Positions 1-64,000 of a stretch of 64,000 nt of DNA are shown here, one piece after another. Both the position numbers and the translations under genes were made by a program. The number at the start of each line of letters is the position of its first letter. The stretch's first letter is position 1. The stretch comes from Thiobacter sp. AK1 (GTDB lineage: Bacteria > Pseudomonadota > Gammaproteobacteria > Burkholderiales > Thiobacteraceae). The notes under the pieces were generated by a model, which was not told the DNA's origin, ran no database searches, and saw nothing but the letters and a program-made list of their open reading frames with translations. Where the stretch lies: assembly GCF_039822265.1 (NCBI RefSeq), contig NZ_JBAJEX010000001.1, forward strand, positions 124,001-188,000, in the 5' to 3' direction.

Positions 1-474
1 TGCCTGGCCATCCTGCTCGCGGAGGCCTTTCCCCAGGCCCATGTGGATGCGGCGGACGTGTCAGCAGAGGCGCTGGAAGTCGCGGAACGTAACGTCGCCG
101 ATTACCATCTGCAGGCACGCGTCACGTTGATCCGCTCAGATTTATTCAAGCGCCTGAAGGGAAGGCGCTACGACATCATCGTCACCAATCCGCCCTATGT
201 GGACGCCGCCGCGATGCAGACGCTGCCGGCGGAATACCGCGCGGAGCCACGGCTGGCCCTGGCCAGCGGTGAAGACGGCCTCGACCATGTGCGCGTCATC
301 CTGGACCAGGCTTTCCAGCACCTCAACCCGGGCGGCCTCTTGATCGTGGAAGTGGGTCACAACCGGGAACGGCTGGAGCAGGCTTTCCCCCATCTGCCCT
401 TCACTTGGCTCGAGGCTGGCGGCAGCGACGAATACGTCTTTCTGCTCACTCGCGAGCAGTTGCGGGGGCACTGA
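1..474 (+). CDS. prmB: Ribosomal protein L3 glutamine methyltransferase PrmB, 3' part
   Basis: The reading frame is open from base 1, so the gene starts upstream of the window and only the C-terminal ~157 residues are present. The SAM-dependent methyltransferase signature NPPY is encoded at about 190-201, followed by a region rich in PrmB-like motifs (LPAEYR, EDGLDHVR, and the FTWLE stretch near the end). The family methylates the side-chain amide of a glutamine; PrmB acts on ribosomal protein L3, while its relative PrmC acts on release factors. The C-terminal FTWLE/GGSDEYVFLLTR ending fits PrmB better than PrmC. It converges on the DUF302 gene that follows. Confidence 0.85.
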   Translation, partial: CLAILLAEAFPQAHVDAADVSAEALEVAERNVADYHLQARVTLIRSDLFKRLKGRRYDIIVTNPPYVDAAAMQTLPAEYRAEPRLALASGEDGLDHVRVILDQAFQHLNPGGLLIVEVGHNRERLEQAFPHLPFTWLEAGGSDEYVFLLTREQLRGH

Positions 475-488
475 GCCGCAAAGCCCGA

Positions 489-1013
489 TCACAGCTCTCC
501 ATTTGCGCCGGCGCGCATGATGCTCTCCAGCATGTCGCGCACCTCGATGGCCTTGGCCTTGAGTTCCGGCTTGAGGTTGGCGGCATTGATGAGCATGTTG
601 AGATCCATCATCACCAGCCAGCCCTGCCCCTTCTCATCTTCCACCAGGGCAATGCGGCAGGGCAAATAGGCCGCGAAGTCGAGACTGTAGTCCAGCATCT
701 GGCGCGCGGTCATGGCATCGCAAAACTGGAAGATGGTGGCCTGGCGGGAAGGCTTGCCGGTGATCGCTTCCACCTGCTTGGACAGGGGCAGCTCGGCCAC
801 CAGCTTCATGTTGAGCGCGTTGGCACGTAGCTTGAGGGATTGTTCCGCATCCTCCAGCGAGACGCCCTTGGCCAGCGGCATCTTGATCACCGTTTCCGCG
901 ATCGACATCAAACGCGGCGCGCCGGTTTGCGCCTTGCGGGTGCCCTGGGCGGCATGTGCCCCTGAAAATACCAACAAACCAGTGAGAACGATCAGGACAG
1001 ACAATACACGCAT
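489..1013 (-). CDS. Exported DUF302-family protein
   Basis: A 174-residue protein with an N-terminal signal peptide (hydrophobic core VLSVLIVLTGLLVF, cleavage near AHA-A). The rest resembles the DUF302 fold, a small alpha/beta domain of uncertain function often found beside redox or sulfur genes. The ATG at 1013 is preferred over a start further upstream because GGAGG lies just before it and the signal peptide begins there. Two cysteines (in FQFCDA and LPCRIA) remain in the mature part. A second DUF302 protein is encoded at 56962-57459. Confidence 0.7.
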   Translation of the reverse strand: MRVLSVLIVLTGLLVFSGAHAAQGTRKAQTGAPRLMSIAETVIKMPLAKGVSLEDAEQSLKLRANALNMKLVAELPLSKQVEAITGKPSRQATIFQFCDAMTARQMLDYSLDFAAYLPCRIALVEDEKGQGWLVMMDLNMLINAANLKPELKAKAIEVRDMLESIMRAGANGEL

Positions 1014-1089
1014 GAGACCTCCACAAGACCCACGACAGAAACGGGGCACACGTTGCGCCCTTGCGCCAGCATAGCGCATATTTCGGCCT

Positions 1090-1125
1090 CAGACGCAAAG
1101 CCCCTGTGGGACGGGCTTGAGCCGC
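1090..1125. repeat. REP-like palindrome
   Basis: The stretch around CTGTGGGACGGGCTTGAGCC looks like the extragenic REP family common in proteobacteria (CTGTGGGAGCGGGCTT-type). It lies between the DUF302 start and rluB, in non-coding DNA. Assignment is by eye only. Confidence 0.35.
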
Positions 1126-1166
1126 AATCAGCATCGCTTCACCACAGGCGGTCCACTCGCTGGGCG

Positions 1167-1335
1167 TCTCGTCATCTCCGCGCAAGCGGCAATCCCGGCT
1201 TACGCGGCATCAGCCACCGGCGTTGCTAGCTTCCGGCTTGCTTCGCTCGACCGGCACGACGGTCAATGTGCCAGTCGGCGAATCAGCGTTGTGGCCCTTC
1301 GCATCGATTCCCGGTTGCGCGAAGATGACGCCAAG
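1167..1335. repeat. Degenerate inverted pair of the CGTCATTCCCGCG repeat
   Basis: CGTCATCTCCGCGCAAGCGG near 1169 is mirrored by CGATTCCCGGTTGCGCGAAG near 1305-1325, whose reverse complement reads CGTCATCTTCGCGCAACCGG downstream. These are decayed relatives of the CGTCATTCCCGCGAAAGCGG unit seen better preserved at 5.2, 32.9, 34.5 and 60.7 kb. The region 1014-1349 holds no convincing gene. Confidence 0.45.
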
Positions 1336-1349
1336 GCGCCGCCGCAGAC

Positions 1350-2135
1350 TTACCTGCTTTCCGGTAGCCGTGGACGCGGTCGTGCGGGCCGTGATGTGGC
1401 TCCCAGGCCCACTTCCTGGAGCAGGGCCGCCACCTCGTCGCGCGAAAGCTCCAGGAATTTGCCGCGCTTGAGGCGAGGCGGCAGGCGCAGGCTGCCATAG
1501 CGCACACGGATCAGACGGGAAACCATGAGGCCAACGGCCTCGAACATGCGGCGCACCTCCCGGTTGCGTCCTTCCCGGATCACCACGTGGTACCAGTGGT
1601 TGGCCCCTTCGCCGCCACCGTCTTCGATGCTTTCGAAACGAGCCGGCGTGCCATCGATGTCCACGCCTTCCCGCAACTGCTGGGTCTGCTCGGGCGTGAG
1701 CCTGCCCATCACGCGCACGGCGTATTCCCGTTCCACCTCGTAGCGCGGATGCATCAGCCGGTTGGCGAGCTCCCCGGAGGTGGTAAACAATAGGAGCCCG
1801 CTGCTGTTGAGATCCAGCCGCCCCACGGCCAGCCACTTGGCCGTGCGCAAAGGTGGCAAGTGGCGGAAAACGCTGGGGCGGCCCTGGGGATCGGAGCGGC
1901 TGACGATCTCGCCCTCCGGCTTGTTGTACAGCAGCACGCGCGGCATGCGCTTGGCCGCTAGATGCAAGCGCACCGGCTTGCCATCCACGAAGATGTGGTC
2001 GCCTGGACCCACACTTTGACCGATGACCGCCGGCTTGCCGTTGACCTGCACGCGACCGGCGCGAATCCAGGCTTCCATTTCCCGCCGCGAACCCAGGCCC
2101 GCCGCGGCGAGCACCTTCTGCAGGCGTTCAGACAT
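1350..2135 (-). CDS. rluB: 23S rRNA pseudouridine synthase RluB
   Basis: A 261-residue protein with an N-terminal S4 RNA-binding domain (about residues 1-50, starting [18 protein letters not shown]) and an RsuA/RluB catalytic domain. The catalytic aspartate is D108 in the motif [12 protein letters not shown]. The family isomerises U2605 of 23S rRNA. Its start overlaps the end of scpB by 8 bp, and scpB overlaps scpA, so scpA-scpB-rluB form one operon, an arrangement common in proteobacteria. The C-terminal tail is Arg/Pro rich and ends just before a repeat region. Confidence 0.92.
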
Positions 2136-2889
2136 CGTTGCCCGCCGCCTGCACGTCGCGCACGCCTAAATCCTCGATGACCGCTTCGATGGTCTCCCCC
2201 TCGCGTTGCGGCAAGCCCACCTCCCCTTCGACGCTCTCGCGCATCAGTGGCTCGCCATCCGCGGCCGCCGTGGTGGAGGCCGGCTCCTCTCGTTGAGGCG
2301 GTTGCGTTTCGTCGGCAACGCCCCCTGCGAGCTCTGGCATGAGCAACTGCTCGTTGATCACGAACTGGTCCAACGAGGGCAGCTCCTGCAGCGAGCGCAG
2401 GTTGAGGTCGTCCAGGAACTGCTTGGTGGTGGCATACAGCGCCGGCCGTCCCGGCACGTCGCGATGTCCCACCTGGTCGATCCAGCCCCGTGCTTCCAGC
2501 ATTTTGAGGATGTGGGTGGAAACGGCCACGCCGCGGATGGCCTCGATGTCACCACGCGTGACCGGCTGACGGTAGGCGATGATGGCCAGGGTCTCCAGCA
2601 CCGCTCGCGAATACTTGGGTGGTTTCTCGGGATTGAGGCGGTCGAGATAGACCTGGTATTCGGGCTTCGTTTGGAAACGCCAGCCGCTTGCAACCTGTAC
2701 CAATTCCACGCCCTTGTCCGCCCAGTCGGCGCGAATCTCGTAGAGCACCTTGCGCAGGTTGTCGTGATCAATCTCTGCGTCGAATAGTTTGGCCAACTGG
2801 TGCAAAGAGAGTGGCTCCTGGCTGGTAAGCAGGGCGACTTCCAGCACCCGTTTCACCTCATTCAGATTCAGATTCTGGTTCTCGTTCAT
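2128..2889 (-). CDS. scpB: Segregation and condensation protein ScpB
   Basis: A 253-residue winged-helix protein of the ScpB family, which with ScpA and SMC forms the chromosome-condensing complex. Family features include the [15 protein letters not shown] segment and [15 protein letters not shown]. The start at 2889 (MNENQNLN) is preferred because upstream in-frame codons lie inside scpA and give a poor N-terminus. The acidic C-terminal ~60 residues are low complexity. It overlaps scpA by 32 bp and rluB by 8 bp. Confidence 0.92.
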
Positions 2890-3706
2890 CCGGATCGGCT
2901 TCGGCCAATTTGACGTAAATGGGGGCATACACCTCGGCCTGCGTGATCTCAATCATGCGCTGCTTGGCGAGTTCCAGAATGGCGAGGAAGGTAACGACCA
3001 GTTCGGGCACGCCGGCGGCAGGATCGAACAGCTCGCTAAAGGCCTTGTAGCCCTCCACGGACAGCACCCGCAGCACCCGGCTCATGTGCTCCCGCACCGA
3101 GAGTTCCTCGCGCGTGACGTGGTGATGCATGTTGCGCCGGGCGCGGGCGACGATGGCCTCCCATGCGGCTGCAAGATCGGCCACGCTCACCTGGGGCAGG
3201 CGCGCCACCGCCACCTTTTCCAGATACACGTGGACTAGATGCAGATCGCGGCCCACCTGCGGTAGCTCGTCCAGCTGGCGCGCGGCGTATTTGATCTGCT
3301 CGTATTCCAGTAGGCGGCGAACCAGCTCCGCCCGCGGGTCTTCGGCTGGCGCCTCGCCTTCCTCGCGCGGCGGCCGCGGCAGCAACATGCGCGACTTGAT
3401 CTCGGTGAGCATCGCCGCCATGACCAGATACTCCGCCGCCAGCTCCAGCTGCTTGGCGCGGATGCGATCCACATACTCCATGTACTGGCGGCACAACTCG
3501 GCCATGGGAATGTCCAGGATGTCCAAATTGTGCTTGCGGATCAGATAGAGGAGCAGATCCAACGGCCCCTCGAAGGCTTCGAGGATCACCTCCAAGGCAT
3601 CTGGCGGAATGTAGAGATCGGGCGGCAGCGCCACCAGCGGCTCGCCATAGACGCGGGCGCGGGCTTCGACGGGCGCAGACGCTGGCGCAGCGATGGCTTC
3701 GGTCAT
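2858..3706 (-). CDS. scpA: Segregation and condensation protein ScpA
   Basis: A 282-residue kleisin-like ScpA protein. The N-terminal half carries [23 protein letters not shown], the family hallmark for contacting the SMC head and neck, and [19 protein letters not shown]. First gene of the scpA-scpB-rluB operon. About 30 residues at the N-terminus, rich in Ala and Pro, precede the conserved domain, so a slightly later start cannot be excluded. Confidence 0.92.
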
Positions 3707-3767
3707 GATCCGGCGATTTTACCGGATCGCGCCTAAGCCGCCCATGCCACTTCAAGCGGGACGGCAA

Positions 3768-3802
3768 ACGCTGGCCGCCGCGGCTAAAGCCGCTGCCACA
3801 GA
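3768..3802. repeat. REP-like palindrome
   Basis: A perfect inverted repeat GCGGCTAAAGCCGC is flanked by GCCACAG; on the minus strand it reads CTGTGGCAGCGGCTTTAGCC, which matches the common proteobacterial REP pattern. It lies in the 198-bp gap between scpA and trpS, where no gene is seen. Confidence 0.4.
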
Positions 3803-3904
3803 CTCTTCCGCCATGCCAGCCGCGCAAAGCGGGCCGGCATCCAAGCAGCAGTGGCTATGACGAGGCCCCACGGCAAGGGGTCATGCTGCAAGGCTGACAA
3901 ACGG

Positions 3905-5107
3905 CTAGCCGTAGGACAGCCCCATGGCCTCGCGCACGTCGCGCAAGGTCTCCTGCGCCAGTTCGCGCGCCTTCTCGCAACCATCGGCCACCAGGTTGCG
4001 CACCAGGGTGGGATCTTCCTCGTAGGGGCGCGCGCGCTCGTGCATGGGCTTTTGCTCTTCGAGCACGGCATCGATCACGGGCTGCTTGCATTCGAGACAA
4101 CCGATGCCGGCAGTGGTGCAACCCTCGCGCACCCACTGGCGCGTAGCGTCGTCGGAATAGACGAGATGGAACTGCCAGACCGGGCATTTGTCGGGGTTGC
4201 CGGGATCGGTGCGCCGCACCCGCGCCGGATCGGTGGGCATGGTGCGGATCTTTTTTACCACGCTGTCGGCCGCCTCACGCAGGCCGATGGTGTTGTGGTA
4301 GGACTTGGACATCTTCTGGCCATCCAGCCCGGGCATGCGCGAGGCCGCAGTGAGCAGGGCTTCGGGCTCGGGCAGGATCATCTTGCCGCTGCCTTCCAGG
4401 TAGCCGAACAGTCGCTCGCGGTCGGCCATCGACAGATTCTGCGCCTCGTTGATCAACGCCTTGCCCGCTTCCAGCGCCTCGGCGTCGCCCTCCTGCTGGT
4501 AGCGCGTGCGCAGCTCATCGTACAGGCGCGCCTTCTTGGAACCCAGCTTCTTCACCGCGAGCCGGGCCTTCTCCTCGAAGCCGGGTTCACGGCCGTAGAG
4601 ATGGTTGAAGCGCCGCGCGATCTCGCGCGTGAATTCGATGTGAGGTACCTGATCCTCGCCCACGGGCACGCGGTTGGCTCGATAAATCAGGATGTCCGCG
4701 CTCTGCAGCAGCGGGTAACCCAGGAAACCGTAGGTGGCAAGATCCCGATCGACCAGCTTCTCTTGTTGATCCTTGTAGGTGGGAATGCGTTCCAGCCAGC
4801 CCAGGGGGGTCATCATGGACAACAGCAGATGCAGTTCGGCGTGTTCCGGCACACGCGACTGGATGAACAGCGTGGCATTGGCCGGGTTCACACCGGCAGC
4901 AAGCCAGTCGATGACCATGTTCCAAACATGCTCCGCGATGGCATGAGGACTGTCGTAATGGGTGGTGAGCGCATGCCAGTCCGCAACGAAGAACAGACAT
5001 TCGTATTCGTTCTGCAGGCGGATCCAGTTTTTCAGCACACCATGGTAATGCCCCAGATGCAGACTGCCGGTGGGGCGCATGCCGGAAAGGACACGTTCAG
5101 CGAACAT
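3905..5107 (-). CDS. trpS: Tryptophan--tRNA ligase
   Basis: A 400-residue class I aminoacyl-tRNA synthetase. The HIGH-type motif is GSLHLGHYHG near residue 14 and the KMSKS motif is present intact (GQKMSKSYHNT, around residue 264). The length matches the longer bacterial TrpS form. It charges tRNA-Trp in the cytoplasm. It is separated from the scp operon by 198 bp and followed upstream by a composite repeat. Confidence 0.95.
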   Translation of the reverse strand: MFAERVLSGMRPTGSLHLGHYHGVLKNWIRLQNEYECLFFVADWHALTTHYDSPHAIAEHVWNMVIDWLAAGVNPANATLFIQSRVPEHAELHLLLSMMTPLGWLERIPTYKDQQEKLVDRDLATYGFLGYPLLQSADILIYRANRVPVGEDQVPHIEFTREIARRFNHLYGREPGFEEKARLAVKKLGSKKARLYDELRTRYQQEGDAEALEAGKALINEAQNLSMADRERLFGYLEGSGKMILPEPEALLTAASRMPGLDGQKMSKSYHNTIGLREAADSVVKKIRTMPTDPARVRRTDPGNPDKCPVWQFHLVYSDDATRQWVREGCTTAGIGCLECKQPVIDAVLEEQKPMHERARPYEEDPTLVRNLVADGCEKARELAQETLRDVREAMGLSYG

Positions 5108-5152
5108 GGCAACAGATCCTATCGAGGATGACGTAAAAGCGTGACGCCTTTG

Positions 5153-5268
5153 TCTCGTCCCCGGGCAAGCGGGAATCCAGCAAAATCGTCATGAAATAGC
5201 GCGCTCCCCGCTACGCGGGAATGACGGTCCGAGTGCGTGGCGTCTCACCTAGTTTTTCCGTCTCGATC
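5153..5268 (+). repeat. Composite palindromic repeat, copy A
   Basis: Order of blocks: GGGCAAGCGGGAATCCAG, CAAAATCGTC, then CTCCCCGCTACGCGGGAATG, ACGGTCC, then GTGGCGTCTCACCTAGTTTT and TCTCGATC. The same blocks in the same order occur at 34.5 and 60.7 kb, and inverted at 32.9 kb. The right end runs up to the stop codon of the M50 peptidase gene. Imperfect terminal inverted repeats (AAAAGCGTGACGCC at left, its counterpart at right) are visible. Confidence 0.6.
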
Positions 5269-5929
5269 AAGCAGCAAAAATGGTGAGCAGCAAGCGGGTG
5301 GTCAATACCACCAGTGGCCACAGTAGCGCGCCCAGTACCCCCGTCACCAGCAACACCACCAGGATGAGCATGCCATAAGGCTCGATGCGGGCGAAGCGCC
5401 AAGCATAGGGACTGGGTAGCAGGCTCACCGCAATGCGTCCGCCATCCAAAGGTGGGAGCGGAAACAGGTTGAGCACCATCAGAATAACGTTGATGAGAAT
5501 GCCCTTCTCCGCCATCGCATAGAACCACTCGCCCACGCCGCCTGCCGGCAACCCGTTGCTGACGTTCGCCACCAGAATCCACAGCACCGCCATCACCAGA
5601 TTGGCCATGGGACCCGCGGCCGCCACCCACAACATGTCGCGCTTGGGGTGGCGCAAGCGGCTGAAATTCACAGGCACGGGCTTGGCCCAGCCAAACAGAA
5701 AACCCTGCCCGGCTAGCGCGGTGGTGAAGTAGATGAACAGCGGCACCAGGATGGTCCCCACGGGGTCGATGTGGCGCAGGGGATTCAAGCTGATGCGCCC
5801 CGCCTGCCAGGCGGTGGGATCACCGAAATAGCGCGCCACGTAGCCATGGGCTGCCTCATGCAAGGTGATGGCAAACAGCACGGGCAGCGCCAACACCGAG
5901 ATTTCCCGCAGGATCGCTTCCACTTCCAT
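5267..5929 (-). CDS. Site-2 protease family membrane metalloprotease (M50)
   Basis: A 220-residue multi-pass membrane protein. The zinc-binding HExxH motif is HEAAH at residues 24-28 in the first membrane helix, and the third ligand is supplied by PPLDGGR at 159-165. This is the short M50 form found near trpS and Sua5-like genes in many proteobacteria; its substrate is not known. Its ATG shares one base with the TGA of the Sua5-like gene, so the two are translationally coupled. The stop lies within the right end of repeat copy A. Confidence 0.85.
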   Translation of the reverse strand: MEVEAILREISVLALPVLFAITLHEAAHGYVARYFGDPTAWQAGRISLNPLRHIDPVGTILVPLFIYFTTALAGQGFLFGWAKPVPVNFSRLRHPKRDMLWVAAAGPMANLVMAVLWILVANVSNGLPAGGVGEWFYAMAEKGILINVILMVLNLFPLPPLDGGRIAVSLLPSPYAWRFARIEPYGMLILVVLLVTGVLGALLWPLVVLTTRLLLTIFAA

Positions 5930-6558
5930 CAGTGCTCCAGTCCGAAAGGTGCAAGACTGCCCTTGCCCTTACGTAACACCTGAGGCGTCTCGCCCGTGAG
6001 ATCGATCACCGTGGTGGGCTCCACGCCGCAGGGACCTGCATCCAGGATCAGGGCCACATGCTTTTCCAGCCGCTCGCGGATTGCTTCCGGGTCGTTGAGC
6101 GGCAGGGCATCGCCCGGGAGGATCAGCGTGGTGGAGAGCAACGGTTCACCGAGCTCGCTTAGCAGCGCGAGCGCCACCGGCTGGTCTGGCACGCGGATGC
6201 CGATGGTGGCCCGTTTGGGGTGTTGCAGCCGACGCGGCACTTCGCGCGTCGCCTCCAGGATAAAGGTGTAGCTGCCGGGTGTGTTGGCCTTGAGGAGACG
6301 GAACTGGCGGTTGTCCACCTTGGCATAGGTGGCGATTTCCGCCAAATCGCGCACCATCAGGGTCAGATGGTGATGTTCGTCCAGACCGCGAATCTGGCGC
6401 AATTGTCGCTCGCAATCCTTGTCGCCCAGATGGCAGCCCAAGGCGTAACAGGAATCCGTGGGATAGACGATCACGCCGCCGGCGCGCACGATGTCGGCCG
6501 CCTGGCGGATGAGCCGTGGCTGGGGATTCTGCGGATGAATGGAAAAGAACTGCGCCAT
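5929..6558 (-). CDS. Sua5/YciO/YrdC-family protein
   Basis: A 209-residue protein starting MAQFFSIHPQNPQPR at 6558, chosen because the family starts there and upstream residues are Arg-rich and unlike it. Motifs of the YrdC fold include GGVIVYPTDSCYALGC and the PGSYTFILEAT segment. The length and start resemble the YciO branch more than TsaC. TsaC/Sua5 makes threonylcarbamoyl-AMP for tRNA t6A; YciO-type proteins are related, and their main role is less certain. In operon with the PHP gene upstream (38 bp gap) and the M50 gene downstream. Confidence 0.8.
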   Translation of the reverse strand: MAQFFSIHPQNPQPRLIRQAADIVRAGGVIVYPTDSCYALGCHLGDKDCERQLRQIRGLDEHHHLTLMVRDLAEIATYAKVDNRQFRLLKANTPGSYTFILEATREVPRRLQHPKRATIGIRVPDQPVALALLSELGEPLLSTTLILPGDALPLNDPEAIRERLEKHVALILDAGPCGVEPTTVIDLTGETPQVLRKGKGSLAPFGLEH

Positions 6559-6596
6559 GGAGGAAGGACATCGCGCCCACAGGAAGGGACCGGAAC

Positions 6597-7448
6597 TCAG
6601 GCCGCTGCGGGAAGCACCTCGGGCCAGTCGTGCCAGACGGGGACGCAACCAGGGGGCAGCGCCGCGAGACGACCCATGTCCACGTAACCGTGGCCTGGAC
6701 CATGATAGTCGGAACCGCGCGAGGCCTTAAAGCCGAACTCGCGTGCAAGCTGGGCGAAACGGAGGATCTCGTCCTGGGAATGGCTGCCGGATACCACCTC
6801 CACCGCACACCCCCCCAATTCGAGAAACTCGGCAAACAGCTCGCGCATAAGCCGTGGACCCAGGTCGTAGCGCCCCGGATGGGCGATCACTGCAACACCC
6901 CCTGCGCCCTGGATCCACGCCACTGCCTCGTCCAGTCCGGCCCAGATGTGCTCCACATAGCCTGGTTTGCCCTTGACCAGATACTTGCGAAACACGCCAC
7001 GCATGTCGGCAGCGTGACCTTGCTCGATGAGGAAGCGCGCGAAATGGGTGCGGCTGATGATGTGCTCACTGGCCAGCGCCATCGCCCCTTCCAGACTGCC
7101 GGAAATACCAATGCGTTCCAGCTCCTGAGCGATGCGCCGGGCACGTTCGACACGGGACGCACGTAGCCGGGCCAGCCCCGCCTGAAGCACCGGATGGGTC
7201 TCGTCGATGCGAAGTCCCACGACATGGATAGTACGACCGCGCCAGGTGACGGAAATCTCCACGCCACTCACCAGATGCATGCCCTGGCAGCTCGCTTCCT
7301 CGCGCGCCTCGGCGACCCCGGCCACGTCGTCATGATCGGTCAGGGCGAGCACCCGCACGCCCCGGGCCGCGGCATGACGTACCAGCTCGCGGGGGGCGAG
7401 TTGGCCATCGGAGATGCGGGAATGGGCGTGGAGATCGACAGAGAACAT
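6597..7448 (-). CDS. PHP-domain phosphoesterase, RNase AM/YciV (TrpH) type
   Basis: A 283-residue protein with the metal-binding PHP signature [11 protein letters not shown] at residues 5-15 and LALTDHDD at about 35-42, plus AHPGRYD and GSDYHGPG later. Family members hydrolyse 3',5'-nucleoside bisphosphates and trim the 5' ends of small RNAs. It starts the operon PHP / Sua5-like / M50 and is divergent from yciB, with a 142-bp gap between the start codons. Confidence 0.82.
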
Positions 7449-7590
7449 GATGAGGACGATGGAATCTACAAATCATAACAAAAATGCGCGTGTGCTGTCT
7501 TGCGCGCCCGTGCTAAACTTCTTGCGCCCCACGAACATCGACCTGCGCGCGAACCTGCGACAGGCCCGCGTGTCGAAAACGAAGCCATCC

Positions 7591-8130
7591 ATGAAATTTT
7601 TCTTCGACCTGTTTCCCATCCTGTTGTTCTTTGTGGCCTACAAGATCCACGGTATCTACACCGCCACGGCCGTGGCCATCGCCGCGACCTTTGCCCAGAT
7701 CGCCTGGGTGTGGTGGCGGCGACGTCGTGTGGACACCATGCTCTGGGTGAGCCTCGTTTTGATCAGCGTGTTCGGCGGCGCCACCTTGTTTTTGCACGAT
7801 CCGCTATTCATCAAATGGAAGCCCACCGTGCTCTACTGGCTGTTCGCCGTGGTGCTGCTTCTCGCCGACCTGTTGTTCGGGCGCAATCTGATCGCCGCCA
7901 TGATGCGGCACCAGATCAAGCTGCCGGCTTCCATCTGGCGCAGGCTCAATCTCAGCTGGGCCGGGTTCTTTACCCTGATGGGAGGGCTCAATCTGTTCGT
8001 GGCCTACCGTTTTTCCGAGGCGGCGTGGGTGAACTTCAAGCTGTTCGGTTTTCTCGGCATCATGCTGGTGTTCGTACTGCTCCAGGCACTGATGCTGGCG
8101 AAATACGTGGAGGAAGGAGAACGTTCCTGA
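7591..8130 (+). CDS. yciB: Inner membrane septation protein YciB/IspZ
   Basis: A 179-residue integral membrane protein with about five hydrophobic segments, beginning [14 protein letters not shown], the typical start of the family. In-frame codons upstream run into the divergent intergenic region and are not used. The family is linked to cell-envelope synthesis and division. Its stop overlaps the start of the YciI gene (TGATG). Confidence 0.88.
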
Positions 8131-8432
8131 TGCTTTATGTGATCTGGGGTGAAGACGTCCCGGACAGCCTTTCCCGCCGGCAGGCGGCGCGTCCTGCGCA
8201 TCTGGCGCGCCTGGAAGCGCTGCAAAACGAAGGCCGCCTGCTCCTTGCAGGCCCCTGCCCTGCCATCGACAGCCCCGATCCGGGACCGGCGGGCTTTGGC
8301 GGCAGTCTGATCGTGGCCGAATTCGCCTCGCTCGAAGAGGCCCGCGCGTGGGCTGAGGCGGATCCCTACGTTGGTGCAGGCGTGTACGCCCGCGTCACCG
8401 TGAAACCTTTTCGCAAGGTGTTTCCCGCATGA
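8130..8432 (+). CDS. YciI-family protein
   Basis: A 100-residue protein of the YciI fold (ferredoxin-like, related to muconolactone isomerase), with the conserved RPAHLARL and DPYVGAGVY segments. Biochemical function is unknown in most bacteria. The start at 8130 overlaps the yciB stop by one base and its own stop overlaps the bolA start (ATGA), so yciB-yciI-bolA are coupled. Confidence 0.85.
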
Positions 8433-8692
8433 ATACGGTGGAATTGATCCGGCAACGCCTCGCTGCGCTTGCCCCGCAGCATTTGGAGATCGCCGATGAC
8501 AGCGCGCTCCATGCCGGTCATGCCGGCGCCGGTGCGGGTGGACATTATCGCCTCACCATCGTCTGCGAGCGTTTCGCGGGCCTGTCCACCGTGGCGCGCC
8601 ACCGACTCGTGTATGACACTCTGGGTGAGTTGATGCGAAGCGAAATCCACGCCCTCAGCATCACCGCGGCCACCCCTGACGAATTCTTCTGA
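8429..8692 (+). CDS. BolA-family protein
   Basis: An 87-residue BolA-fold protein: an N-terminal helix ([13 protein letters not shown]), a central [15 protein letters not shown] segment, and the [13 protein letters not shown] helix that includes the family His. BolA proteins pair with monothiol glutaredoxins in iron-sulfur handling. Translationally coupled to the YciI gene upstream. Confidence 0.88.
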
Positions 8693-8714
8693 CCAACCCC
8701 AAAGAGGACCTTTC

Positions 8715-9542
8715 ATGAAAACCATCACCTCCCGCGTGTTGTTCGCTCTTCTCGGCAGCATGCTCGCCTTGGGCGCTTGCAATGCTCAACCCGCCGCCAA
8801 AAGCGCCAATGATGGCGTGGCCGCCACCGTCAACGGCACGCCCATCAAGCAGGCCGTGATCGATGCCTTCATGCAGCAGCGCGCCGCCCAGGGCGCGCCC
8901 GATACACCCGAGGTACGCAAGGCCCTGCTGGAAGAACTCATTAGCCGCGAAGTGGTAAAGCAGGCAGCGGTGAAAGAAGGAATCGACAAGCGCCCAGACG
9001 TGCAGATGCAGATGGACCTCGCGCGCCAAAATATCTTGCTCAATGCCTATGTGCAGGACTACATCAAGAAACACCCCATCACCGATGACATGATCAAGGC
9101 CGAGTACGACAAGATCAAGGCACAGATCGGCGACAAGCAGTACCATGCGCGCCACATCCTGGTGGCGGACAAGAAGGAAGCCGAGGCCATCATCGCCCAA
9201 TTGGCCAAGGGCGCGAAATTCGAGAAGCTGGCGCAGCAGAAGTCCAAGGACTCCTCCGCCCAGAATGGCGGCGATTTGGGCTGGAACGTGCCCACCGCCT
9301 ATGTGAAACCGTTTGCCGATGCACTGGTGTCCCTGAAAAAAGGCGAATACACCAAGACGCCGGTGCAGAGCCAATTCGGCTGGCACGTAATCAAGCTGGA
9401 AGACGTGAAAGACGCGCCCAAGCTCGACGAGCTCAAGCCCCAGCTCATCCAGCGCCTACAGCAGCAGCAACTGCAGCAAATGGCTGCCGAGCTACGCGCC
9501 AAGGCCAAAATCGAATACGCCACGCCGGCCGAGAGCAAGTAA
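8715..9542 (+). CDS. Parvulin-type peptidyl-prolyl isomerase lipoprotein
   Basis: A 275-residue protein with a lipoprotein signal ending LALGAC (lipidated Cys22). An N-terminal helical chaperone-like region is followed by a PpiC rotamase domain (about 140-235; ARHILV, GGDLGW, FGWHVIKLED). It resembles PpiC/PrsA-type periplasmic foldases. AGAGG upstream serves as ribosome binding site. A strong terminator follows the gene, closing the yciB-yciI-bolA-ppiase run. Confidence 0.88.
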   Translation: MKTITSRVLFALLGSMLALGACNAQPAAKSANDGVAATVNGTPIKQAVIDAFMQQRAAQGAPDTPEVRKALLEELISREVVKQAAVKEGIDKRPDVQMQMDLARQNILLNAYVQDYIKKHPITDDMIKAEYDKIKAQIGDKQYHARHILVADKKEAEAIIAQLAKGAKFEKLAQQKSKDSSAQNGGDLGWNVPTAYVKPFADALVSLKKGEYTKTPVQSQFGWHVIKLEDVKDAPKLDELKPQLIQRLQQQQLQQMAAELRAKAKIEYATPAESK

Positions 9543-9555
9543 GTCTCTTACCACG

Positions 9556-9586
9556 AACCGCGCCGCATGCGCCGGCGCGGTTTTTT
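9556..9586 (+). terminator. Rho-independent terminator
   Basis: Stem ACCGCGCCG / CGGCGCGGT around a short loop is followed by TTTTTT, 13 bp after the isomerase stop codon. Confidence 0.85.
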
Positions 9587-9710
9587 CGTCGGCGCGGCGG
9601 GGCACTAAAGGACGGGAAATCGCCGCCAACAATCCTCGCGAACGCCCAATGGGATGCCGATAGCCTAGGCATTCACCCCACTCTTCCCTCCCAGGTCAAG
9701 CAATCGAGCC

Positions 9711-9878
9711 CTGCTCGCCAAGGGTGTCAATCTCCCGCCTCAGCCACGGGTCCACCAGGAAATCAAGACGCTTGCACAACGGGACAATGTCAACCCACGC
9801 GCCATCGCGCGCCTGGTGAGCAAAGAAGCGAGGCTCACGGACGAAGCTGTGCAACAACTCCAGGAAAGCGTAACCTGA
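9711..9878 (+). pseudogene. Remnant of an HDOD-domain gene
   Basis: A 55-codon open stretch without a canonical start encodes LLAKGVNLPPQPRV, then KTLAQRDNVNPRAIARLVSK, ending at TGA. This resembles the first ~45 residues of HDOD signalling domains, which begin with a similar L-P-x-x-P followed by ARL. No catalytic or partner domain follows, so it is read as a decayed fragment. The remaining bases of 9543-9904 show only the terminator. Identification is by recall of the family pattern. Confidence 0.4.
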
Positions 9879-9904
9879 CACGCAGCGCGTTCAACGCGCC
9901 CGTT

Positions 9905-12900
9905 TCACCCCAGCCAGCGGCGCGCGTTGCGGAACATGCGCAACCACGGGCCGTCCTCGCCCCATTCCGGCGAATGCCAGGAATGTTGCACGGTGCGGAA
10001 CAGGCGCTCGGGATGGGGCATCATGATGGTGAAGCGCCCATCCGGTGTGGTGAGGCCGGTGATGCCTTCCGGCGAGCCATTGGGATTCATGGGATAGGTT
10101 TCCGTGGGCCGCCCATGATGGTCCACATAGCGTAGCGCTACACAGGCGCGGGCGCGCTGCTCGGGGCTGGCGAATTCCGCGTAACCCTCGCCGTGGGCCA
10201 CCACGATGGGTAGCCGGCTGCCTGCCATGTCGCGCAAGAAGATGGATGGGCTGTCCGTCACTTCCACCAGCACGAAGCGGGCCTCGAACTGTTCCGATTT
10301 GTTGCGCACGAAATGCGGCCAGTTCTCCGCCCCGGGGATGCTCTCGTGCAAGTTGCTCATCATCTGGCAGCCATTGCACACCCCCAAGGCGAAGGAGTCT
10401 TCCCGCCGAAAGAAGGCCTCGAATTCGTCGCGGGCGCGGGCATTGAACAAAATGGACTTGGCCCAGCCCTCGCCTGCCCCCAACACGTCGCCGTAGGAGA
10501 AGCCGCCGCAGGCGACGAAGCCGGCGAAGTCCTTGAGGGACGCGCGCCCGCAGATGATGTCGCTCATGTGCACATCCACCGACTCGAAGCCGGCGCGGTG
10601 GAAGGCGGCGGCCATCTCCACCTGGCCATTCACGCCTTGCTCGCGGAGGATGGCCACACGCGGGCGAGCACCGGTGGCGATGAAGGGAGCGGCAATGTCC
10701 TCGGCCGGATCGAAGGTGAGCTTGACATTGAGGCCCGGATCGTCGGTCTTGAGCAGCCCGTCGAACTCCTGCTGGGCGCACAGCGGGTTGTCGCGCAAGC
10801 GTTGCATGTGGAAGCTGGTCTCGGCCCAGATGCGCTGCAGGTGCGCGCGCGGGGCGGCATAGATTTCCGCCCCGTTGCGCAGCAGACGAATGGTGTCATC
10901 CCGGTTCAGGGTACCGATCACGTGCAGTTCGCTGCGAAGTCCAGCGGCAAAAAAGGCGTCGAGCACCGCGGGGGTGTCGGCGCGTCGCACCTGCAGCACC
11001 GCTCCCAGCTCCTCATTGAAGAGCACCGGATAGATGTGGGGCGAATCAACACCCGGCGGCAGCTCCGGTTCCGGTTCGCCGCGCCGTTCCACACCCACGC
11101 GGATCTGATCGAAGCAGAGCTCGTCCAGCTCCACCGTGATACCGGTATGGCCGGCGAAGGCCATCTCGCATAGGGTCGCCCACAGACCGCCGTCGGAGCG
11201 GTCGTGATAGGCGAGGAGCTTGCCGGCGCGGTTGAGGGACTGCACGGTTTCGAAGAAGGCCTTGAGCTTGTCGGGGTTCACCACGTCGGGGCAGCGGTCG
11301 CCCAGCTGGCCATAGACCTGGGCGAGGGCGGAGCCTCCCAAGCGGCCGCGTCCCGCGCCCAGATCGATGAGGATCAGATCGGTCTCACCGCAATCGCTGC
11401 GCAACTGGGGCGTGAGAGTCCGTCGGGCGTCGTACACCGGCGCAAAGCCCGACACGATCAGAGACACCGGCGCCGTGACTTCCTTGCGCTGGCCATTTTC
11501 TTCCCAGACGGTTTTCATGGAGAGAGAATCCTTGCCCACCGGAATGGCAAGGCCCAGCGCGGGACAGAGCTCCATGCCCACCGCACGCACCGTGTCGAAT
11601 AATGCGGCGTCCTCGCCCGGATGCCCGGCGGGCGCCATCCAGTTGGCAGATAGCTTGATGTCCGACAATTCGGCGATGGGTGCAGCGGCCAGATTGGTGA
11701 TCACTTCCCCCACCGCCATGCGCCCGGAGGCGGGCGCGTCGATCAAGGCAAGCGGCGTGCGCTCACCGAGGGCAAAGGCTTCGCCCAGATAGGTGTCGTA
11801 GCCCATCAGCGTGACGGCGCAATCCGCCACCGGCACCTGCCACGGCCCCACCATCTGGTCGCGCGCAGTGAGCCCGCCCACGGTACGGTCGCCGATTGTG
11901 ATGAGGAAAGTCTTGGCCGCTACGCTGGGTAGACGCAAGACCCGTTCCACGGCCTCCGCAAGACGCATGGGGGAGAAGTCCAGCGCCGGCAGCTTGCGTT
12001 CCAGATGGGTCACTTCCCGCGTCATTCGTGGCGGCTTACCCAGAATGACGTCGAGATCCACGTCCACCGGCAAGTTGCCGAAATGGGGATCCTCCACGCG
12101 CAGATGAGGCTCGGCGGTCGCCGTGCCGAGAACGGCAAACGGACAGCGCTCCCGTTCGCAGATCGCCCGGAACAGATCGAGGCGCTCCGGACGGATGGCG
12201 AGCACGTAGCGCTCCTGGGCCTCGTTGCACCAGATCTGCATGGGTGACATGCCGGGTTCCTCGATGGGAATCGCGCGCAGATCGAGCCGCGCGCCGTGGT
12301 GGCTCGCATGCACCAGCTCGGGCAGGGCGTTGGACAGACCGCCCGCCCCCACGTCGTGGATAGAGAGGATGGGATTGGCCTCGCCCAATTGCCAGCAGCG
12401 GTCGATCACCTCCTGGGCACGGCGCTGCATCTCAGGATTACCCCGCTGCACGGAATCGAAATCCAGGTTCTCGGCGTTGGCGCCAGTATTCATGCTGGAG
12501 GCCGCCCCGCCCCCCAGGCCGATCAAAAGCCCCGGCCCGCCCAGCTGAATGAGCAGCGCCCCCGGCGCCACCTCGTGCTTAGCGACGTGTGCGGCCGAAA
12601 TGTTGCCGATGCCCCCGGCGAGCATGATGGGCTTGTGATAACCACGCATCTCGCCGGCCACCCATTGTTCATAGGTGCGGAAATAACCCGCCAGAGTGGG
12701 ACGCCCAAACTCGTTGTTGAAAGCCGCCGCCCCGATAGGCCCCTCCAGCATGATCGACAGCGCCGAAGCAATACGCTCGGGCCGGCCGTAGGGCTTGGCT
12801 TCCCAGGGCTGCTCGAAGCCTGGAATCGCCAGGTTAGACACGGAAAAACCGGTGAGCCCGGCCTTGGGCTTGGCGCCCCTGCCGGTGGCGCCCTCGTCGC

Positions 12901-13864
12901 GGATCTCGCCCCCCGCGCCCGTGGCCGCCCCGGGGAAGGGGGAGATCGCCGTGGGATGGTTGTGGGTCTCCACCTTCATCAGGATATGGGTGAGCTCGTC
13001 GTGGAACCGGTAGCGGCCGGTGCTCGGATCAGGGTAGAAACGCGCCACCGGCGCCCCTTCCATGACAGCGGCATTATCGGAATAGGCCACCAGCGTGCCT
13101 TGCGGGTGCCGCTCGTGCGTGTGGCGGATCATGGCGAACAGGCTTTTACCCTGCCTATGTCCATCGATGACCCATTCGGCGTTGAAGATCTTGTGCCGGC
13201 AGTGCTCGGAGTTGGCCTGCGCAAACATCATGAGCTCGACGTCGGTGGGATTGCGCGCAAGGCGCGTGAAATTCTCCACCAGATAGTCGATCTCCTCTGG
13301 GGAAAGCGCGAGCCCCATTTCCCGATTCGCCGCCACCAGCGCCGCGCGGCCGCCGGTGAGGATGTCCACCGTCGCCAATGGCCGGGGACTATGGTGGGCA
13401 AACAATTCGCTCACGCGATCGAGCTCGGTGAGCACGGTCTCGGTCATGCGATCGTGGATCAGGGGAAACAGGGCGCGCCGCTCTGCCGCCTCCAGCGGCG
13501 CCCAGCCAGGCTTGCGCAGATACCAGGCCACGCCCCGCTCGATGCGCTCCACCGCATCAAGGCCGCAACGGCGCGCAATGTCCGTGGCCTTGGAAGACCA
13601 GGGCGAAATCGTGCCGATGCGCGGCACCACCAGAATGAGATCGCCCCGCGCATCCCCCGCCTCGCCTGCCGGGCCATAGCTGAGCAGCCGCTCGAGACGG
13701 CTACGCTCCTCGGGCGTCAAGGGGCGGCTGATGGCGGCAAAGTGCCAAAACTCGGCGTGCACCCCGGTGATCGAGGGCACCAGGGTGGTGAGGGTTTGGC
13801 TGAGTTTGTCGAGACGGAGAGGGGACAGGGCGCTGCGTCCGCGCAGCTGGATGATCTGGGACAT
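9905..13864 (-). CDS. purL: Phosphoribosylformylglycinamidine synthase (large form)
   Basis: A 1319-residue single-chain FGAM synthase. It contains the N-terminal domain, two AIRS-like halves ([27 protein letters not shown]) and a C-terminal class I glutamine amidotransferase domain with the nucleophile in GVCNGCQMM around residue 1162 and the HGEGYAEF and PHPERLFR segments. It uses ATP and glutamine to convert FGAR to FGAM in purine synthesis. Full length, single gene, no nearby pur genes. Confidence 0.97.
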
Positions 13865-13933
13865 GTTCCGGATTTCGCAGGGGAAACCGGAATTTTACCC
13901 GAAACCGTTCCACACCGGGCGCGGCGGGCGTCG

Positions 13934-14140
13934 TCATTGCCGCGTGTCGAGCTTTTCCTTCCAACGTGCCACGCAGTCCAGGCCACAGAAATACTGGACG
14001 TAGTCCGGACCTTCCGCGGTGAGCGCCACATCGGCCGGAATTTCGGCCAGACACGTGGCGCAGGACACGATCTCGCAGGCTTCAGTCTGCTCGCAGTTGA
14101 CGATGGGCGCACCCCCCGGATTCACTTTCTCGCTTGCCAT
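13934..14140 (-). CDS. Small zinc-ribbon-like protein (DUF3330 type)
   Basis: A 68-residue protein with cysteine pairs SCATC and FCGLDC, plus earlier cysteines (NCEQTEAC), spaced as in a metal-binding treble-clef or ribbon. The pattern YVQYFCGLDCVARW resembles DUF3330. No catalytic residues. It precedes purL on the same strand with a 69-bp gap and is divergent from nnr. Function unknown. Confidence 0.6.
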   Translation of the reverse strand: MASEKVNPGGAPIVNCEQTEACEIVSCATCLAEIPADVALTAEGPDYVQYFCGLDCVARWKEKLDTRQ

Positions 14141-14228
14141 GGTCGCCTCCTTGCGCAGCTAGCGACATTCATCCCCATGCTATATTGCGGCAGTCCTCTC
14201 ACCGAGTTTAGACCGCTATCCTGCGCGA

Positions 14229-15725
14229 ATGTCCCATCCCCTGCCTATCTATCCTGCCGCCGGTATCCGCGAAATCGAACGCGCCGTGCCCATCGGCCCT
14301 GATTCTCCCAGCCTGATGGAGCGCGCCGGCTTGGCGTGCGCGGAACTGGCCCGCACCCTCGCCACGGACCCACGCCCCATCCTGGTTTTGGCCGGTCCCG
14401 GCAACAATGGTGGCGATGCCCTGGTGGCGGCGCGCTGGCTCAAGCAATGGTTCTATCGGGTGGAGGTCGTCTCCCGTGCGGACGAGGCCCGTCTGCCACC
14501 GGATGCAGCCACGGCGCTGGCGGCCTGGCGTGCCGTCGGGGGATCCTGCCAACCGGATCTGCCGGAGAAGCGCGACTGGGGCCTGGTGATCGACGGCCTG
14601 TTCGGCATTGGGCTTACCCGCCCCTTGGACGCCCCCTATGCGGACTGGGTGCAGCGTGTGAACGCGCTCGCCGTGCCCATCCTGGCACTGGACGTGCCCA
14701 GCGGCCTCGACGCGGATACGGGCTGCAGCCACGGTGTCGCCATCCGCGCCCAGCACACTGTCACCTTTCTTGCCCTCAAGCCAGGTTTGCTCACGGCGAA
14801 TGGTCCAGACCACTGCGGCCAACTGCATCTGCGCACGTTGGACGTGCTGGCGCCCATGTATCATCCGGCGTCCGGCTGGCTCCTCGATGAGCACCTGGTG
14901 CGTGGCCTTTTACCACCCCGCCCGCTCAACAGCCACAAGGGGCTGTTCGGCTCGGTGGGCATTCTCGGCGGGGCGGCCGGCATGACCGGCGCGGCGCTGC
15001 TGGCGGGACGCGCCGCGCTTCACGTCGGCGCCGGTCGTGTCTATCTCGGGTTGCTCGATGACGATGCACCCGCCGTGGATCCCCTGCAGCCGGAGCTGAT
15101 GCTGCGCCCGGCGGGCCATCTGCTGGACGCGCCCCATCTCAACGTGCTGGTGGCAGGCCCCGGTCTAGGCCGCTCGGCGGCGGCCGTCGGCTATTTGCAA
15201 CACGTGCTGGCGGCCGATGCGCCGCTGGTATTGGACGCCGATGCCCTCAATCTGATCGCTGCCAGCGATGCCCTGAAGGCGCGCATCGCGCAACGCAAGG
15301 CGCCCACGCTGATGACGCCCCATCCTGCGGAAGCCGCCCGCCTCGTGGGGGCGAGCATCGGCGACGTGCTGTGCCAGCGGGTGGAAATCGCGAGCCTGAT
15401 CGCAGTGCGCTTTAACGCCTTCGTGGCACTGAAAGGCGTGGGCACCGTCTGCGCCATGCCCAATGCCACCTGGTTCATCAATGCGAGCGGGAACCCGGGC
15501 TTGGCCAGCCCCGGCACTGGCGACGTGCTGGCCGGCATCTTGGGCGCCCTGCTCGCACAAGGGCTGTCCCCCCGCGACGCACTGCTCCTTGGCGTCTATC
15601 TGCATGGCGCCGCTGCCGACCGCTTGCGGGAACGGGGCATCGGCCCGGTGGGAATGACCGCTTCCGAGGTGATCGGCGCGGCGCGCGACCTGCTCAACGA
15701 ATGGGTGTATGGCCTCAGCCGATGA
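14229..15725 (+). CDS. nnr: Bifunctional NAD(P)H-hydrate repair enzyme (epimerase/dehydratase)
   Basis: A 498-residue fusion: N-terminal YjeF_N epimerase (GPGNNGGDALVAAR; LDVPSGLDADTG) and C-terminal ADP-dependent dehydratase of the ribokinase-like fold (HKGLFGSVGILGGAAGMTGA; AGPGLGRS; NASGNPGLASPGTGDVLAG). Together they repair hydrated NADH and NADPH. The gene converges on and overlaps the TauE-like gene by 11 bp. Confidence 0.95.
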   Translation: MSHPLPIYPAAGIREIERAVPIGPDSPSLMERAGLACAELARTLATDPRPILVLAGPGNNGGDALVAARWLKQWFYRVEVVSRADEARLPPDAATALAAWRAVGGSCQPDLPEKRDWGLVIDGLFGIGLTRPLDAPYADWVQRVNALAVPILALDVPSGLDADTGCSHGVAIRAQHTVTFLALKPGLLTANGPDHCGQLHLRTLDVLAPMYHPASGWLLDEHLVRGLLPPRPLNSHKGLFGSVGILGGAAGMTGAALLAGRAALHVGAGRVYLGLLDDDAPAVDPLQPELMLRPAGHLLDAPHLNVLVAGPGLGRSAAAVGYLQHVLAADAPLVLDADALNLIAASDALKARIAQRKAPTLMTPHPAEAARLVGASIGDVLCQRVEIASLIAVRFNAFVALKGVGTVCAMPNATWFINASGNPGLASPGTGDVLAGILGALLAQGLSPRDALLLGVYLHGAAADRLRERGIGPVGMTASEVIGAARDLLNEWVYGLSR

Positions 15726-16470
15726 TGAGGCGCGCGCCGATGAGGATGGTCACGGCCTCGAACGCGCGCTTGATCCAGACATTGCCCTTCTTCAGGGCAA
15801 AATGAGCGCCGGCGTAGCCCCCCAATAGGGAGCCAGCCAGCAAGGCCGGCATCCAGTCCCAGGCGATGCGGCCTATCCAGCCCAGCACGAGGGCGCCGGT
15901 GCCGTTCCAGAACACGCCGCACAGCACCAGCGTATAGGCCACCGCGCGCTTGTAGTCCAGCCCAAACCAGCGCACCAGCCACAGGGTGAGGAACAGTCCC
16001 GTGCCGGAGGTAATGGAACCGTTCAACACACCAATGCCAAAAAGCCCCAGCAGGCCGACCGCGAGCGCCTTGCCTTCCCGGTTGCGTGGCGCATGTTCCA
16101 GCCCGAGCCGAGGTCTGAACACGGAATAGAGACCTAAGCCCATGGTGAGTACGCCCAGCGCCACCGTGGCCCAGCGCTCCGGCAGCCGCAAGATGGTGTA
16201 GGCGCCCAGCACCACACCCGGCAACCCCGCGCCCAGGATGAGTAGGGAAAAGCGCCGCTCCAGAGTACTCTCTCGGAGATGGCGCAGCGTCGCACCGAGG
16301 CCGAGGGCGACGCTGGCCACCTTGTGCGTGGCGAGCGCGATGCCGAAGGGCAGTCCGAGAAAGATCAGCATGGGAAACTGGATCAGCCCCGCCCCGCCGC
16401 CTGAGAGGGCGGAAAACCAGTTGGCGACGAAAGAGGCGAGGAATAGGATCAGCTGGCCCAACGAATCCAT
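15715..16470 (-). CDS. TauE/SafE-family anion exporter-like membrane protein
   Basis: A 251-residue protein with about eight hydrophobic segments and the two-fold repeat typical of TauE/SafE (GGGAGLIQFPMLIFLGLP at the N-terminus; GLLGIFGIGVL-like and SGTGLFLTLW in the second half). Family members move sulfite, sulfonates or other small anions across the inner membrane. Last gene of the apparent arsB-crcB-DUF190-tauE series, 7 bp behind the DUF190 gene; the substrate here is unknown. Confidence 0.82.
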   Translation of the reverse strand: MDSLGQLILFLASFVANWFSALSGGGAGLIQFPMLIFLGLPFGIALATHKVASVALGLGATLRHLRESTLERRFSLLILGAGLPGVVLGAYTILRLPERWATVALGVLTMGLGLYSVFRPRLGLEHAPRNREGKALAVGLLGLFGIGVLNGSITSGTGLFLTLWLVRWFGLDYKRAVAYTLVLCGVFWNGTGALVLGWIGRIAWDWMPALLAGSLLGGYAGAHFALKKGNVWIKRAFEAVTILIGARLIIG

Positions 16471-16477
16471 GGGCCCT

Positions 16478-16801
16478 TCAGCCGGGCTGGCCGGTTACCC
16501 CGTGTTGGGCCGGCAACTTGGCGTAGAACAGGCTCAGTCCTTCCTCGCCGATACGTGCCAACAGGCGCTCGGCATCCGCCTCCGAGGTGACGAAGCCCAC
16601 CTCCACCGGCAGATCGCCCGCGAGCTCGAAGAAGGTTTCCTCATGCATCACGCCATGCCGCCCATAACCGGCGATGGCACGAAAGGCGGAGCCGCCTGGA
16701 ATGCCCAACGCATGGGCCTGTTCCAGCAGCCATTCATAGAGCAGTCGGCCCCGGTGACGCTGGTTTTCTTCGGTGTAGATCTTGAGAAACACATCGGCCA
16801 T
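16478..16801 (-). CDS. DUF190-family protein
   Basis: A 107-residue PII-like fold protein with the pattern GRLLYEWLLEQAHALGIPGGSAFRAIAGYG typical of DUF190. These proteins are often encoded next to crcB, as here (4-bp gap), and are thought to accompany fluoride export. No catalytic motif is visible. Confidence 0.85.
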   Translation of the reverse strand: MADVFLKIYTEENQRHRGRLLYEWLLEQAHALGIPGGSAFRAIAGYGRHGVMHEETFFELAGDLPVEVGFVTSEADAERLLARIGEEGLSLFYAKLPAQHGVTGQPG

Positions 16802-16805
16802 GGGA

Positions 16806-17189
16806 TCACCCCCTGATTAGTTTGAACGTCCAGATGCCGAGCACGGTGAGGCCCAAGGAACCCAAGAGATGAACCGTCGCGGCGGCAACCGCCCAGGCGA
16901 ACTGCTCCCGCAAGAGGAGCGTCACCACCTCTGCGGAAAAAGTGGAAAACGTGGTAAGCGCGCCCAGGAAGCCGGTGACCACGAACAACCGCCATTCCGG
17001 CGCCAGGCCGGCGTGGTGCCCGAAAAACGCAACCGCCAAGCCCACGAGATAGCCCCCCATGAGATTGACGGCCAAGGTGCCTAAGGGCAGCGTGGGGAAG
17101 AAGGGATTGAGCCAGATGGCAAGCCCCCAGCGTAGCCAGGCTCCCAACACGGCCCCCGCCGCCACCGCAAGCAGGGCGTAGATATTCAT
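16806..17189 (-). CDS. crcB: Fluoride channel CrcB/Fluc
   Basis: A 127-residue protein with four membrane helices and the Fluc motifs GAWLRWGL, GTLAVNLMGGYLVG and GFLGALTTFSTFS. Dual-topology dimers export fluoride. Only 36 bp separate it from arsB upstream, with no room for a crcB-type riboswitch, so expression probably depends on the arsB promoter. Confidence 0.92.
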   Translation of the reverse strand: MNIYALLAVAAGAVLGAWLRWGLAIWLNPFFPTLPLGTLAVNLMGGYLVGLAVAFFGHHAGLAPEWRLFVVTGFLGALTTFSTFSAEVVTLLLREQFAWAVAAATVHLLGSLGLTVLGIWTFKLIRG

Positions 17190-17225
17190 GAATCGCCTCC
17201 GGAAAAACGCAAGGATACCCCGTCC

Positions 17226-18497
<1,272 letters not shown>

Positions 18498-18612
18498 CAG
18501 CGCGAGGGTGAGCAGAAAAATGCCGAGGGCGAGGATCGCGACGCTCCCTGAGTGGACGGGCCGCCAATCTACCCGACGCCTGCGGCGGCGCCAAGTGCAG
18601 GCGGCGGTCCCC

Positions 18613-18648
18613 TTGACATCATTTCAACGGTTATTGTAGTATTGAATC
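18613..18648 (+). promoter_or_regulatory. arsR promoter with inverted repeat, leaderless start
   Basis: A -35 TTGACA (18613-18618) and -10 TAGTAT (18637-18642) are 18 bp apart. The half-sites TTCAA (18623-18627) and TTGAA (18642-18646) form an inverted repeat covering the spacer and -10, a likely ArsR operator. Only six bases separate the -10 from the GTG start, so the transcript should be leaderless. Confidence 0.6.
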
Positions 18649-19023
18649 GTGGATAACCAAGCAGCCGTCGAACTTCTCGAGTCCCTCGCCTCCGGCCCCC
18701 GCCTGAGCGTCTATCGCCTGCTGGTGAAGCACGGCTCGGCGGGACTGGTGGCGGGCGAAATCGCCGGCACCCTGGGGCTTGCCCCCAGCAACCTGTCCTT
18801 CCATCTCAAGGCGCTGGCCCAGGCGGGGCTGGTGACCCCGGTGCAGGAAGGCCGCTTCATGCGCTACCGCGCCAACATTCCCCTGATGCTGGAACTCATC
18901 GCCTACCTCACCGAGGAATGCTGCGCCCACCAGCCCGGCGAGTGCGCCAGCCTGCGAGCGGCCTCGCCCTGTTCCGAGGCCGTACTGCCTCCCCTCAAGA
19001 CGAAACCTGGAGTCAAAGCATGA
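18649..19023 (+). CDS. arsR: ArsR-family metalloid-responsive repressor
   Basis: A 124-residue winged-helix repressor starting at GTG. The recognition region is LAPSNLSFHLKALAQAGLV. It lacks the classical ELCVCDL site; instead cysteines C91, C92 and C99 (ECCAHQPGEC) lie in the C-terminal part, like the C-terminal triad of the Acidithiobacillus ferrooxidans ArsR type. It probably senses As(III) or Sb(III). Its stop overlaps the start of the rhodanese gene, and it is divergent from arsB, so it likely controls both arms. Confidence 0.85.
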   Translation: MDNQAAVELLESLASGPRLSVYRLLVKHGSAGLVAGEIAGTLGLAPSNLSFHLKALAQAGLVTPVQEGRFMRYRANIPLMLELIAYLTEECCAHQPGECASLRAASPCSEAVLPPLKTKPGVKA

Positions 19024-19940
19024 AACGCCTGATCCTGCTGTTCGCCGCCCTGCTGGCGATCGCCCCGGCCGCCTTCGCCGACCGTTCCTTCCTCGTGGAT
19101 GCGGACTGGCTCGCCGGCCAGATGAAAAACCCCAAGCTGGTGGTGCTGGAGGTGCGCTACCACCCCCACCGCTACTTCACCGTGGGCCACATTCCAGGAG
19201 CCATCCAGGTGCAGCGCTTCAAGGACCTGGGCGATAACGCGGGGCGCTCCATCATGCTGTTTCCGAGCCGGGACAAATTCCAGGCCACGCTGCGCGGCTG
19301 GGGCATCGACAACGACTCGCTGATCGTGCTCTACGACGACTCGCGCACGGCGCTCGCCGCTCGGCTTTACTTTCTGCTCGCGCTCTACGGCTACGACATG
19401 AGCCGGGTAAAGATCCTCGACGGCGGCACCGTGGAATGGACGGCCTTCAACGAATTGACCCAGAAGCCGACGTTACCGCGCAAGCGCGGCACCGTCACCC
19501 TCAAACCCGCGGACCGGCGCCTGTTCGTGGAATGGCCGCAGGTCTATGACGACGTGCTGTCGCGGCGCGACCCGAACATCGTGCTGGTGGATGCCCGCCC
19601 CCACGACATGTACACCGGCAAGGTGGTACGCCACGCGATCCAGCCGGGCCACATTCCGGGCGCCATCAACGTGGTAAGCCTGGATGGCACCGATGCGCAA
19701 ACCCAGAAATGGCTGTCCGAGGAGCAGCTCGCCGCCCTCTACAAGGACGTGCCCCGCGACAAGACCGTCTATCTGTACTGCCACGACGGCTTCCGCATGA
19801 GCCTCGGCTGGCTGCAGCTGAAGTCCCTGGGCTACCAGGACGTGCGCGTGCTCAACGGCGGCTGGAGCATTTGGGACCGGGCCATGACCCTGCCGGTGGT
19901 CGAAGGCGAGCAGCCCTATGATGCCGACTTTTCACTTTGA
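19020..19940 (+). CDS. Periplasmic sulfurtransferase with two rhodanese domains
   Basis: A 306-residue protein with a signal peptide (cleavage after AAFA, residue ~20). Two rhodanese folds follow; the first has Asp in place of the catalytic cysteine (LYDDSRT), the second carries the active-site loop CHDGFRMS with Cys254. Such enzymes move sulfane sulfur from thiosulfate to cyanide or thiols. It starts by ATGA overlap with arsR, which ties it to metalloid stress; a link to thiolated arsenic is only a guess. Confidence 0.85.
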   Translation: MKRLILLFAALLAIAPAAFADRSFLVDADWLAGQMKNPKLVVLEVRYHPHRYFTVGHIPGAIQVQRFKDLGDNAGRSIMLFPSRDKFQATLRGWGIDNDSLIVLYDDSRTALAARLYFLLALYGYDMSRVKILDGGTVEWTAFNELTQKPTLPRKRGTVTLKPADRRLFVEWPQVYDDVLSRRDPNIVLVDARPHDMYTGKVVRHAIQPGHIPGAINVVSLDGTDAQTQKWLSEEQLAALYKDVPRDKTVYLYCHDGFRMSLGWLQLKSLGYQDVRVLNGGWSIWDRAMTLPVVEGEQPYDADFSL

Positions 19941-19949
19941 GGATTGCCC

Positions 19950-21014
19950 ATGAACACGGCTGACACCACCACAGCCAAAGCACCCCAGCCCCTGGGCCTG
20001 GGCGCCTGGATTGCCGCCATCGCGGTCGCGGCCGCACTCTGGCTGCTGGCCTATACCCATCTGACCGAATTCGCCGATTTCGTCGTCGGCGCCCTCGGCC
20101 TCTCGCGCAGCACCCACCTGGGCGAGGCGGTGCATTTCTTTTTCTACGACACCCCCAAGGTGCTGCTGCTGCTCGCAGGCATCGTGTTCCTCATGGGCAT
20201 CATCCAGACCTTCTTCGCGCCGGAGCGCACGCGCGCGCTGCTGTCCGGCCGGAAGCTCGGCATCGGGAATGTGCTGGCGGCGAGCCTCGGCATCGTCACG
20301 CCATTCTGCTCCTGCTCGGCGGTGCCGCTGTTCATCGGCTTTCTCTCCGCCGGCGTGCCGCTGGGCGTGACGTTCTCCTTCCTGATTTCGGCCCCCATGG
20401 TGAACGAGGTGGCGCTCGCCCTGCTGTTCGGCCTGTTCGGCTGGAAGGTGGCGGCGCTGTACCTGGGCCTAGGCCTGCTGGTAGCCATCGTCGCGGGGCT
20501 CATCATCGGCGAACTGAAAATGGAACGCCACCTGCAGGACTGGGTGCGTGCCATCCACATGGGCGAAGCCGCCGCCACCACCGGCGAGACCCTGGGCTGG
20601 GTCGATCGCTTCCGCGCCGGACTGCATCACGTGAAAGAGATCGTCGGCAAGGTCTGGCCCTATGTCCTCATCGGCATCGCCGTCGGCGCCGGCATCCATG
20701 GCTATGTGCCGGAAGACTTCATGGCCTCCATCATGGGCAAGGATGCGCCCTGGTGGTCCCTGCCGGCGGCGGTGGCCATCGGCGTGCCCATGTACACCAA
20801 CGCGGCCGGCGTGCTGCCCATCGTCGAAGCCCTGATCGGCAAGGGCGCGGCGCTGGGCACCACACTCGCCTTCATGATGAGCGTGATCGCCCTGTCGCTG
20901 CCGGAAGTGCTCATCCTGCGCAAGGTGCTCAAGCTGCCCCTCATCCTCGCCTTCGTGGGTGTGGTGTCGGCCGGCATCCTGCTGGTGGGCTACGTGTTCA
21001 ACGCCATTCTGTGA
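19950..21014 (+). CDS. Permease of the ArsP/SO_0444 type (DUF318)
   Basis: A 354-residue membrane protein with about eight to ten helices and the family motif TPFCSCSAVPLFIGFLSAG (two cysteines in the membrane), plus APMVNEVALALLFG and VPMYTNAAGVLPIVEAL. Relatives export trivalent organoarsenicals (ArsP) or Cu/Zn (SO_0444). ATG 19950 follows GAGG, 9 bp after the rhodanese stop. It is followed by a Cys-tailed protein and a small thioredoxin, a grouping seen with this permease class. Confidence 0.82.
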   Translation: MNTADTTTAKAPQPLGLGAWIAAIAVAAALWLLAYTHLTEFADFVVGALGLSRSTHLGEAVHFFFYDTPKVLLLLAGIVFLMGIIQTFFAPERTRALLSGRKLGIGNVLAASLGIVTPFCSCSAVPLFIGFLSAGVPLGVTFSFLISAPMVNEVALALLFGLFGWKVAALYLGLGLLVAIVAGLIIGELKMERHLQDWVRAIHMGEAAATTGETLGWVDRFRAGLHHVKEIVGKVWPYVLIGIAVGAGIHGYVPEDFMASIMGKDAPWWSLPAAVAIGVPMYTNAAGVLPIVEALIGKGAALGTTLAFMMSVIALSLPEVLILRKVLKLPLILAFVGVVSAGILLVGYVFNAIL

Positions 21015-21029
21015 TCCAAGGAGACCCCC

Positions 21030-21320
21030 ATGAGTGAAGTCACCCTGCATCCTTCCATCGTCGCCCTGGTGTCGCTCGCGGCAAACATCGCCGCCAACCA
21101 TCCGAAACAGGGCCTGTGCCAGGTGGACAAGCTCAAGTCCTATGGCGTGGCCAAGGAGCAGATCGACCTGGTGATCGAGATCGCGCGCCACATCCGCGAT
21201 GAAGCGGCACAGATGCTCGACGCCCGCTTCGACGAAGCCTATGCCGGCGCCGCACCAGCCGCACCCGAGCCTGCCGCCGCCTGCTGCACCCCCACGAAAT
21301 CCGGCGCATCCTGCTGCTGA
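21030..21320 (+). CDS. Small protein with Cys-rich tail, unknown function
   Basis: A 96-residue protein. The first ~65 residues are helical (PSIVALVSLAANIAANHP, QIDLVIEIARHIRDEA) with one cysteine (QGLCQV); the tail is Ala/Pro rich and ends CCTPTKSGASCC. The tail could bind soft metals or metalloids. It sits between the permease and the thioredoxin, whose own C-terminus is also Cys rich (CCSGGKCG). No confident family assignment. Confidence 0.65.
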   Translation: MSEVTLHPSIVALVSLAANIAANHPKQGLCQVDKLKSYGVAKEQIDLVIEIARHIRDEAAQMLDARFDEAYAGAAPAAPEPAAACCTPTKSGASCC

Positions 21321-21338
21321 ACCCGAGGAGACAATGCA

Positions 21339-21629
21339 ATGATGAACATCAAGGTACTGGGCACCGGCTGTGCCAACTGCAAGACCACGCTCAAGCTCAT
21401 CGAAGACGCCGCCCGCGCCAAGGGTGTGGCAGTCCAGCTGGAGAAAGTGGAAGACATCGCCGAGATCATGAAATACGGGGTCATGTCCACCCCGGGCGTG
21501 GTGATCGACGGCAAGGTGGTGCACGCCGGCGGCGTGCCCGCCAAAGACAAGATCGACGCCTGGCTCGCCGGTACGACCACCGCCGCTACCGGCGCCGGCG
21601 GCTGCTGCAGCGGCGGCAAGTGCGGCTGA
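21339..21629 (+). CDS. Small thioredoxin-fold protein (TM0996/MTH895 type)
   Basis: A 96-residue protein starting MMNIKVLGTGCANCKTTLKLIE; the redox CxxC is C11-A-N-C14 (counting from the first Met) and the cis-Pro loop is MSTPGVVIDG. The family reduces disulfides of nearby metalloprotein partners. Unusually it has an extra tail ending GGCCSGGKCG. Next to the ArsP/SO_0444-like permease, suggesting a function in metalloid or thiol handling. Confidence 0.85.
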   Translation: MMNIKVLGTGCANCKTTLKLIEDAARAKGVAVQLEKVEDIAEIMKYGVMSTPGVVIDGKVVHAGGVPAKDKIDAWLAGTTTAATGAGGCCSGGKCG

Positions 21630-21758
21630 GCCGAAGTGCGGTCCGGCCCGATCTTGCAGCAGCCAAGCCCGTCTATACTGGGAAAGGCCGCCCGTTCGAG
21701 GAGGGGACGGCCTGACACGCAAGACCTTCCCCTCGTTTCCTTTCAAAAGGAGTTCATC

Positions 21759-22064
21759 ATGCAACGCAGACTCGTCCTCGCGGCCGCGCTGGCTGCCATC
21801 GTGCTGTCCACTTCCGCCCTGGCCCAGGGTCCCCGCTATCGTTTCAATCAAACCAACACGCCGGGCTGGACCCTGATGTCGGCGGAGGAGCGGGCCGAGC
21901 ATCAGAAGAAAATGCTCGCCGCCAAGACCTACGACGAATGCAAGGCGATTCAGGAAGAACACCACAAGGCCATGGAAGCGCGCGCCAAGGAGAAGGGCGT
22001 GACCCTCAACGCCCCCCGCTACAACGCCTGCGACCGGATGAAGGCGCGCGGATTCTTCAAATAA
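21759..22064 (+). CDS. Small secreted protein, unknown function
   Basis: A 101-residue protein with a signal peptide (cleaved near ALA-Q) and a charged helical mature part containing LMSAEERAEHQKKML and two cysteines (DECKAI, NACDRM). AAAGGAG precedes the ATG at a good distance, supporting the start. It may be the last gene of the ars plus-strand operon or separate; a hairpin AGGCCG...CGGCCT near 21684-21713 lies upstream. Confidence 0.65.
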   Translation: MQRRLVLAAALAAIVLSTSALAQGPRYRFNQTNTPGWTLMSAEERAEHQKKMLAAKTYDECKAIQEEHHKAMEARAKEKGVTLNAPRYNACDRMKARGFFK

Positions 22065-22097
22065 GGCGAGACCCCGTCTTTCCTATTGCAGGCAGCG

Positions 22098-22119
22098 GCC
22101 TCGGGCACGTTCCCGAGGC
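22098..22119. other. Hairpin downstream of the secreted-protein gene
   Basis: Perfect 8-bp stem GCCTCGGG / CCCGAGGC with loop CACGTT, 33 bp after the stop codon. There is no T-run, so it may stabilise the mRNA end rather than terminate. Confidence 0.45.
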
Positions 22120-22215
22120 AGCGGACGCGAGGGCCGTCCTGGCCTTCCGCAACACGCTGACCGGGACCTTGCCGAAACAGGAACCACCGACATTACCCTG
22201 AACAGCAAAGCCTCC

Positions 22216-22482
22216 ATGCGACCCCTGGAGGCGGCCGCGACGCCCGCCTGCTTCGCTGAACTGCTCGACCAGTACCTGCTGGCCGTCCTCTATGGCCTGC
22301 TCTACGAATCGCTTGCCGCCGAGAGCCGCCAACGCCTGGCGCATAGGGAGCAGGCCCTGGACCGCCTCGATGAGACCCTCGCGCGCCTCGCCCTGAAGCG
22401 CAATGCCCTGCGGCAGGAAAAGATCGTGGAGGAAATCGAGGTCATTCTCTCCAGCCAGCAGGCCCTTCTCGATCATGGCTGA
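22216..22482 (+). pseudogene. C-terminal remnant of an N-type ATP synthase gamma subunit
   Basis: The encoded 88 residues match the last helix of F1-type gamma subunits, with the N-ATPase pattern ESLAAESRQRLAHREQALD, LDETLARLALKRN and IVEEIEVILSSQ. The catalytic-shaft N-terminal part and the other atp genes are absent. The stop overlaps the start of the P-type ATPase gene by 8 bp, so the tail may persist because it couples translation. Whether it is expressed is unknown. Confidence 0.6.
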
Positions 22483-25024
22483 CGCGCCCGTGAATGCGGT
22501 CCCCACCCGAACCGGCTTGGACCACGCCGAGGCCGCGCGCCGGCTTGCCGCCGACGGCCCCAACGTCCTGCCCGGCGGGCAACGCCGCACCTGGGTGAAC
22601 ATCATTGTCGAGACGGCCAGGGAACCCATGTTCCTGCTGCTCTTCGCCGCCGGCACGCTCTATCTCGTTTTCGGCGCGTTGCAGGAAGGGCTGATCCTGT
22701 TCGGCTTCGTGCTGGTCACGCTTGCCCTCACGCTCTATCAGGAAGGCAAGACCGAACGCGCCATCGAGGCCCTGCGCGACCTCACCAGTCCGCGTGCGCT
22801 GGTGATCCGCGACGGCGAACGGCTGCGGATTCCTGGGCGCGAGGTGGTGCGCGGCGACCTGGTGGTCTTGAGCGAGGGCGACCGTGTCCCGGCCGACGCC
22901 GTCTTGATCGAGGGCAGCGGCCTCATGGTGGACGAGTCCCTCCTCACCGGCGAGGCCGTGCCGGTCGCCAAATCCCCTGCGGCCGGCGAACCAGCGCCGG
23001 CGCGGCCCGGGGGCGACGCCACACCCTTCCTCTATTCCGGCACCCTGGTCGTCGCAGGCCAAGGAACGGCGCGGGTGACCGCGACGGGCCCGAAGAGCGA
23101 GATCGGCCGCATCGGCACCGCGCTGGGCACACTGGAGACGGAACGTTCGCCGCTGCAAAAGCAGACCGCGCAATTGATCCGCACACTCGCCTTGCTGGCG
23201 CTGGGCATGAGCCTGCTGCTGGTGCTGGCCCACGGCCTGCTGCGCGGCGACTGGTTACAGGCGCTCTTGGCTGGCATCGCCTTGGCCATGGCCATGCTGC
23301 CGGAGGAATACCCGGTCGTGCTCACGGTGTTTCCCGCGCTCGGTGCATGGCGGCTCGCGAAAGAAAAGGTGCTGACCCGGCGCGTCGCCGCCATCGAAAC
23401 CCTGGGCGCCACGTCGGTGCTGTGCGTGGACAAGACCGGCACGCTCACCGAAAACCGCATGACGGTGGCGCGGCTGTGGGTCAACGGTGAAAGCTTGGCG
23501 ATGAATGACCCGGCGGCGGTCGAACTGCCGGAAGCCTTTCATGCGCTGGTGGAGTATTCGATACTCGCCAGCGAGACCGATCCCTTTGATCCCATGGACA
23601 AGGCGTTTCTCCGCCTCGGCCAGCACTTTCTCGCCGATACCGAGCACCTGCACCGCGATTGGACGCTGGTGCACGACTATGGACTGAATCCCGCGTTGCG
23701 CACCATGGCGCATGTGTGGCGGGCGGTGGACAGCGCGATATTCGTGGTCGCGGTCAAGGGCGCGCCGGAGGCCATCGTCGATCTGTGCCACGTCGATACC
23801 GCCGCAGCCGCAGACATTTCCGCCGCCGCCGAGGCCATGGCCGCCGACGGCCTGCGCGTGCTGGGGGTGGCGCGGGCGCAATTCGAAGGCAAGGCTTTCC
23901 CCGCCGTCGAACATGATTTCGATTTCGAGTTCGTCGGCCTGCTGGGCTTGGCCGACCCGCTGCGCCCGGAGATCCCCGCGGCCGTGCGCCAGTGCCATGA
24001 AGCCGGCATCCGGGTGGTGATGATCACCGGCGATTATCCGGCCACGGCGCGCGCCATCGCGCGGCAGGCGGGACTGCCTGCCGACGAGATCCTGTCCGGC
24101 GACGAACTGGCGACGATGAGCGAGGCCGAACTGCAGGCGCGCATGAAGACCGCGCGCGTGTGTGCCCGCATCGCGCCGGAACAGAAACTCGCCATCGTGC
24201 GGGCGCTGAAGGCCAACGGCGAGATCACCGCCATGACCGGCGACGGCGTCAACGACGCCCCGGCGCTCAAGGCCGCCCACGTCGGCATCGCCATGGGCGG
24301 CCGCGGCACCGACGTCGCGCGCGAGGCAGCGGCGCTGGTGCTGCTGGACGACAACTTCGCCTCCATCGTGAATGCCGTGCGGCTGGGGCGGCGCATCTTC
24401 GACAACATGCAGAAGTCCATGTCCTACATCCTGGCGGTGCATGTGCCGATCGCCGGCATGGCGCTGCTGCCGGTGCTGCTGGGTCTGCCCGCCATGCTGT
24501 TTCCCATGCACATCGCCTTTCTCGAACTCATCATCGATCCGGCCTGCTCGCTCGCCTTCGAGAACGAGCCGGCGGAGGCGGATCTCATGCAGCGGCCGCC
24601 GCGCGATCCCCAGGCGCTGCTGTTCGGCGGCGCCACGCTGTGGCGGGCGCTGCTGCAGGGCCTCGGCGTGCTGGCGGTGACGCTCGGTGCCTACGCCTGG
24701 GCCGATCACCGGCTCGCCGAGCCCGCTGCCCGCGCCTTCGGCTTCACCACGCTGGTCGTGGCCAACCTGGCCCTGATATTCTCCAACCGCTCGCGCGCCA
24801 GCGCCGCGCTGGCGTCGCTCGCCGCGCCCAACCCCATCCTGTGGATCGTGACGGGCGCGACCCTCGGCTTGCTCGCCCTCGCGCTGTATCAGCCCTTCTT
24901 GGCCGGCGTGTTCCGCTTCGCCCCCCTGCCGCCGGGCGAACTGGCGGTCGCCTTCGGCCTCGGGCTGGCCAGCGTGGCGTGGTTCGGTCTGCTGAAATTT
25001 TTCCATCGAAAGCCCACGCCATGA
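22475..25024 (+). CDS. Cation-translocating P-type ATPase
   Basis: An 849-residue P-type ATPase starting MADAPVNAVPTRTG. It has an N-terminal cation-ATPase domain (TGLDHAEAARRLAADGPN), LTGEAVPV (actuator), PEEYPVVLT in the ion-binding helix (276-280), phosphorylation site DKTGTLTEN (D319) and GDGVNDAPALKAAHVG (~589). No N-terminal metal-binding CxxC domain, so it is not a classical Cu/Zn/Cd pump; the ion (Ca, Na, K or H-like) is not evident. Overlaps the ATP-grasp gene (ATGA). Confidence 0.88.
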   Translation: MADAPVNAVPTRTGLDHAEAARRLAADGPNVLPGGQRRTWVNIIVETAREPMFLLLFAAGTLYLVFGALQEGLILFGFVLVTLALTLYQEGKTERAIEALRDLTSPRALVIRDGERLRIPGREVVRGDLVVLSEGDRVPADAVLIEGSGLMVDESLLTGEAVPVAKSPAAGEPAPARPGGDATPFLYSGTLVVAGQGTARVTATGPKSEIGRIGTALGTLETERSPLQKQTAQLIRTLALLALGMSLLLVLAHGLLRGDWLQALLAGIALAMAMLPEEYPVVLTVFPALGAWRLAKEKVLTRRVAAIETLGATSVLCVDKTGTLTENRMTVARLWVNGESLAMNDPAAVELPEAFHALVEYSILASETDPFDPMDKAFLRLGQHFLADTEHLHRDWTLVHDYGLNPALRTMAHVWRAVDSAIFVVAVKGAPEAIVDLCHVDTAAAADISAAAEAMAADGLRVLGVARAQFEGKAFPAVEHDFDFEFVGLLGLADPLRPEIPAAVRQCHEAGIRVVMITGDYPATARAIARQAGLPADEILSGDELATMSEAELQARMKTARVCARIAPEQKLAIVRALKANGEITAMTGDGVNDAPALKAAHVGIAMGGRGTDVAREAAALVLLDDNFASIVNAVRLGRRIFDNMQKSMSYILAVHVPIAGMALLPVLLGLPAMLFPMHIAFLELIIDPACSLAFENEPAEADLMQRPPRDPQALLFGGATLWRALLQGLGVLAVTLGAYAWADHRLAEPAARAFGFTTLVVANLALIFSNRSRASAALASLAAPNPILWIVTGATLGLLALALYQPFLAGVFRFAPLPPGELAVAFGLGLASVAWFGLLKFFHRKPTP

Positions 25025-26367
25025 ATTCGCAACTCCCTCACGCCACGCTGCCGCTGCCGGTCAGCGCGGAAAGCCTCAACCGCGGCTGCGCCTGCCGCAC
25101 CCTCGATCCGCAGCGCCTGCGCCAGCAGCTGGAGGCGGAACCGTCGCTCGCGGGTTTGTACGACGACATCGCAGCAAGCCGCCCCACGCTTTTTTCCGCC
25201 ACCACGGTATTCATTTCACCGCAGCAGTACCGGGCCATGGCGGCCATCGTCTCGGCCGTGGAGACGGTGGTGGCCTTGCCCGCCTACCAGGAGGCGGTGC
25301 TTGCCCGCGCGCCGGCCATCGCGCGCCTCCACCACGGCCCGCGCGGCGTGTTCATGGGCTTCGATTTCCACCTCGGTGCACAGGGTCCGCAACTCATCGA
25401 GATCAACACCAATGCCGGCGGCGCGCTGCTCAATGCGGTGCTGGCGCGCGCCCAGGCGGCCTGCTGCCGGGAGATGGAATGGGCATTCCAGCCTTCCGCC
25501 GATCTCGCGCGGCTGGAAGAGACTTTCCTCGCCATGTTCCGGGAGGAGTGGCGCCGCCAGCGCGGCGAGGCGCCGCTCGCCCGCATCGCCATCGTCGACG
25601 ACGACCCGGCGGGGCAGTATCTCTATCCCGAGTTCAAGCTGTTCGAGCGGCTGTTCGCGCGCGCCGGGATCACGGCGGTGATCGCCGACCCGGGTGACCT
25701 CGCCTGGCGCGACGGTCGCCTGTGGCACGACGGCAAAGCCATCGACCTCATCTACAACCGGCTCACCGACTTCTATCTCGACGAAGCCCGCCACGCCCAA
25801 TTGCGCCAGGCCTACGAGGCGGGCGCCGTGGTGTTGACACCGCATCCGCGCGCCCACGCCCTGTATGCCGACAAGCGCAACCTGATCCTGCTGAGCGATG
25901 CCCAAGCGCTCGCGCGGATGGGCGCGCCGTCCCCGGCGATCGAAGTCCTGCAGGCCGGCGTGCCGCGCACGGAAGCGGTCACGCTGGATGACGCCGAGCG
26001 CCTGTGGGCGCAGCGCCGCGGCCTATTCTTCAAGCCGGCGTCGGGCTACGGCAGCAAAGCGGCCTATCGCGGCGACAAGCTCACGCGCCGGGTATGGCAG
26101 GCAATTCTCGCCGGCGACTACGTGGCCCAGACCATCGCCCCGCCCAGCGAGCGCCTGACGCAGGTGGACGGGCACACCGCCGACCTCAAGGTCGACGTGC
26201 GCGCCTACGTCTATGCAGGCCAGGTGCAACTGCTCGCGGCGCGGCTCTATGCCGGCCAGACCACCAACTTCCGCACGCCGGGCGGCGGCTTTGCGCCGGT
26301 GTTCGTGGCGCCGGAAACCCCCGCGAAACTTAGCCGAGGAGCAAGCAATGTGTGGAATTTGTGGTGA
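25021..26367 (+). CDS. ATP-grasp-like ligase, apparently circularly permuted (copy 1)
   Basis: A 448-residue protein not recognised by name. The order of motifs is unusual: the metal-binding EIN motif (LIEINTNAGG, 127-131) comes first, YNRLTDFY at 245-252 is central, and the nucleotide-binding Lys/Gly loop FFKPASGYGSKA (336-347) and DVRAYVYAG (392-400) come last. That order suggests a circularly permuted ATP-grasp fold, so a carboxylate-amine ligase is likely. A conserved NRGCACRTLD opens the protein. It overlaps the P-type ATPase upstream and the amidotransferase downstream. A paralogue lies at 36187-37464. Confidence 0.75.
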   Translation: MNSQLPHATLPLPVSAESLNRGCACRTLDPQRLRQQLEAEPSLAGLYDDIAASRPTLFSATTVFISPQQYRAMAAIVSAVETVVALPAYQEAVLARAPAIARLHHGPRGVFMGFDFHLGAQGPQLIEINTNAGGALLNAVLARAQAACCREMEWAFQPSADLARLEETFLAMFREEWRRQRGEAPLARIAIVDDDPAGQYLYPEFKLFERLFARAGITAVIADPGDLAWRDGRLWHDGKAIDLIYNRLTDFYLDEARHAQLRQAYEAGAVVLTPHPRAHALYADKRNLILLSDAQALARMGAPSPAIEVLQAGVPRTEAVTLDDAERLWAQRRGLFFKPASGYGSKAAYRGDKLTRRVWQAILAGDYVAQTIAPPSERLTQVDGHTADLKVDVRAYVYAGQVQLLAARLYAGQTTNFRTPGGGFAPVFVAPETPAKLSRGASNVWNLW

Positions 26368-28150
26368 ATTGCGCTTGGATGGCACGGCTCCCGACGCAGC
26401 CGCCGTGCGGCGCATGACGGAAGCGCTGGCGCGGCGCGGTCCCGACGATCAGGGCTATTTCCAGGACGGGCCGGTGGCCTTCGGGCATCGCCGGCTCGCC
26501 ATCATCGACCTCTCTTCCCACGCCCACCAACCCATGGTGGACAAGGCGCTGCGGCTGGCCCTGGTGTTCAACGGCACGATCTACAACTACCGCGAACTGC
26601 GCGCCGAGTTGATGGAACTGGGCTACTGCTTTTTCTCCGAAGGCGACACCGAAGTGATCCTGAAGGCCTATCACGCCTGGGGCGAACATTGCGTGGAACG
26701 CTTCTACGGCATGTTCGCCTTCGCCATCCACGACCTGCGCCATGGCAGCCTGTTTCTCGCCCGCGACCGCTTCGGCATCAAGCCCCTGTATTACAGCCTG
26801 GACACGGCGCGGCTGCGTTTCGCTTCCAGCGTGCAGGCGCTGCTGGCCGGCGGCGGGGTGGACACCACCATCGACCCCGTCGCGCTGCACCACCATTTCA
26901 CCCTGCACACCGTGGTGCCGGCACCGCGCACCATTCTCAACGGCGTGAAAAAGCTCGCGCCCGCCACGACCCTGACCTGGAGCGCCACGGGACAGGTAAC
27001 CCAGCGCACCTACTGGCATTTGGACGCGACCCGCCCGGCTCAGGTGCTTACCGAAGCGGAGTGGCTCGACGCCACCCGTGGCGTGCTTGCCCGCGCCGTG
27101 GAGCGGCATCGCCGAGCGGCGGACGTGCCGGTTGGCGTGCTGCTCTCCGGGGGGCTCGATTCCAGCCTGCTGGTGGCCCTGCTGGCCGATCACGTGGCGG
27201 ATCTGCGCACCTTTTCCGTGGGGTTCGAGGACTTGGACGCAGACGTCGAAAAGGCCGACGAATTCGCGTATTCGGACTTGATGGCGGAGCATTTCCGCAC
27301 CCGCCATCATCAATACCGCATCCCCAATTCGGAGGTCCTCGAACGACTGCCCGAGGCCGTGGCCTGGATGACCGAGCCCATGGTGAGCCACGACGTCATC
27401 GCCTTCTATCTCCTGAGCGAAAAGGTCTCGCAACAGGTAAAAGTAGTGCTGGCGGGACAGGGGGCGGACGAGGTGTTCGGCGGCTACTTCTGGTATCCGC
27501 GCATGGAGGCCGAATCGGGCACGCCCCTGGAGCGCTTCCGTCGCCATTATTTCGACCGGGATCACGCCGAATACCTGGAGATGATCGCTCCCGCCTGGCA
27601 TGTGCCGGACGTGACCGCCGAACTGGTGGAGCGCGAATTGGCGCGGCCCGGTGCCGATACCTTTCTCGATCAGGTATGGCGCTTCGACATCACCACGCTC
27701 ATCGTGGACGACCCGGTGAAAAGAGTGGACAACATGCCCATGGCCTGGGGGCTGGAAGTGCGCGTGCCTTTTCTGGACCACGAACTGGTGGAGCTGGCGG
27801 CGAAAATGCCGCCGGAACTCAAACTGCGGGAAGGCGGCAAATACCCGCTCAAGGCCATCGCCCGGGGCTTGGTGCCGGACGCGGTGATCGACCGGCCCAA
27901 GGGCTATTTTCCGGTGCCGGCGCTGAAATACGTGCGCGGCGAGTTTCTGGAACGCATGCGCGGCATCCTGACCTCGCAGGCCTGTCTGCGCCGCGGCCTG
28001 TACCAGCGGGCCTATGTGGAAAAGCTGTTGGCCGAACCAGAAGCCCACTTCACCCGCATTCAGGGCAGCAAGCTCTGGCATCTGGCACTGCTGGAGTGGT
28101 GGCTGCAGGTCAATGTCGACGAAGCAGGCCATGCCCCGCCCAAACAATAG
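26348..28150 (+). CDS. AsnB-like glutamine amidotransferase (N-acetylglutaminylglutamine amidotransferase type)
   Basis: A 600-residue class II amidotransferase. Cys2 after the initiator (MCGICGE) is the glutaminase nucleophile; RRGPDDQG and FNGTIYNYRELR follow. The synthetase domain has the PPi loop SGGLDSS (267-273) and the GQGADEVFGGY segment. It resembles the AsnB-like enzymes that amidate N-acetylglutaminylglutamine, an osmolyte, but the usual GNAT/ATP-grasp partner is replaced by a different ATP-grasp protein, whose gene it overlaps by 20 bp. The product made here is therefore unknown. Confidence 0.82.
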   Translation: MCGICGELRLDGTAPDAAAVRRMTEALARRGPDDQGYFQDGPVAFGHRRLAIIDLSSHAHQPMVDKALRLALVFNGTIYNYRELRAELMELGYCFFSEGDTEVILKAYHAWGEHCVERFYGMFAFAIHDLRHGSLFLARDRFGIKPLYYSLDTARLRFASSVQALLAGGGVDTTIDPVALHHHFTLHTVVPAPRTILNGVKKLAPATTLTWSATGQVTQRTYWHLDATRPAQVLTEAEWLDATRGVLARAVERHRRAADVPVGVLLSGGLDSSLLVALLADHVADLRTFSVGFEDLDADVEKADEFAYSDLMAEHFRTRHHQYRIPNSEVLERLPEAVAWMTEPMVSHDVIAFYLLSEKVSQQVKVVLAGQGADEVFGGYFWYPRMEAESGTPLERFRRHYFDRDHAEYLEMIAPAWHVPDVTAELVERELARPGADTFLDQVWRFDITTLIVDDPVKRVDNMPMAWGLEVRVPFLDHELVELAAKMPPELKLREGGKYPLKAIARGLVPDAVIDRPKGYFPVPALKYVRGEFLERMRGILTSQACLRRGLYQRAYVEKLLAEPEAHFTRIQGSKLWHLALLEWWLQVNVDEAGHAPPKQ

Positions 28151-28189
28151 AAAACGGTTCAACGCGCCGCAAATGACTATTCTGGAAAA

Positions 28190-29149
28190 ATGATGAACAA
28201 CCGCTTTGCCCTGCCCCGCCAGCTCTGGCTGGTCATCCTCGGCGTCGCCCTGCTCGCCGCCTTTGCCTGGCTCGCGACCCATAGCGGCCCGTTCGCGCCG
28301 ATCAAGGTGACGGTAGTCCAGGTCGCCCGGGGCGAGGTGCGGCCGGCGCTGTTCGGCATCGGCACGGACGAGGCCCGCCGCTACATCGATCTGGGCAAAC
28401 AGAATTTCGTCAGCCAGAGCGTGGTGGACGCCAAGCTGCAGCTGCGGCAGTCGGCCGATGCCCAGGTGGCTGCCGCGCAATCGGCGCTGGCCAGCGCACG
28501 GGAAGACCTGGCCCGGCTGCAGGCCGAACGCGCCGGGGTGCAGCAGCAGCGCAGCAATATCCGTTTGCTGGCCCCGGTCGATGGCGTGGTGACCGCGCGC
28601 GATGCCGAGCCCGGCACCACGGTGATCGCCGGGCAGTCGGTGCTCAAGCTGGAGGATCCCGCCAGCCTCTGGGTGACGGTGCGGATCGACCAGGCACGCG
28701 CCGCGGGCCTCAAGGTCGGCCTGCCGGCGGAGATCGCCCTGCGCGCCCATGCAGGCACGCCGCTGTCGGGCAAGGTGGCGCGGGTCGAACCGATCAGCGA
28801 CAGCGTGACCGAGGAGCGCATCGCCCAAGTGGCGTTCGACAGCCTGCCGCACGGCGTGAGCAGCAACGAGATGGCGGACGTGACGCTGCATCTGCCCGCG
28901 GTGGCCGATGCGCTGGTGGTGCCCAATGCCGCGCTGCGCCATCGCGGCGCCCAAGCCGGCGTCTGGCTGCGCGCCGACGGCAGGCTGCGCTTCGTGCCGG
29001 TGAAAGTGGGCGCCGAAGGGCTGGACGGCAAGGTGCAGATCGTCGACGGGCTGAAGGCCGGCGACGAGGTCGTGGTCTACAGCGAACGCTCCCTGCAGGA
29101 AGGCAGCCGCATCAAGGTGGTGGATGCCTTGGCCGGAGCCGCGCAATGA
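28190..29149 (+). CDS. HlyD-type adaptor of an ABC exporter with internal deletion
   Basis: A 319-residue periplasmic adaptor with one N-terminal membrane helix, a coiled-coil hairpin (about 65-120), the second half of the lipoyl motif (APVDGVVTARDAEPGTTVIAGQ) and a beta-barrel. The first half of the lipoyl domain, normally G-x-V and D-rich before the hairpin, is missing: ALFGIGT runs straight into DEARRYIDLGKQNFVSQ near 28365. The deletion is in frame, and the protein is shorter than usual by some 60-75 residues. Overlaps the permease gene (ATGA). Confidence 0.75.
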   Translation: MMNNRFALPRQLWLVILGVALLAAFAWLATHSGPFAPIKVTVVQVARGEVRPALFGIGTDEARRYIDLGKQNFVSQSVVDAKLQLRQSADAQVAAAQSALASAREDLARLQAERAGVQQQRSNIRLLAPVDGVVTARDAEPGTTVIAGQSVLKLEDPASLWVTVRIDQARAAGLKVGLPAEIALRAHAGTPLSGKVARVEPISDSVTEERIAQVAFDSLPHGVSSNEMADVTLHLPAVADALVVPNAALRHRGAQAGVWLRADGRLRFVPVKVGAEGLDGKVQIVDGLKAGDEVVVYSERSLQEGSRIKVVDALAGAAQ

Positions 29150-30339
29150 TCAGCCTGGCCGGCCGCGACATCCTCCATTCCTGGGGCAAGTTCGTGCTCA
29201 CCGGGCTGGGGCTGGGCCTGCTGATCGGCGTCACCTTCACCATGGCGGGCGTCTACCGGGGCATGGTGGACGATGCCCGCGTGCTGCTCACTAACAGCGG
29301 CGCCGACCTTTGGGTGGTGCAGAAGGATACGCTCGGGCCCTACGCCGAGTCGTCCAGCCTTCCCGACGACGTCTATCGCGGCATCCTCGGCACGCCCGGC
29401 GTCGCGCAGGCCGCCAACGTCACCTATCTCACCATGCAGGTGCGCCGGGGCAACAGTGACGTGCGCGCCATGGTGGTGGGCTTCGTGCCGGGCCAACCGG
29501 GGGAGCCCGATTACCTGGTGGCGGGCCGGCGCATCACCCGCGGCCATTACAAGGCGGTGGCCGATGGGATGACGGGTTTCCATGTCGGCGACCGAATCCG
29601 TATCCGCCGCCACGACTACGACGTGGTGGGACTCACGCGGCGCATGGTGTCCTCCGGCGGCGACCCGATGGTGTTCATCCCGTTGAAGGATGCCCAGGAG
29701 GCGCAGTTCCTCAAGGACAACGACGCCATCGTCAACCAGCGCGCCCGAACCGTCGCCAATCCCGCCCTCAACCGCCCCGGCGTGCCCGGCCTCTTGGACG
29801 CGATCGACGCCTCGCAGACCAGCAACCACACCGTCAATGCGGTGCTGGTGCGGGTGGCCGAGGGCCATTCGCCGGAGGCGGTGGCGCAGGACATCCGCCG
29901 CTGGAAGCACCTGCAGGCCTACACCCGCGCGCAGATGGAGAACATCCTGATCGCCAAGCTGATCGCCACCGCCTCCAAACAGATCGGCATGTTCCTGGTG
30001 ATTCTGACAGTGGTCAGCGCGGCCATCGTCGCCTTCATCATCTACACCATGACGCTGGGCAAGATCCGCGAGATCGCCGTGCTGAAGCTGATCGGCACCC
30101 ATAACCGCACCATCGCCAGCATGATCCTGCAGCAGGCACTGGGGCTGGGCTTGATCGGCTTCGTCGTCGGCAAGATCGCCGCCACCCTGTGGGGGCCAGC
30201 CTTCCCGAAATACGTGCTGCTGCTGCCCGAGGACGCGGTGCGCGGCTTCGTCATCGTCATGGGGGTGTGCATGCTGGCCAGCACCCTGGCGATTCAGGCG
30301 GCGCTCAAGGTCGACCCGGCCACCGCGATCGGAGGTTGA
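29146..30339 (+). CDS. FtsX-like ABC transporter permease (DevC type)
   Basis: A 397-residue permease with one N-terminal helix, a large periplasmic domain and three C-terminal helices, as in DevC/MacB permeases (SLAGRDILHSWGKF start; LGKIREIAVLKLIGTHN in the cytoplasmic loop). It appears complete, unlike its two partners on either side, so the exporter as a whole probably no longer works unless another ATPase serves it. Confidence 0.85.
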   Translation: MISLAGRDILHSWGKFVLTGLGLGLLIGVTFTMAGVYRGMVDDARVLLTNSGADLWVVQKDTLGPYAESSSLPDDVYRGILGTPGVAQAANVTYLTMQVRRGNSDVRAMVVGFVPGQPGEPDYLVAGRRITRGHYKAVADGMTGFHVGDRIRIRRHDYDVVGLTRRMVSSGGDPMVFIPLKDAQEAQFLKDNDAIVNQRARTVANPALNRPGVPGLLDAIDASQTSNHTVNAVLVRVAEGHSPEAVAQDIRRWKHLQAYTRAQMENILIAKLIATASKQIGMFLVILTVVSAAIVAFIIYTMTLGKIREIAVLKLIGTHNRTIASMILQQALGLGLIGFVVGKIAATLWGPAFPKYVLLLPEDAVRGFVIVMGVCMLASTLAIQAALKVDPATAIGG

Positions 30340-30340
30340 C

Positions 30341-30605
30341 ATGGACAAGGGCGTCGGCATCCGCATCGAAGGCTTGAGCAAGCGCTACGGCAAGGGCGAC
30401 ACCGCCGTCGATGCGCTCAAGGAGGTGAACATGCAGGTCGCCCCCGGCGAGGATGCGTATCCTCGACCAGATGGCAACGCAGTATCAGACCGCCACCATT
30501 GTCGTCACCCATGACGAGAAAATCATCCCCACCTTCAAGCGCATCTACCACATCCGCGACGGACGCACTGTGGAAGAGGCAAGTGAAGGACGGGCAATTG
30601 CGTAA
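30341..30605 (+). pseudogene. ABC exporter ATPase, internally deleted and frameshifted
   Basis: The first 37 codons encode a normal DevA/LolD-like start (IEGLSKRYGKGDTAVDAL, MQVAPGE). At about 30452 the frame breaks, and from 30453 a second frame encodes the normal C-terminus (MRILDQMATQYQTATIVVTH, DEKIIPTFKRIYHIRDGRT). Walker A, Q-loop, signature and Walker B, roughly 140 residues, are missing. It is not functional. Confidence 0.85.
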
Positions 30606-30620
30606 AGGCGTGCATCAACC

Positions 30621-30917
30621 ATGACTGCATGCGTCCCGCCGCCCCCCGGCGCCCCGCGCATCGCGCTGACCCTGGTCGGCAGCGGCGAGCCCCTGTTGCG
30701 CCTGGAAAAGCGCCTGCACTGCGCCGCCGCCGGGCTGGGACTGGCGCTGGACCTGGATATCCGCAAGAATGCCGAGGCGCTGGGCATCCCTTTCGCCCGG
30801 ACGCCTGCCGTGTTGCGGGACGGGCGGGTCGTCCTCAACGGCCTGCCGCGCACCGAGGAAATCGAAGCCTGGCTGCGCCAGACCTTTCACACTGGGAAAC
30901 AAGATCATGAGCCATGA
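30621..30917 (+). CDS. Small thioredoxin-fold-like protein lacking CxxC
   Basis: A 98-residue protein with the outline of the small TM0996-type thioredoxins (TLVGSGEPLLRLEKRLHCAA at the usual active-site position; FARTPAVLRDGRVVLNG as the cis-Pro loop; a C-terminal IEAWLRQTF helix). The CxxC is replaced by SGEP, leaving a single cysteine nearby. It overlaps the CDF gene by 11 bp. It may be a non-redox partner or a decayed copy. Confidence 0.6.
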   Translation: MTACVPPPPGAPRIALTLVGSGEPLLRLEKRLHCAAAGLGLALDLDIRKNAEALGIPFARTPAVLRDGRVVLNGLPRTEEIEAWLRQTFHTGKQDHEP

Positions 30918-31839
30918 CCATAGCCACGCCCATACCGGTGCCGGCACCACCCTCATTCTGGCGACGCTGCTCACCCTGGGTTTTGCCGGCGTGGAAGCCG
31001 GCGTCGGCCTGTGGGCCGGGTCGCTGGCCCTGGTGGCGGACGCCGGCCACATGGTCAACGACGCGGCGGCCCTGGCCCTGGCGGCGGGCGCGGCCTGGCT
31101 CGCGCGGCGGCCGACCTCGCTGCGCCACAGCTACGGCCTCGGCCGTGCCGAATTCATCGCCGCGCTGGTCAACAGCATCGGCCTGCTGGTGCTGGTGGGC
31201 TGGCTCACGGTGTCCGCCGTCGAGCGCCTGCAGCAACCCCAGGCCGTGCAGGGCGAGGCCGTCTCCATCACCGCCGCCATCGGTCTGGCCATCAACCTGC
31301 TGGTGGCCTGGCTGCTGACGCGTGGCGAGAAGAACCTCAACACCCGCGCCGCCCTGCTGCATGTAATGGGCGATCTGCTCGGCTCGGTGGCGGCGCTGCT
31401 CTCGGGCCTCATCATCTTCTTCACTGGCTGGACGCCCATCGACCCGCTGCTGACCTTCGCCATCGGCGCGCTCATCCTCGTCTCCAGCCTGCGCCTGCTG
31501 CGCGAATCGCTGCACGGCCTGATGGAGGGCGCGCCCTTCAACATCGATCCGGAAGCGGTGGGCCGAGCACTGGCCGGCGTGCCAGGCGTGGCCTCGGTGC
31601 ACGACTTGCACATCTGGGCGGTCAAGGCGGATGAGCCCCTGCTGTCGGCGCATCTGGTGGTGCGCGACATCGGCCAGTGGGAAAGCGTGCTCGACGCCAG
31701 CCACGCCCTGCTGGCCGAGCGCTTCGACATCCACCACGCCACCCTGCAGCCGGAACCCATGGTACGCATCGTTCGCTGGCGCGCACCACCCGGGCGCGGC
31801 CATGACCATGACCATGAACACGATCACGCACACGACTGA
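30907..31839 (+). CDS. Cation diffusion facilitator (Zn/Cd/Co exporter, CzcD/ZitB type)
   Basis: A 310-residue CDF transporter. The N-terminus (HDHSHAH) and C-terminus (GHDHDHEHDHAHD) are His rich. Six helices carry the metal site residues in ADAGHMVND (D45, H48, D52; the usual Thr is Asn) and HVMGD. The cytoplasmic domain has SVHDLHIW. It exports Zn(II)-like ions with proton exchange. ATG 30907 begins the His-rich start typical of the family. Confidence 0.92.
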   Translation: MSHDHSHAHTGAGTTLILATLLTLGFAGVEAGVGLWAGSLALVADAGHMVNDAAALALAAGAAWLARRPTSLRHSYGLGRAEFIAALVNSIGLLVLVGWLTVSAVERLQQPQAVQGEAVSITAAIGLAINLLVAWLLTRGEKNLNTRAALLHVMGDLLGSVAALLSGLIIFFTGWTPIDPLLTFAIGALILVSSLRLLRESLHGLMEGAPFNIDPEAVGRALAGVPGVASVHDLHIWAVKADEPLLSAHLVVRDIGQWESVLDASHALLAERFDIHHATLQPEPMVRIVRWRAPPGRGHDHDHEHDHAHD

Positions 31840-31849
31840 AAACGCCCCC

Positions 31850-31927
31850 ATGACCGTATTCAACACTGTCGCACCGGGCACCGAACTCACCGGCCGGATC
31901 GTCCGCGCCCAAGGAGAAGCAGCATGA
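31850..31927 (+). CDS. Possible 25-residue leader peptide
   Basis: A 25-codon frame (MTVFNTVAPGTELTG...) begins 11 bp after the CDF stop and ends by ATGA overlap with the next gene. There is no ribosome-binding motif that stands out. It may be a coupling leader or chance. Confidence 0.25.
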   Translation: MTVFNTVAPGTELTGRIVRAQGEAA

Positions 31928-32469
31928 GCGACACGCCCCAGTCCGTCCCCCTCGCCCGCGCCCAGCTCGAAGGCGCGCTCGACGTCATGGCGGAACTGCA
32001 CGAGGACCTGACCCTGCGCCGCGACGAGGCCCAGAACGAAGCGGCGCGGGAAGCCTACGACGAGGTGCTGACGCTGCTGGAAGCGCGCCAGACCGAATAC
32101 CGCCGGCGCCGCGATGCGCTGCCGCCGCCCTCGCCCCGCCACGCCTCCTACGTCTTTCTGCTGGACCCGCAGGGGCAGGTGCACCCGCTACCCCATGGCC
32201 TGTACGTGGCCCTGGTGCGCGGCGCGGCCAGCGCGCCGGAGTTCGCCGGCCAGACCCTGCGTCTGGCCGAATGGTATGTGCGGCTGAAAGGCACCGAGCC
32301 GGACAGCGTGGTCAACGAACACTACGGCTTCCTCGCCTTCGACCGCGAAGGCCGGGTCGACTGGGACGCGACGCCCCGCGACGACCAAGCGGCGCTGCCC
32401 ACGCCCGCGGAACGCGAACGGCTGCGCGCGCGCCTGTTCGCCGCGGGCCCGGATTCACCCAGCCCCTGA
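31924..32469 (+). CDS. Uncharacterised 181-residue protein
   Basis: A soluble, charged protein with no signal peptide. The N-terminal ~65 residues are helical (VMAELHEDLTLRRDEAQNEA) and likely coiled coil; the second half has VFLLDPQGQVHPLP, LYVALVRG and DSVVNEHYGFLAFD, suggesting a small beta domain. AAGGAGAAG precedes the start. Not recognised; it shares the operon with the CDF transporter and the DUF2789 gene. Confidence 0.6.
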   Translation: MSDTPQSVPLARAQLEGALDVMAELHEDLTLRRDEAQNEAAREAYDEVLTLLEARQTEYRRRRDALPPPSPRHASYVFLLDPQGQVHPLPHGLYVALVRGAASAPEFAGQTLRLAEWYVRLKGTEPDSVVNEHYGFLAFDREGRVDWDATPRDDQAALPTPAERERLRARLFAAGPDSPSP

Positions 32470-32481
32470 GGACATGCAGCG

Positions 32482-32724
32482 ATGGAACACGGCTTTCACC
32501 CGTTTCATGAATTGTTCGAGCAACTGGGTCTGCCCAGCGATTCGGACTCCATTCAGCAGTTCATCGCCCATCACGCGCCCCTGCCCCACGAAATCGCCCT
32601 AGCCGATGCGCCCTTCTGGACGCCTGCCCAAGCGGCCTTTTTGCGCGAAGCCATCGAGGCCGACAGCGACTGGGCAGAAGTGGTAGATGAACTCAATGCG
32701 GCCCTGCGTGAACATCCCGCCTAA
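32482..32724 (+). CDS. DUF2789-family protein
   Basis: An 80-residue acidic protein with the family pattern FHELFEQLGLPSD, ALADAPFWTPAQAAFLREAI and DSDWAEVVDELNAALR. Function unknown; found widely in gamma- and betaproteobacteria. Located 12 bp after the preceding gene. Confidence 0.85.
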   Translation: MEHGFHPFHELFEQLGLPSDSDSIQQFIAHHAPLPHEIALADAPFWTPAQAAFLREAIEADSDWAEVVDELNAALREHPA

Positions 32725-32873
32725 CGGGGCTTGAACCCAGATCATCCATTAGACCCCCCCGTGCCCAAAGAACTGCCCTACATACGATCTTCATCAGTGA
32801 TCCTTCAACATGCCACCCGCGCCTGCGCGGGTGCGGGCGGCTTCGTCCCGCGTCCTAACGTATTGCGCTTTAC

Positions 32874-33008
32874 GAAAGTCGTTGACAGGCTGCGTAAGTC
32901 AAACGTCATTCCCGCGAAAGCGGGAACCCAGAGAACGTCATTCCCGCGAAAGCGGGAATCCAGAGTATTTTGGCCATTTTCCTGGGTCAGCGCTTTCGCG
33001 GGGAGGAC
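32874..33008 (-). repeat. Composite palindromic repeat, copy B, with internal duplication
   Basis: On the minus strand: CCGCGAAAGCGCTGACCCAG, GAAAATGGCC, CTGGATTCCCGCTTTCGCGG, GAATGACG, then the same unit again, then CAGCCTGTCAACGACTTTCG. The unit CGTCATTCCCGCGAAAGCGG is present twice in tandem (from 32904 and 32937). Block order matches copies A, C and D. The rest of 32725-33121 has no gene. Confidence 0.65.
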
Positions 33009-33121
33009 ACAACAAAGATGTAACCTACTCAATAATGCACAATATGGGTTGAAAATCCGCGCTGCGCCCCTATTTTTGGATTTGCATTTCTTTCAATCCA
33101 CTCGTCAAGAAAGGTCCCACC

Positions 33122-33433
33122 ATGGCAACCGAAGAACTCACTGCCCAGGAAAAGCTCGTCGCCGACATGAAAGCCGTGATCAGTGACGCGGAGGAAGTGC
33201 TGAAAGCCACCGCCGATCAAACCGGGGAGAAGATCGCCTCGTTGCGTGCGCGAGTGCAGGAGCGCCTGCAGGCCGCGCGCGCGCGTCTGGCCGCAGCTGA
33301 AGCGGTGCTGGTCGAAAAGACCAAGGCGGCAGCCCGAGCCACCGACGCCTACGTGCATGAGAACCCTTGGAAGGCGGTCGGCATCGCTGCCGGCATTGGC
33401 TTCCTCGTGGGTTTCATCCTCGGCCGCCGTTGA
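33122..33433 (+). CDS. DUF883 / YqjD-like membrane-anchored protein
   Basis: A 103-residue helical protein with a C-terminal membrane anchor (VGIAAGIGFLVGFILGRR) preceded by the family motif YVHENPWKA. YqjD/ElaB proteins bind ribosomes or the membrane in stationary phase. First of three genes resembling the yqjD-yqjE-yqjK operon. Confidence 0.9.
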   Translation: MATEELTAQEKLVADMKAVISDAEEVLKATADQTGEKIASLRARVQERLQAARARLAAAEAVLVEKTKAAARATDAYVHENPWKAVGIAAGIGFLVGFILGRR

Positions 33434-33439
33434 TCGCCC

Positions 33440-33847
33440 ATGTCGGAACCCACTGGAGGTGAAGGACTGTTCGCCTCCCTGAAAGCCCTGGCGGCCACCC
33501 TGGTCGCCATGGGCAAAACCCGCATCGAGCTCCTCTCCACGGAAATCGCCGTGGAAAAGGCGCGCCTGCTGCGCCAGTTGGTACTGGTCCAGCTGTTCCT
33601 CTTCTTCTTGATGCTGGCCATCGTGTTCGGGGCATGGCTCGTGGTGGCATCGTTCGAGGCCCATCGCATCGCCATCCTCGCGGCTCTCAGCATCGCCTTT
33701 CTTTTGGCCGCCGCTGTCTGTGTTTGGCTTCTCGTGCAGAGTAGGCGAAATGCCACTTTGCCGCTCGCCGACAGCTTGGCCGAACTGGAAGAGGATCTCG
33801 CGCACCTGAAGGCTGCCAGCCGCCATGATCGCGCGCAAGGAAGCTGA
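33440..33847 (+). CDS. Phage holin-like family membrane protein (YqjE type)
   Basis: A 135-residue protein with two membrane helices (LVLVQLFLFFLMLAIVFGAW; ILAALSIAFLLAAAVCVWLL) and a charged N-terminus (KTRIELLSTEIAVEK), as in YqjE. Six bp behind the DUF883 gene. The holin-like label is structural only; no phage genes are near. Confidence 0.85.
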   Translation: MSEPTGGEGLFASLKALAATLVAMGKTRIELLSTEIAVEKARLLRQLVLVQLFLFFLMLAIVFGAWLVVASFEAHRIAILAALSIAFLLAAAVCVWLLVQSRRNATLPLADSLAELEEDLAHLKAASRHDRAQGS

Positions 33848-34178
33848 ACTCTTGGCCCGCCGCGCCGTGCTGCGGGAACGCATCCGCACACAGCGGCAGC
33901 TCCTGGCCCAGGCCGCGCATCCTCTGGCCCAGGCGTGTGCGCGTGTGGATCGAATGCACGCCCTGAGCAGCGCGGTTTTCGGCCAGGTACGGCTGTTCGC
34001 CACCCGCCATCCCGCCTGGATCGCGGCGGCCCTTGCGGTACTGATCGCGTTGCGCCCCCGTCGCCTGTGGCGCTGGGGTGGCCGGCTGTTCTGGCTGTGG
34101 CAGGCGCTTCGTCCCATCCGTATATGGCTGGGCCCACTCCTGGCCCAAGGCCATGCTCGCAATTCTTCTGTTCCATAA
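33825..34178 (+). CDS. YqjK-like protein
   Basis: A 117-residue basic protein overlapping the YqjE-like gene by 23 bp. It begins MIARKEAELLARRAVLRERI and has a weak hydrophobic stretch (HPAWIAAALAVLIALRP). Sequence conservation in YqjK is low, so assignment rests mainly on order and composition. Confidence 0.65.
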   Translation: MIARKEAELLARRAVLRERIRTQRQLLAQAAHPLAQACARVDRMHALSSAVFGQVRLFATRHPAWIAAALAVLIALRPRRLWRWGGRLFWLWQALRPIRIWLGPLLAQGHARNSSVP

Positions 34179-34453
34179 CCAAAGGGCGAGCGGCCGGCAC
34201 GGTTTGGTGATCGGTTCAACCACGCCAGACGTTCGCCATGAGAACCCCCATCGTGCTTGCCGCTGTCATCTCGACCTCCATGGGTCCTGGCATCACCCGA
34301 GCCCAAGGTTTTCAGATCGCTTCAGTCACAACACCCGGGCTGGACCTCGATGATGCCGGGCGGAACATCAAAAAAGGCTTTCCACCAAGCCCCAGGAAGC
34401 GTGCGAGTCGATCCAGGCAGGCCACCGAGGCGCGTGCCTATTGAACGGTATGG
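34179..34453. other. Gene-poor stretch
   Basis: The 575-bp gap between the YqjK-like gene and the TDT transporter holds this first part, repeat copy C, and a hairpin region. A 68-codon frame at 34238 begins with a signal-peptide-like stretch (MRTPIVLAAVISTSMGPG) but lacks a ribosome-binding site and turns basic and repeat-like before stopping. I do not call it a gene. Confidence 0.4.
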
Positions 34454-34586
34454 GAGTCGGTGAGACTTGCGTCTTCCCTGCGAAAGTGGGGATCCAGGAA
34501 AATGGCCTGGACTGTGCTGAATTCCCCCTTACGCCGCAATGACAGACCACTGGCGGAGCCTGTCACCGACTTCTGTTGCCCTCTAT
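34454..34586 (+). repeat. Composite palindromic repeat, copy C
   Basis: Blocks in order: GCGAAAGTGGGGATCCAG, GAAAATGGCC, CTGAATTCCCCCTTACGCCG, CAATGACAGACCACTGGCGG, AGCCTGTCACCGACTTCTGT. The outer ends AGTCGGTGA and TCACCGACT form terminal inverted repeats. Confidence 0.65.
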
Positions 34587-34700
34587 AGGAGAAAAGCGTC
34601 ACCCTCAGCATCCGCGCTACGATGCCTGCGGCCGCGTGAGGGTTGGGATCTGCTTACCACGACGCCGCGGGCTGCGCGATAATCGTGGTTTTCGTTTAGG

Positions 34701-34731
34701 CGTCCGCCCGCAGGAGCGGGCGGCGTTTTTT
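34701..34731 (+). terminator. Terminator-like hairpin in the TDT gene leader
   Basis: Stem CCGCCCGC / GCGGGCGG with loop AGGA, then CG and TTTTTT. It lies 24 bp before the ATG. A possible promoter (TTACCA, 18 bp, GATAAT at about 34657-34684) lies upstream, so the hairpin could act as an attenuator or end an upstream transcript. Confidence 0.65.
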
Positions 34732-34754
34732 GTGTGTCCAGGAGCGAATAAAAC

Positions 34755-35834
34755 ATGAACGTCCCAGCTTCCGCACCCGGCGGTTTCCGGCGCGTGGTGC
34801 GTCACTTCGCGCCGTCGTGGTTCGCCGCCGTCATGGGCACCGGCGTGGTGTCCATCACCAGCTTCCATTACGGGGAAACCTATCCCTTGCTACGCAGCGT
34901 CGGCACCTGGTTGCATGGTCTCAACCTGGTGCTTTTCGTACTCCTGTTCGTGCCTTGGACACTGCGTTGGCTCATGGAGCGACAGGCCGCAGTCGCCGCG
35001 CTGCGCCATCCCATCATGGGCCAGTTCTACGCCACTTTCGGCATCGCCCTCCTGGTGCTGGCGGGTGAGTGTCTGCTCTACGGGCATCCCTTGGCGCTCA
35101 GCGCCACCCTCTGGGGCCTGGGCGTGATCTTTAGCGTGCTGTTTAGCTTCGCGGCCTTCTGGCTGCAATTCCACGGGCAACAGATGGAGCTGGAACACGT
35201 CACGCCGGGTATGTTCATTCCGCCCGTGGGACTGGTCGTGGTGCCACTGGCTGGCCAGGCACTGCTGCCCCAGGTACCCGCGGGCTGGCGCGAACTCATC
35301 CTGGTCGCCAACGTCGCCAGTCTGGGCGCGGGGAGCTTCCTGTGGCTGGGGCTCATGGCGCTCACCGTGCACCGCTTCGTCCTGGCCAAACGCCTGCCAG
35401 GCATGCTGCTGCCCACGATCTGGATCAACCTGGGCCCCATCGGGGTCGTCTCTCTGGATCTGATCGCTCTTGCGCAAGGACTGCCACTTCCGGGTGCGCG
35501 CGAGACCTTGCCGGTACTGGCCTTGATGCTATGGGGCTTCGGACTGTGGTGGTTCGCCATGGCACTCTTGATCACCCTCGCTTACTGGCGACGGGGTGAG
35601 TTGCCCTTCTCCCTCGCCTGGTGGGCCTTCACCTTTCCCCTCGGTGCGTACGCCGCCGCCAGCCATCGCCTGGGTAGCTTGTTTGGGTTGGAAAGCGTAT
35701 GGGCCATTGGCTTTGCGGCCTACCTGGTGCTGCTGGTGCTGTGGACGGCGGCTTTCCTGGGCAGCCTACGCGGTGTCGTCAGCGGCAAGCTCTTCCTCGA
35801 TCCGCCCGCGCCCAGTCCCTCGGCGGCGCCTTGA
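34755..35834 (+). CDS. TDT/SLAC1-family transporter
   Basis: A 359-residue protein with about ten membrane helices of the tellurite-resistance/dicarboxylate transporter family (FAPSWFAAVMGTGVVS at the start; HVTPGMFIPPVGLVVVPLAG). Members carry malate, sulfite or other anions. The Lys/Pro C-terminal tail is short. Substrate unknown. CAGGAGCG serves as ribosome-binding site. Confidence 0.85.
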   Translation: MNVPASAPGGFRRVVRHFAPSWFAAVMGTGVVSITSFHYGETYPLLRSVGTWLHGLNLVLFVLLFVPWTLRWLMERQAAVAALRHPIMGQFYATFGIALLVLAGECLLYGHPLALSATLWGLGVIFSVLFSFAAFWLQFHGQQMELEHVTPGMFIPPVGLVVVPLAGQALLPQVPAGWRELILVANVASLGAGSFLWLGLMALTVHRFVLAKRLPGMLLPTIWINLGPIGVVSLDLIALAQGLPLPGARETLPVLALMLWGFGLWWFAMALLITLAYWRRGELPFSLAWWAFTFPLGAYAAASHRLGSLFGLESVWAIGFAAYLVLLVLWTAAFLGSLRGVVSGKLFLDPPAPSPSAAP

Positions 35835-35855
35835 GCGGCGCGCCGCGCTGGTCTG

Positions 35856-36176
35856 GTGAGCGGGTCTGATCCGACCTCCAGCCTCACAGCGGCGAAAGCC
35901 ATGCAACGGCTGCGACAAAGAGTCCCCACACCTTGCCAGGGAAGGCACGGCGCGGCTGGCCGCGCGTTCTTTCCGAGGCCCTTAGCAAGCTTATGTTCCT
36001 GCTCCTGATTGCTGCGGGCAGCCCCTATCTGGCGTTGGGCAAGCTGCGGGCAGGCTGGCTTTTGTTGGGCTTTGCTACTCACCCTGGGTCTCACCGTGTA
36101 CCAGCAAGAGCGCAGCGAGCATGCCATCGCCACCCTGCCCCGCGAGCCTTGTCCATGCTGGGTCGAAGCCGGTTAG
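35856..36176 (+). pseudogene. Remnant of a second P-type ATPase
   Basis: Three reading frames match in order the first ~100 residues of the ATPase encoded at 22475: SLTAAKAMQRLRQRVP (like GLDHAEAARRLAADGP), then LPGKARRGW and LMFLLLIAAGSPYLALGKL (like MFLLLFAAGTLYLVFGAL), then LLLTLGLTVYQQERSEHAIA (like VLVTLALTLYQEGKTERAIE). Frameshifts lie near 35930 and 36070, and the rest of the gene is gone. It ends 10 bp before the ATP-grasp copy 2 start, keeping the gene order of the intact locus. Confidence 0.8.
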
Positions 36177-36186
36177 GGAGGGCGTG

Positions 36187-37464
36187 ATGACGACGTTGCC
36201 GGTGACAGCGGAAGCCCTCAACCGCGGCTGCGGCTGCCGTACCCTCGATACCGCGAGACTGCGCCACCAGTTGGAAGCCGATCCCGCGCTGGCGGGACTC
36301 TATGAGACGATCCAAGCAAGTCGGCCCCACCTTTTCTCTTCCACGGCGGTGTTCATTTCCGCGCCGCACGCACACGTCATCGAGCAAGTGGTGCGCACGG
36401 TGGAGGCGGTGGTGGCGCACCCCAGTTATCGTGAAGCCGTGCTGGCGCGTGCGCCCGCCATCGCTCGCCACGACTTTGGTCCACGGGGTGTGTTTCTCGG
36501 GTTCGATTTCCATTTGGGGCCGGCCGGCCCGCAATTGATCGAGATCAACACCAATGCCGGCGGCGCCCTGCTCAATGCCGTGCTGGCACGCGCCCAGGCG
36601 GCCTGCTGCCGGGAGATGGAATGGGTGTTCAGGCCACCGGCCGATCTCGATCACATCGAGGCACGTTTCCTCGCCATGTTTCGCGAGGAGTGGCGGCGCC
36701 AGCGTGGCACCGGTGAGCCGCAGACGGTGGCCATCGTGGACGATGCGCCCAACCAGCAATATCTCCACCCGGAATTCGTGCTGTTCGAGCGTCTGTTTCA
36801 CCGCCACGGCTGGCAGGCGTTCATCCTGGATGCGGCAGCGCTCAGTTTCGATGGAACTCGGCTTGCCCATGGCAGCACGACCATCGATCTGGTTTACAAC
36901 CGGCTCACGGATTTCTACTTCGAGGCTTCCACACATGCGTCCCTGCATGCGGCCTATCGAGCGGGCGCGGCAGTCGTGACGCCCCATCCCCACGCCCACG
37001 CTCTCTACGCGGACAAACGCAATCTCGTTTGGCTATCGGACGCGGCCTGGCTCACAGCGTCTGGATTGCCGCCGGAATCGGTGGCGATTCTGACGGGCCA
37101 CGTGCCGCGCACGGTCGAGGTGGATGCAACGAATGCGGACGCGCTGTGGGCGACCCGCCGAGAATGGTTCTTCAAACCCGCCACCGGTTATGGTAGCAAG
37201 GCGGCCTATCGCGGCGACAAGCTCACGCGCCGGGTGTGGCAGGAAATCGTCACCGGCGGCTACGTGGCCCAGGCGATCGCGCTGCCCAGTGCCCGGCTTG
37301 CGCCGGTGGAAGAAGGCACGGCCGAGCTCAAGCTTGATGTCCGTGCCTATGCCTATGGCGGGGAGGTGCAATTGCTGGCCGCCCGGCTCTACCGCGGACA
37401 GACCACCAACTTCCGCACGCCGGGCGGCGGCTTCGCGCCGGTATTCGTGGTGCCCGCGTCCTGA
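36187..37464 (+). CDS. ATP-grasp-like ligase, apparently circularly permuted (copy 2)
   Basis: A 425-residue paralogue of the protein encoded at 25021, similar over its full length. The same motifs appear in the same order: NRGCGCRTLD (12-20), LIEINTNAGG (EIN at 119), YNRLTDFY (237-244), FFKPATGYGSKA (328-339), DVRAYAYGG (384-392), QTTNFRTPGGG. No amidotransferase follows; downstream is the SpeD-SpeE fusion in opposite orientation, 6 bp away. It probably acts as a ligase, and whether it shares a substrate with copy 1 is unknown. Confidence 0.75.
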   Translation: MTTLPVTAEALNRGCGCRTLDTARLRHQLEADPALAGLYETIQASRPHLFSSTAVFISAPHAHVIEQVVRTVEAVVAHPSYREAVLARAPAIARHDFGPRGVFLGFDFHLGPAGPQLIEINTNAGGALLNAVLARAQAACCREMEWVFRPPADLDHIEARFLAMFREEWRRQRGTGEPQTVAIVDDAPNQQYLHPEFVLFERLFHRHGWQAFILDAAALSFDGTRLAHGSTTIDLVYNRLTDFYFEASTHASLHAAYRAGAAVVTPHPHAHALYADKRNLVWLSDAAWLTASGLPPESVAILTGHVPRTVEVDATNADALWATRREWFFKPATGYGSKAAYRGDKLTRRVWQEIVTGGYVAQAIALPSARLAPVEEGTAELKLDVRAYAYGGEVQLLAARLYRGQTTNFRTPGGGFAPVFVVPAS

Positions 37465-37470
37465 ACCCGC

Positions 37471-38736
37471 TCAGCCGACGGCGCGTTTCGCCTCGGGCTG
37501 GACTGGCTCTTGTACCAGGGCGCGATAGAAGTTGGGTAGGGCAAACAGCCCGTAATGCACGTCGGCGTTGTAGTAGGAAAGCGCTGGCAAGGCCGCGGCG
37601 CGCTTCTCCACCACCGCGCGCGGGACGGCGGTGGGGTTGAGCCGGTCTGACGCCAGGGCGAAGCCCCAGTAGGCGCCATACAGCGGCACGTAAAGGCCGA
37701 AACAGTGCACCTGGGGAAATACGTGACGCAGTCCCCGCACAATGGTGCGCACCTGCTCGGCCTCGAACACGGGGGTGCCCACGTGGAGCACCACCGCGGC
37801 TCCTGGATTCATCACCCGCCGCAGATTCTCGAAGAATGCTTCCGTATAAAGTAGTCCAGCGGGCGTTTCGGGATCGGTGAGATCAAGCAGCACCAGATCG
37901 AAGCGGTCGCTGGTGTCCCGCACATAGGCAAAGCCGTCGCCGATGCGCAGGGAAAGCCTTGGATCGTCGAACACGCCGCGATGAATCGCGCCCAGATGCG
38001 CTTTTGCCACTTGCACCACTTCGGCATCCAGCTCCGCCAGCACCACCTGCTGCACGCTGGAATGCTTGAGCACTTCTTCCGCCGCGCCGCCATCGCCGCC
38101 ACCGATGATCAGCACGCGCTCGGGCTTGCCATGGGCCACCGCAGCGGGATGCACCAAGGCCTCGTGATAGAAGTATTCCTCGCCTTCCGAGGTCATGAAA
38201 TGACCATCGATACGCAGGGCACGACCAAAAGCCGGCGTGTCCAACACTTCGATGGTCTGATGGGGACTGCGCTTGACGAGCAACCGCTCGCGGCTGCGAA
38301 AGCCATAGACGGCATCGCCTGCGGCGTTGAGGGGTTCGAGGATGATTTCATCCGGTGGACGCCGGTCGCCGCCGCGTTCCAGATGGTGGATCTCGCTCTT
38401 GCCGGGCTCGAAGGCCGCGACGATTTCCCGCAGCAGGGCCTCCGCCTTGCCAGAATTGTCGGTGGTGAAGTTGCACACGTACACGTCCAGCGTGACGGCA
38501 CGCTTCTCCGGCCAGGTATGCACAGCCAGATGTGATTCGGCGAGCAGCAGCATGCCGGTCACGCCACCCGGCTGGCCGTCGTAGGGTGGGAAGGCATACC
38601 ACTTTTCATCCACGAGCGTGAGGCCCGCGGCGAGGGTGTGGTTGCGACACAGGTCGGCAAGCTGTTTGGCGTCGGTCATCAGACCGTCGGCACACCGGCA
38701 GTCATACAGATCAGCCGTCAGATGAAGCCCTTGCAT
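37471..38736 (-). CDS. Fused S-adenosylmethionine decarboxylase / spermidine synthase
   Basis: A 421-residue fusion. Residues 1-~120 are a bacterial SpeD: the pyruvoyl precursor is Ser68 in ESHLAVHTWPE, where self-cleavage occurs. Residues ~130-421 are a SpeE aminopropyltransferase with GGGDGG (212-217) and the LDLTDPETPAG substrate loop. One chain thus makes decarboxylated SAM and transfers its aminopropyl group to a diamine or polyamine. Most bacteria encode these separately. Confidence 0.92.
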   Translation of the reverse strand: MQGLHLTADLYDCRCADGLMTDAKQLADLCRNHTLAAGLTLVDEKWYAFPPYDGQPGGVTGMLLLAESHLAVHTWPEKRAVTLDVYVCNFTTDNSGKAEALLREIVAAFEPGKSEIHHLERGGDRRPPDEIILEPLNAAGDAVYGFRSRERLLVKRSPHQTIEVLDTPAFGRALRIDGHFMTSEGEEYFYHEALVHPAAVAHGKPERVLIIGGGDGGAAEEVLKHSSVQQVVLAELDAEVVQVAKAHLGAIHRGVFDDPRLSLRIGDGFAYVRDTSDRFDLVLLDLTDPETPAGLLYTEAFFENLRRVMNPGAAVVLHVGTPVFEAEQVRTIVRGLRHVFPQVHCFGLYVPLYGAYWGFALASDRLNPTAVPRAVVEKRAAALPALSYYNADVHYGLFALPNFYRALVQEPVQPEAKRAVG

Positions 38737-38800
38737 GGCTCAATCCCCCATCCAATCGGTTGCACCACCAGACCGAAGCGGCCTGGACGAAAAGCCGCTG

Positions 38801-38829
38801 ATTATAACAGCGACCCCCTCACGAACAAA
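38801..38829 (-). promoter_or_regulatory. Extended -10 promoter upstream of speD-speE
   Basis: On the minus strand TGTTATAAT (extended -10) sits 17 bp from TTTGTT, about 65 bp before the start codon. The -35 is weak but the TG extension compensates. Confidence 0.5.
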
Positions 38830-38874
38830 GGGTCATAGGCAACGAAATGGGGACGACCGACGGAAATTCCAGAC

Positions 38875-40146
38875 TCAGCCCGCTTCCAAATAGAGTTCGT
38901 GGCTGTCCTGGTCGTAGGCGAACAGGTCGGCGAAGCGGCCCCAGCCGATGGCAACGTCGAGCTGACTATCGGCCTCCTCGCCGAATTCCGGCAGCAGGCG
39001 TTCCAGGAAATAGTCGCGGTCCACGCGCTGGTTGTCGTCCTGCTGCAAAATTTCGTAAATCCAGCGGATGAGGGGCACACGCAACAGGCGCCCGGCGATG
39101 ATTTCCTTACGCACCGGGATGCTCGCTTCGGCGTATTCATGACCCAAGGGCGTGAGAATGATATCGCCCGTCTCTACGCGAGCGAGGCCCAGGCGTTCCG
39201 CGGCCTCCAAAAGCGGCGCCAGGGCCGTGAAGTCGGGGCCGACCAATTGCGCGAGACGGGGCAGGTCGGCGCGGCCGTTCTCGGCGGCGATCTTTTCCAC
39301 CAAACCACCCAGGGCATCCAGATGCGCCGCGGGCAGGCGTCTGAGCGCGCCGCCGGTTCCAGGCGCAGGCCCCTGCACCTCCGATTCGCTGCCGGTGCGA
39401 CCCGTGACGGCTGCATAAACGCGATCCACCAGAGCTTGGAAGGCCGTGTCTTTACGGCTTCGCGGATGGCGCAGGGGCACGGCGATTTCCGCCAGCACCC
39501 GCCCCGGATCCTTGGCCATCACCACGATGCGATCGGCGAGCTCAACCGCCTCCTCGATGTTATGGGTGACCATCAGAATCGCCTGGGTCGGCATGGAGCG
39601 GGCCAGCCACAATTCCAGCAGCTCGCCGCGCAGGGCTTCCGCCGAGAGCACATCGAGCGCCGAGAAGGGCTCGTCCAGACACAAAAGCTCCGGCTCCACC
39701 GCGAGCGCCCGGGCAAAGCCCACCTTCTGCCGCATGCCGCCCGACAGCTCGCGTGGATAGGCGGACTCGAAGCCGGACAACCCCACCAGATCCACCAGTT
39801 CCTGGGCACGCGCTTCCCGCCGCGCCTTTTCCACTCGGCGTGCGGCGAGCGCCACTTCGACGTTTTCCAAGACGGTGAGCCAGGGAAACAGGGCGAAGGT
39901 CTGAAAGACGATGGCGGTATGGGGATTCACCCCGCGCAGACGTTCGCCGCGGTAACGCACCTCGCCGTGCGTCGCGGCCGTGAGACCTGCGATGATGCGC
40001 AGCAAAGTGGATTTACCGCACCCGGACGGCCCCACCAGGCAGACCAGCTCACCCGGCTCGATGACGAGACTTACATCACGCAGCGCATGGAAATGACCGA
40101 AAGTCTTGGCCACGCGATGCAGGGTGACGAGAGGATTGGATGCCAT
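38875..40146 (-). CDS. ABC importer ATPase with C-terminal AAA-associated domain
   Basis: A 423-residue protein. The first ~260 residues are an NrtD/SsuB/TauB-type ATPase (Walker A GPSGCGKST, signature LSGGM, Walker B LLCLDEPFSALD). The last ~150 residues are an extra helical domain (AAA-associated) of unknown role seen in a widely conserved betaproteobacterial transporter. The permease gene ends 3 bp upstream. No substrate-binding protein is encoded nearby, so the substrate is not known. Confidence 0.85.
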   Translation of the reverse strand: MASNPLVTLHRVAKTFGHFHALRDVSLVIEPGELVCLVGPSGCGKSTLLRIIAGLTAATHGEVRYRGERLRGVNPHTAIVFQTFALFPWLTVLENVEVALAARRVEKARREARAQELVDLVGLSGFESAYPRELSGGMRQKVGFARALAVEPELLCLDEPFSALDVLSAEALRGELLELWLARSMPTQAILMVTHNIEEAVELADRIVVMAKDPGRVLAEIAVPLRHPRSRKDTAFQALVDRVYAAVTGRTGSESEVQGPAPGTGGALRRLPAAHLDALGGLVEKIAAENGRADLPRLAQLVGPDFTALAPLLEAAERLGLARVETGDIILTPLGHEYAEASIPVRKEIIAGRLLRVPLIRWIYEILQQDDNQRVDRDYFLERLLPEFGEEADSQLDVAIGWGRFADLFAYDQDSHELYLEAG

Positions 40147-40149
40147 GAT

Positions 40150-41892
40150 TCATTCCAGACGGTAACGTGCCTCTGCCAGTCGATACAGGCGCAGCCAGAA
40201 TAGCCGGTTAGCCAGCACCACCGCGAGCACCATGACCAGGGTCGCCGCCGCCAGCAAGGGGAAATCACCCTGTTCCGTGGCGCGGGCGATCACCGCGCCG
40301 ATGCCCACGGTGGCGTGAGTGGTGCCGGCGAATTCCACGTATTCGGCCACAATGCTGGCATTCCAGGCACCGCCCACGGCGGTGATCGCGCCGGTGACGG
40401 TGAAGGGAAACAAGGCCGGCAGATAGAGGATACGCCAGCGGGCCAAGCCGGTGAGCCCCAGGAGTTCCGTGGTGTCGCGCAGCTCGCGCGGAATGGCGGA
40501 CGCACCGGCAATCACGTTGAACAAGAGATACCACTGACTGCCCAGCAACATGAGCAGCACGGCGGAGACATCCAAGCCGCCCGGCAGATGCAGAAAGGCC
40601 AGCAGCACGATGGGAAACAGCGCGGTGGCTGGCACTGATGCAGCGATTTGCGCCAACGGCTGCAACACCGCCGCCAGCCGCGGGCGCGTGCCAATGGCTA
40701 CACCCAGGGGCAAGGTCCACGACAAGGCGATCACCAATGCCGCAGTCACGCGCAGAAACGTAGCGATGAGTCCCAGGCCGATGTCTATCCAGGCGCTCGC
40801 AGAAAGCGCGGTCAACAGTTCCAAAAGACGCAGCAGGCCGTAGGCCAGGCCGATACCGAAAAGGAACCAGACTAGCCGCTGCCACCAGTGGCGTCGCCTC
40901 GCTCTCCCTTCGAGGCGAATGGGCGCGCGGGGATCCTGCCAGCGTCGGTCGAGCCGCTCTACGAGCGGCGCCCAAACGCCCTCGATAAAACGGGAGACCA
41001 GCACCGAATGGGACAGCGCGTCGTACACCCAGGAGGTGGCGGGGGCCGCACCCTCCACGGTTTCCAGCTTGAAACGCTCGGCCCAGGCGAGGAGCGGCCG
41101 CCATACGAGCTGATCCAGCGCGACGATCAGCCCGATCAAGGTTAGCACCCCAAGGATCAGGGCGTGCATGTCGCCCACATGGGCCGCCGTCTGGAGGTAG
41201 CTGCCCAACCCGGGCAGACGGTAATCGCGGCTCCCGACGGTGAACATTTCCGCGGCCATCAGGAAGAACCAGCCCCCCGCCCAGCTCATGATGCTGTTCC
41301 AGATGAGGCCCAGCGCAGCGAATGGTAGCTCCACGTGCTTGAAACGAAACCAGCGGCCGAAGCGGAATACCGCCGCCGCTTCCATGAGCTCCCGCGGCAC
41401 GGTGCGCGCGGACTGATACATGCTGAAGGCGAGATGCCAGGCTTGGGAAGTGAAGATGAGCACGATGGAGGCAAGCTCCACCGCCACCCCCGTGGGCAAG
41501 ACGACTGTGAGAGACAAGAGCACCACCGGCAAGAAAGACAGGATGGGCACGCTCTGCAAGACATCGAGCAGGGGGAGAAGCACCCGTTCCGCGCGCCGAT
41601 TGTGGGCGGCGGAGAGGGCATAGCTCAGGGCAAAGGCCAGGGAAAGCGCGTAAGCCGCCAACATGCGTAGCAGCGACAGTGCCGCATACCAGGGCAGGGC
41701 CGAAGCCGAGAGGGAAATCTCCGGCCCCTTGACCACGGCAGGAGCGTGCAAGGCGAGCTGCGCGCCAAGCCAAATCGCTGCCGCGATGGCGGCTAGTACC
41801 AGACCATCGCCCCAGGTGAGAAGCGGCCGGGCGGGCAGCACGAGACCAAAATCGAAGCGGCGCATGGTGGGTGGGCACTGAAAACAGCGCAT
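40150..41892 (-). CDS. ABC importer permease with two fused membrane domains
   Basis: A 580-residue permease that carries two BPD_transp_1 domains in tandem, each with an EAA-type loop (RELMEAAAVFRFG and RELRDTTELLGLTG). One chain replaces the usual dimer. A later start at 41865 (MRRFDFG) is possible; neither start has a clear ribosome-binding site. Operon with the ATPase gene. Confidence 0.85.
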   Translation of the reverse strand: MRCFQCPPTMRRFDFGLVLPARPLLTWGDGLVLAAIAAAIWLGAQLALHAPAVVKGPEISLSASALPWYAALSLLRMLAAYALSLAFALSYALSAAHNRRAERVLLPLLDVLQSVPILSFLPVVLLSLTVVLPTGVAVELASIVLIFTSQAWHLAFSMYQSARTVPRELMEAAAVFRFGRWFRFKHVELPFAALGLIWNSIMSWAGGWFFLMAAEMFTVGSRDYRLPGLGSYLQTAAHVGDMHALILGVLTLIGLIVALDQLVWRPLLAWAERFKLETVEGAAPATSWVYDALSHSVLVSRFIEGVWAPLVERLDRRWQDPRAPIRLEGRARRRHWWQRLVWFLFGIGLAYGLLRLLELLTALSASAWIDIGLGLIATFLRVTAALVIALSWTLPLGVAIGTRPRLAAVLQPLAQIAASVPATALFPIVLLAFLHLPGGLDVSAVLLMLLGSQWYLLFNVIAGASAIPRELRDTTELLGLTGLARWRILYLPALFPFTVTGAITAVGGAWNASIVAEYVEFAGTTHATVGIGAVIARATEQGDFPLLAAATLVMVLAVVLANRLFWLRLYRLAEARYRLE

Positions 41893-41949
41893 GTTACCCA
41901 GCTAGGCGGCGTCTCGCTACCGCATTCCAAGCTGGCGAGCACCTACTGC

Positions 41950-41981
41950 TTGACTCCGTACCGTGGTACTGGGTTTAGCCT
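41950..41981 (+). promoter_or_regulatory. MerR-type mer promoter and operator
   Basis: TTGACT (41950-41955) is followed by the palindrome GTACCGTGGTAC (41958-41969) inside a long spacer of 18-20 bp before a -10 (TTTAGC or TAGCCT). The CTCCGTAC half-site is the same as in classical mer promoters. It lies 28 bp before merT. Confidence 0.85.
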
Positions 41982-42009
41982 GGGAACTTCGCAACTTCCG
42001 GAGTCTGCC

Positions 42010-42354
42010 ATGTCCCCCAACCCCAAGCTGCCCCTGGTGGGAAGCGTCATCGCCGCCATCGCCGCCTCCCTGTGTTGCATCGGTCCCTTGGTGCTCGTGC
42101 TGCTGGGCGTGGGCGGTGCCTGGGTGGGCAACCTCGCCGCCCTGGAACCGTTCCGTCCCTTTTTCCTCGCCGCGGCCCTGATTGCCCTCTATCTCGCTTG
42201 GAAGAAGCTCTACCGCAGCCCGAAAGCCTGCACCCCAGGCAGCCTCTGCGCACATCCCGCCACCGACCGTCTTTACAAGGCGCTGTTCTGGCTGGTGGCC
42301 GTGCTGGTCGGGCTCGCCTTCGTCTTCCCCTATCTCGCCCCCTTGTTTTATTGA
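42010..42354 (+). CDS. merT: Mercuric ion transport protein MerT
   Basis: A 114-residue three-helix protein with the paired cysteines of helix 1 (SLCCIGPLV; C22, C23) and the cytoplasmic pair KACTPGSLC (C74, C80). It moves Hg(II) from MerP to MerA across the inner membrane. First gene of merTPA. Confidence 0.95.
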   Translation: MSPNPKLPLVGSVIAAIAASLCCIGPLVLVLLGVGGAWVGNLAALEPFRPFFLAAALIALYLAWKKLYRSPKACTPGSLCAHPATDRLYKALFWLVAVLVGLAFVFPYLAPLFY

Positions 42355-42369
42355 TTGAGGAGTTCCGCC

Positions 42370-44093
<1,724 letters not shown>

Positions 44094-44103
44094 AACGACA
44101 GGG

Positions 44104-44194
44104 ACGCCGCACGCCGGGGATCTCGCAAATGCGACAACGCGTACTTGTACAAGGCGGCGCCGTGCTCGGTCAGCCATGGTTCCGCCTCGTCCAT
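44104..44194 (-). pseudogene. 5' remnant of a sigma-70 family (ECF-like) sigma factor
   Basis: The minus strand encodes MDEAEPWLTEHGAALYKYAL, then SHLRDPRRAA, resembling region 2.1 at the start of ECF sigma factors. The match stops about 10 bp from the merA stop codon; the rest is absent. The surrounding 44094-44443 has no other gene. Confidence 0.5.
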
Positions 44195-44443
44195 ATCGGG
44201 GGTTCCCAAGGGGCCTTCTCTTCTTTTTGAGCGTTGCCGCAAGTCCGCCACAACCCCGGCCAGTCACTCACGACAGCTTCGTGGCCGGTCAAGCCACCCG
44301 TTGCGGTCGTCCTTCTCCTCGGCCAGTCGTGTGCTCGGCGCGGCTAGGTTTTTCGCGCTATAGTGCGTGCACATCATTCATCTTACCCGCCTACCGCGAG
44401 TACCAACCACGGCCGCGCTGCGCGCCCTGAGGAGAAGGCACTC

Positions 44444-45628
44444 ATGCGCACCCATCTGCCCTCCGGTGTCATCACCCTTGGCTTTGTCTCCCTATTCATG
44501 GATCTCTCATCCGAGATGATCCATAGCCTCTTGCCCGTCTTCCTGGTGACGGTGTTGGGCGCGTCGGCGATGGCGGTGGGTCTGATTGAGGGCATTGCCG
44601 AGGCCACCGCCGCCTTCGCCAAGGTGTTCTCAGGCGCCATCTCCGACTGGGTCGGGCGCAGAAAGCCACTGGTGCTGCTGGGCTATGGGCTAGCGGCCCT
44701 CAGCAAGCCGCTCTTCCCCCTTGCCGGCAGCATCGGGGCGGTGCTGCTGGCGCGCTTCCTCGACCGCGTCGGCAAGGGTATCCGCGGCGCGCCCCGCGAT
44801 GCCCTGATCGCCGACATCGCCCCGGAAGCGCAGCGTGGTGCGGCCTATGGCCTGCGCCAAGCGATGGACACGGTGGGAGCCTTTGCCGGCCCGCTCATCG
44901 CCATGCTCCTGATGGCGGCCACCCATGATGATTTTCGCCTGGTGTTCTGGGTGGCGGTGCTGCCAGCAGCGGTGTGCGTGCTGCTCATCGTGTTCGGTCT
45001 GCAGGAGCCGGAAGCCACGCGCCCCATTCCCGCGGCCCGTTTTCCCATCCGCCGCGAGGCGCTGACGCGCTTGCCCGCACGCTACTGGAAGATAGTGGGT
45101 TTCGGCGCCGTGCTGACCTTGGCACGCTTTTCAGAAGCCTTTCTGTTGCTGCGCGCCGAGGTGCTGGGTCTGGCCGCCACCTGGATTCCGCTGATCCTCA
45201 TCGTGATGAATGTCTTTTACGCGGCAAGCGCCTATCCCTTCGGCCGGCTGGCCGACACCATGAGCCGCCGTGCGCTGTTGCTTGCAAGCGTGGCTCTCTT
45301 GGTTGCGGCCGACCTGGTGCTCGCTACAGCGGGAGACGTCTGGCTGGTGGGCGTGGGTGCTGTGCTATGGGGCCTACACATGGGTGCCAGCCAGGGCCTG
45401 CTCTCCACTCTGGTGGCGGCTCACTGCCCAGAGGCATTACGCGGCACGGGTTTCGGGGTGTTCCATCTGGTCAGCGGCGCGTCCCTGCTGTTGGCCAGCG
45501 TCATTGCTGGCGCCTTGTGGAGCAAGTTGGGACCCGCCGCGACTTTTTACGCCGGCGCGGGCTTCGCTTTGGTGGCGGGCGCAGGGCTCATGCTCGACGC
45601 CCAACAAAAGCCCCGCGAAAAGCGGTGA
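44444..45628 (+). CDS. MFS transporter, unknown substrate
   Basis: A 394-residue protein with about twelve helices and MFS motifs (GAISDWVGRRKPLVLLGYGL between helices 2 and 3; RFLDRVGKGIRGAPRDALIAD). The MFS subclass with the RGAPRDALIAD motif is often near metal-resistance genes. ATG 44444 follows GGAGAAGG. Located downstream of merTPA but with its own 350-bp gap. Confidence 0.85.
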   Translation: MRTHLPSGVITLGFVSLFMDLSSEMIHSLLPVFLVTVLGASAMAVGLIEGIAEATAAFAKVFSGAISDWVGRRKPLVLLGYGLAALSKPLFPLAGSIGAVLLARFLDRVGKGIRGAPRDALIADIAPEAQRGAAYGLRQAMDTVGAFAGPLIAMLLMAATHDDFRLVFWVAVLPAAVCVLLIVFGLQEPEATRPIPAARFPIRREALTRLPARYWKIVGFGAVLTLARFSEAFLLLRAEVLGLAATWIPLILIVMNVFYAASAYPFGRLADTMSRRALLLASVALLVAADLVLATAGDVWLVGVGAVLWGLHMGASQGLLSTLVAAHCPEALRGTGFGVFHLVSGASLLLASVIAGALWSKLGPAATFYAGAGFALVAGAGLMLDAQQKPREKR

Positions 45629-45807
45629 ATGGGTGCAGCGCGACGCCATGCTTTGTGCGCTCATCGCGGGACGTCTACACAAGCCCGTCATGCCGGCAAT
45701 CGCCGCTATCGGCTTTGGCGTTGACTTGCGGTGGGTTTGCAAACCCTGGGTTTCGGCCGAGACAGCCGGGGTTTCCTCAACGGACCAGCCTGGTTTACAG
45801 TGCAGCC

Positions 45808-46197
45808 ATGTTTCGCAGAAAAATACGCCGCATCCTCGCTTTGCTCTGCGCCACGATACTGATCTGGAGTCAACTCGCGGTGGCGGCGTATGCGTGCCCG
45901 CAGTTGCTTTCTGTCCCGGCGCCGGGCGCTGCCCAGGACGCGAACATAGCGCCGGCTTGCGCGCGGGAAATGGGCAACACACCCTCCCCCCTGTGCAAGG
46001 CACATTGCGACCAGTCTGCCCAGTCTCATTCGCTTCCTACGCTGGACGTCATGCCCTTCGTTGGGCTAGCGCTCTGGACGGTGGCGTGCGCCGAGCTGGC
46101 CGCGCCGCCAGCTTCGCGCGTCTATCACCACCGTCCGGCGTGGCTGACGGACGCCTCCCCTCCCCTGCGCATCCAATACCAGGTTTTCCGTATTTAG
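45808..46197 (+). CDS. Exported small protein upstream of a TolC-like gene
   Basis: A 129-residue protein with an N-terminal hydrophobic signal (LALLCATILIWSQLAVAAYA) and cysteines in ACPQLL, PACAREM and LCKAHCDQS. The mature part has a second hydrophobic stretch (MPFVGLALWTVACAEL). Such proteins precede metal-efflux outer-membrane genes in betaproteobacteria. Function unknown. Confidence 0.6.
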   Translation: MFRRKIRRILALLCATILIWSQLAVAAYACPQLLSVPAPGAAQDANIAPACAREMGNTPSPLCKAHCDQSAQSHSLPTLDVMPFVGLALWTVACAELAAPPASRVYHHRPAWLTDASPPLRIQYQVFRI

Positions 46198-46268
46198 ACC
46201 ACTTCGGTGCATGAAGCGGCGCCGCGTCTGCGCGGCGCCACGTCCTGTTCCACCGAAGAGAGGTCGTC

Positions 46269-47258
46269 ATGTTTTTACCCGATCCGTTTCAAAAGCAGCG
46301 CATGCTCCTCGCCGTGCTGCTTGCCTGTTTCAGCGCACTTGGCCACGCGCTGACCTTCGATGAAGCGTTGCGCCTGGCGCAGACGCAAGCGTCGCAACTC
46401 AAGGCCCGCGAGGAAAACGTTGCCGCGGCGCGTTCCAATGTGCTGCCCGCAGGTGATTTACCGGACCCCAAGCTCGCCCTCGGCGTCGACAACCTGCCCG
46501 TCAACGGGGCCGACGCCTACAGTGTCACGCGCGACTTCATGACCATGCGCCGCGTCGGCGTGATGCAGGAATTTCCCAACGCAGTCAAGCGGGCGGCGCG
46601 TGTCGCGGTGGCTCAGGCCAAGCTGGCCGTGGCCGAGGCGCAGACCCGCAGCACGCGCCTGGCTGTCCTGCGCGAAACCGCCGTGGCCTGGGTGGCACGT
46701 GCAACCGTGGAACAGGCTCTCGCCTACATCGACGCCCTCAGGCGCTGGATCGGTGCGGCGGCGGACGAAGCCTTGGAGGGCCAGCCCCCGGACTGGCCGA
46801 TTGCCCGCGACGTGCTGGCGCAAAGGCTGCACCAGCATCCCGAGCTCACCGAATTCGACTCGAAGGAAAGTCTGGCCGACGCCGAGATCGGCGAAATGCA
46901 AGCCGAGAAAAAGTCCGACTGGTCGCTGGAACTCGCCTACCAGCAACGCGGGCCGCAGTTCAGCGACATGGCTCGGTGCAGTTCCGCTTCGATCTGCCGA
47001 TTTTCCCCGGTTCGCGCCAGGACCCGAAGATTGCCGCCAAGCGCGCCGCGCGTGCGGCCGTTGCAGCCGAACGCGAGGCCACGCTGCGCCAACACGCCGC
47101 CATGCTGGAGTCCGACCTGGCCGAACACGAGCGGCTGGCAAACGCGGTCCGGCGCCAGCGCGAGGTGCTGCTACCCCTGGCACGGGAAAAGGTCGAGCTG
47201 GCCATGGCGGCCTGGCGCGGCGGCAAGGGCAGCTTGAGCGAAGTGGCGGCGGCGCAGG
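46269..47258 (+). pseudogene. TolC/CusC-like outer membrane factor, frameshifted and truncated
   Basis: The first frame starts with a signal peptide (LLAVLLACFSALGHA) and OMF repeats (LTFDEALRLAQTQASQLKAR). A one-base loss near 46971 breaks the frame; the next frame continues at VQFRFDLPIFPGSRQDPKI. The 3' end is missing: after LSEVAAAQ the sequence enters a merR fragment on the other strand. A region between residues ~150 and 156 also looks shortened compared with CusC-type proteins. Not functional as read. Confidence 0.75.
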
Positions 47259-47404
47259 GCCTCGCCGTCGTATAGCCGGTAGCCGGCTGAGGTCCGGCTC
47301 GCGGGCGCGAGCAGCGCTTCCTTCTCGTAGTAGCGCACGGCATCGGCGGTCACACCGGCCTGCGCCGCGAGCTTGCCGATGGTGTAGGTCGCAGGTGCTT
47401 TCAT
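47258..47404 (-). pseudogene. N-terminal stub of a MerR-family regulator
   Basis: The minus strand from 47404 encodes a MerR helix-turn-helix: [20 protein letters not shown], then [20 protein letters not shown]. After about 49 residues it runs into the antisense of the TolC-like gene. The sensing and dimerisation parts are gone. Confidence 0.75.
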
Positions 47405-47456
47405 CGAGGCCCAGTGCAAACCCTGGAGTGCGGTCCCAGGTCAAGGGGCACGGCGT

Positions 47457-47491
47457 AAAAAAACGGCGACGGGTCACAAAACCCGCCGCCG
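47457..47491 (-). terminator. Terminator of the aioBA operon
   Basis: On the minus strand CGGCGGCGGG / CCCGTCGCCG (one mismatch) with loop TTTTGTGA is followed by seven T, 33 bp beyond the aioA stop. Confidence 0.88.
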
Positions 47492-47523
47492 CATGACGCC
47501 TGCGGTGCTTTTTGAGAATTTCC

Positions 47524-50007
47524 CTAGGTCTGATAGCGCCGCGACTTGAACGACGTCCCCTCGCGGAAATGGTCGCCGCCGCCGATCTTGCGGATGTTGG
47601 CCCAGGTGCCCTTGTAGTAGGGAATGTAGTGGCGGTCGGTCCAGTCGGTGACCACGTCGCCGACGATCCCGTTGAACCACCCGAATTGCATGAAGGTGTG
47701 GTTGCGCTTAATGGCGGCATCCGGGTAGGCCATGGCATAGGTGGCCCCGTAGTCGTTGTACAGCTCGACGATGTCGCCCGGCTCCACACCCAGCTCCCTT
47801 GCATCCTGCGGGTTGAGTTCGATGATGGCCACGGGGTAGCGGTCCTTCACGTGGGGGTCGTACTTGTTGTGGTAGCCGGTCTGCCACACCTCGTTCACCC
47901 GACCGTTGTTCACGTAGAAGCGATACTTGGCCTTCTGCGCGGCCACCGGCGCAGCCAGTCCCGGCCATGGGGAAGGCAGGAATTTCGCCTTGCCGTCCGC
48001 GGTGTCAAACTTGTTGTCGGTGTAGAGCATTTCCGTGCCGACCAACTTACCGTCCTTGTATTCCTTGATTGGTAGCTGCACGCCGTTGTTGCCCGCCTTG
48101 CGCAGACGCTCGTAAGTGGCCAGGTAGCCGGTGCCGCCGCCCTGGCTGTCGATGGGCCCGGCGCCCGGCTGGCCAGCGCGGCGGAAGCCGTCATTGAAGG
48201 CATCCTCCTCGGTCTTCCAGTCGAAGCCAGCAAAGCGCGCGGCCATGGCGGCGTTGCCTTCCTGCTCGTACAGGCGCTTCATGGTGTTGGCGATGTCGGC
48301 GGCGATCAGGCAGTCCGGCTTGGCCACGCCCGGCGGGTCCATGAATTTTTCGGAGAGGCGCAGGCGCCGCTCGCCGTTCATGGAGGTGAGGTTCATCTCG
48401 CCCGGATGGGCCGCCGGCAGGGCCACATGGGCAGCGTCCATGACCATGGTCGGGTAGAGATCGATCAGAGTCACGAACAGGCCGCCCTTGTTCATCACCG
48501 CGTCGACGATGGCTTCCACGATGCGCGGCGTGTCGGCGCCGCGCAGCTTGCGCATGGCCTGCTTGACGATCTCGGAGCGACGTAGCACCGCGTTGCGGTA
48601 GGCCTCGGCGTTAAGGGTGGTCTGGAAGGCATTGCAGCCCCAGATGGTGAGCGTGCGGCCCTTGCCTTCGATGATTTCCTTGTCCACGTAGATCATCTTC
48701 TTGCCCGGATAGGGCGGCCGGGCGTAGCCCTCCTGGTGCCCGCCCATGCGCACACAGCCGGTGCCGCGCCGCCCCACGTTGTGGGTGGCGATCACCAGGT
48801 TAAGCAGCGCCGACTGGATCAGGTAGTTGTCGTTGCCCCAGATGATGCCCTTCTCGTAGGTGTGGCAGGTGCGCTTCAGCACGCCGGGCGCCTTCGGTTT
48901 GTAGGCCCATTCCGCATACTGCTTGAGCTTGTCCACCGAGACGCCGGTGATGCGGCTGGTTTCCTCCAGGCTCATGCGGTTGGCCTTCACGGCGTCTTCG
49001 AAGCCCGTGGTGTGCTGGGCGATGAAATCCTTGTCGATCCAGCCCTGCTCCACCACATAGGTGAACACGCCGTTGAACAGGGCAATGTCGGTACCCGGTT
49101 CGAGATCGAGATGCAGCAGCCGGTCCTTGCCCACGGCGGTCTCCAAGATGGTGATGGTGGGCGTGCGGCGCGGGTCGATGAAGACGATGCGGGTGTCGGG
49201 CTGGGGCTCGGCGCCGAAGAATTTCTTCTTCTTGTCGCGGGTTGCGCCCTGCATGTTGGGCAGCAGATGGGCAAGAAAATAATTGGTCTGGGTTTCGTAC
49301 TGGTTCGCGCCCACGGAGACGATGCAGTCGGCGATCTCCGTGTCCTCATAGGAATTGTTCAGCTCGCCGATGCCCATGTCCCGCGTGGCGTGGCACTCGG
49401 AATTGTAGGCCGGCCGGTTGTGGATGCGCACGAATGGCGTCTGGAAGGCGCTGAAGATGAGCTTGCCCGTGCCCCAGGTGTTCTCGAAGCCGCCGCCCGC
49501 CCCCCCATGGTCGAAGACATTGAAGCCCAGCCCGTCCGGACCTTCCTTGTCGAGGATTGCCTTGTGCACGCCGGCGTAGATGGCCAGCGCCTTGTCCCAG
49601 GTGGTGTCCAGCCACTGGTCGCCGGTGTAGAGGCGCGGATAGGCCAGGCGCTCCTTGGTGAGGCCTTCCGGCTGGTACATGTAGGAGGCCATCTTGCCGC
49701 CGCGGGTAGAGGACAGCCCCTGGTTCACCACGCAGCCCTTGTCCGGCACGATCATGATGTTGTAGCGGCGGCCGTCGCGGTCGGTGATGACATTGGTCAT
49801 CGCCGGCGTGAGCGTGGCGGCGAGGGGCGGCAGCTGCTTGCGGAAATCCAGCCCCAGGGCATTCTGGTGGGGCGCTCGGCCGCCCTCCTCGTTCTCCGGC
49901 CATTTGTACACATGGTAACCGCAGCCCACGATGCAGAAGTGGCAGGCCAGGTTGGTCTTCTTCGCCGTGACCGGCGGCAGTGCGATGCGATCGGCGCGTT
50001 TGCTCAT
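47524..50007 (-). CDS. aioA: Arsenite oxidase large subunit AioA
   Basis: An 827-residue molybdopterin oxidoreductase of the DMSO reductase family. The [3Fe-4S] site is [10 protein letters not shown] (C22, C25, C29), with Ser in SSTRGG where other family members have a fourth Cys. Segments [16 protein letters not shown] and HEEGY-type [11 protein letters not shown] fit AioA. It oxidises arsenite to arsenate in the periplasm together with AioB and uses a bis-MGD cofactor. It lacks its own export signal and is carried by the Tat signal of AioB. Ten bp behind aioB. Confidence 0.97.
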
Positions 50008-50017
50008 GATCTCCTCC

Positions 50018-50533
50018 TCACAGCACGTTGGCCTGGCGGCCGTAGATGAGACCCTCCACCGCCACGGCGGTGACGGTGTCGGTCTTGGCGTCGTATTGCA
50101 GCACGATCCGGGGCAGGTCTTCGGTGGCCTGGCCGCAGATCATCTGGCCTGAAAGTTCCGCGTCGAAGGTGCTGTAGTGGCAGGGACAGCGGAAGACGCG
50201 GCTGGCGGTGTCGTAGCTCACCGGGCAGCCCATGTGGGTACACAGCGTGCTGTAGGCCACGATGTCCTTGTCCGGTCCCACGCCGCCGGGGACCGCGCGG
50301 CCCATCTTGATGAGGGTGCAGGGGGACGCGGCGTCGGGGAAATTGAAGTTCACCGGCATGTTGGTCCGTAGCTCGCGCGCGCGCGTCACCACTTTGTGCG
50401 GATAGGGCAGCGTCATGCGTCCGACATCGGCGGGCGCCGCCTGGGCCTGGCCCGGCAGGGCCACGGTGGCCACGGTGCCGGCCGCCACGCCGCCACCGAG
50501 CTTCAGGAAGTTTCTGCGGGAAATTTCAGTCAC
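50018..50533 (-). CDS. aioB: Arsenite oxidase Rieske subunit AioB
   Basis: A 171-residue Rieske protein with a Tat signal ([15 protein letters not shown]). Start: GTG 50533 is preferred because GGAGGAG lies 5-8 bases upstream; an ATG at 50548 overlaps that ribosome-binding site. Rieske ligands are in CTHMGC and CPCHYS; both extra cysteines able to form the stabilising disulfide are present. It passes electrons from AioA to a cytochrome. Confidence 0.95.
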
Positions 50534-50591
50534 GGTTGTCTCCTCCATCTGGATTTCGCAGCCCCGGTCCGGGCTGCTGGGGCATTGCGCT

Positions 50592-50607
50592 TGCAAGCTT
50601 CGTACCG
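50592..50607 (-). promoter_or_regulatory. Sigma-54 promoter of aioBA
   Basis: On the minus strand CGGTACGAAGCTTGCA matches the -24/-12 consensus TGGCAC-N5-TTGCA in all but two positions, with GG and GC ten bases apart. It is about 60 bp before the aioB start and fits control by AioR. Confidence 0.8.
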
Positions 50608-50670
50608 GCATAACAACCGCAAGCAAATCAGCGGCTTGGATGAAAAGACGTTTCCGGCTGTTTCGCCGGC

Positions 50671-50686
50671 GTAACAACGGGGTTAC
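50671..50686. promoter_or_regulatory. Candidate AioR enhancer site
   Basis: Inverted repeat GTAAC-N6-GTTAC, with a further GTAAC at 50693-50697, lies about 65-80 bp upstream of the sigma-54 promoter, at the usual position for an NtrC-type activator. Confidence 0.5.
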
Positions 50687-50716
50687 CATGTCGTAACAGA
50701 TACCCGGGCCTTGACG

Positions 50717-51580
50717 ATGCGGCGACTCGTTCACTCTAGGACAATTTGCTGGCTTGTGTGGGGCTGGCTCGCGCTCTTTCCCCTGCCGGCGACGGCGGAT
50801 CCCGCCCCTCTGCGCATCGGCACCACCGCCGTGTTCCTGGACGACCAGATCGGATTCCTGCGGCAGTGGGGCGCCTATCTCGAACGGCGTCTCCAACGCC
50901 CCGTGCGCTTCGTGCAGCGCACCAGCTACCGCGAGATCGTCGATCTGCTGATGAAGGACGACATCGAGTTCGCCTGGATCTGCGGCTATCCCTACGTCCG
51001 TGGCGAGCCCGCCCTCAAGCTGGTGGCCGTTCCGCTGTTCGAAGGCAAGCCCCTGTATCGCTCCTATGTGATCGTGCCCAGCACGGACACCCGCACCCGT
51101 ACCCTGCTCGACCTGCGCGGAAAGATCTTCGCATTCTCGGATCCCCTGTCGAATTCCGGCTGGCTCGTGCCCGAAGCGCGGCTGCGCGAGCAGGGGCTGG
51201 ACCCCGGCCGTTTCTTCGCCCGCACCTTCTTCACCTGGGCCCACCGCCGGGTAGTGGAGGCGGTCGCGGCGGGACTGGCGGACGGCGGCGCCATCGACGG
51301 CTACGTCTACGACACCCTCGCCAAGCTCCACCCGGAACTCACGCGCCAGACCCGGATCGCGGAGCGGTCGCCAAAATTCGGCTTTCCCCCGGTGGTGGCG
51401 GCGCCGGGGGCATCGGCCGCCGACATCACCGCCCTGCGCGCGGCCCTGCTGGGCATGGCAACCGACCCCGATGGCCGCAGCCTGCTCACGCATCTGAATC
51501 TCACCGGCTTCACGGCGGGCAGTCCCGCGCTGTTCGACGGCATTCGCCGCAACCGCGCCTTGGTGGAGGCCCGCCCATGA
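50717..51580 (+). CDS. aioX: Periplasmic arsenite-binding sensor protein AioX
   Basis: A 287-residue PhnD-like periplasmic binding protein with a signal peptide ([10 protein letters not shown]). The mature protein has a single cysteine, C89 in [10 protein letters not shown]; in Agrobacterium AioX a conserved cysteine at this place is needed to bind As(III). Divergent from aioB, overlapping aioS by 4 bp. Confidence 0.92.
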
Positions 51581-52983
51581 AATGGCGGGATCTGTCCTAC
51601 CGGCACAAGGTGCCGCTGTCTCTGACGCTGGTGATCCTGGCCACCGCCGGCATCGTCTCCGCGGTCCTGCTCGGCCACGCCTGGCGCGATGCCCGCGACC
51701 AGTTCGTGCAAAACGCCAGCGCCATGGGGCGGGTGCTGGCCCAGGGCCTGACCGGCCCGCTGCTGCACGACGATCTGTGGGCGGCCTACGAGACGGTGCG
51801 CGCTCCCATCGACGGTAATCAGGACGGCCAGCGCTTCATCGTGCTCGACCCGCGCAACCGGGTGTACGTATCCAGCGACCCGCGCGCCATTCGTCCGCTC
51901 ACCGATGCCGCCCGGCTGCCCTTCCTGCGTGCGGCGCTGGCGGCCGATGGGCAGGCAGCACCGGTGCGCGACGACGGCGACTGGCTGTACCTGCAACTGC
52001 CGATCCAGGCCGGCGACGGCACGCGCCTCGGACGCCTGATCCTGGCCTATCATAAGGATCTCGTGCTCCCGCGCTTCCATGCCACCGTGCGCCGCGTGCT
52101 CATTGCCACCGCGGCGGCACTGCTGGTGCTGCTGCCGCTGGGCTGGTATGCGGGCAATGCCCTCGCGGTGCCCCTCATCCGCCTCGCCGGCTGCTTTCAA
52201 CGAATCGGCCAGCAGCCGCTCCGGCAGGAGGATTGCCCGCTCAGCACCGGACAGGACGAGATCGGGCTGCTGGGCCGGCGCTTCCGGGAAATGCTCGGCG
52301 AGCTGGAGGAAAAGCAGCGTCTGCAAAAACAGATGGTCGCCACCCAGCGGCTCGCCGCCATCGGACGCCTCACTGCCGGCATCGCCCATGAGGTCAACAA
52401 TCCCCTCGGCGGCATGCTCAACGCCATCAACACCTACAAGCGCCATGGCTCCGAAGATCCCATCGCCCAACGCACCATCGCGCTGATCGAGCGCGGGCTG
52501 ATCCAGGTGCGCGAGACGGTGGGGGCGCTGCTGGTGGAAGCCAAGCTGGAAAACCACGCGCTCACCGCCGCCGACCTGGAGGATATCCGCACGCTGGTCG
52601 GGCCGGAGCTCAGCCAGCGACGGCGCCATCTGCGCTGGACGTGCGCGGTGCCAGATACCCTGCCGCTGCCTTCCACGCCGGTGCGGCAGATTCTGCTGAA
52701 CTTGCTGCTCAATGCGACTCACGCGGCGGACGGCTACGTGGCCTGCGACATCGCAGCGGACGCCACGGCAGTGACAGTGCGCGTGGAGAACGATGGCCCG
52801 CCGATACCGGCGGCACGGATGGACCACCTGTTCGAGCCCTTTGCCGAGGATGAAGGCGAAGGCCGCGGCCTCGGCCTGTGGATCATCTACCAGCTGGTGC
52901 AGCAACTCAACGGCAGCATCGACTGCGAAAGCGCCGCCGGCCGGACGCTTTTCACGGTGCGCCTTCCCCTGGAGACACGCTGA
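51577..52983 (+). CDS. aioS: Sensor histidine kinase AioS
   Basis: A 468-residue kinase with two membrane helices (about 12-34 and 173-195) framing a periplasmic domain, a HAMP-like region, the phosphoacceptor His271 in [12 protein letters not shown] and an ATPase domain ([25 protein letters not shown]). It should receive the As(III) signal from AioX and phosphorylate AioR. Confidence 0.92.
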
Positions 52984-54302
52984 TGACGCATCCCCCCGTC
53001 TGTCTCGTCGAAGACGACGCAATCATGGGCGAAAGCCTGCTCGACCGCTTCACCCTCGAAGGCATAAAGACCCACTGGTTCCGCACCGGACGCGAGGCCC
53101 TCGCGGCGCTGGAACGTCACGACTACGCGCTGGTGCTGAGCGACATCCGCCTGCCAGACATCGAGGGCGAGACGCTGTTCCGCACCGCCATCGAAAAGTT
53201 GCGCGCGGTGCCGCCCTGGATCTTCATCACCGGCTATGGCTCCATCGATCACGCGGTGTCGCTGCTCAAGCTGGGCGCCATGGATTACATCACCAAGCCC
53301 TTCGACCTGGACGAGCTGCTGATCAAGATGCGCGCCGTCTGCCGTCATTGCGCCGCCGACAACGGCGATCTGCCCATGCTCGGCCCTTCGCCCGCCATGC
53401 GCCGCATCGCGGCAACCCTGCCCCAGCTCGCCCGCAATGCGCGCACCATCCTCATCACCGGCGAGTCCGGCGTGGGCAAGGAAATCATCGCCCAGACCAT
53501 CCATGATCTGGCCCAACCCGGCGCGCCCCTGGTGGCGCTCAATTGCGCCTCCCTCAGCGAAAGCCTGCTGGAAACGGAACTCTTCGGGCATGAGCGGGGC
53601 GCCTTCACCGGCGCTACCCGTAGGCGCCACGGCGTGTTCGAACAGGCGGACGGCGGCACCCTGTTTCTCGACGAAATCGGCGACATGCCCCTGTCCATGC
53701 AGGCCAAGCTGCTGCGGGTGATCCAGGACAAGCGCGTCACCCGGGTCGGCGGCGAAGTGGCCGTGCCGGTGAACGTGCGCCTGATCTGCGCCACCCACCG
53801 CGATTTGCGCGCGCGGGTGGAGAGCGGGGCATTCCGAGAGGATCTCTATTACCGCATCAACGTGATTCACCTGCGGGTGCCGCCGCTAAGGGAGCGGAAG
53901 GAAGACGTGCTGTGGCTCGCCCGCCAGTTTCTGCGGGATTACGCAGCCGAGCATGGCGTGGAACCCAAACAACTATCCCCCGAGGCGGAGCGGGTTCTGA
54001 CCAGCCACCGCTGGCCCGGCAACGTACGCGAGCTCAAGCACGCCATCGAACGCGCCTGCATCCTCACGCCGGGGCCCCTCATCGGCGTCGATTTCCTGCT
54101 GGAGGACGACGCGGAAGCGGGCAGCGAAGGAACGGCGTTCGAGCCGCTGGAAGCCTATCTGCGCCACTGCGAGCTGAGCTACATCCAGCAGGCCCTGGCC
54201 CATTGCGACGGCCAGATCGCGAAGACCGCGGGCGTCCTCGGCATCAGCCGCAAGACACTGTGGGAAAAGCTGAAAAAACTGGGTGTGGGCCAGGGACCCT
54301 GA
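52983..54302 (+). CDS. aioR: Sigma-54-dependent response regulator AioR
   Basis: A 439-residue NtrC-type regulator: receiver domain (phosphoacceptor D54 in VLSDIRLPD), AAA+ domain (Walker A GESGVGKE 160-167; the sigma-54 contact loop GAFTGA 206-211; FLDEIGDMP) and a Fis-type helix-turn-helix at the end (KTAGVLGISRKTLWEKLKKL). Start shares one base with the aioS stop. Converges on acr3 with a 12-bp gap. Confidence 0.93.
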   Translation: MTHPPVCLVEDDAIMGESLLDRFTLEGIKTHWFRTGREALAALERHDYALVLSDIRLPDIEGETLFRTAIEKLRAVPPWIFITGYGSIDHAVSLLKLGAMDYITKPFDLDELLIKMRAVCRHCAADNGDLPMLGPSPAMRRIAATLPQLARNARTILITGESGVGKEIIAQTIHDLAQPGAPLVALNCASLSESLLETELFGHERGAFTGATRRRHGVFEQADGGTLFLDEIGDMPLSMQAKLLRVIQDKRVTRVGGEVAVPVNVRLICATHRDLRARVESGAFREDLYYRINVIHLRVPPLRERKEDVLWLARQFLRDYAAEHGVEPKQLSPEAERVLTSHRWPGNVRELKHAIERACILTPGPLIGVDFLLEDDAEAGSEGTAFEPLEAYLRHCELSYIQQALAHCDGQIAKTAGVLGISRKTLWEKLKKLGVGQGP

Positions 54303-54314
54303 AGCAGCATTCCG

Positions 54315-55391
54315 CTAGCGGGGGGCCGCCCGCTCGTACCAGTCGCGGCTGGCATTGACGATGCGCACCACCGACAGCATCACCGGCACCTCGATCAGCA
54401 CGCCCACCACGGTGGCCAGGGCGGCACCGGACTGGAAGCCGAACAGGCTGATGGCCGCCGCCACCGCCAGCTCGAAAAAATTGCTGGCGCCGATCAGGGC
54501 GGAGGGCCCGGCGACGCAGTGCTCAACCTTGAACTGGCGATTGAGCAGATAAGCCAGACCCGAATTGAAATACACCTGGATCAGGATCGGCACCGCCAGC
54601 ATGGCGATGACCAGGGGCTGCTCGATGATGGCCTGCCCCTGGAAGCCGAACAGCAGCACCAGTGTGAGCAACAGGGCCGACAGCGAGAACGGATGCAGCC
54701 GGTCCAGGGTGCGCTTGAGCGCGGCCTCGCCCCGCGCCAGCAGCCAGCGCCGCCACAGCTGCGCAATGGCCACGGGAATCACGATGTACATCACCACCGA
54801 CAGGAACAGCGTATCCCACGGCACGGTGATCGCCGACAGTCCCAGCAGCAGCGCGACGATGGGCGCGAAGGCGAAGATCATGATGACATCGTTCAACGCC
54901 ACCTGGCTCAGGGTGAAGTGGGGCTCGCCCCGGGTGAGATGGCTCCACACGAACACCATCGCCGTGCAGGGTGCGGCGGCCAGCAGAATGAGGCCGGCCA
55001 CGTAGCTGTCGAGCTGGTCTGCCGGCAGGTAAGGCGCGAACACGTGGCGGATGAAAATCCAGGCCAGCAGCGCCATGGAAAAGGGCTTCACCGCCCAGTT
55101 GATGAACAGCGTGACGCCGATGCCGCGCCAATGGGCGCCGACTTCTCTCAAGGCATGAAAGTCGATCTTGAGAAGCATGGGGATGATCATGACCCAGATC
55201 AGCACCCCCACCGGCAGATTGACCTTGGCCACTTCCATCGCGCCCACGGCGCGGAACACGCCGGGCAGGGCCTGGCCGAGGCCGATGCCCGCCGCGATGG
55301 CAAGAAACACCCACAGCGTCAGCCAGCGCTCGAAGAAGCCCAGCTCGGCCCCGGCCGCGGCGCGGGCGGTGATCTCGCACTGCGCCGTCAT
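54315..55391 (-). CDS. acr3: Arsenite efflux permease ACR3
   Basis: A 358-residue ten-helix transporter of the ACR3/BASS type with the conserved cysteine in AAAPCTAMVFVWSHLTRG, KPFSMALLAWIF and the ALNDVIMIFAFAP loop. It exports arsenite. The start at 55391 (MTAQCEIT) overlaps the arsC stop (ATGA). Last gene of arsR-arsC-arsC-acr3. Confidence 0.93.
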   Translation of the reverse strand: MTAQCEITARAAAGAELGFFERWLTLWVFLAIAAGIGLGQALPGVFRAVGAMEVAKVNLPVGVLIWVMIIPMLLKIDFHALREVGAHWRGIGVTLFINWAVKPFSMALLAWIFIRHVFAPYLPADQLDSYVAGLILLAAAPCTAMVFVWSHLTRGEPHFTLSQVALNDVIMIFAFAPIVALLLGLSAITVPWDTLFLSVVMYIVIPVAIAQLWRRWLLARGEAALKRTLDRLHPFSLSALLLTLVLLFGFQGQAIIEQPLVIAMLAVPILIQVYFNSGLAYLLNRQFKVEHCVAGPSALIGASNFFELAVAAAISLFGFQSGAALATVVGVLIEVPVMLSVVRIVNASRDWYERAAPR

Positions 55392-55840
55392 GGCTTCACG
55401 CCTGCCTCGCGCAGTTTCTTCAGGATGGCGGGCTGCCAGATCGACACCCGGGTGCGGATTTCGTTGCGCACCCGGCGGAAGACCCCGAGCTGCTCTGCCT
55501 CGCTGCACCTCGCCGCGGCCGGATCCTCGAAGCGCCAGTGGATGCGCGCGTTGTCGCCGGGAAAGGTGGGGCAGTTGTCGCGGGCGCGATCGCACACGGT
55601 GATGATGTAGTCGAATTCCTGGTTCAGAAATTCAGTCAGATCTTTGCTGCGCTGGCCCGAGATGTCGATGCCCGCCTCCCGCATCACCTGCACCGCCAGC
55701 GGGTGCAGGGCCTTGGGTTCGGTGCCCGCGCTGAACACCGCGAAATGTTCCTTGCCCATGGTGCGCAGGAAGGCCTCCGCCATCTGGGAGCGGGCGGAAT
55801 TGCCGGTGCAGAGAAACAGCACGCGCACAGGATGATGCAT
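55388..55840 (-). CDS. arsC: Thioredoxin-coupled-type arsenate reductase ArsC (copy 1)
   Basis: A 150-residue low-molecular-weight phosphatase-fold protein with the P-loop LCTGNSARSQMAEAF (C11-x5-R17) and the two further cysteines in TVCDRARDNCP that relay electrons in the Staphylococcus-type ArsC. GGGGAG precedes the ATG at 55840. It reduces As(V) to As(III) for export by ACR3. Confidence 0.92.
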   Translation of the reverse strand: MHHPVRVLFLCTGNSARSQMAEAFLRTMGKEHFAVFSAGTEPKALHPLAVQVMREAGIDISGQRSKDLTEFLNQEFDYIITVCDRARDNCPTFPGDNARIHWRFEDPAAARCSEAEQLGVFRRVRNEIRTRVSIWQPAILKKLREAGVKP

Positions 55841-56000
55841 GGACTCCCCTTCCCCCTTCAGCGACCGATGCCGCGGCCCCTGCCCGGGCGCGCCGCGGAG
55901 CCCGCGACACGGCAAGCGGCCCACGGCGCATGCGCGCGGATGGGCTCCGCCGCTTGGGTTAGGCCTGCATGCAGGCAAAGATTTTCCATGGCCTGCGCCT

Positions 56001-56417
56001 TCATGCGCCCAGCAGGCGGCGCTTGACCTCGGGCACCAGCTTGGCCCGGATCTCGTCCCGCACTTTCAGAAAGCTCTCCAGCGGCTCGCCATGGGGATCG
56101 TGGAAAGGCAGGTGGACGCTGGGGATGGGGCGTGGGAACACCGGGCAGCTCTCCTTGGCGTTGTCGCAGACGGTGATCACCAGATCGATGGGCTCATTGA
56201 TCACCGCGTCCACATCCTTGGGATGGAGGCCGTCAGTGGGAATGCCTGCCAGCCGCAACGCTTCGATGGCGCCCTCAGCCACCTTGGGCTGGGGCCGCGT
56301 GCCAGCAGAGATGGCGCGCACCGCCGGGCCCAGGTCGTGGTTGACCAGGGCTTCCGCCATCTGGCTGCGGCAGGAATTGCCGGTGCAGAGGATGAGTACG
56401 GTCTTGCTGTCGGACAT
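56001..56417 (-). CDS. arsC: Thioredoxin-coupled-type arsenate reductase ArsC (copy 2)
   Basis: A 138-residue paralogue of the preceding gene product with LCTGNSCRSQMAEAL (C11, C16, R17) and TVCDNAKESCP. The P-loop has an extra cysteine compared with copy 1, and the C-terminal half differs (HLPFHDPHGEPLESF), so the pair is not a recent duplication. Start at 56417 follows AAGG; an in-frame ATG at 56441 is possible. Confidence 0.92.
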   Translation of the reverse strand: MSDSKTVLILCTGNSCRSQMAEALVNHDLGPAVRAISAGTRPQPKVAEGAIEALRLAGIPTDGLHPKDVDAVINEPIDLVITVCDNAKESCPVFPRPIPSVHLPFHDPHGEPLESFLKVRDEIRAKLVPEVKRRLLGA

Positions 56418-56454
56418 GCTTGCTTGCCTTTCTATATTCATTTTAATGCATGAA

Positions 56455-56799
56455 TCAGGCGGCACAGGGGGTGCCGCCGCAGGCGCGCTTGACCCGCTCG
56501 CGATCGCTCCGGTAAGGCTCGCTGCGGGCGGCGCCATCCGCTAAAGCGGCTAGGATCTGTAGCGCCCAGAGCGGCATGTCCGGATTGAGCCGGTAGTGCA
56601 CCCAGGTGCCGTGCCTGCGCGACACCACCAGCTGCGCGTCGCGTAGCACCGCCAGATGCCGCGACACCTTGGGCTGGGGCAGCTCCAGCGCGCCGAACAG
56701 GTCACACACGCACAATTCGCCCTGCGCCAGGAGCAGCAGGAGGATGCGGCGACGGGTTTCGTCTGCGCAGGCGTTAGCAATGGCGGCAACATCGATCAT
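56455..56799 (-). CDS. arsR: ArsR-family arsenic repressor (classical)
   Basis: A 114-residue winged-helix repressor starting MIDVAAIANACADETRRRIL. The classical As(III) site ELCVCDL lies in helix 3, followed by LPQPKVSRHLAVLRDAQLV for DNA reading. The ATG at 56799 is favoured since the promoter -10 lies so close that the message would begin there; an upstream ATG at 56808 overlaps the -10. It controls arsR-arsC-arsC-acr3. Confidence 0.9.
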   Translation of the reverse strand: MIDVAAIANACADETRRRILLLLLAQGELCVCDLFGALELPQPKVSRHLAVLRDAQLVVSRRHGTWVHYRLNPDMPLWALQILAALADGAARSEPYRSDRERVKRACGGTPCAA

Positions 56800-56806
56800 G
56801 CCGGCC

Positions 56807-56834
56807 ATTATATTTGTTTCAACGCATATTGCAA
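56807..56834 (-). promoter_or_regulatory. arsR promoter, leaderless start
   Basis: On the minus strand TTGCAA (56834-56829), 16 bp, then a perfect TATAAT (56812-56807). Seven bases later is the ATG at 56799. The spacer TATGCGTTGAAACAAA and flanks contain an ATAT...ATAT symmetry likely bound by ArsR. Confidence 0.7.
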
Positions 56835-56961
56835 GCCGACAAGCGGCGCGTCGAAATGCGTCAGGCTGCGCGGCGGCCAAAGACCGATGAAAAGGGGAAA
56901 GCCGCCGCAGGGCAGTGGTGGAGAAACTGGCAGGCCGGCTCGGCCTGCCGCAGGTGGTTTA

Positions 56962-57459
56962 CTACTGCAGCGCTTCCTTGACGATGTCGCGCAGCAGCTT
57001 CTCGACGTCCTTGAGCGCCTCCTGCGATTGCTTGGAGCCGACCATCTGGAGGCGGCGGAAGGAGACGTAAGTCTTGCCGGGCTCGTTGGGCAGGACGTAG
57101 ATGGAGATCACGTAGGGGCAGAACACGATGTTGTGGGGGTCGGCCTCCATCATCTTGCGTGAGACGGTGGCACTACAGAATTCGATGCCCTCCGCTTTCG
57201 TATAGACCTGCCGGCTGGCGCCCAGGTCCTTGCCCGTGCGTTCCAGCATGTCACCGATGTGAGCCACGTTGTTCACCACCAAGCCGCGGCTCACGAGTGC
57301 CTCCTCGATCAGGGTCTTGACCGTGTCGAAGTCGTCTCGCGCCACGTAAGTCACGCGCACCGGCGTCTCCTCCAAGGGCCTAGGCGCGGCCGCCTGGGCC
57401 CATGGCGCGGCTAAAAGACACGCCAGCAAGCCGGCGCGCAACGGGTTTGGCATGTTCAT
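56962..57459 (-). CDS. Exported DUF302-family protein
   Basis: A 165-residue protein with a signal peptide (LLACLLAAPWAQA) and a DUF302 domain (DFDTVKTLIEEALVSRGLVV; HNIVFCPYVISIYVLPNEP). Two cysteines (EFCSAT, VFCPYV). GGGAG precedes the ATG at 57459. Second DUF302 protein in the window; lies between the ars and Moco operons. Function unknown. Confidence 0.75.
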   Translation of the reverse strand: MNMPNPLRAGLLACLLAAPWAQAAAPRPLEETPVRVTYVARDDFDTVKTLIEEALVSRGLVVNNVAHIGDMLERTGKDLGASRQVYTKAEGIEFCSATVSRKMMEADPHNIVFCPYVISIYVLPNEPGKTYVSFRRLQMVGSKQSQEALKDVEKLLRDIVKEALQ

Positions 57460-57500
57460 GCGATGTTCTCCCATGCAAAAAAGCATAACAGCATCCCCGC

Positions 57501-57845
57501 TCAGGACGCCTTGCAAAGCAGCGCGCGGAAGCGTTCCAGATCAGCTTCGATGGCCTTCTGCGCCTTGGCTTCCATGGCGCGATAACGGCGCAGCACCTCG
57601 CGCCCGAAATCCGTGAGCGCCGCGCCGCCTCCCCGCCTACCGCCGGTGGCCGTGGTGACCAATGGCTCACGGAAGCCCCTGTTCATGGCCTCCACCAGCA
57701 GCCAGGCGCGCCGGTAGGACATGCCCATGGCACGCGCCGCCGCAGAAATGGAACCCTGGTGATCGATTTCTTCCAACAGCGCCGCCTTGCCCGGGCCGAG
57801 CGAGCTTGCGCCCCCGAGCAGGATACGCACCGTGGGCTGTGTCAT
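57501..57845 (-). CDS. ModE-type winged-helix regulator (DNA-binding domain only)
   Basis: A 114-residue protein equivalent to the N-terminal domain of ModE (IDHQGSISAAARAMGMSYRR, AWLLVEAMNRGFREPLV, GGRRGGGAALTDFG). It lacks the molybdate-binding C-terminal Mop domains, so it may sense molybdate through a partner or not at all. Last gene of the mobB-moeA-moaD-moaE operon, overlapping moaE by 4 bp. Confidence 0.85.
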   Translation of the reverse strand: MTQPTVRILLGGASSLGPGKAALLEEIDHQGSISAAARAMGMSYRRAWLLVEAMNRGFREPLVTTATGGRRGGGAALTDFGREVLRRYRAMEAKAQKAIEADLERFRALLCKAS

Positions 57846-58297
57846 GACCGTTCCCAGCGGGCCGCCGCCGCTTCGTCAGCGGTGCGCGCTTCCACCCAGC
57901 GGCTGCCTTCCGGGGTGTGCTCCTTCTTCCAGAACGGGGCACGTGTCTTGAGGTAATCCATGATGAATTCGCAGGCGGCGAATGCCTCGCCCCGATGGGC
58001 GCTCGTTACCGCCACCAACACGATTTGGTCCGAGGGCTTTAGCCGTCCCACGCGATGGATCACCAGGGCATCGAAGATGTCCCAGCGCCGGCGTGCCTGT
58101 TCGACGATGTCCTCCAGCGCTTTGTGGGTCATGGCGGGGTAGTGTTCCAGCAGCATTTCCTGCACGCTGCTATCGCCGTTCACATCGCGCACCAGCCCGA
58201 TAAAGACGGCGATGGCCCCAATATCGCTGCGTCCACCACGCAGGGCAGCGAGCTCCGCGCCCACGTCGAAATCCGCTTCCTGCACCCGCACCGGCAT
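57842..58297 (-). CDS. moaE: Molybdopterin synthase large subunit MoaE
   Basis: A 151-residue protein with GAIAVFIGLVRD, LEHYPAMTHKAL and the HRGEAFAACEFIMDYLKTRAPFWKKE region that includes the active-site lysines. With MoaD it inserts two sulfurs into precursor Z. Start at 58297 (MPVRVQ) lies 1 bp after the moaD stop. Confidence 0.94.
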   Translation of the reverse strand: MPVRVQEADFDVGAELAALRGGRSDIGAIAVFIGLVRDVNGDSSVQEMLLEHYPAMTHKALEDIVEQARRRWDIFDALVIHRVGRLKPSDQIVLVAVTSAHRGEAFAACEFIMDYLKTRAPFWKKEHTPEGSRWVEARTADEAAAARWERS

Positions 58298-58298
58298 G

Positions 58299-58553
58299 TC
58301 AACCTCCGGTGACCGGCGGGAAGATCGCCACCTCATCGCCTGCTCCTACCTGCGCCGAGGCATCGCGCATCTCTTGGTTTACCGCCACGCGGAAGGGTCG
58401 CTCCGTTAGCTCGCGTGCCCAAACGTCGCCCCGCGCGCGCAAAAGATCCAGGAGAACGTCCACCGTGGCCGCGTTAGGCAATTCCACCTGCTCCTCGCTG
58501 CGGCCGAGCACTTCCCGAAGCCGCGCGAAATACAAGACCTTGACCGTGATCAT
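58299..58553 (-). CDS. moaD: Molybdopterin synthase sulfur carrier MoaD
   Basis: An 84-residue ubiquitin-like protein ending in the di-glycine TGG that is thiocarboxylated. Starts MITVKVLYFARLRE; FPPVTGG at the end. Overlaps moeA by 4 bp. Confidence 0.92.
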   Translation of the reverse strand: MITVKVLYFARLREVLGRSEEQVELPNAATVDVLLDLLRARGDVWARELTERPFRVAVNQEMRDASAQVGAGDEVAIFPPVTGG

Positions 58554-59773
58554 CGCATGAGCTCCGCGAAAGGAATGAACCGGACGCGCTCGCCTTGCCG
58601 CACTGGTGCGGCGGCCGGCACATCCACCAAGCCGTCGCCCCACACGGTGGAGGTGAGCACCCCCGAGCCCTGATGAGGATAAATCTCCACCCGCGTCGTA
58701 GGCTCCTCGTCGCGCACCAGCCTGGCGCGCAGGAATTCTCGCCGACGGTCGGGACGCGGCCAGTCGAAGGCCGCCTCCACCCAGAACGCGGCGGGCATCA
58801 CCTGTTGCACGCCCTGCATACGCAGCAGGAAAGGCCGCGCGAACAGACAGAAGGTGACGAACACCGAAACCGGATTACCCGGCAGGCCGATAAAGGGTTT
58901 GCCAGCGACCTCGCCGAACGCGAGAGGTTTGCCCGGCTTGACCGCGATCCGCCACATGTCCAGACGGCCCTGTCGCTCCACCGCGGCCTTGACGAAATCC
59001 GCCTCCCCCACCGACACACCCCCGCTCGTGATGACGACGTCGGCGCATTGCGCGGCACGGGCCAACACCGCCATTGTCGCAGCCAGATCGTCCCGCACCG
59101 TGCCCAGATCCACCACCTCGAAGCCCAGCGCGGTCGCCAGCCCGTTGATGGTATAGCGATTGGAGTTGTAGATGCGGCCGGGTTCCAGCGGCATGCCCGG
59201 CGCGACCAGCTCATCCCCGGTGAAGAAGGTGGCCACCCGGAGACGGCGCACTACGGGCAACTGAGCAAGCCCAACGGAAGCCGCCAATCCCAAATGCTGG
59301 GGAAAAAGCCGCGTGCCGGCCGACAACACGGTGGCACCTGGAGCAATGTCCTCACCCGCGCGCCGGATGTGGGCACCGGGCGTCACCGCCTTGTGGACGG
59401 TCACCCCATCCTCTACGGCAGTCGTGTCCTCCTGCATCACCACGGCGTCGGCGCCCGGTGGAATCGGCGCGCCGGTGAAGATGCGGGCAGCCGTTTTCGG
59501 CGCAAGTGGCACCCCCACCGAGCCGGCGAGAATGCGCTGGCTTACCGGCAGGCGCGTGTCCCCCTGGGTATTTAGATCGCTCACGCGCACGGCATAGCCG
59601 TCCATGGCGCTGTTGTCGAGCGGCGGCACGGCGATGGGCGAGACCTGGGATTGGGCCAATGTGCGGCCCAACGCCGCCTCCGTGGCAACCGTCTCCACTT
59701 CGGTCAAAGGCCGCGCCGCAGCGAGCAGGCGGTCAAGCGCCTCATCGACGGAAAGCATCGGTTGTTGGCTCAT
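58550..59773 (-). CDS. moeA: Molybdopterin molybdenumtransferase MoeA
   Basis: A 407-residue protein with the MoeA motifs VPPLDNSAMDGYAV, GAPIPPGADAVVMQED, TSGGVSVGEADFVK and GLPGNPVSVFVTF. It inserts molybdate into adenylylated molybdopterin. Coupled to mobB upstream and moaD downstream by ATGA overlaps. Confidence 0.95.
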   Translation of the reverse strand: MSQQPMLSVDEALDRLLAAARPLTEVETVATEAALGRTLAQSQVSPIAVPPLDNSAMDGYAVRVSDLNTQGDTRLPVSQRILAGSVGVPLAPKTAARIFTGAPIPPGADAVVMQEDTTAVEDGVTVHKAVTPGAHIRRAGEDIAPGATVLSAGTRLFPQHLGLAASVGLAQLPVVRRLRVATFFTGDELVAPGMPLEPGRIYNSNRYTINGLATALGFEVVDLGTVRDDLAATMAVLARAAQCADVVITSGGVSVGEADFVKAAVERQGRLDMWRIAVKPGKPLAFGEVAGKPFIGLPGNPVSVFVTFCLFARPFLLRMQGVQQVMPAAFWVEAAFDWPRPDRRREFLRARLVRDEEPTTRVEIYPHQGSGVLTSTVWGDGLVDVPAAAPVRQGERVRFIPFAELMR

Positions 59774-60276
59774 GGGATTCGTCCGTGTTGCAGTATGAAT
59801 TCCGCGATGGCTGTCACGTCATCGAGATGAAACCAGGGCAGCGGAACCGGCACCCGTTCATCGCCCGCGAGTGCCAGAATGTGGCTGTCGTCCCGATAAA
59901 GAAGTGGCTTGCCAAGACTAGGACGGTGCACTTCCAGCTTGGGAATGGCCTCCCGCTTGTAGCCTTCCACCAGGACCAGGTCACAGGGGGCAAGCCGCGC
60001 CAGGTGCACCTCCAAGCTGGGCGGAGGCTTGCCGCGCAGCTCGTGCATGAGTGCCCAGCGTCGGTCGGAACTCACCAGCACCTCGGTGGCGCCGGCCTGA
60101 CGCTGGCGCCACGAATCCTTGCCAGGCCGATCGATGTCGAAGTCGTGATGGGTCTGCTTGATCACCGACACCTTTAGGCCACGCTCAACGAAGTGGGGAA
60201 TCAGCTTTTCCAACAGGGTGGTCTTGCCCGCCCCGCTATAGCCCGCCAACCCGAACACCCGCGCACCCGCCGCCAT
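59770..60276 (-). CDS. mobB: Molybdopterin-guanine dinucleotide biosynthesis protein MobB
   Basis: A 168-residue P-loop GTPase-like protein (GYSGAGKTTLLEK, Walker A at 12-19; VIKQTHHDFDIDRPGKDS; LVEGYKREAIPKLEV). It assists MGD formation, the cofactor form AioA uses. First gene of the operon; a ModE-type box abuts the start. The -10-like TATAAC lies only 3 bases before this ATG, so translation may really begin at a downstream GTG (60258). Confidence 0.9.
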   Translation of the reverse strand: MAAGARVFGLAGYSGAGKTTLLEKLIPHFVERGLKVSVIKQTHHDFDIDRPGKDSWRQRQAGATEVLVSSDRRWALMHELRGKPPPSLEVHLARLAPCDLVLVEGYKREAIPKLEVHRPSLGKPLLYRDDSHILALAGDERVPVPLPWFHLDDVTAIAEFILQHGRIP

Positions 60277-60278
60277 TG

Positions 60279-60300
60279 GTTATATTCTGATCGATATAAC
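60279..60300 (-). promoter_or_regulatory. ModE-type box upstream of mobB
   Basis: Perfect inverted repeat GTTATAT-N8-ATATAAC, matching the ModE consensus (TATAT-spacer-ATATAAC). It overlaps the probable -10 of the mobB operon, so binding should repress. Confidence 0.7.
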
Positions 60301-60329
60301 GCCGTCTGCCAAGCGCCGCATGGGGACAT

Positions 60330-60354
60330 AAAAAAACCCGGCACGGGCCGGGTT
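60330..60354 (-). terminator. Terminator of the THX gene
   Basis: AACCCGGC / GCCGGGTT stem with loop CCGT followed by a T-run on the minus strand, 8 bp after the THX stop. Confidence 0.88.
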
Positions 60355-60361
60355 GGCAAGC

Positions 60362-60484
60362 CTACTTGCGTTTGCCAGCCGGCTGCGGTGCTTCCTGTTT
60401 CTTCTTTTCCTTGTGGGGACGGCTCACGCCATAGGAGCCGTTATAGATCTTGCCGCGCCGGGTGCGCAAATCGCCTTTGCCCAT
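60362..60484 (-). CDS. 30S ribosomal protein THX
   Basis: A 40-residue very basic protein, [20 protein letters not shown] followed by SRPHKEKKK and a Lys/Gln/Pro tail. The first 26 residues match bacterial THX, a small peptide that fills a cavity at the top of the 30S head. AGGAG precedes the ATG. It has its own terminator. Confidence 0.88.
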
Positions 60485-60614
60485 GGTGGTCTCCTGACTT
60501 TGAAAAAACTCGGGGCGCTTATTCTACCCCAGCCCATGACTTCCACTCGCGTTGACCACTCTCCTGAACGTTGTCATCGAGACTTACACTACTCGAGCGC
60601 TACGTAAGCACGTC

Positions 60615-60742
60615 ACACCGTTGTGTTGTCTGCGCGAAAGCGGGGACCCAGAAAAATGGCCAGGACCATCCTGGATTCCCGCTCTCGGGGGAATGACAGT
60701 CCACTTGCGGCGCCTGTCACCGACTTTTGTCACGATCTATCG
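60615..60742 (+). repeat. Composite palindromic repeat, copy D
   Basis: Blocks in order: GCGCGAAAGCGGGGACCCAG, AAAAATGGCC, CTGGATTCCCGCTCTCGGGG, GAATGACAGTCCACTTGCGG, CGCCTGTCACCGACTTTTGT. Best match to copy C. The 389-bp gap 60485-60873 contains this repeat and the moaA control region, with no gene. Confidence 0.65.
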
Positions 60743-60837
60743 CAGGTGTAACGCTCGATAGCAGGTATCCCCGCCGAGACACCGCGTGCGCTACCCTCCC
60801 CTGCGATGGAAGTGGTTGTCTGCGACGGATGAAACCG

Positions 60838-60860
60838 GCTATATTCTGCGCAATATAACG
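60838..60860 (+). promoter_or_regulatory. ModE-type box upstream of moaA
   Basis: GCTATATT-CTGCGC-AATATAACG closely matches the ModE consensus and is the partner of the box before mobB. It ends 14 bp before the moaA ATG and includes TATATT/TATAAC elements usable as -10. Confidence 0.72.
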
Positions 60861-60873
60861 CAGGGAATGCCCC

Positions 60874-61851
60874 ATGCCCACGCTCATCGACCGCTTCGGC
60901 CGCCGCATCGAATATCTGCGCCTTTCGGTGACGGACCGCTGTGACCTGCGCTGTAGCTACTGCATGCCGGAGGGCTTCAAGGGCTTCGAGGAGCCGGCGC
61001 ACTGGCTCACTTTCGATGAGATCGAGCGTCTGCTGGCGGCCTTCGCTCGTCTCGGCCTGCGCCGCGTGCGCCTCACGGGCGGCGAACCGCTTTTGCGCGG
61101 CAATTTACCGGAGCTTGCGGCGCGGCTTGCCCGCCTACCCGGCATCGAGGATCTTTCCCTCAGCACCAATGCCACGCAGCTGGCCCGGCACGCGCTCGCG
61201 CTCCGGGCGGCTGGCATCACACGGCTCAACGTCAGCCTCGATTCGCTACGGCCAGAACGCATCGAGCGCATCGCCGGACGCGACGTGTTGGCACGCATCC
61301 TGGCGGGGCTGGATGCCGCCCAAGCGGCGGGATTTGCGCCCATCAAGATCAACATGGTGGCCATGCGCGGCGTCAACGACGACGAAATCGAGGACATGGT
61401 GGAATTCTGCATGGCACGCGGCTTCGTCCTCCGCCTGATCGAAACCATGCCCATGGGCGAAACGGGACGCAACGCCCAATATCTAGATTTACAGCCTGTG
61501 AAGGCGCGGCTTGCGGCGCGGTTTGGGCTGATGGAAGGCGAGTTTCCCGGAGGCGGTCCGGCGCGTTACTTGCGCACGCCAGACGGACGTTTCAGTGTCG
61601 GTTTCATCACGCCCATTTCCCAGCATTTTTGCGCCACCTGCAACCGCGTGCGGTTGTCGGTGGATGGCACCCTCTACCTCTGCCTGGGCCAGGAAGAACG
61701 CATGGAATTTCGGCCGCTATTGCGACGTGGGGCCGGCGAGGAAGAACTGACGGAGGCCATCCTGCAGGCAATTGAACTCAAGCCGGAACGCCACGAATTC
61801 CGCGAACAGCCAAACAAGATTTTGCGCTTCATGTCGATGACGGGCGGCTGA
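60874..61851 (+). CDS. moaA: GTP 3',8-cyclase MoaA
   Basis: A 325-residue radical SAM enzyme with CDLRCSYCM (first 4Fe-4S cluster), GGEPLLR, the second cluster FCATCNRVRLS ... LCLG and the C-terminal GG needed for activity. It begins Moco synthesis by converting GTP. CAGGGA serves as ribosome-binding site. Converges on glk with a 23-bp overlap. Confidence 0.95.
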   Translation: MPTLIDRFGRRIEYLRLSVTDRCDLRCSYCMPEGFKGFEEPAHWLTFDEIERLLAAFARLGLRRVRLTGGEPLLRGNLPELAARLARLPGIEDLSLSTNATQLARHALALRAAGITRLNVSLDSLRPERIERIAGRDVLARILAGLDAAQAAGFAPIKINMVAMRGVNDDEIEDMVEFCMARGFVLRLIETMPMGETGRNAQYLDLQPVKARLAARFGLMEGEFPGGGPARYLRTPDGRFSVGFITPISQHFCATCNRVRLSVDGTLYLCLGQEERMEFRPLLRRGAGEEELTEAILQAIELKPERHEFREQPNKILRFMSMTGG

Positions 61852-62839
61852 CGGCCCGCGCCGCCACCTGTAGCGCGCCCATTACGCCCACGTCCGGGCG
61901 CAACACCAGATGGACCGGAAAGCGGGCAAGAGCATCCCGGTAGCGGCCTTTGGCGCGGAAGGCAGCAAGGAAGCCACTTAACGCGAATCGTTGCGCGAGG
62001 CGGGGCGCAATCCCTCCTGCCAGATAAACCCCGCCGGCGGCCCAGGCGGTGAGGGCGAGATTGCCCGCCTGAGCCCCGTAGATGCGCAAGAACAGTTCCA
62101 GCGCCTGATTCGCCACCGCATCCCCATCGTCCAGGGCGGCGCGGCTTACCGCCGCCGCCCCCGCTTCCGCCACCGCCTTGCGCAAGCCAGGGGAGACCGG
62201 CCACCTGTCGGCCAAGTATTCAAACACGGCGACCAGTCCCGCGCCGGAGAGAATGCGTTCGTAGGAGACATGCCCGTGGCGCGCCATGAGGAAGCGCAGC
62301 AGGCCGATTTGCTCTTCATCGGTGGGCGCGAAATCCACGTGGCCCCCTTCCGAGGGCAGCACCTGGTAGTGATCGCCTGCCCAGACCAGAATCGCCTCAC
62401 CCAGGCCCGTGCCGGCCCCCAGCACCGCGCGCGGGGCGTGCGGCTTTTCCTGTCCTGCCTGCAGGGTCAGCAAATCGGAAGGCTTGAGCGCTTCGATGCC
62501 ATGGCCGACCGCCACGAAATCGTTGATGAGGATCACCTGGGGCAAGCCGCAGGCAGTCTCGATTTCGTCCGCATCCACCGTGAGTGCCAGATTGGTGAGC
62601 TCGAGACGCCGGCTTTCGACGGGTGCCGCCACGGCAAGACAGGCCGCATAAGGCCGCGGCCAACCGGCGAGAAAATGCTGGATCATGGCGGTAAGCGACG
62701 GCCACGCCCTGCTGTCGAAGCGCGCCTCGTTTAGCGTGCGTGCGGGCCGGCCATCATCCAAGGCGGCAAGACGCAGCAATGTCTTGCTGCCACCCACGTC
62801 GGCGGCAAGGACACAGGGAAGGGAATCGCTGGGGGTCAT
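61829..62839 (-). CDS. glk: Glucokinase
   Basis: A 336-residue ROK-unrelated Glk-type glucokinase with the phosphate motif ADVGGSKTLL, INDFVAVGHGIEAL, GAGTGLGEA and PSEGGHVDFAP. Start at 62839 (MTPSDSLP) chosen over an upstream ATG whose extension is not conserved. Phosphorylates glucose with ATP. Confidence 0.9.
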   Translation of the reverse strand: MTPSDSLPCVLAADVGGSKTLLRLAALDDGRPARTLNEARFDSRAWPSLTAMIQHFLAGWPRPYAACLAVAAPVESRRLELTNLALTVDADEIETACGLPQVILINDFVAVGHGIEALKPSDLLTLQAGQEKPHAPRAVLGAGTGLGEAILVWAGDHYQVLPSEGGHVDFAPTDEEQIGLLRFLMARHGHVSYERILSGAGLVAVFEYLADRWPVSPGLRKAVAEAGAAAVSRAALDDGDAVANQALELFLRIYGAQAGNLALTAWAAGGVYLAGGIAPRLAQRFALSGFLAAFRAKGRYRDALARFPVHLVLRPDVGVMGALQVAARAVSRPSST

Positions 62840-63011
62840 GCCCGCCCATGGTAGCCGGCACAGGGCGCGCGCGCCAGCGGCCATGCGACGTCACGGGCAG
62901 CGCGCTCGGCGCGCGGCTATCCTTGCCTTACGCCCGGCCAAAGCCAGCAGGCGGCATAACCCTGGCCCACGAAGCAAGGCAGGCCAAGATGCCGCCCTCT
63001 TCGGCCCAGGA

Positions 63012-63425
63012 TCAGCGGGCGTCGAATTCCCGGTCGGCGAGGCTAGCGACGATGGGGCAACGAGCCTCTGCTACCCCCGACTCGCACTGCTGCACGAGCT
63101 GCTGCAAGGTGCGCCTCATGCGTTCCAGGTCCTGGAGCCGGCTTTCGATGGCCGAGAGCTTTTGCATGGCCAGGGCCTTGGTTTCGCTGCAGTTGCCCTC
63201 CCCCAGCCGGAGCAGATTGATGATCTCCTCCAGGCTGAAACCCAGCCGCTGCGCGCGCTTGATGAACAGCACACGCGCCACCGCCTCTAGGGGATAGAGC
63301 CGGTAGCCTTCGGCGGGCTTGGGCGGTTCCTGCAATAACCCGCGCCGCTGGTAATAACGGATGGTCTCGATGTTGACGCCGGCCTTGCGCGCCAGGGTGC
63401 CGATGGTTATGCCTTTGATCGCCAT
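63012..63425 (-). CDS. merR: Mercury-responsive regulator MerR
   Basis: A 137-residue MerR protein (start MAIKGITIGTLARKAG). Cysteines C79, C114 and C123 are spaced x34 and x8, exactly as the Hg(II)-binding triad of classical MerR (C82, C117, C126), with PIVASL after the last one. It is about 19 kb from merTPA, with no mer structural gene beside it and no mer-type palindrome found in its own upstream region. An ATG three codons upstream (63434) is also possible. Confidence 0.9.
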   Translation of the reverse strand: MAIKGITIGTLARKAGVNIETIRYYQRRGLLQEPPKPAEGYRLYPLEAVARVLFIKRAQRLGFSLEEIINLLRLGEGNCSETKALAMQKLSAIESRLQDLERMRRTLQQLVQQCESGVAEARCPIVASLADREFDAR

Positions 63426-63660
63426 GTGGGCCATTAACGGCAGCCTCTGGAAAACCTTTAGCGTGAGATAACGCGAAACAGCGCCTGCCGGGGCCGCTCT
63501 ACGGAGCCAATACCCGCGCAGCGCACCGGCTTAAGACTCAAGATCCCGGCGCCACTGCCGTTACGATTGGGCAATACGGGCGTGATTCCCGCGCTGGCAG
63601 CGAGCTGCTATCATTCGCAAGTCTCGCCCGCAAAAAATAAAGACGAACGGAAAACACACC

Positions 63661-64000
63661 ATGCGCCTTGTTTCCTGCACCGTCCTGCTCGCCCTCAGCC
63701 TCTCGGGCTGCGCCACTGCCACGGACCCCCGGGATCCGCTGGAGCCCGTCAACCGCGGCATCTATCGGTTCAACGAAACCGTGGACAAGGCCGTGCTCAA
63801 ACCGGTAGCCCAGGGCTACAAGGCGGTCCTGCCCCAGCCCGTGCGCACCGGAGTGGCGAATTTCTTTTCCAACATCGAAGACGTGCTGATCGCCCTCAAC
63901 AACTTGCTCCAGTTCAAGTTCCACAATGCCGCCTCCGACGTGGCGCGGGTCGCGTTCAACACGACGTTCGGCATCGCGGGCATTTTCGATGTGGCCACTT
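63661..64000 (+). CDS. mlaA: MlaA-family outer membrane lipoprotein, 5' part
   Basis: The frame starts at 63661 with a lipoprotein signal (LLALSLSGC, lipidated Cys17) and runs off the window end after 113 codons. DPLEPVNRGIYRFNETVDKA and the FFSNIEDVLIALNNLLQ helix are typical of MlaA (VacJ), which removes misplaced phospholipids from the outer leaflet with OmpC and the MlaFEDB system. Confidence 0.9.
   Translation, partial: MRLVSCTVLLALSLSGCATATDPRDPLEPVNRGIYRFNETVDKAVLKPVAQGYKAVLPQPVRTGVANFFSNIEDVLIALNNLLQFKFHNAASDVARVAFNTTFGIAGIFDVAT

Follow-up and report, generated by a model that had tools for sequence, protein, structure and literature searches.

Three overlapping genes of Thiobacter sp. 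AK1 encode a P-type ATPase, an ATP-grasp protein, and an AsnB-like amidotransferase, which raises the question of whether they belong together and what they would make. An earlier note, prepared from the sequence, had proposed an operon for an amidated dipeptide-like solute or ligand whose production is tied to ion export. The genes were followed up within the window, i.e., the whole analysed stretch of 64,000 nt, and in related genomes and plasmids. The answer centers on the second gene: members of its ATP-grasp family recur in arsenic and copper, and also mercury, resistance loci.

Layout of the gene block and its flanks

All three genes are located on the forward strand at 22475-28150, and the overlaps of 4 and 20 bp given in the earlier note were borne out. 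The first gene (22475..25024) encodes a type II-like P-type ATPase of 849 aa, which contains the sequence DKTGT as well as E1-E2_ATPase, HAD hydrolase, and C-terminal domains over the Pfam cut-offs. It overlaps by 4 bp with the ATP-grasp gene (25021..26367; 448 aa), whose last codons run over the start of the AsnB-like gene (26348..28150; 600 aa) by 20 bp. The ATP-grasp protein of the window thereby ends some 13-16 residues past the ends of its homologue in locus L072 and of a second copy in the window, as expected for a fresh ATP-grasp/AsnB junction.

A metalloid block is situated upstream on the same strand. It is headed by a gene for an ArsR-family regulator (18649..19023; Pfam HTH_5/HTH_20 over cut-off) with relatives in several ATP-grasp loci, followed by genes encoding a rhodanese-domain protein (19020..19940; PF00581), an ArsP_1-type permease (19944..21014; PF03773, E 8.8e-73), which also occurs in ATP-grasp loci L064, L069, and L070, and a small redox protein of the Thioredoxin_3 type (21339..21629; PF13192, E 9.5e-30). 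The first 8 bp of the pump gene are shared with the end of a remnant (22237..22482, forward strand; PF00231, E 8.5e-14), namely the 3' part of a gamma gene of the alternate-F1F0 (N-ATPase-like) kind, for which TIGR03323 is the best NCBIfam model, matched below cut-off.

The forward-strand genes downstream are those of an exporter and are partly broken. A HlyD/CusB-type fusion protein gene (28190..29149) starts 39 bp after AsnB, and since PF16576 is matched from profile position 53 of 214 its product apparently lacks the first part of the barrel-sandwich domain. It is followed by a MacB/FtsX permease gene (29146..30339; PF12704, PF02687) and by an ABC ATPase remnant (30341..30599) with an internal deletion and a frame change: two 86% matches in different frames correspond to residues 1-37 and 186-236 of the ATPase in L124, so that residues 38-185 of this intact relative, including Walker A, are absent. 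Further downstream, a cation diffusion facilitator is encoded at 30907..31839 (PF01545, E 5.9e-43 on the ORF 30769-31839), and a second copy of the ATP-grasp gene with 66% identity to the first one (36187..37464, forward strand) is convergent with a SpeD-SpeE fusion gene with SpeDE domains (37471-38736, reverse strand). The gamma remnant, the broken exporter genes, and the second ATP-grasp copy had been absent from the earlier note. An Rfam scan of the whole window gave nothing over the gathering score.

Due to the gamma remnant before the pump, the broken exporter after AsnB, and the related locus L041, which carries pump, F-ATPase, and ATP-grasp genes together, we read this region as an acquired, mosaic, and partly decayed metal(loid)-resistance island. 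Neither the ATP-grasp protein nor TIGR03104 had a match at the thresholds used in the same-genus genome G050 (99% complete). An assembly error as the origin of the patchwork is not favoured, since the overlaps at the junctions appear coherent and the pieces recur in relatives.

Considering the pump, the scores on two Ca2+ models (TIGR01522, 473 bits with a cut-off of 798; TIGR01116, 413.5 bits with a cut-off of 703) are too low for an equivalog assignment; among solved structures, the Listeria calcium ATPase lmo0841 is the closest. A homologue with 81% identity is present in only one of the 85 other ATP-grasp loci, namely L041 from a Gallionellaceae contig. Distant P-type ATPases (34-37%) were found in four more of the 85 loci and also in one of 20 arbitrary control stretches. 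Over its 79 aa the gamma remnant shares 86% identity with the C-terminal end of the F-type ATPase gamma subunit (286 aa) of the same locus L041, and no other genes of its F-ATPase were found beside it in the window.

F-ATPase genes are situated beside the ATP-grasp gene in L041, L066 (plasmid pSCD), L067, and, with an aldolase gene between, L124. Alternate F1F0 ATPases are also called N-ATPases. The subunits of the pSCD enzyme, the one linked F-ATPase that was scanned, score below the alternate-F1F0 cut-offs, which makes it a divergent variant. A search of the AK1 genome for the alternate-F1F0 beta subunit (TIGR03305) gave nothing at E 1e-220, a threshold that the pSCD variant would miss. With the pSCD beta subunit as query, the only match was a gene with 50% identity on a different contig, presumably atpD of the housekeeping enzyme.

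Fold and neighbourhoods of the ATP-grasp family

No match at E 0.01 was obtained for the window ATP-grasp protein in Pfam and NCBIfam, and the Pfam matches among 23 of its relatives are weak (best E 1.7e-4). The family profile found nothing at E 1 among PDB sequences, a single-sequence search with the window protein returned three rows at E 0.67, and hhalign of the family against a YgiC/YjfC profile, which consisted of two sequences only, gave a probability of 1.9%. The AlphaFold2 model (24-sequence alignment; pLDDT 89.1, pTM 0.89) finds its best PDB matches by Foldseek and VIA-align in glutathione and homoglutathione synthetases, GspS, YgiC/YjfC, TryS, Cp1B, and 3n6x. YjfC (Z 29.8 over 356 residues) and YgiC are the top matches by VIA-align Z, with glutathione synthetases close behind (homoglutathione synthetase, Z 27.9 over 390 residues). 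The best 20 structural entries range from Z 24 to 30 over 317-391 residues, and LysX, 1gsa, and Ddl-type rows from Z 8 to 10.

The order of the motifs is permuted, with D115-F-H and E127-I-N129-T-N on the N-terminal side and F-F-K338-P, K390-x-D392-x-R394, and GQTTNFRT on the C-terminal side. In an 80-row alignment, D115, H117, E127, and N129 are nearly invariant among the 78 rows having the column, as are K390, D392, and R394 among 79 rows, and K338 occurs in 80 of 80 rows. Conservation inside the family thus covers the ATP-site lysine and the residues of D-x(11)-E-x-N, which we take to be the metal ligands of GspS; the corresponding spacing in YgiC/YjfC is one residue longer. The window protein is therefore predicted to be a circularly permuted ATP-grasp ligase of the glutathione synthetase/GspS/YgiC fold over the whole domain. 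Predicted fold and motifs support the likely carboxylate-amine ligase of the earlier note; the fold by itself does not give the chemistry.

Two further ideas on this protein were dropped. A copper-binding CxC near the N-terminus is no family hallmark, with C23 in 63 and C25 in 53 of 80 rows, and a replacement of GshB is not called for, given that gshB is present over cut-off in the genome.

Family matches were obtained in 68 of 399 genomes of the order (Burkholderiales) and, in a class-level sample, in 13 of 350 genomes, 11 of them outside the order. The plasmid records contribute 32 matches, and among the 30 listed the product is given as hypothetical or not at all. Judged from these searches, the family is patchily spread and goes without a family name.

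In 27 of 83 loci the ATP-grasp gene has an arsenic or copper marker no more than 9 kb away, versus 0 of 60 controls (Fisher p 4.9e-8, a value that ignores kinship among loci and applies to markers picked after the plasmid neighbourhoods had been seen). Of 85 fetched loci, two without anchor were dropped before counting, and the set may contain near-copies; the controls comprised 40 AsnB-centred loci (0/40) and 20 stretches chosen arbitrarily in genomes of this set (0/20). Arsenic markers alone account for 19 and copper markers alone for 10 of the 83 loci, and a wider marker set for 31 of 83 loci versus 1 of 40 controls; in 56 of 83 loci no arsenic or copper marker is present within 9 kb. The ACR3, ArsJ, and ArsJ-associated GAPDH markers pass the NCBIfam cut-offs, the ArsC marker hits arsenate reductase models without reaching their cut-offs, and the copper markers were named after plasmid annotations. 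On a 102-row ATP-grasp tree, built by a quick method and without bootstrap, the arsenic label takes 8 changes (at least 3 forced) and the copper label 4 (at least 2 forced), so the family seems to have been linked with metal genes more than once.

Plasmids give a similar picture. In case of 15 of 19 plasmid neighbourhoods (6-12 kb each, from 19 of the 32 records), annotated copper, mercury, chromate, or heavy-metal ATPase genes are present; in the other four (L225, L226, L229, and L242), the annotation goes no further than RND, cation diffusion facilitator, or DUF305 genes. Outside the order, 11 loci with 1.5-kb flanks were considered (G000 and G049, which belong to the order itself, were left out), and three of them are metal-linked. 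The ATP-grasp gene is located between arsR and arsC/ACR3 in L275 and directly behind a copper-type P-type ATPase gene in L276, both found by the preset markers, and it adjoins arsM in L281, which was spotted by eye. Two lineages of the family occur in other settings, one with crcB (fluoride exporter) and one with dinG/mobB/moeA; on the tree the crcB label changes twice and the mobB/moeA label once, and these links were therefore not taken as general evidence.

The amidotransferase and its pairing

The product of the third gene matches TIGR03104 over its full length with 978 bits (cut-off 570), which supports the glutamine-dependent amidotransferase of the earlier note. As also noted there, the usual Ngg partner is missing: no TIGR03103 synthetase over cut-off is present in the genome (best 205 bits, cut-off 569). 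Among the 399 genomes of the order, TIGR03104 is over cut-off in 44 and TIGR03103 in 5, with both genes side by side in four of these five.

In a 45-row AsnB tree, built without outgroup and lacking G324 and G236 of the 44 TIGR03104 genomes, six AsnOs with an Ngg link (four belonging to the order, the others to Azospirillum and Sinorhizobium meliloti) are split from the other 39 rows at 100/100. Placement of the window AsnB in the Ngg-linked clade is rejected (AU p 0.024), and its earlier assignment to the subtype of N-acetylglutaminylglutamine amide (NAGGN) synthesis thus finds no support. TIGR03104 accepts two AsnB clades, Ngg-linked and unlinked, and since it takes in a clade without Ngg its name does not identify the function of the window AsnB. 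For the same reason many AsnBs of the order may carry the name "N-acetylglutaminylglutamine amidotransferase" wrongly.

AsnB is located directly behind the ATP-grasp gene on the same strand in three places, namely the window (20-bp overlap), L072 of genome G160 (6 bp between), and the Polaromonas plasmid pPNAP02 (15 bp between). L071 and L072 have the same flanks, without AsnB in the former and with AsnB in the latter. On the ATP-grasp tree the three AsnB-linked members require 3 label changes (at least 2 forced), and on the AsnB tree the AsnBs of the three pairs fall into one group (93/88), which also contains three unlinked rows. Most simply, the three pairs arose by separate joins. The earlier note had suggested a search for co-occurrence of the three families; the ATP-grasp/AsnB pair was recovered in two further places, but the trio with the window pump was not found in 85 loci, 19 plasmid neighbourhoods, or 11 short loci. 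Rarity of the trio elsewhere had been named in the earlier note as grounds for refutation, and judged by this the trio fails. On pPNAP02 a P-type ATPase gene is situated approximately 1.4 kb upstream of the ATP-grasp gene, but its product is of the heavy-metal kind and no more than a distant relative of the window pump.

Explanations and known systems

The explanation that we prefer, and that we regard as evenly poised between right and wrong, combines the mosaic, decayed metal(loid) island with an ATP-grasp ligase joining a thiol peptide to an amine. A small thiol peptide, in the simplest case glutathione or something related to it, would be phosphorylated at its carboxylate and then coupled to an amine, both by the ATP-grasp enzyme, and the resulting conjugate would bind or buffer toxic metal(loid)s. 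AsnB, where it directly follows, might in addition amidate a free carboxylate of the product or supply asparagine as a substrate, a step that we propose more hesitantly. The P-type ATPase would be a leftover neighbour from an F-ATPase/P-ATPase block and not a fixed partner.

The strongest alternative, somewhat less probable in our view though to be taken seriously, is that the island has gathered stress-tolerant or spare housekeeping enzymes (F-ATPase, phosphoketolase, GAPDH, AsnB) without a common product, with AsnB making asparagine. The trio with the window pump was not met again in the loci searched, and on pPNAP02 the pair is followed by genes for transaldolase, phosphoglucomutase, phosphoketolase, acetate kinase, and transketolase. 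Moreover, 16 of the 39 rows of the unlinked AsnB clade are near dapC, dapD, or dapE genes (named from sequence) versus 3 of 39 by an ATP-grasp gene, and the small group that contains the linked AsnBs also takes in the three unlinked rows. The genome has no AsnS over cut-off, and its other AsnB-like genes, scanned as partial sequences, match best the XrtA amidotransferase model below cut-off. However, AsnB stands directly behind the ATP-grasp gene on the same strand three times, and these members require 3 label changes on the ATP-grasp tree (at least 2 forced), while the three AsnBs belong to one group.

Unlikely, though with some structural appeal, is a peptide- or protein-polyamine ligase like YgiC/YjfC, which would attach spermidine or another amine to a C-terminus and thereby alter the envelope or metal binding. 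YgiC and YjfC, the best matches by structural Z, are both annotated as peptide-spermidine ligases in E. coli K-12; Pederick et al. 2023 is cited for this in PMC12568646. The second ATP-grasp copy is convergent with the SpeD-SpeE fusion gene, but SpeDE is without a match in the other ATP-grasp loci searched. Furthermore, where YgiC/YjfC have an arginine two positions ahead of the aspartate, 75 of 80 family rows have glycine, as placed by motif and not by superposition.

It is tempting to speculate that the product of the ATP-grasp family is a thiol amide of low molecular weight or a metallophore, which in bacteria would take the part of trypanothione, homoglutathione, or phytochelatin; it would have spread with arsenic/copper islands, and in a subset a dedicated AsnB would amidate it. 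We consider this proposal quite improbable.

A NAGGN-like amidated dipeptide osmolyte or ligand coupled to ion export by the P-type ATPase, as originally proposed, is very improbable and is not supported by the results: TIGR03104 is far over cut-off, the ATP-grasp protein is probably a ligase, and a P-type ATPase, though of the heavy-metal kind, is near the pPNAP02 pair too, but AsnB falls outside the Ngg-linked clade, the genome has no TIGR03103 above cut-off, TIGR03104 often occurs without TIGR03103 in the order, a close pump homologue is confined to one other locus, and the neighbour genes indicate metals and not osmotic stress.

Compared with the NAGGN pathway (asnO-ngg), of which an operon of Pseudomonas aeruginosa is treated in PMC8070244, the window shares an amidotransferase over the TIGR03104 cut-off with an adjoining ATP-grasp gene. 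It differs in the AsnB clade, in the lack of a GNAT/ATP-grasp Ngg, in the kind of ATP-grasp protein, and in the metal-resistance setting. Glutathione and homoglutathione synthetases, GspS, YgiC/YjfC, and Cp1B resemble the window protein in the predicted fold over almost the whole length and in the order of metal- and ATP-binding motifs; however, the window protein is only 9-16% identical to them in structural alignments, lacks a family-model match, and belongs to a family whose gene setting is arsenic/copper resistance. The gamma remnant and the F-ATPase genes of L041, L066, L067, and L124 connect the region with alternate F1F0 ATPase (N-ATPase) operons, but only the 3' end of gamma is left in the window.

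In the parts of the open-licence PMC literature covered by our search, neither a description of the ATP-grasp family itself nor an ATP-grasp component of arsenic/copper resistance operons was found. For Nitratiruptor, PMC10092412 tabulates raised transcripts of an ATP-grasp domain protein under cadmium and copper. Due to its presence on plasmids of named strains, the family is directly testable. Accounts of how bacteria resist arsenic and copper centre mainly on efflux, redox change, and periplasmic binding. The recurrent neighbours of the family are the genes of arsenic and copper operons (arsR-arsC-acr3, arsJ-gapdh, copAB, and the copper P-type ATPase), and a ligase that is annotated as "hypothetical protein" in these islands would add a biosynthetic arm to them, i.e., a protective small molecule.

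Second ATP-grasp copy and second metalloid block

A second copy of the ATP-grasp gene, the product of which shares 66% identity with that of the first, is located in the window together with a convergent gene encoding a fused S-adenosylmethionine decarboxylase/spermidine synthase (36187-38736), from which it is separated by 6 bp. Further downstream, genes for an ACR3 arsenite exporter, an ArsC-type reductase, and an ArsR-like regulator (54315-56880) form the second metalloid block of the window.

Neighbours of ATP-grasp relatives

In eight loci (L102, L103, L105, L106, L109, L111, L115, and L116), the fluoride exporter gene crcB is situated approximately 10-117 bp downstream of the ATP-grasp gene; the crcB gene of the window (16806-17189, minus strand) occurs without an ATP-grasp gene beside it. 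On plasmid pSCD (locus L225), the ATP-grasp gene is linked to a divergent F-type ATPase operon (13321-19369) with the gene order beta, epsilon, I-like, a, c, b-like (annotated as delta), alpha, and gamma, which is fitted by alternate-F1F0 models with scores below their cut-offs. Genes related to this operon were also observed in L041, L067, and L124.

AsnB-associated genes

On plasmid pPNAP02 (locus L224, 10375-23876), the ATP-grasp/AsnB pair is followed by genes encoding transaldolase, phosphoglucomutase, phosphoketolase, acetate kinase, transketolase, and Gnd, with heavy-metal genes alongside. As annotated, the ATP-grasp protein of this plasmid carries a long C-terminal extension. Among AsnB loci L185-L216, dapC/dapD/dapE adjoin TIGR03104-type AsnB genes in 16 cases. 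Due to this adjacency, these AsnBs may serve in asparagine or diaminopimelate amidation, and not in that of the osmolyte NAGGN.
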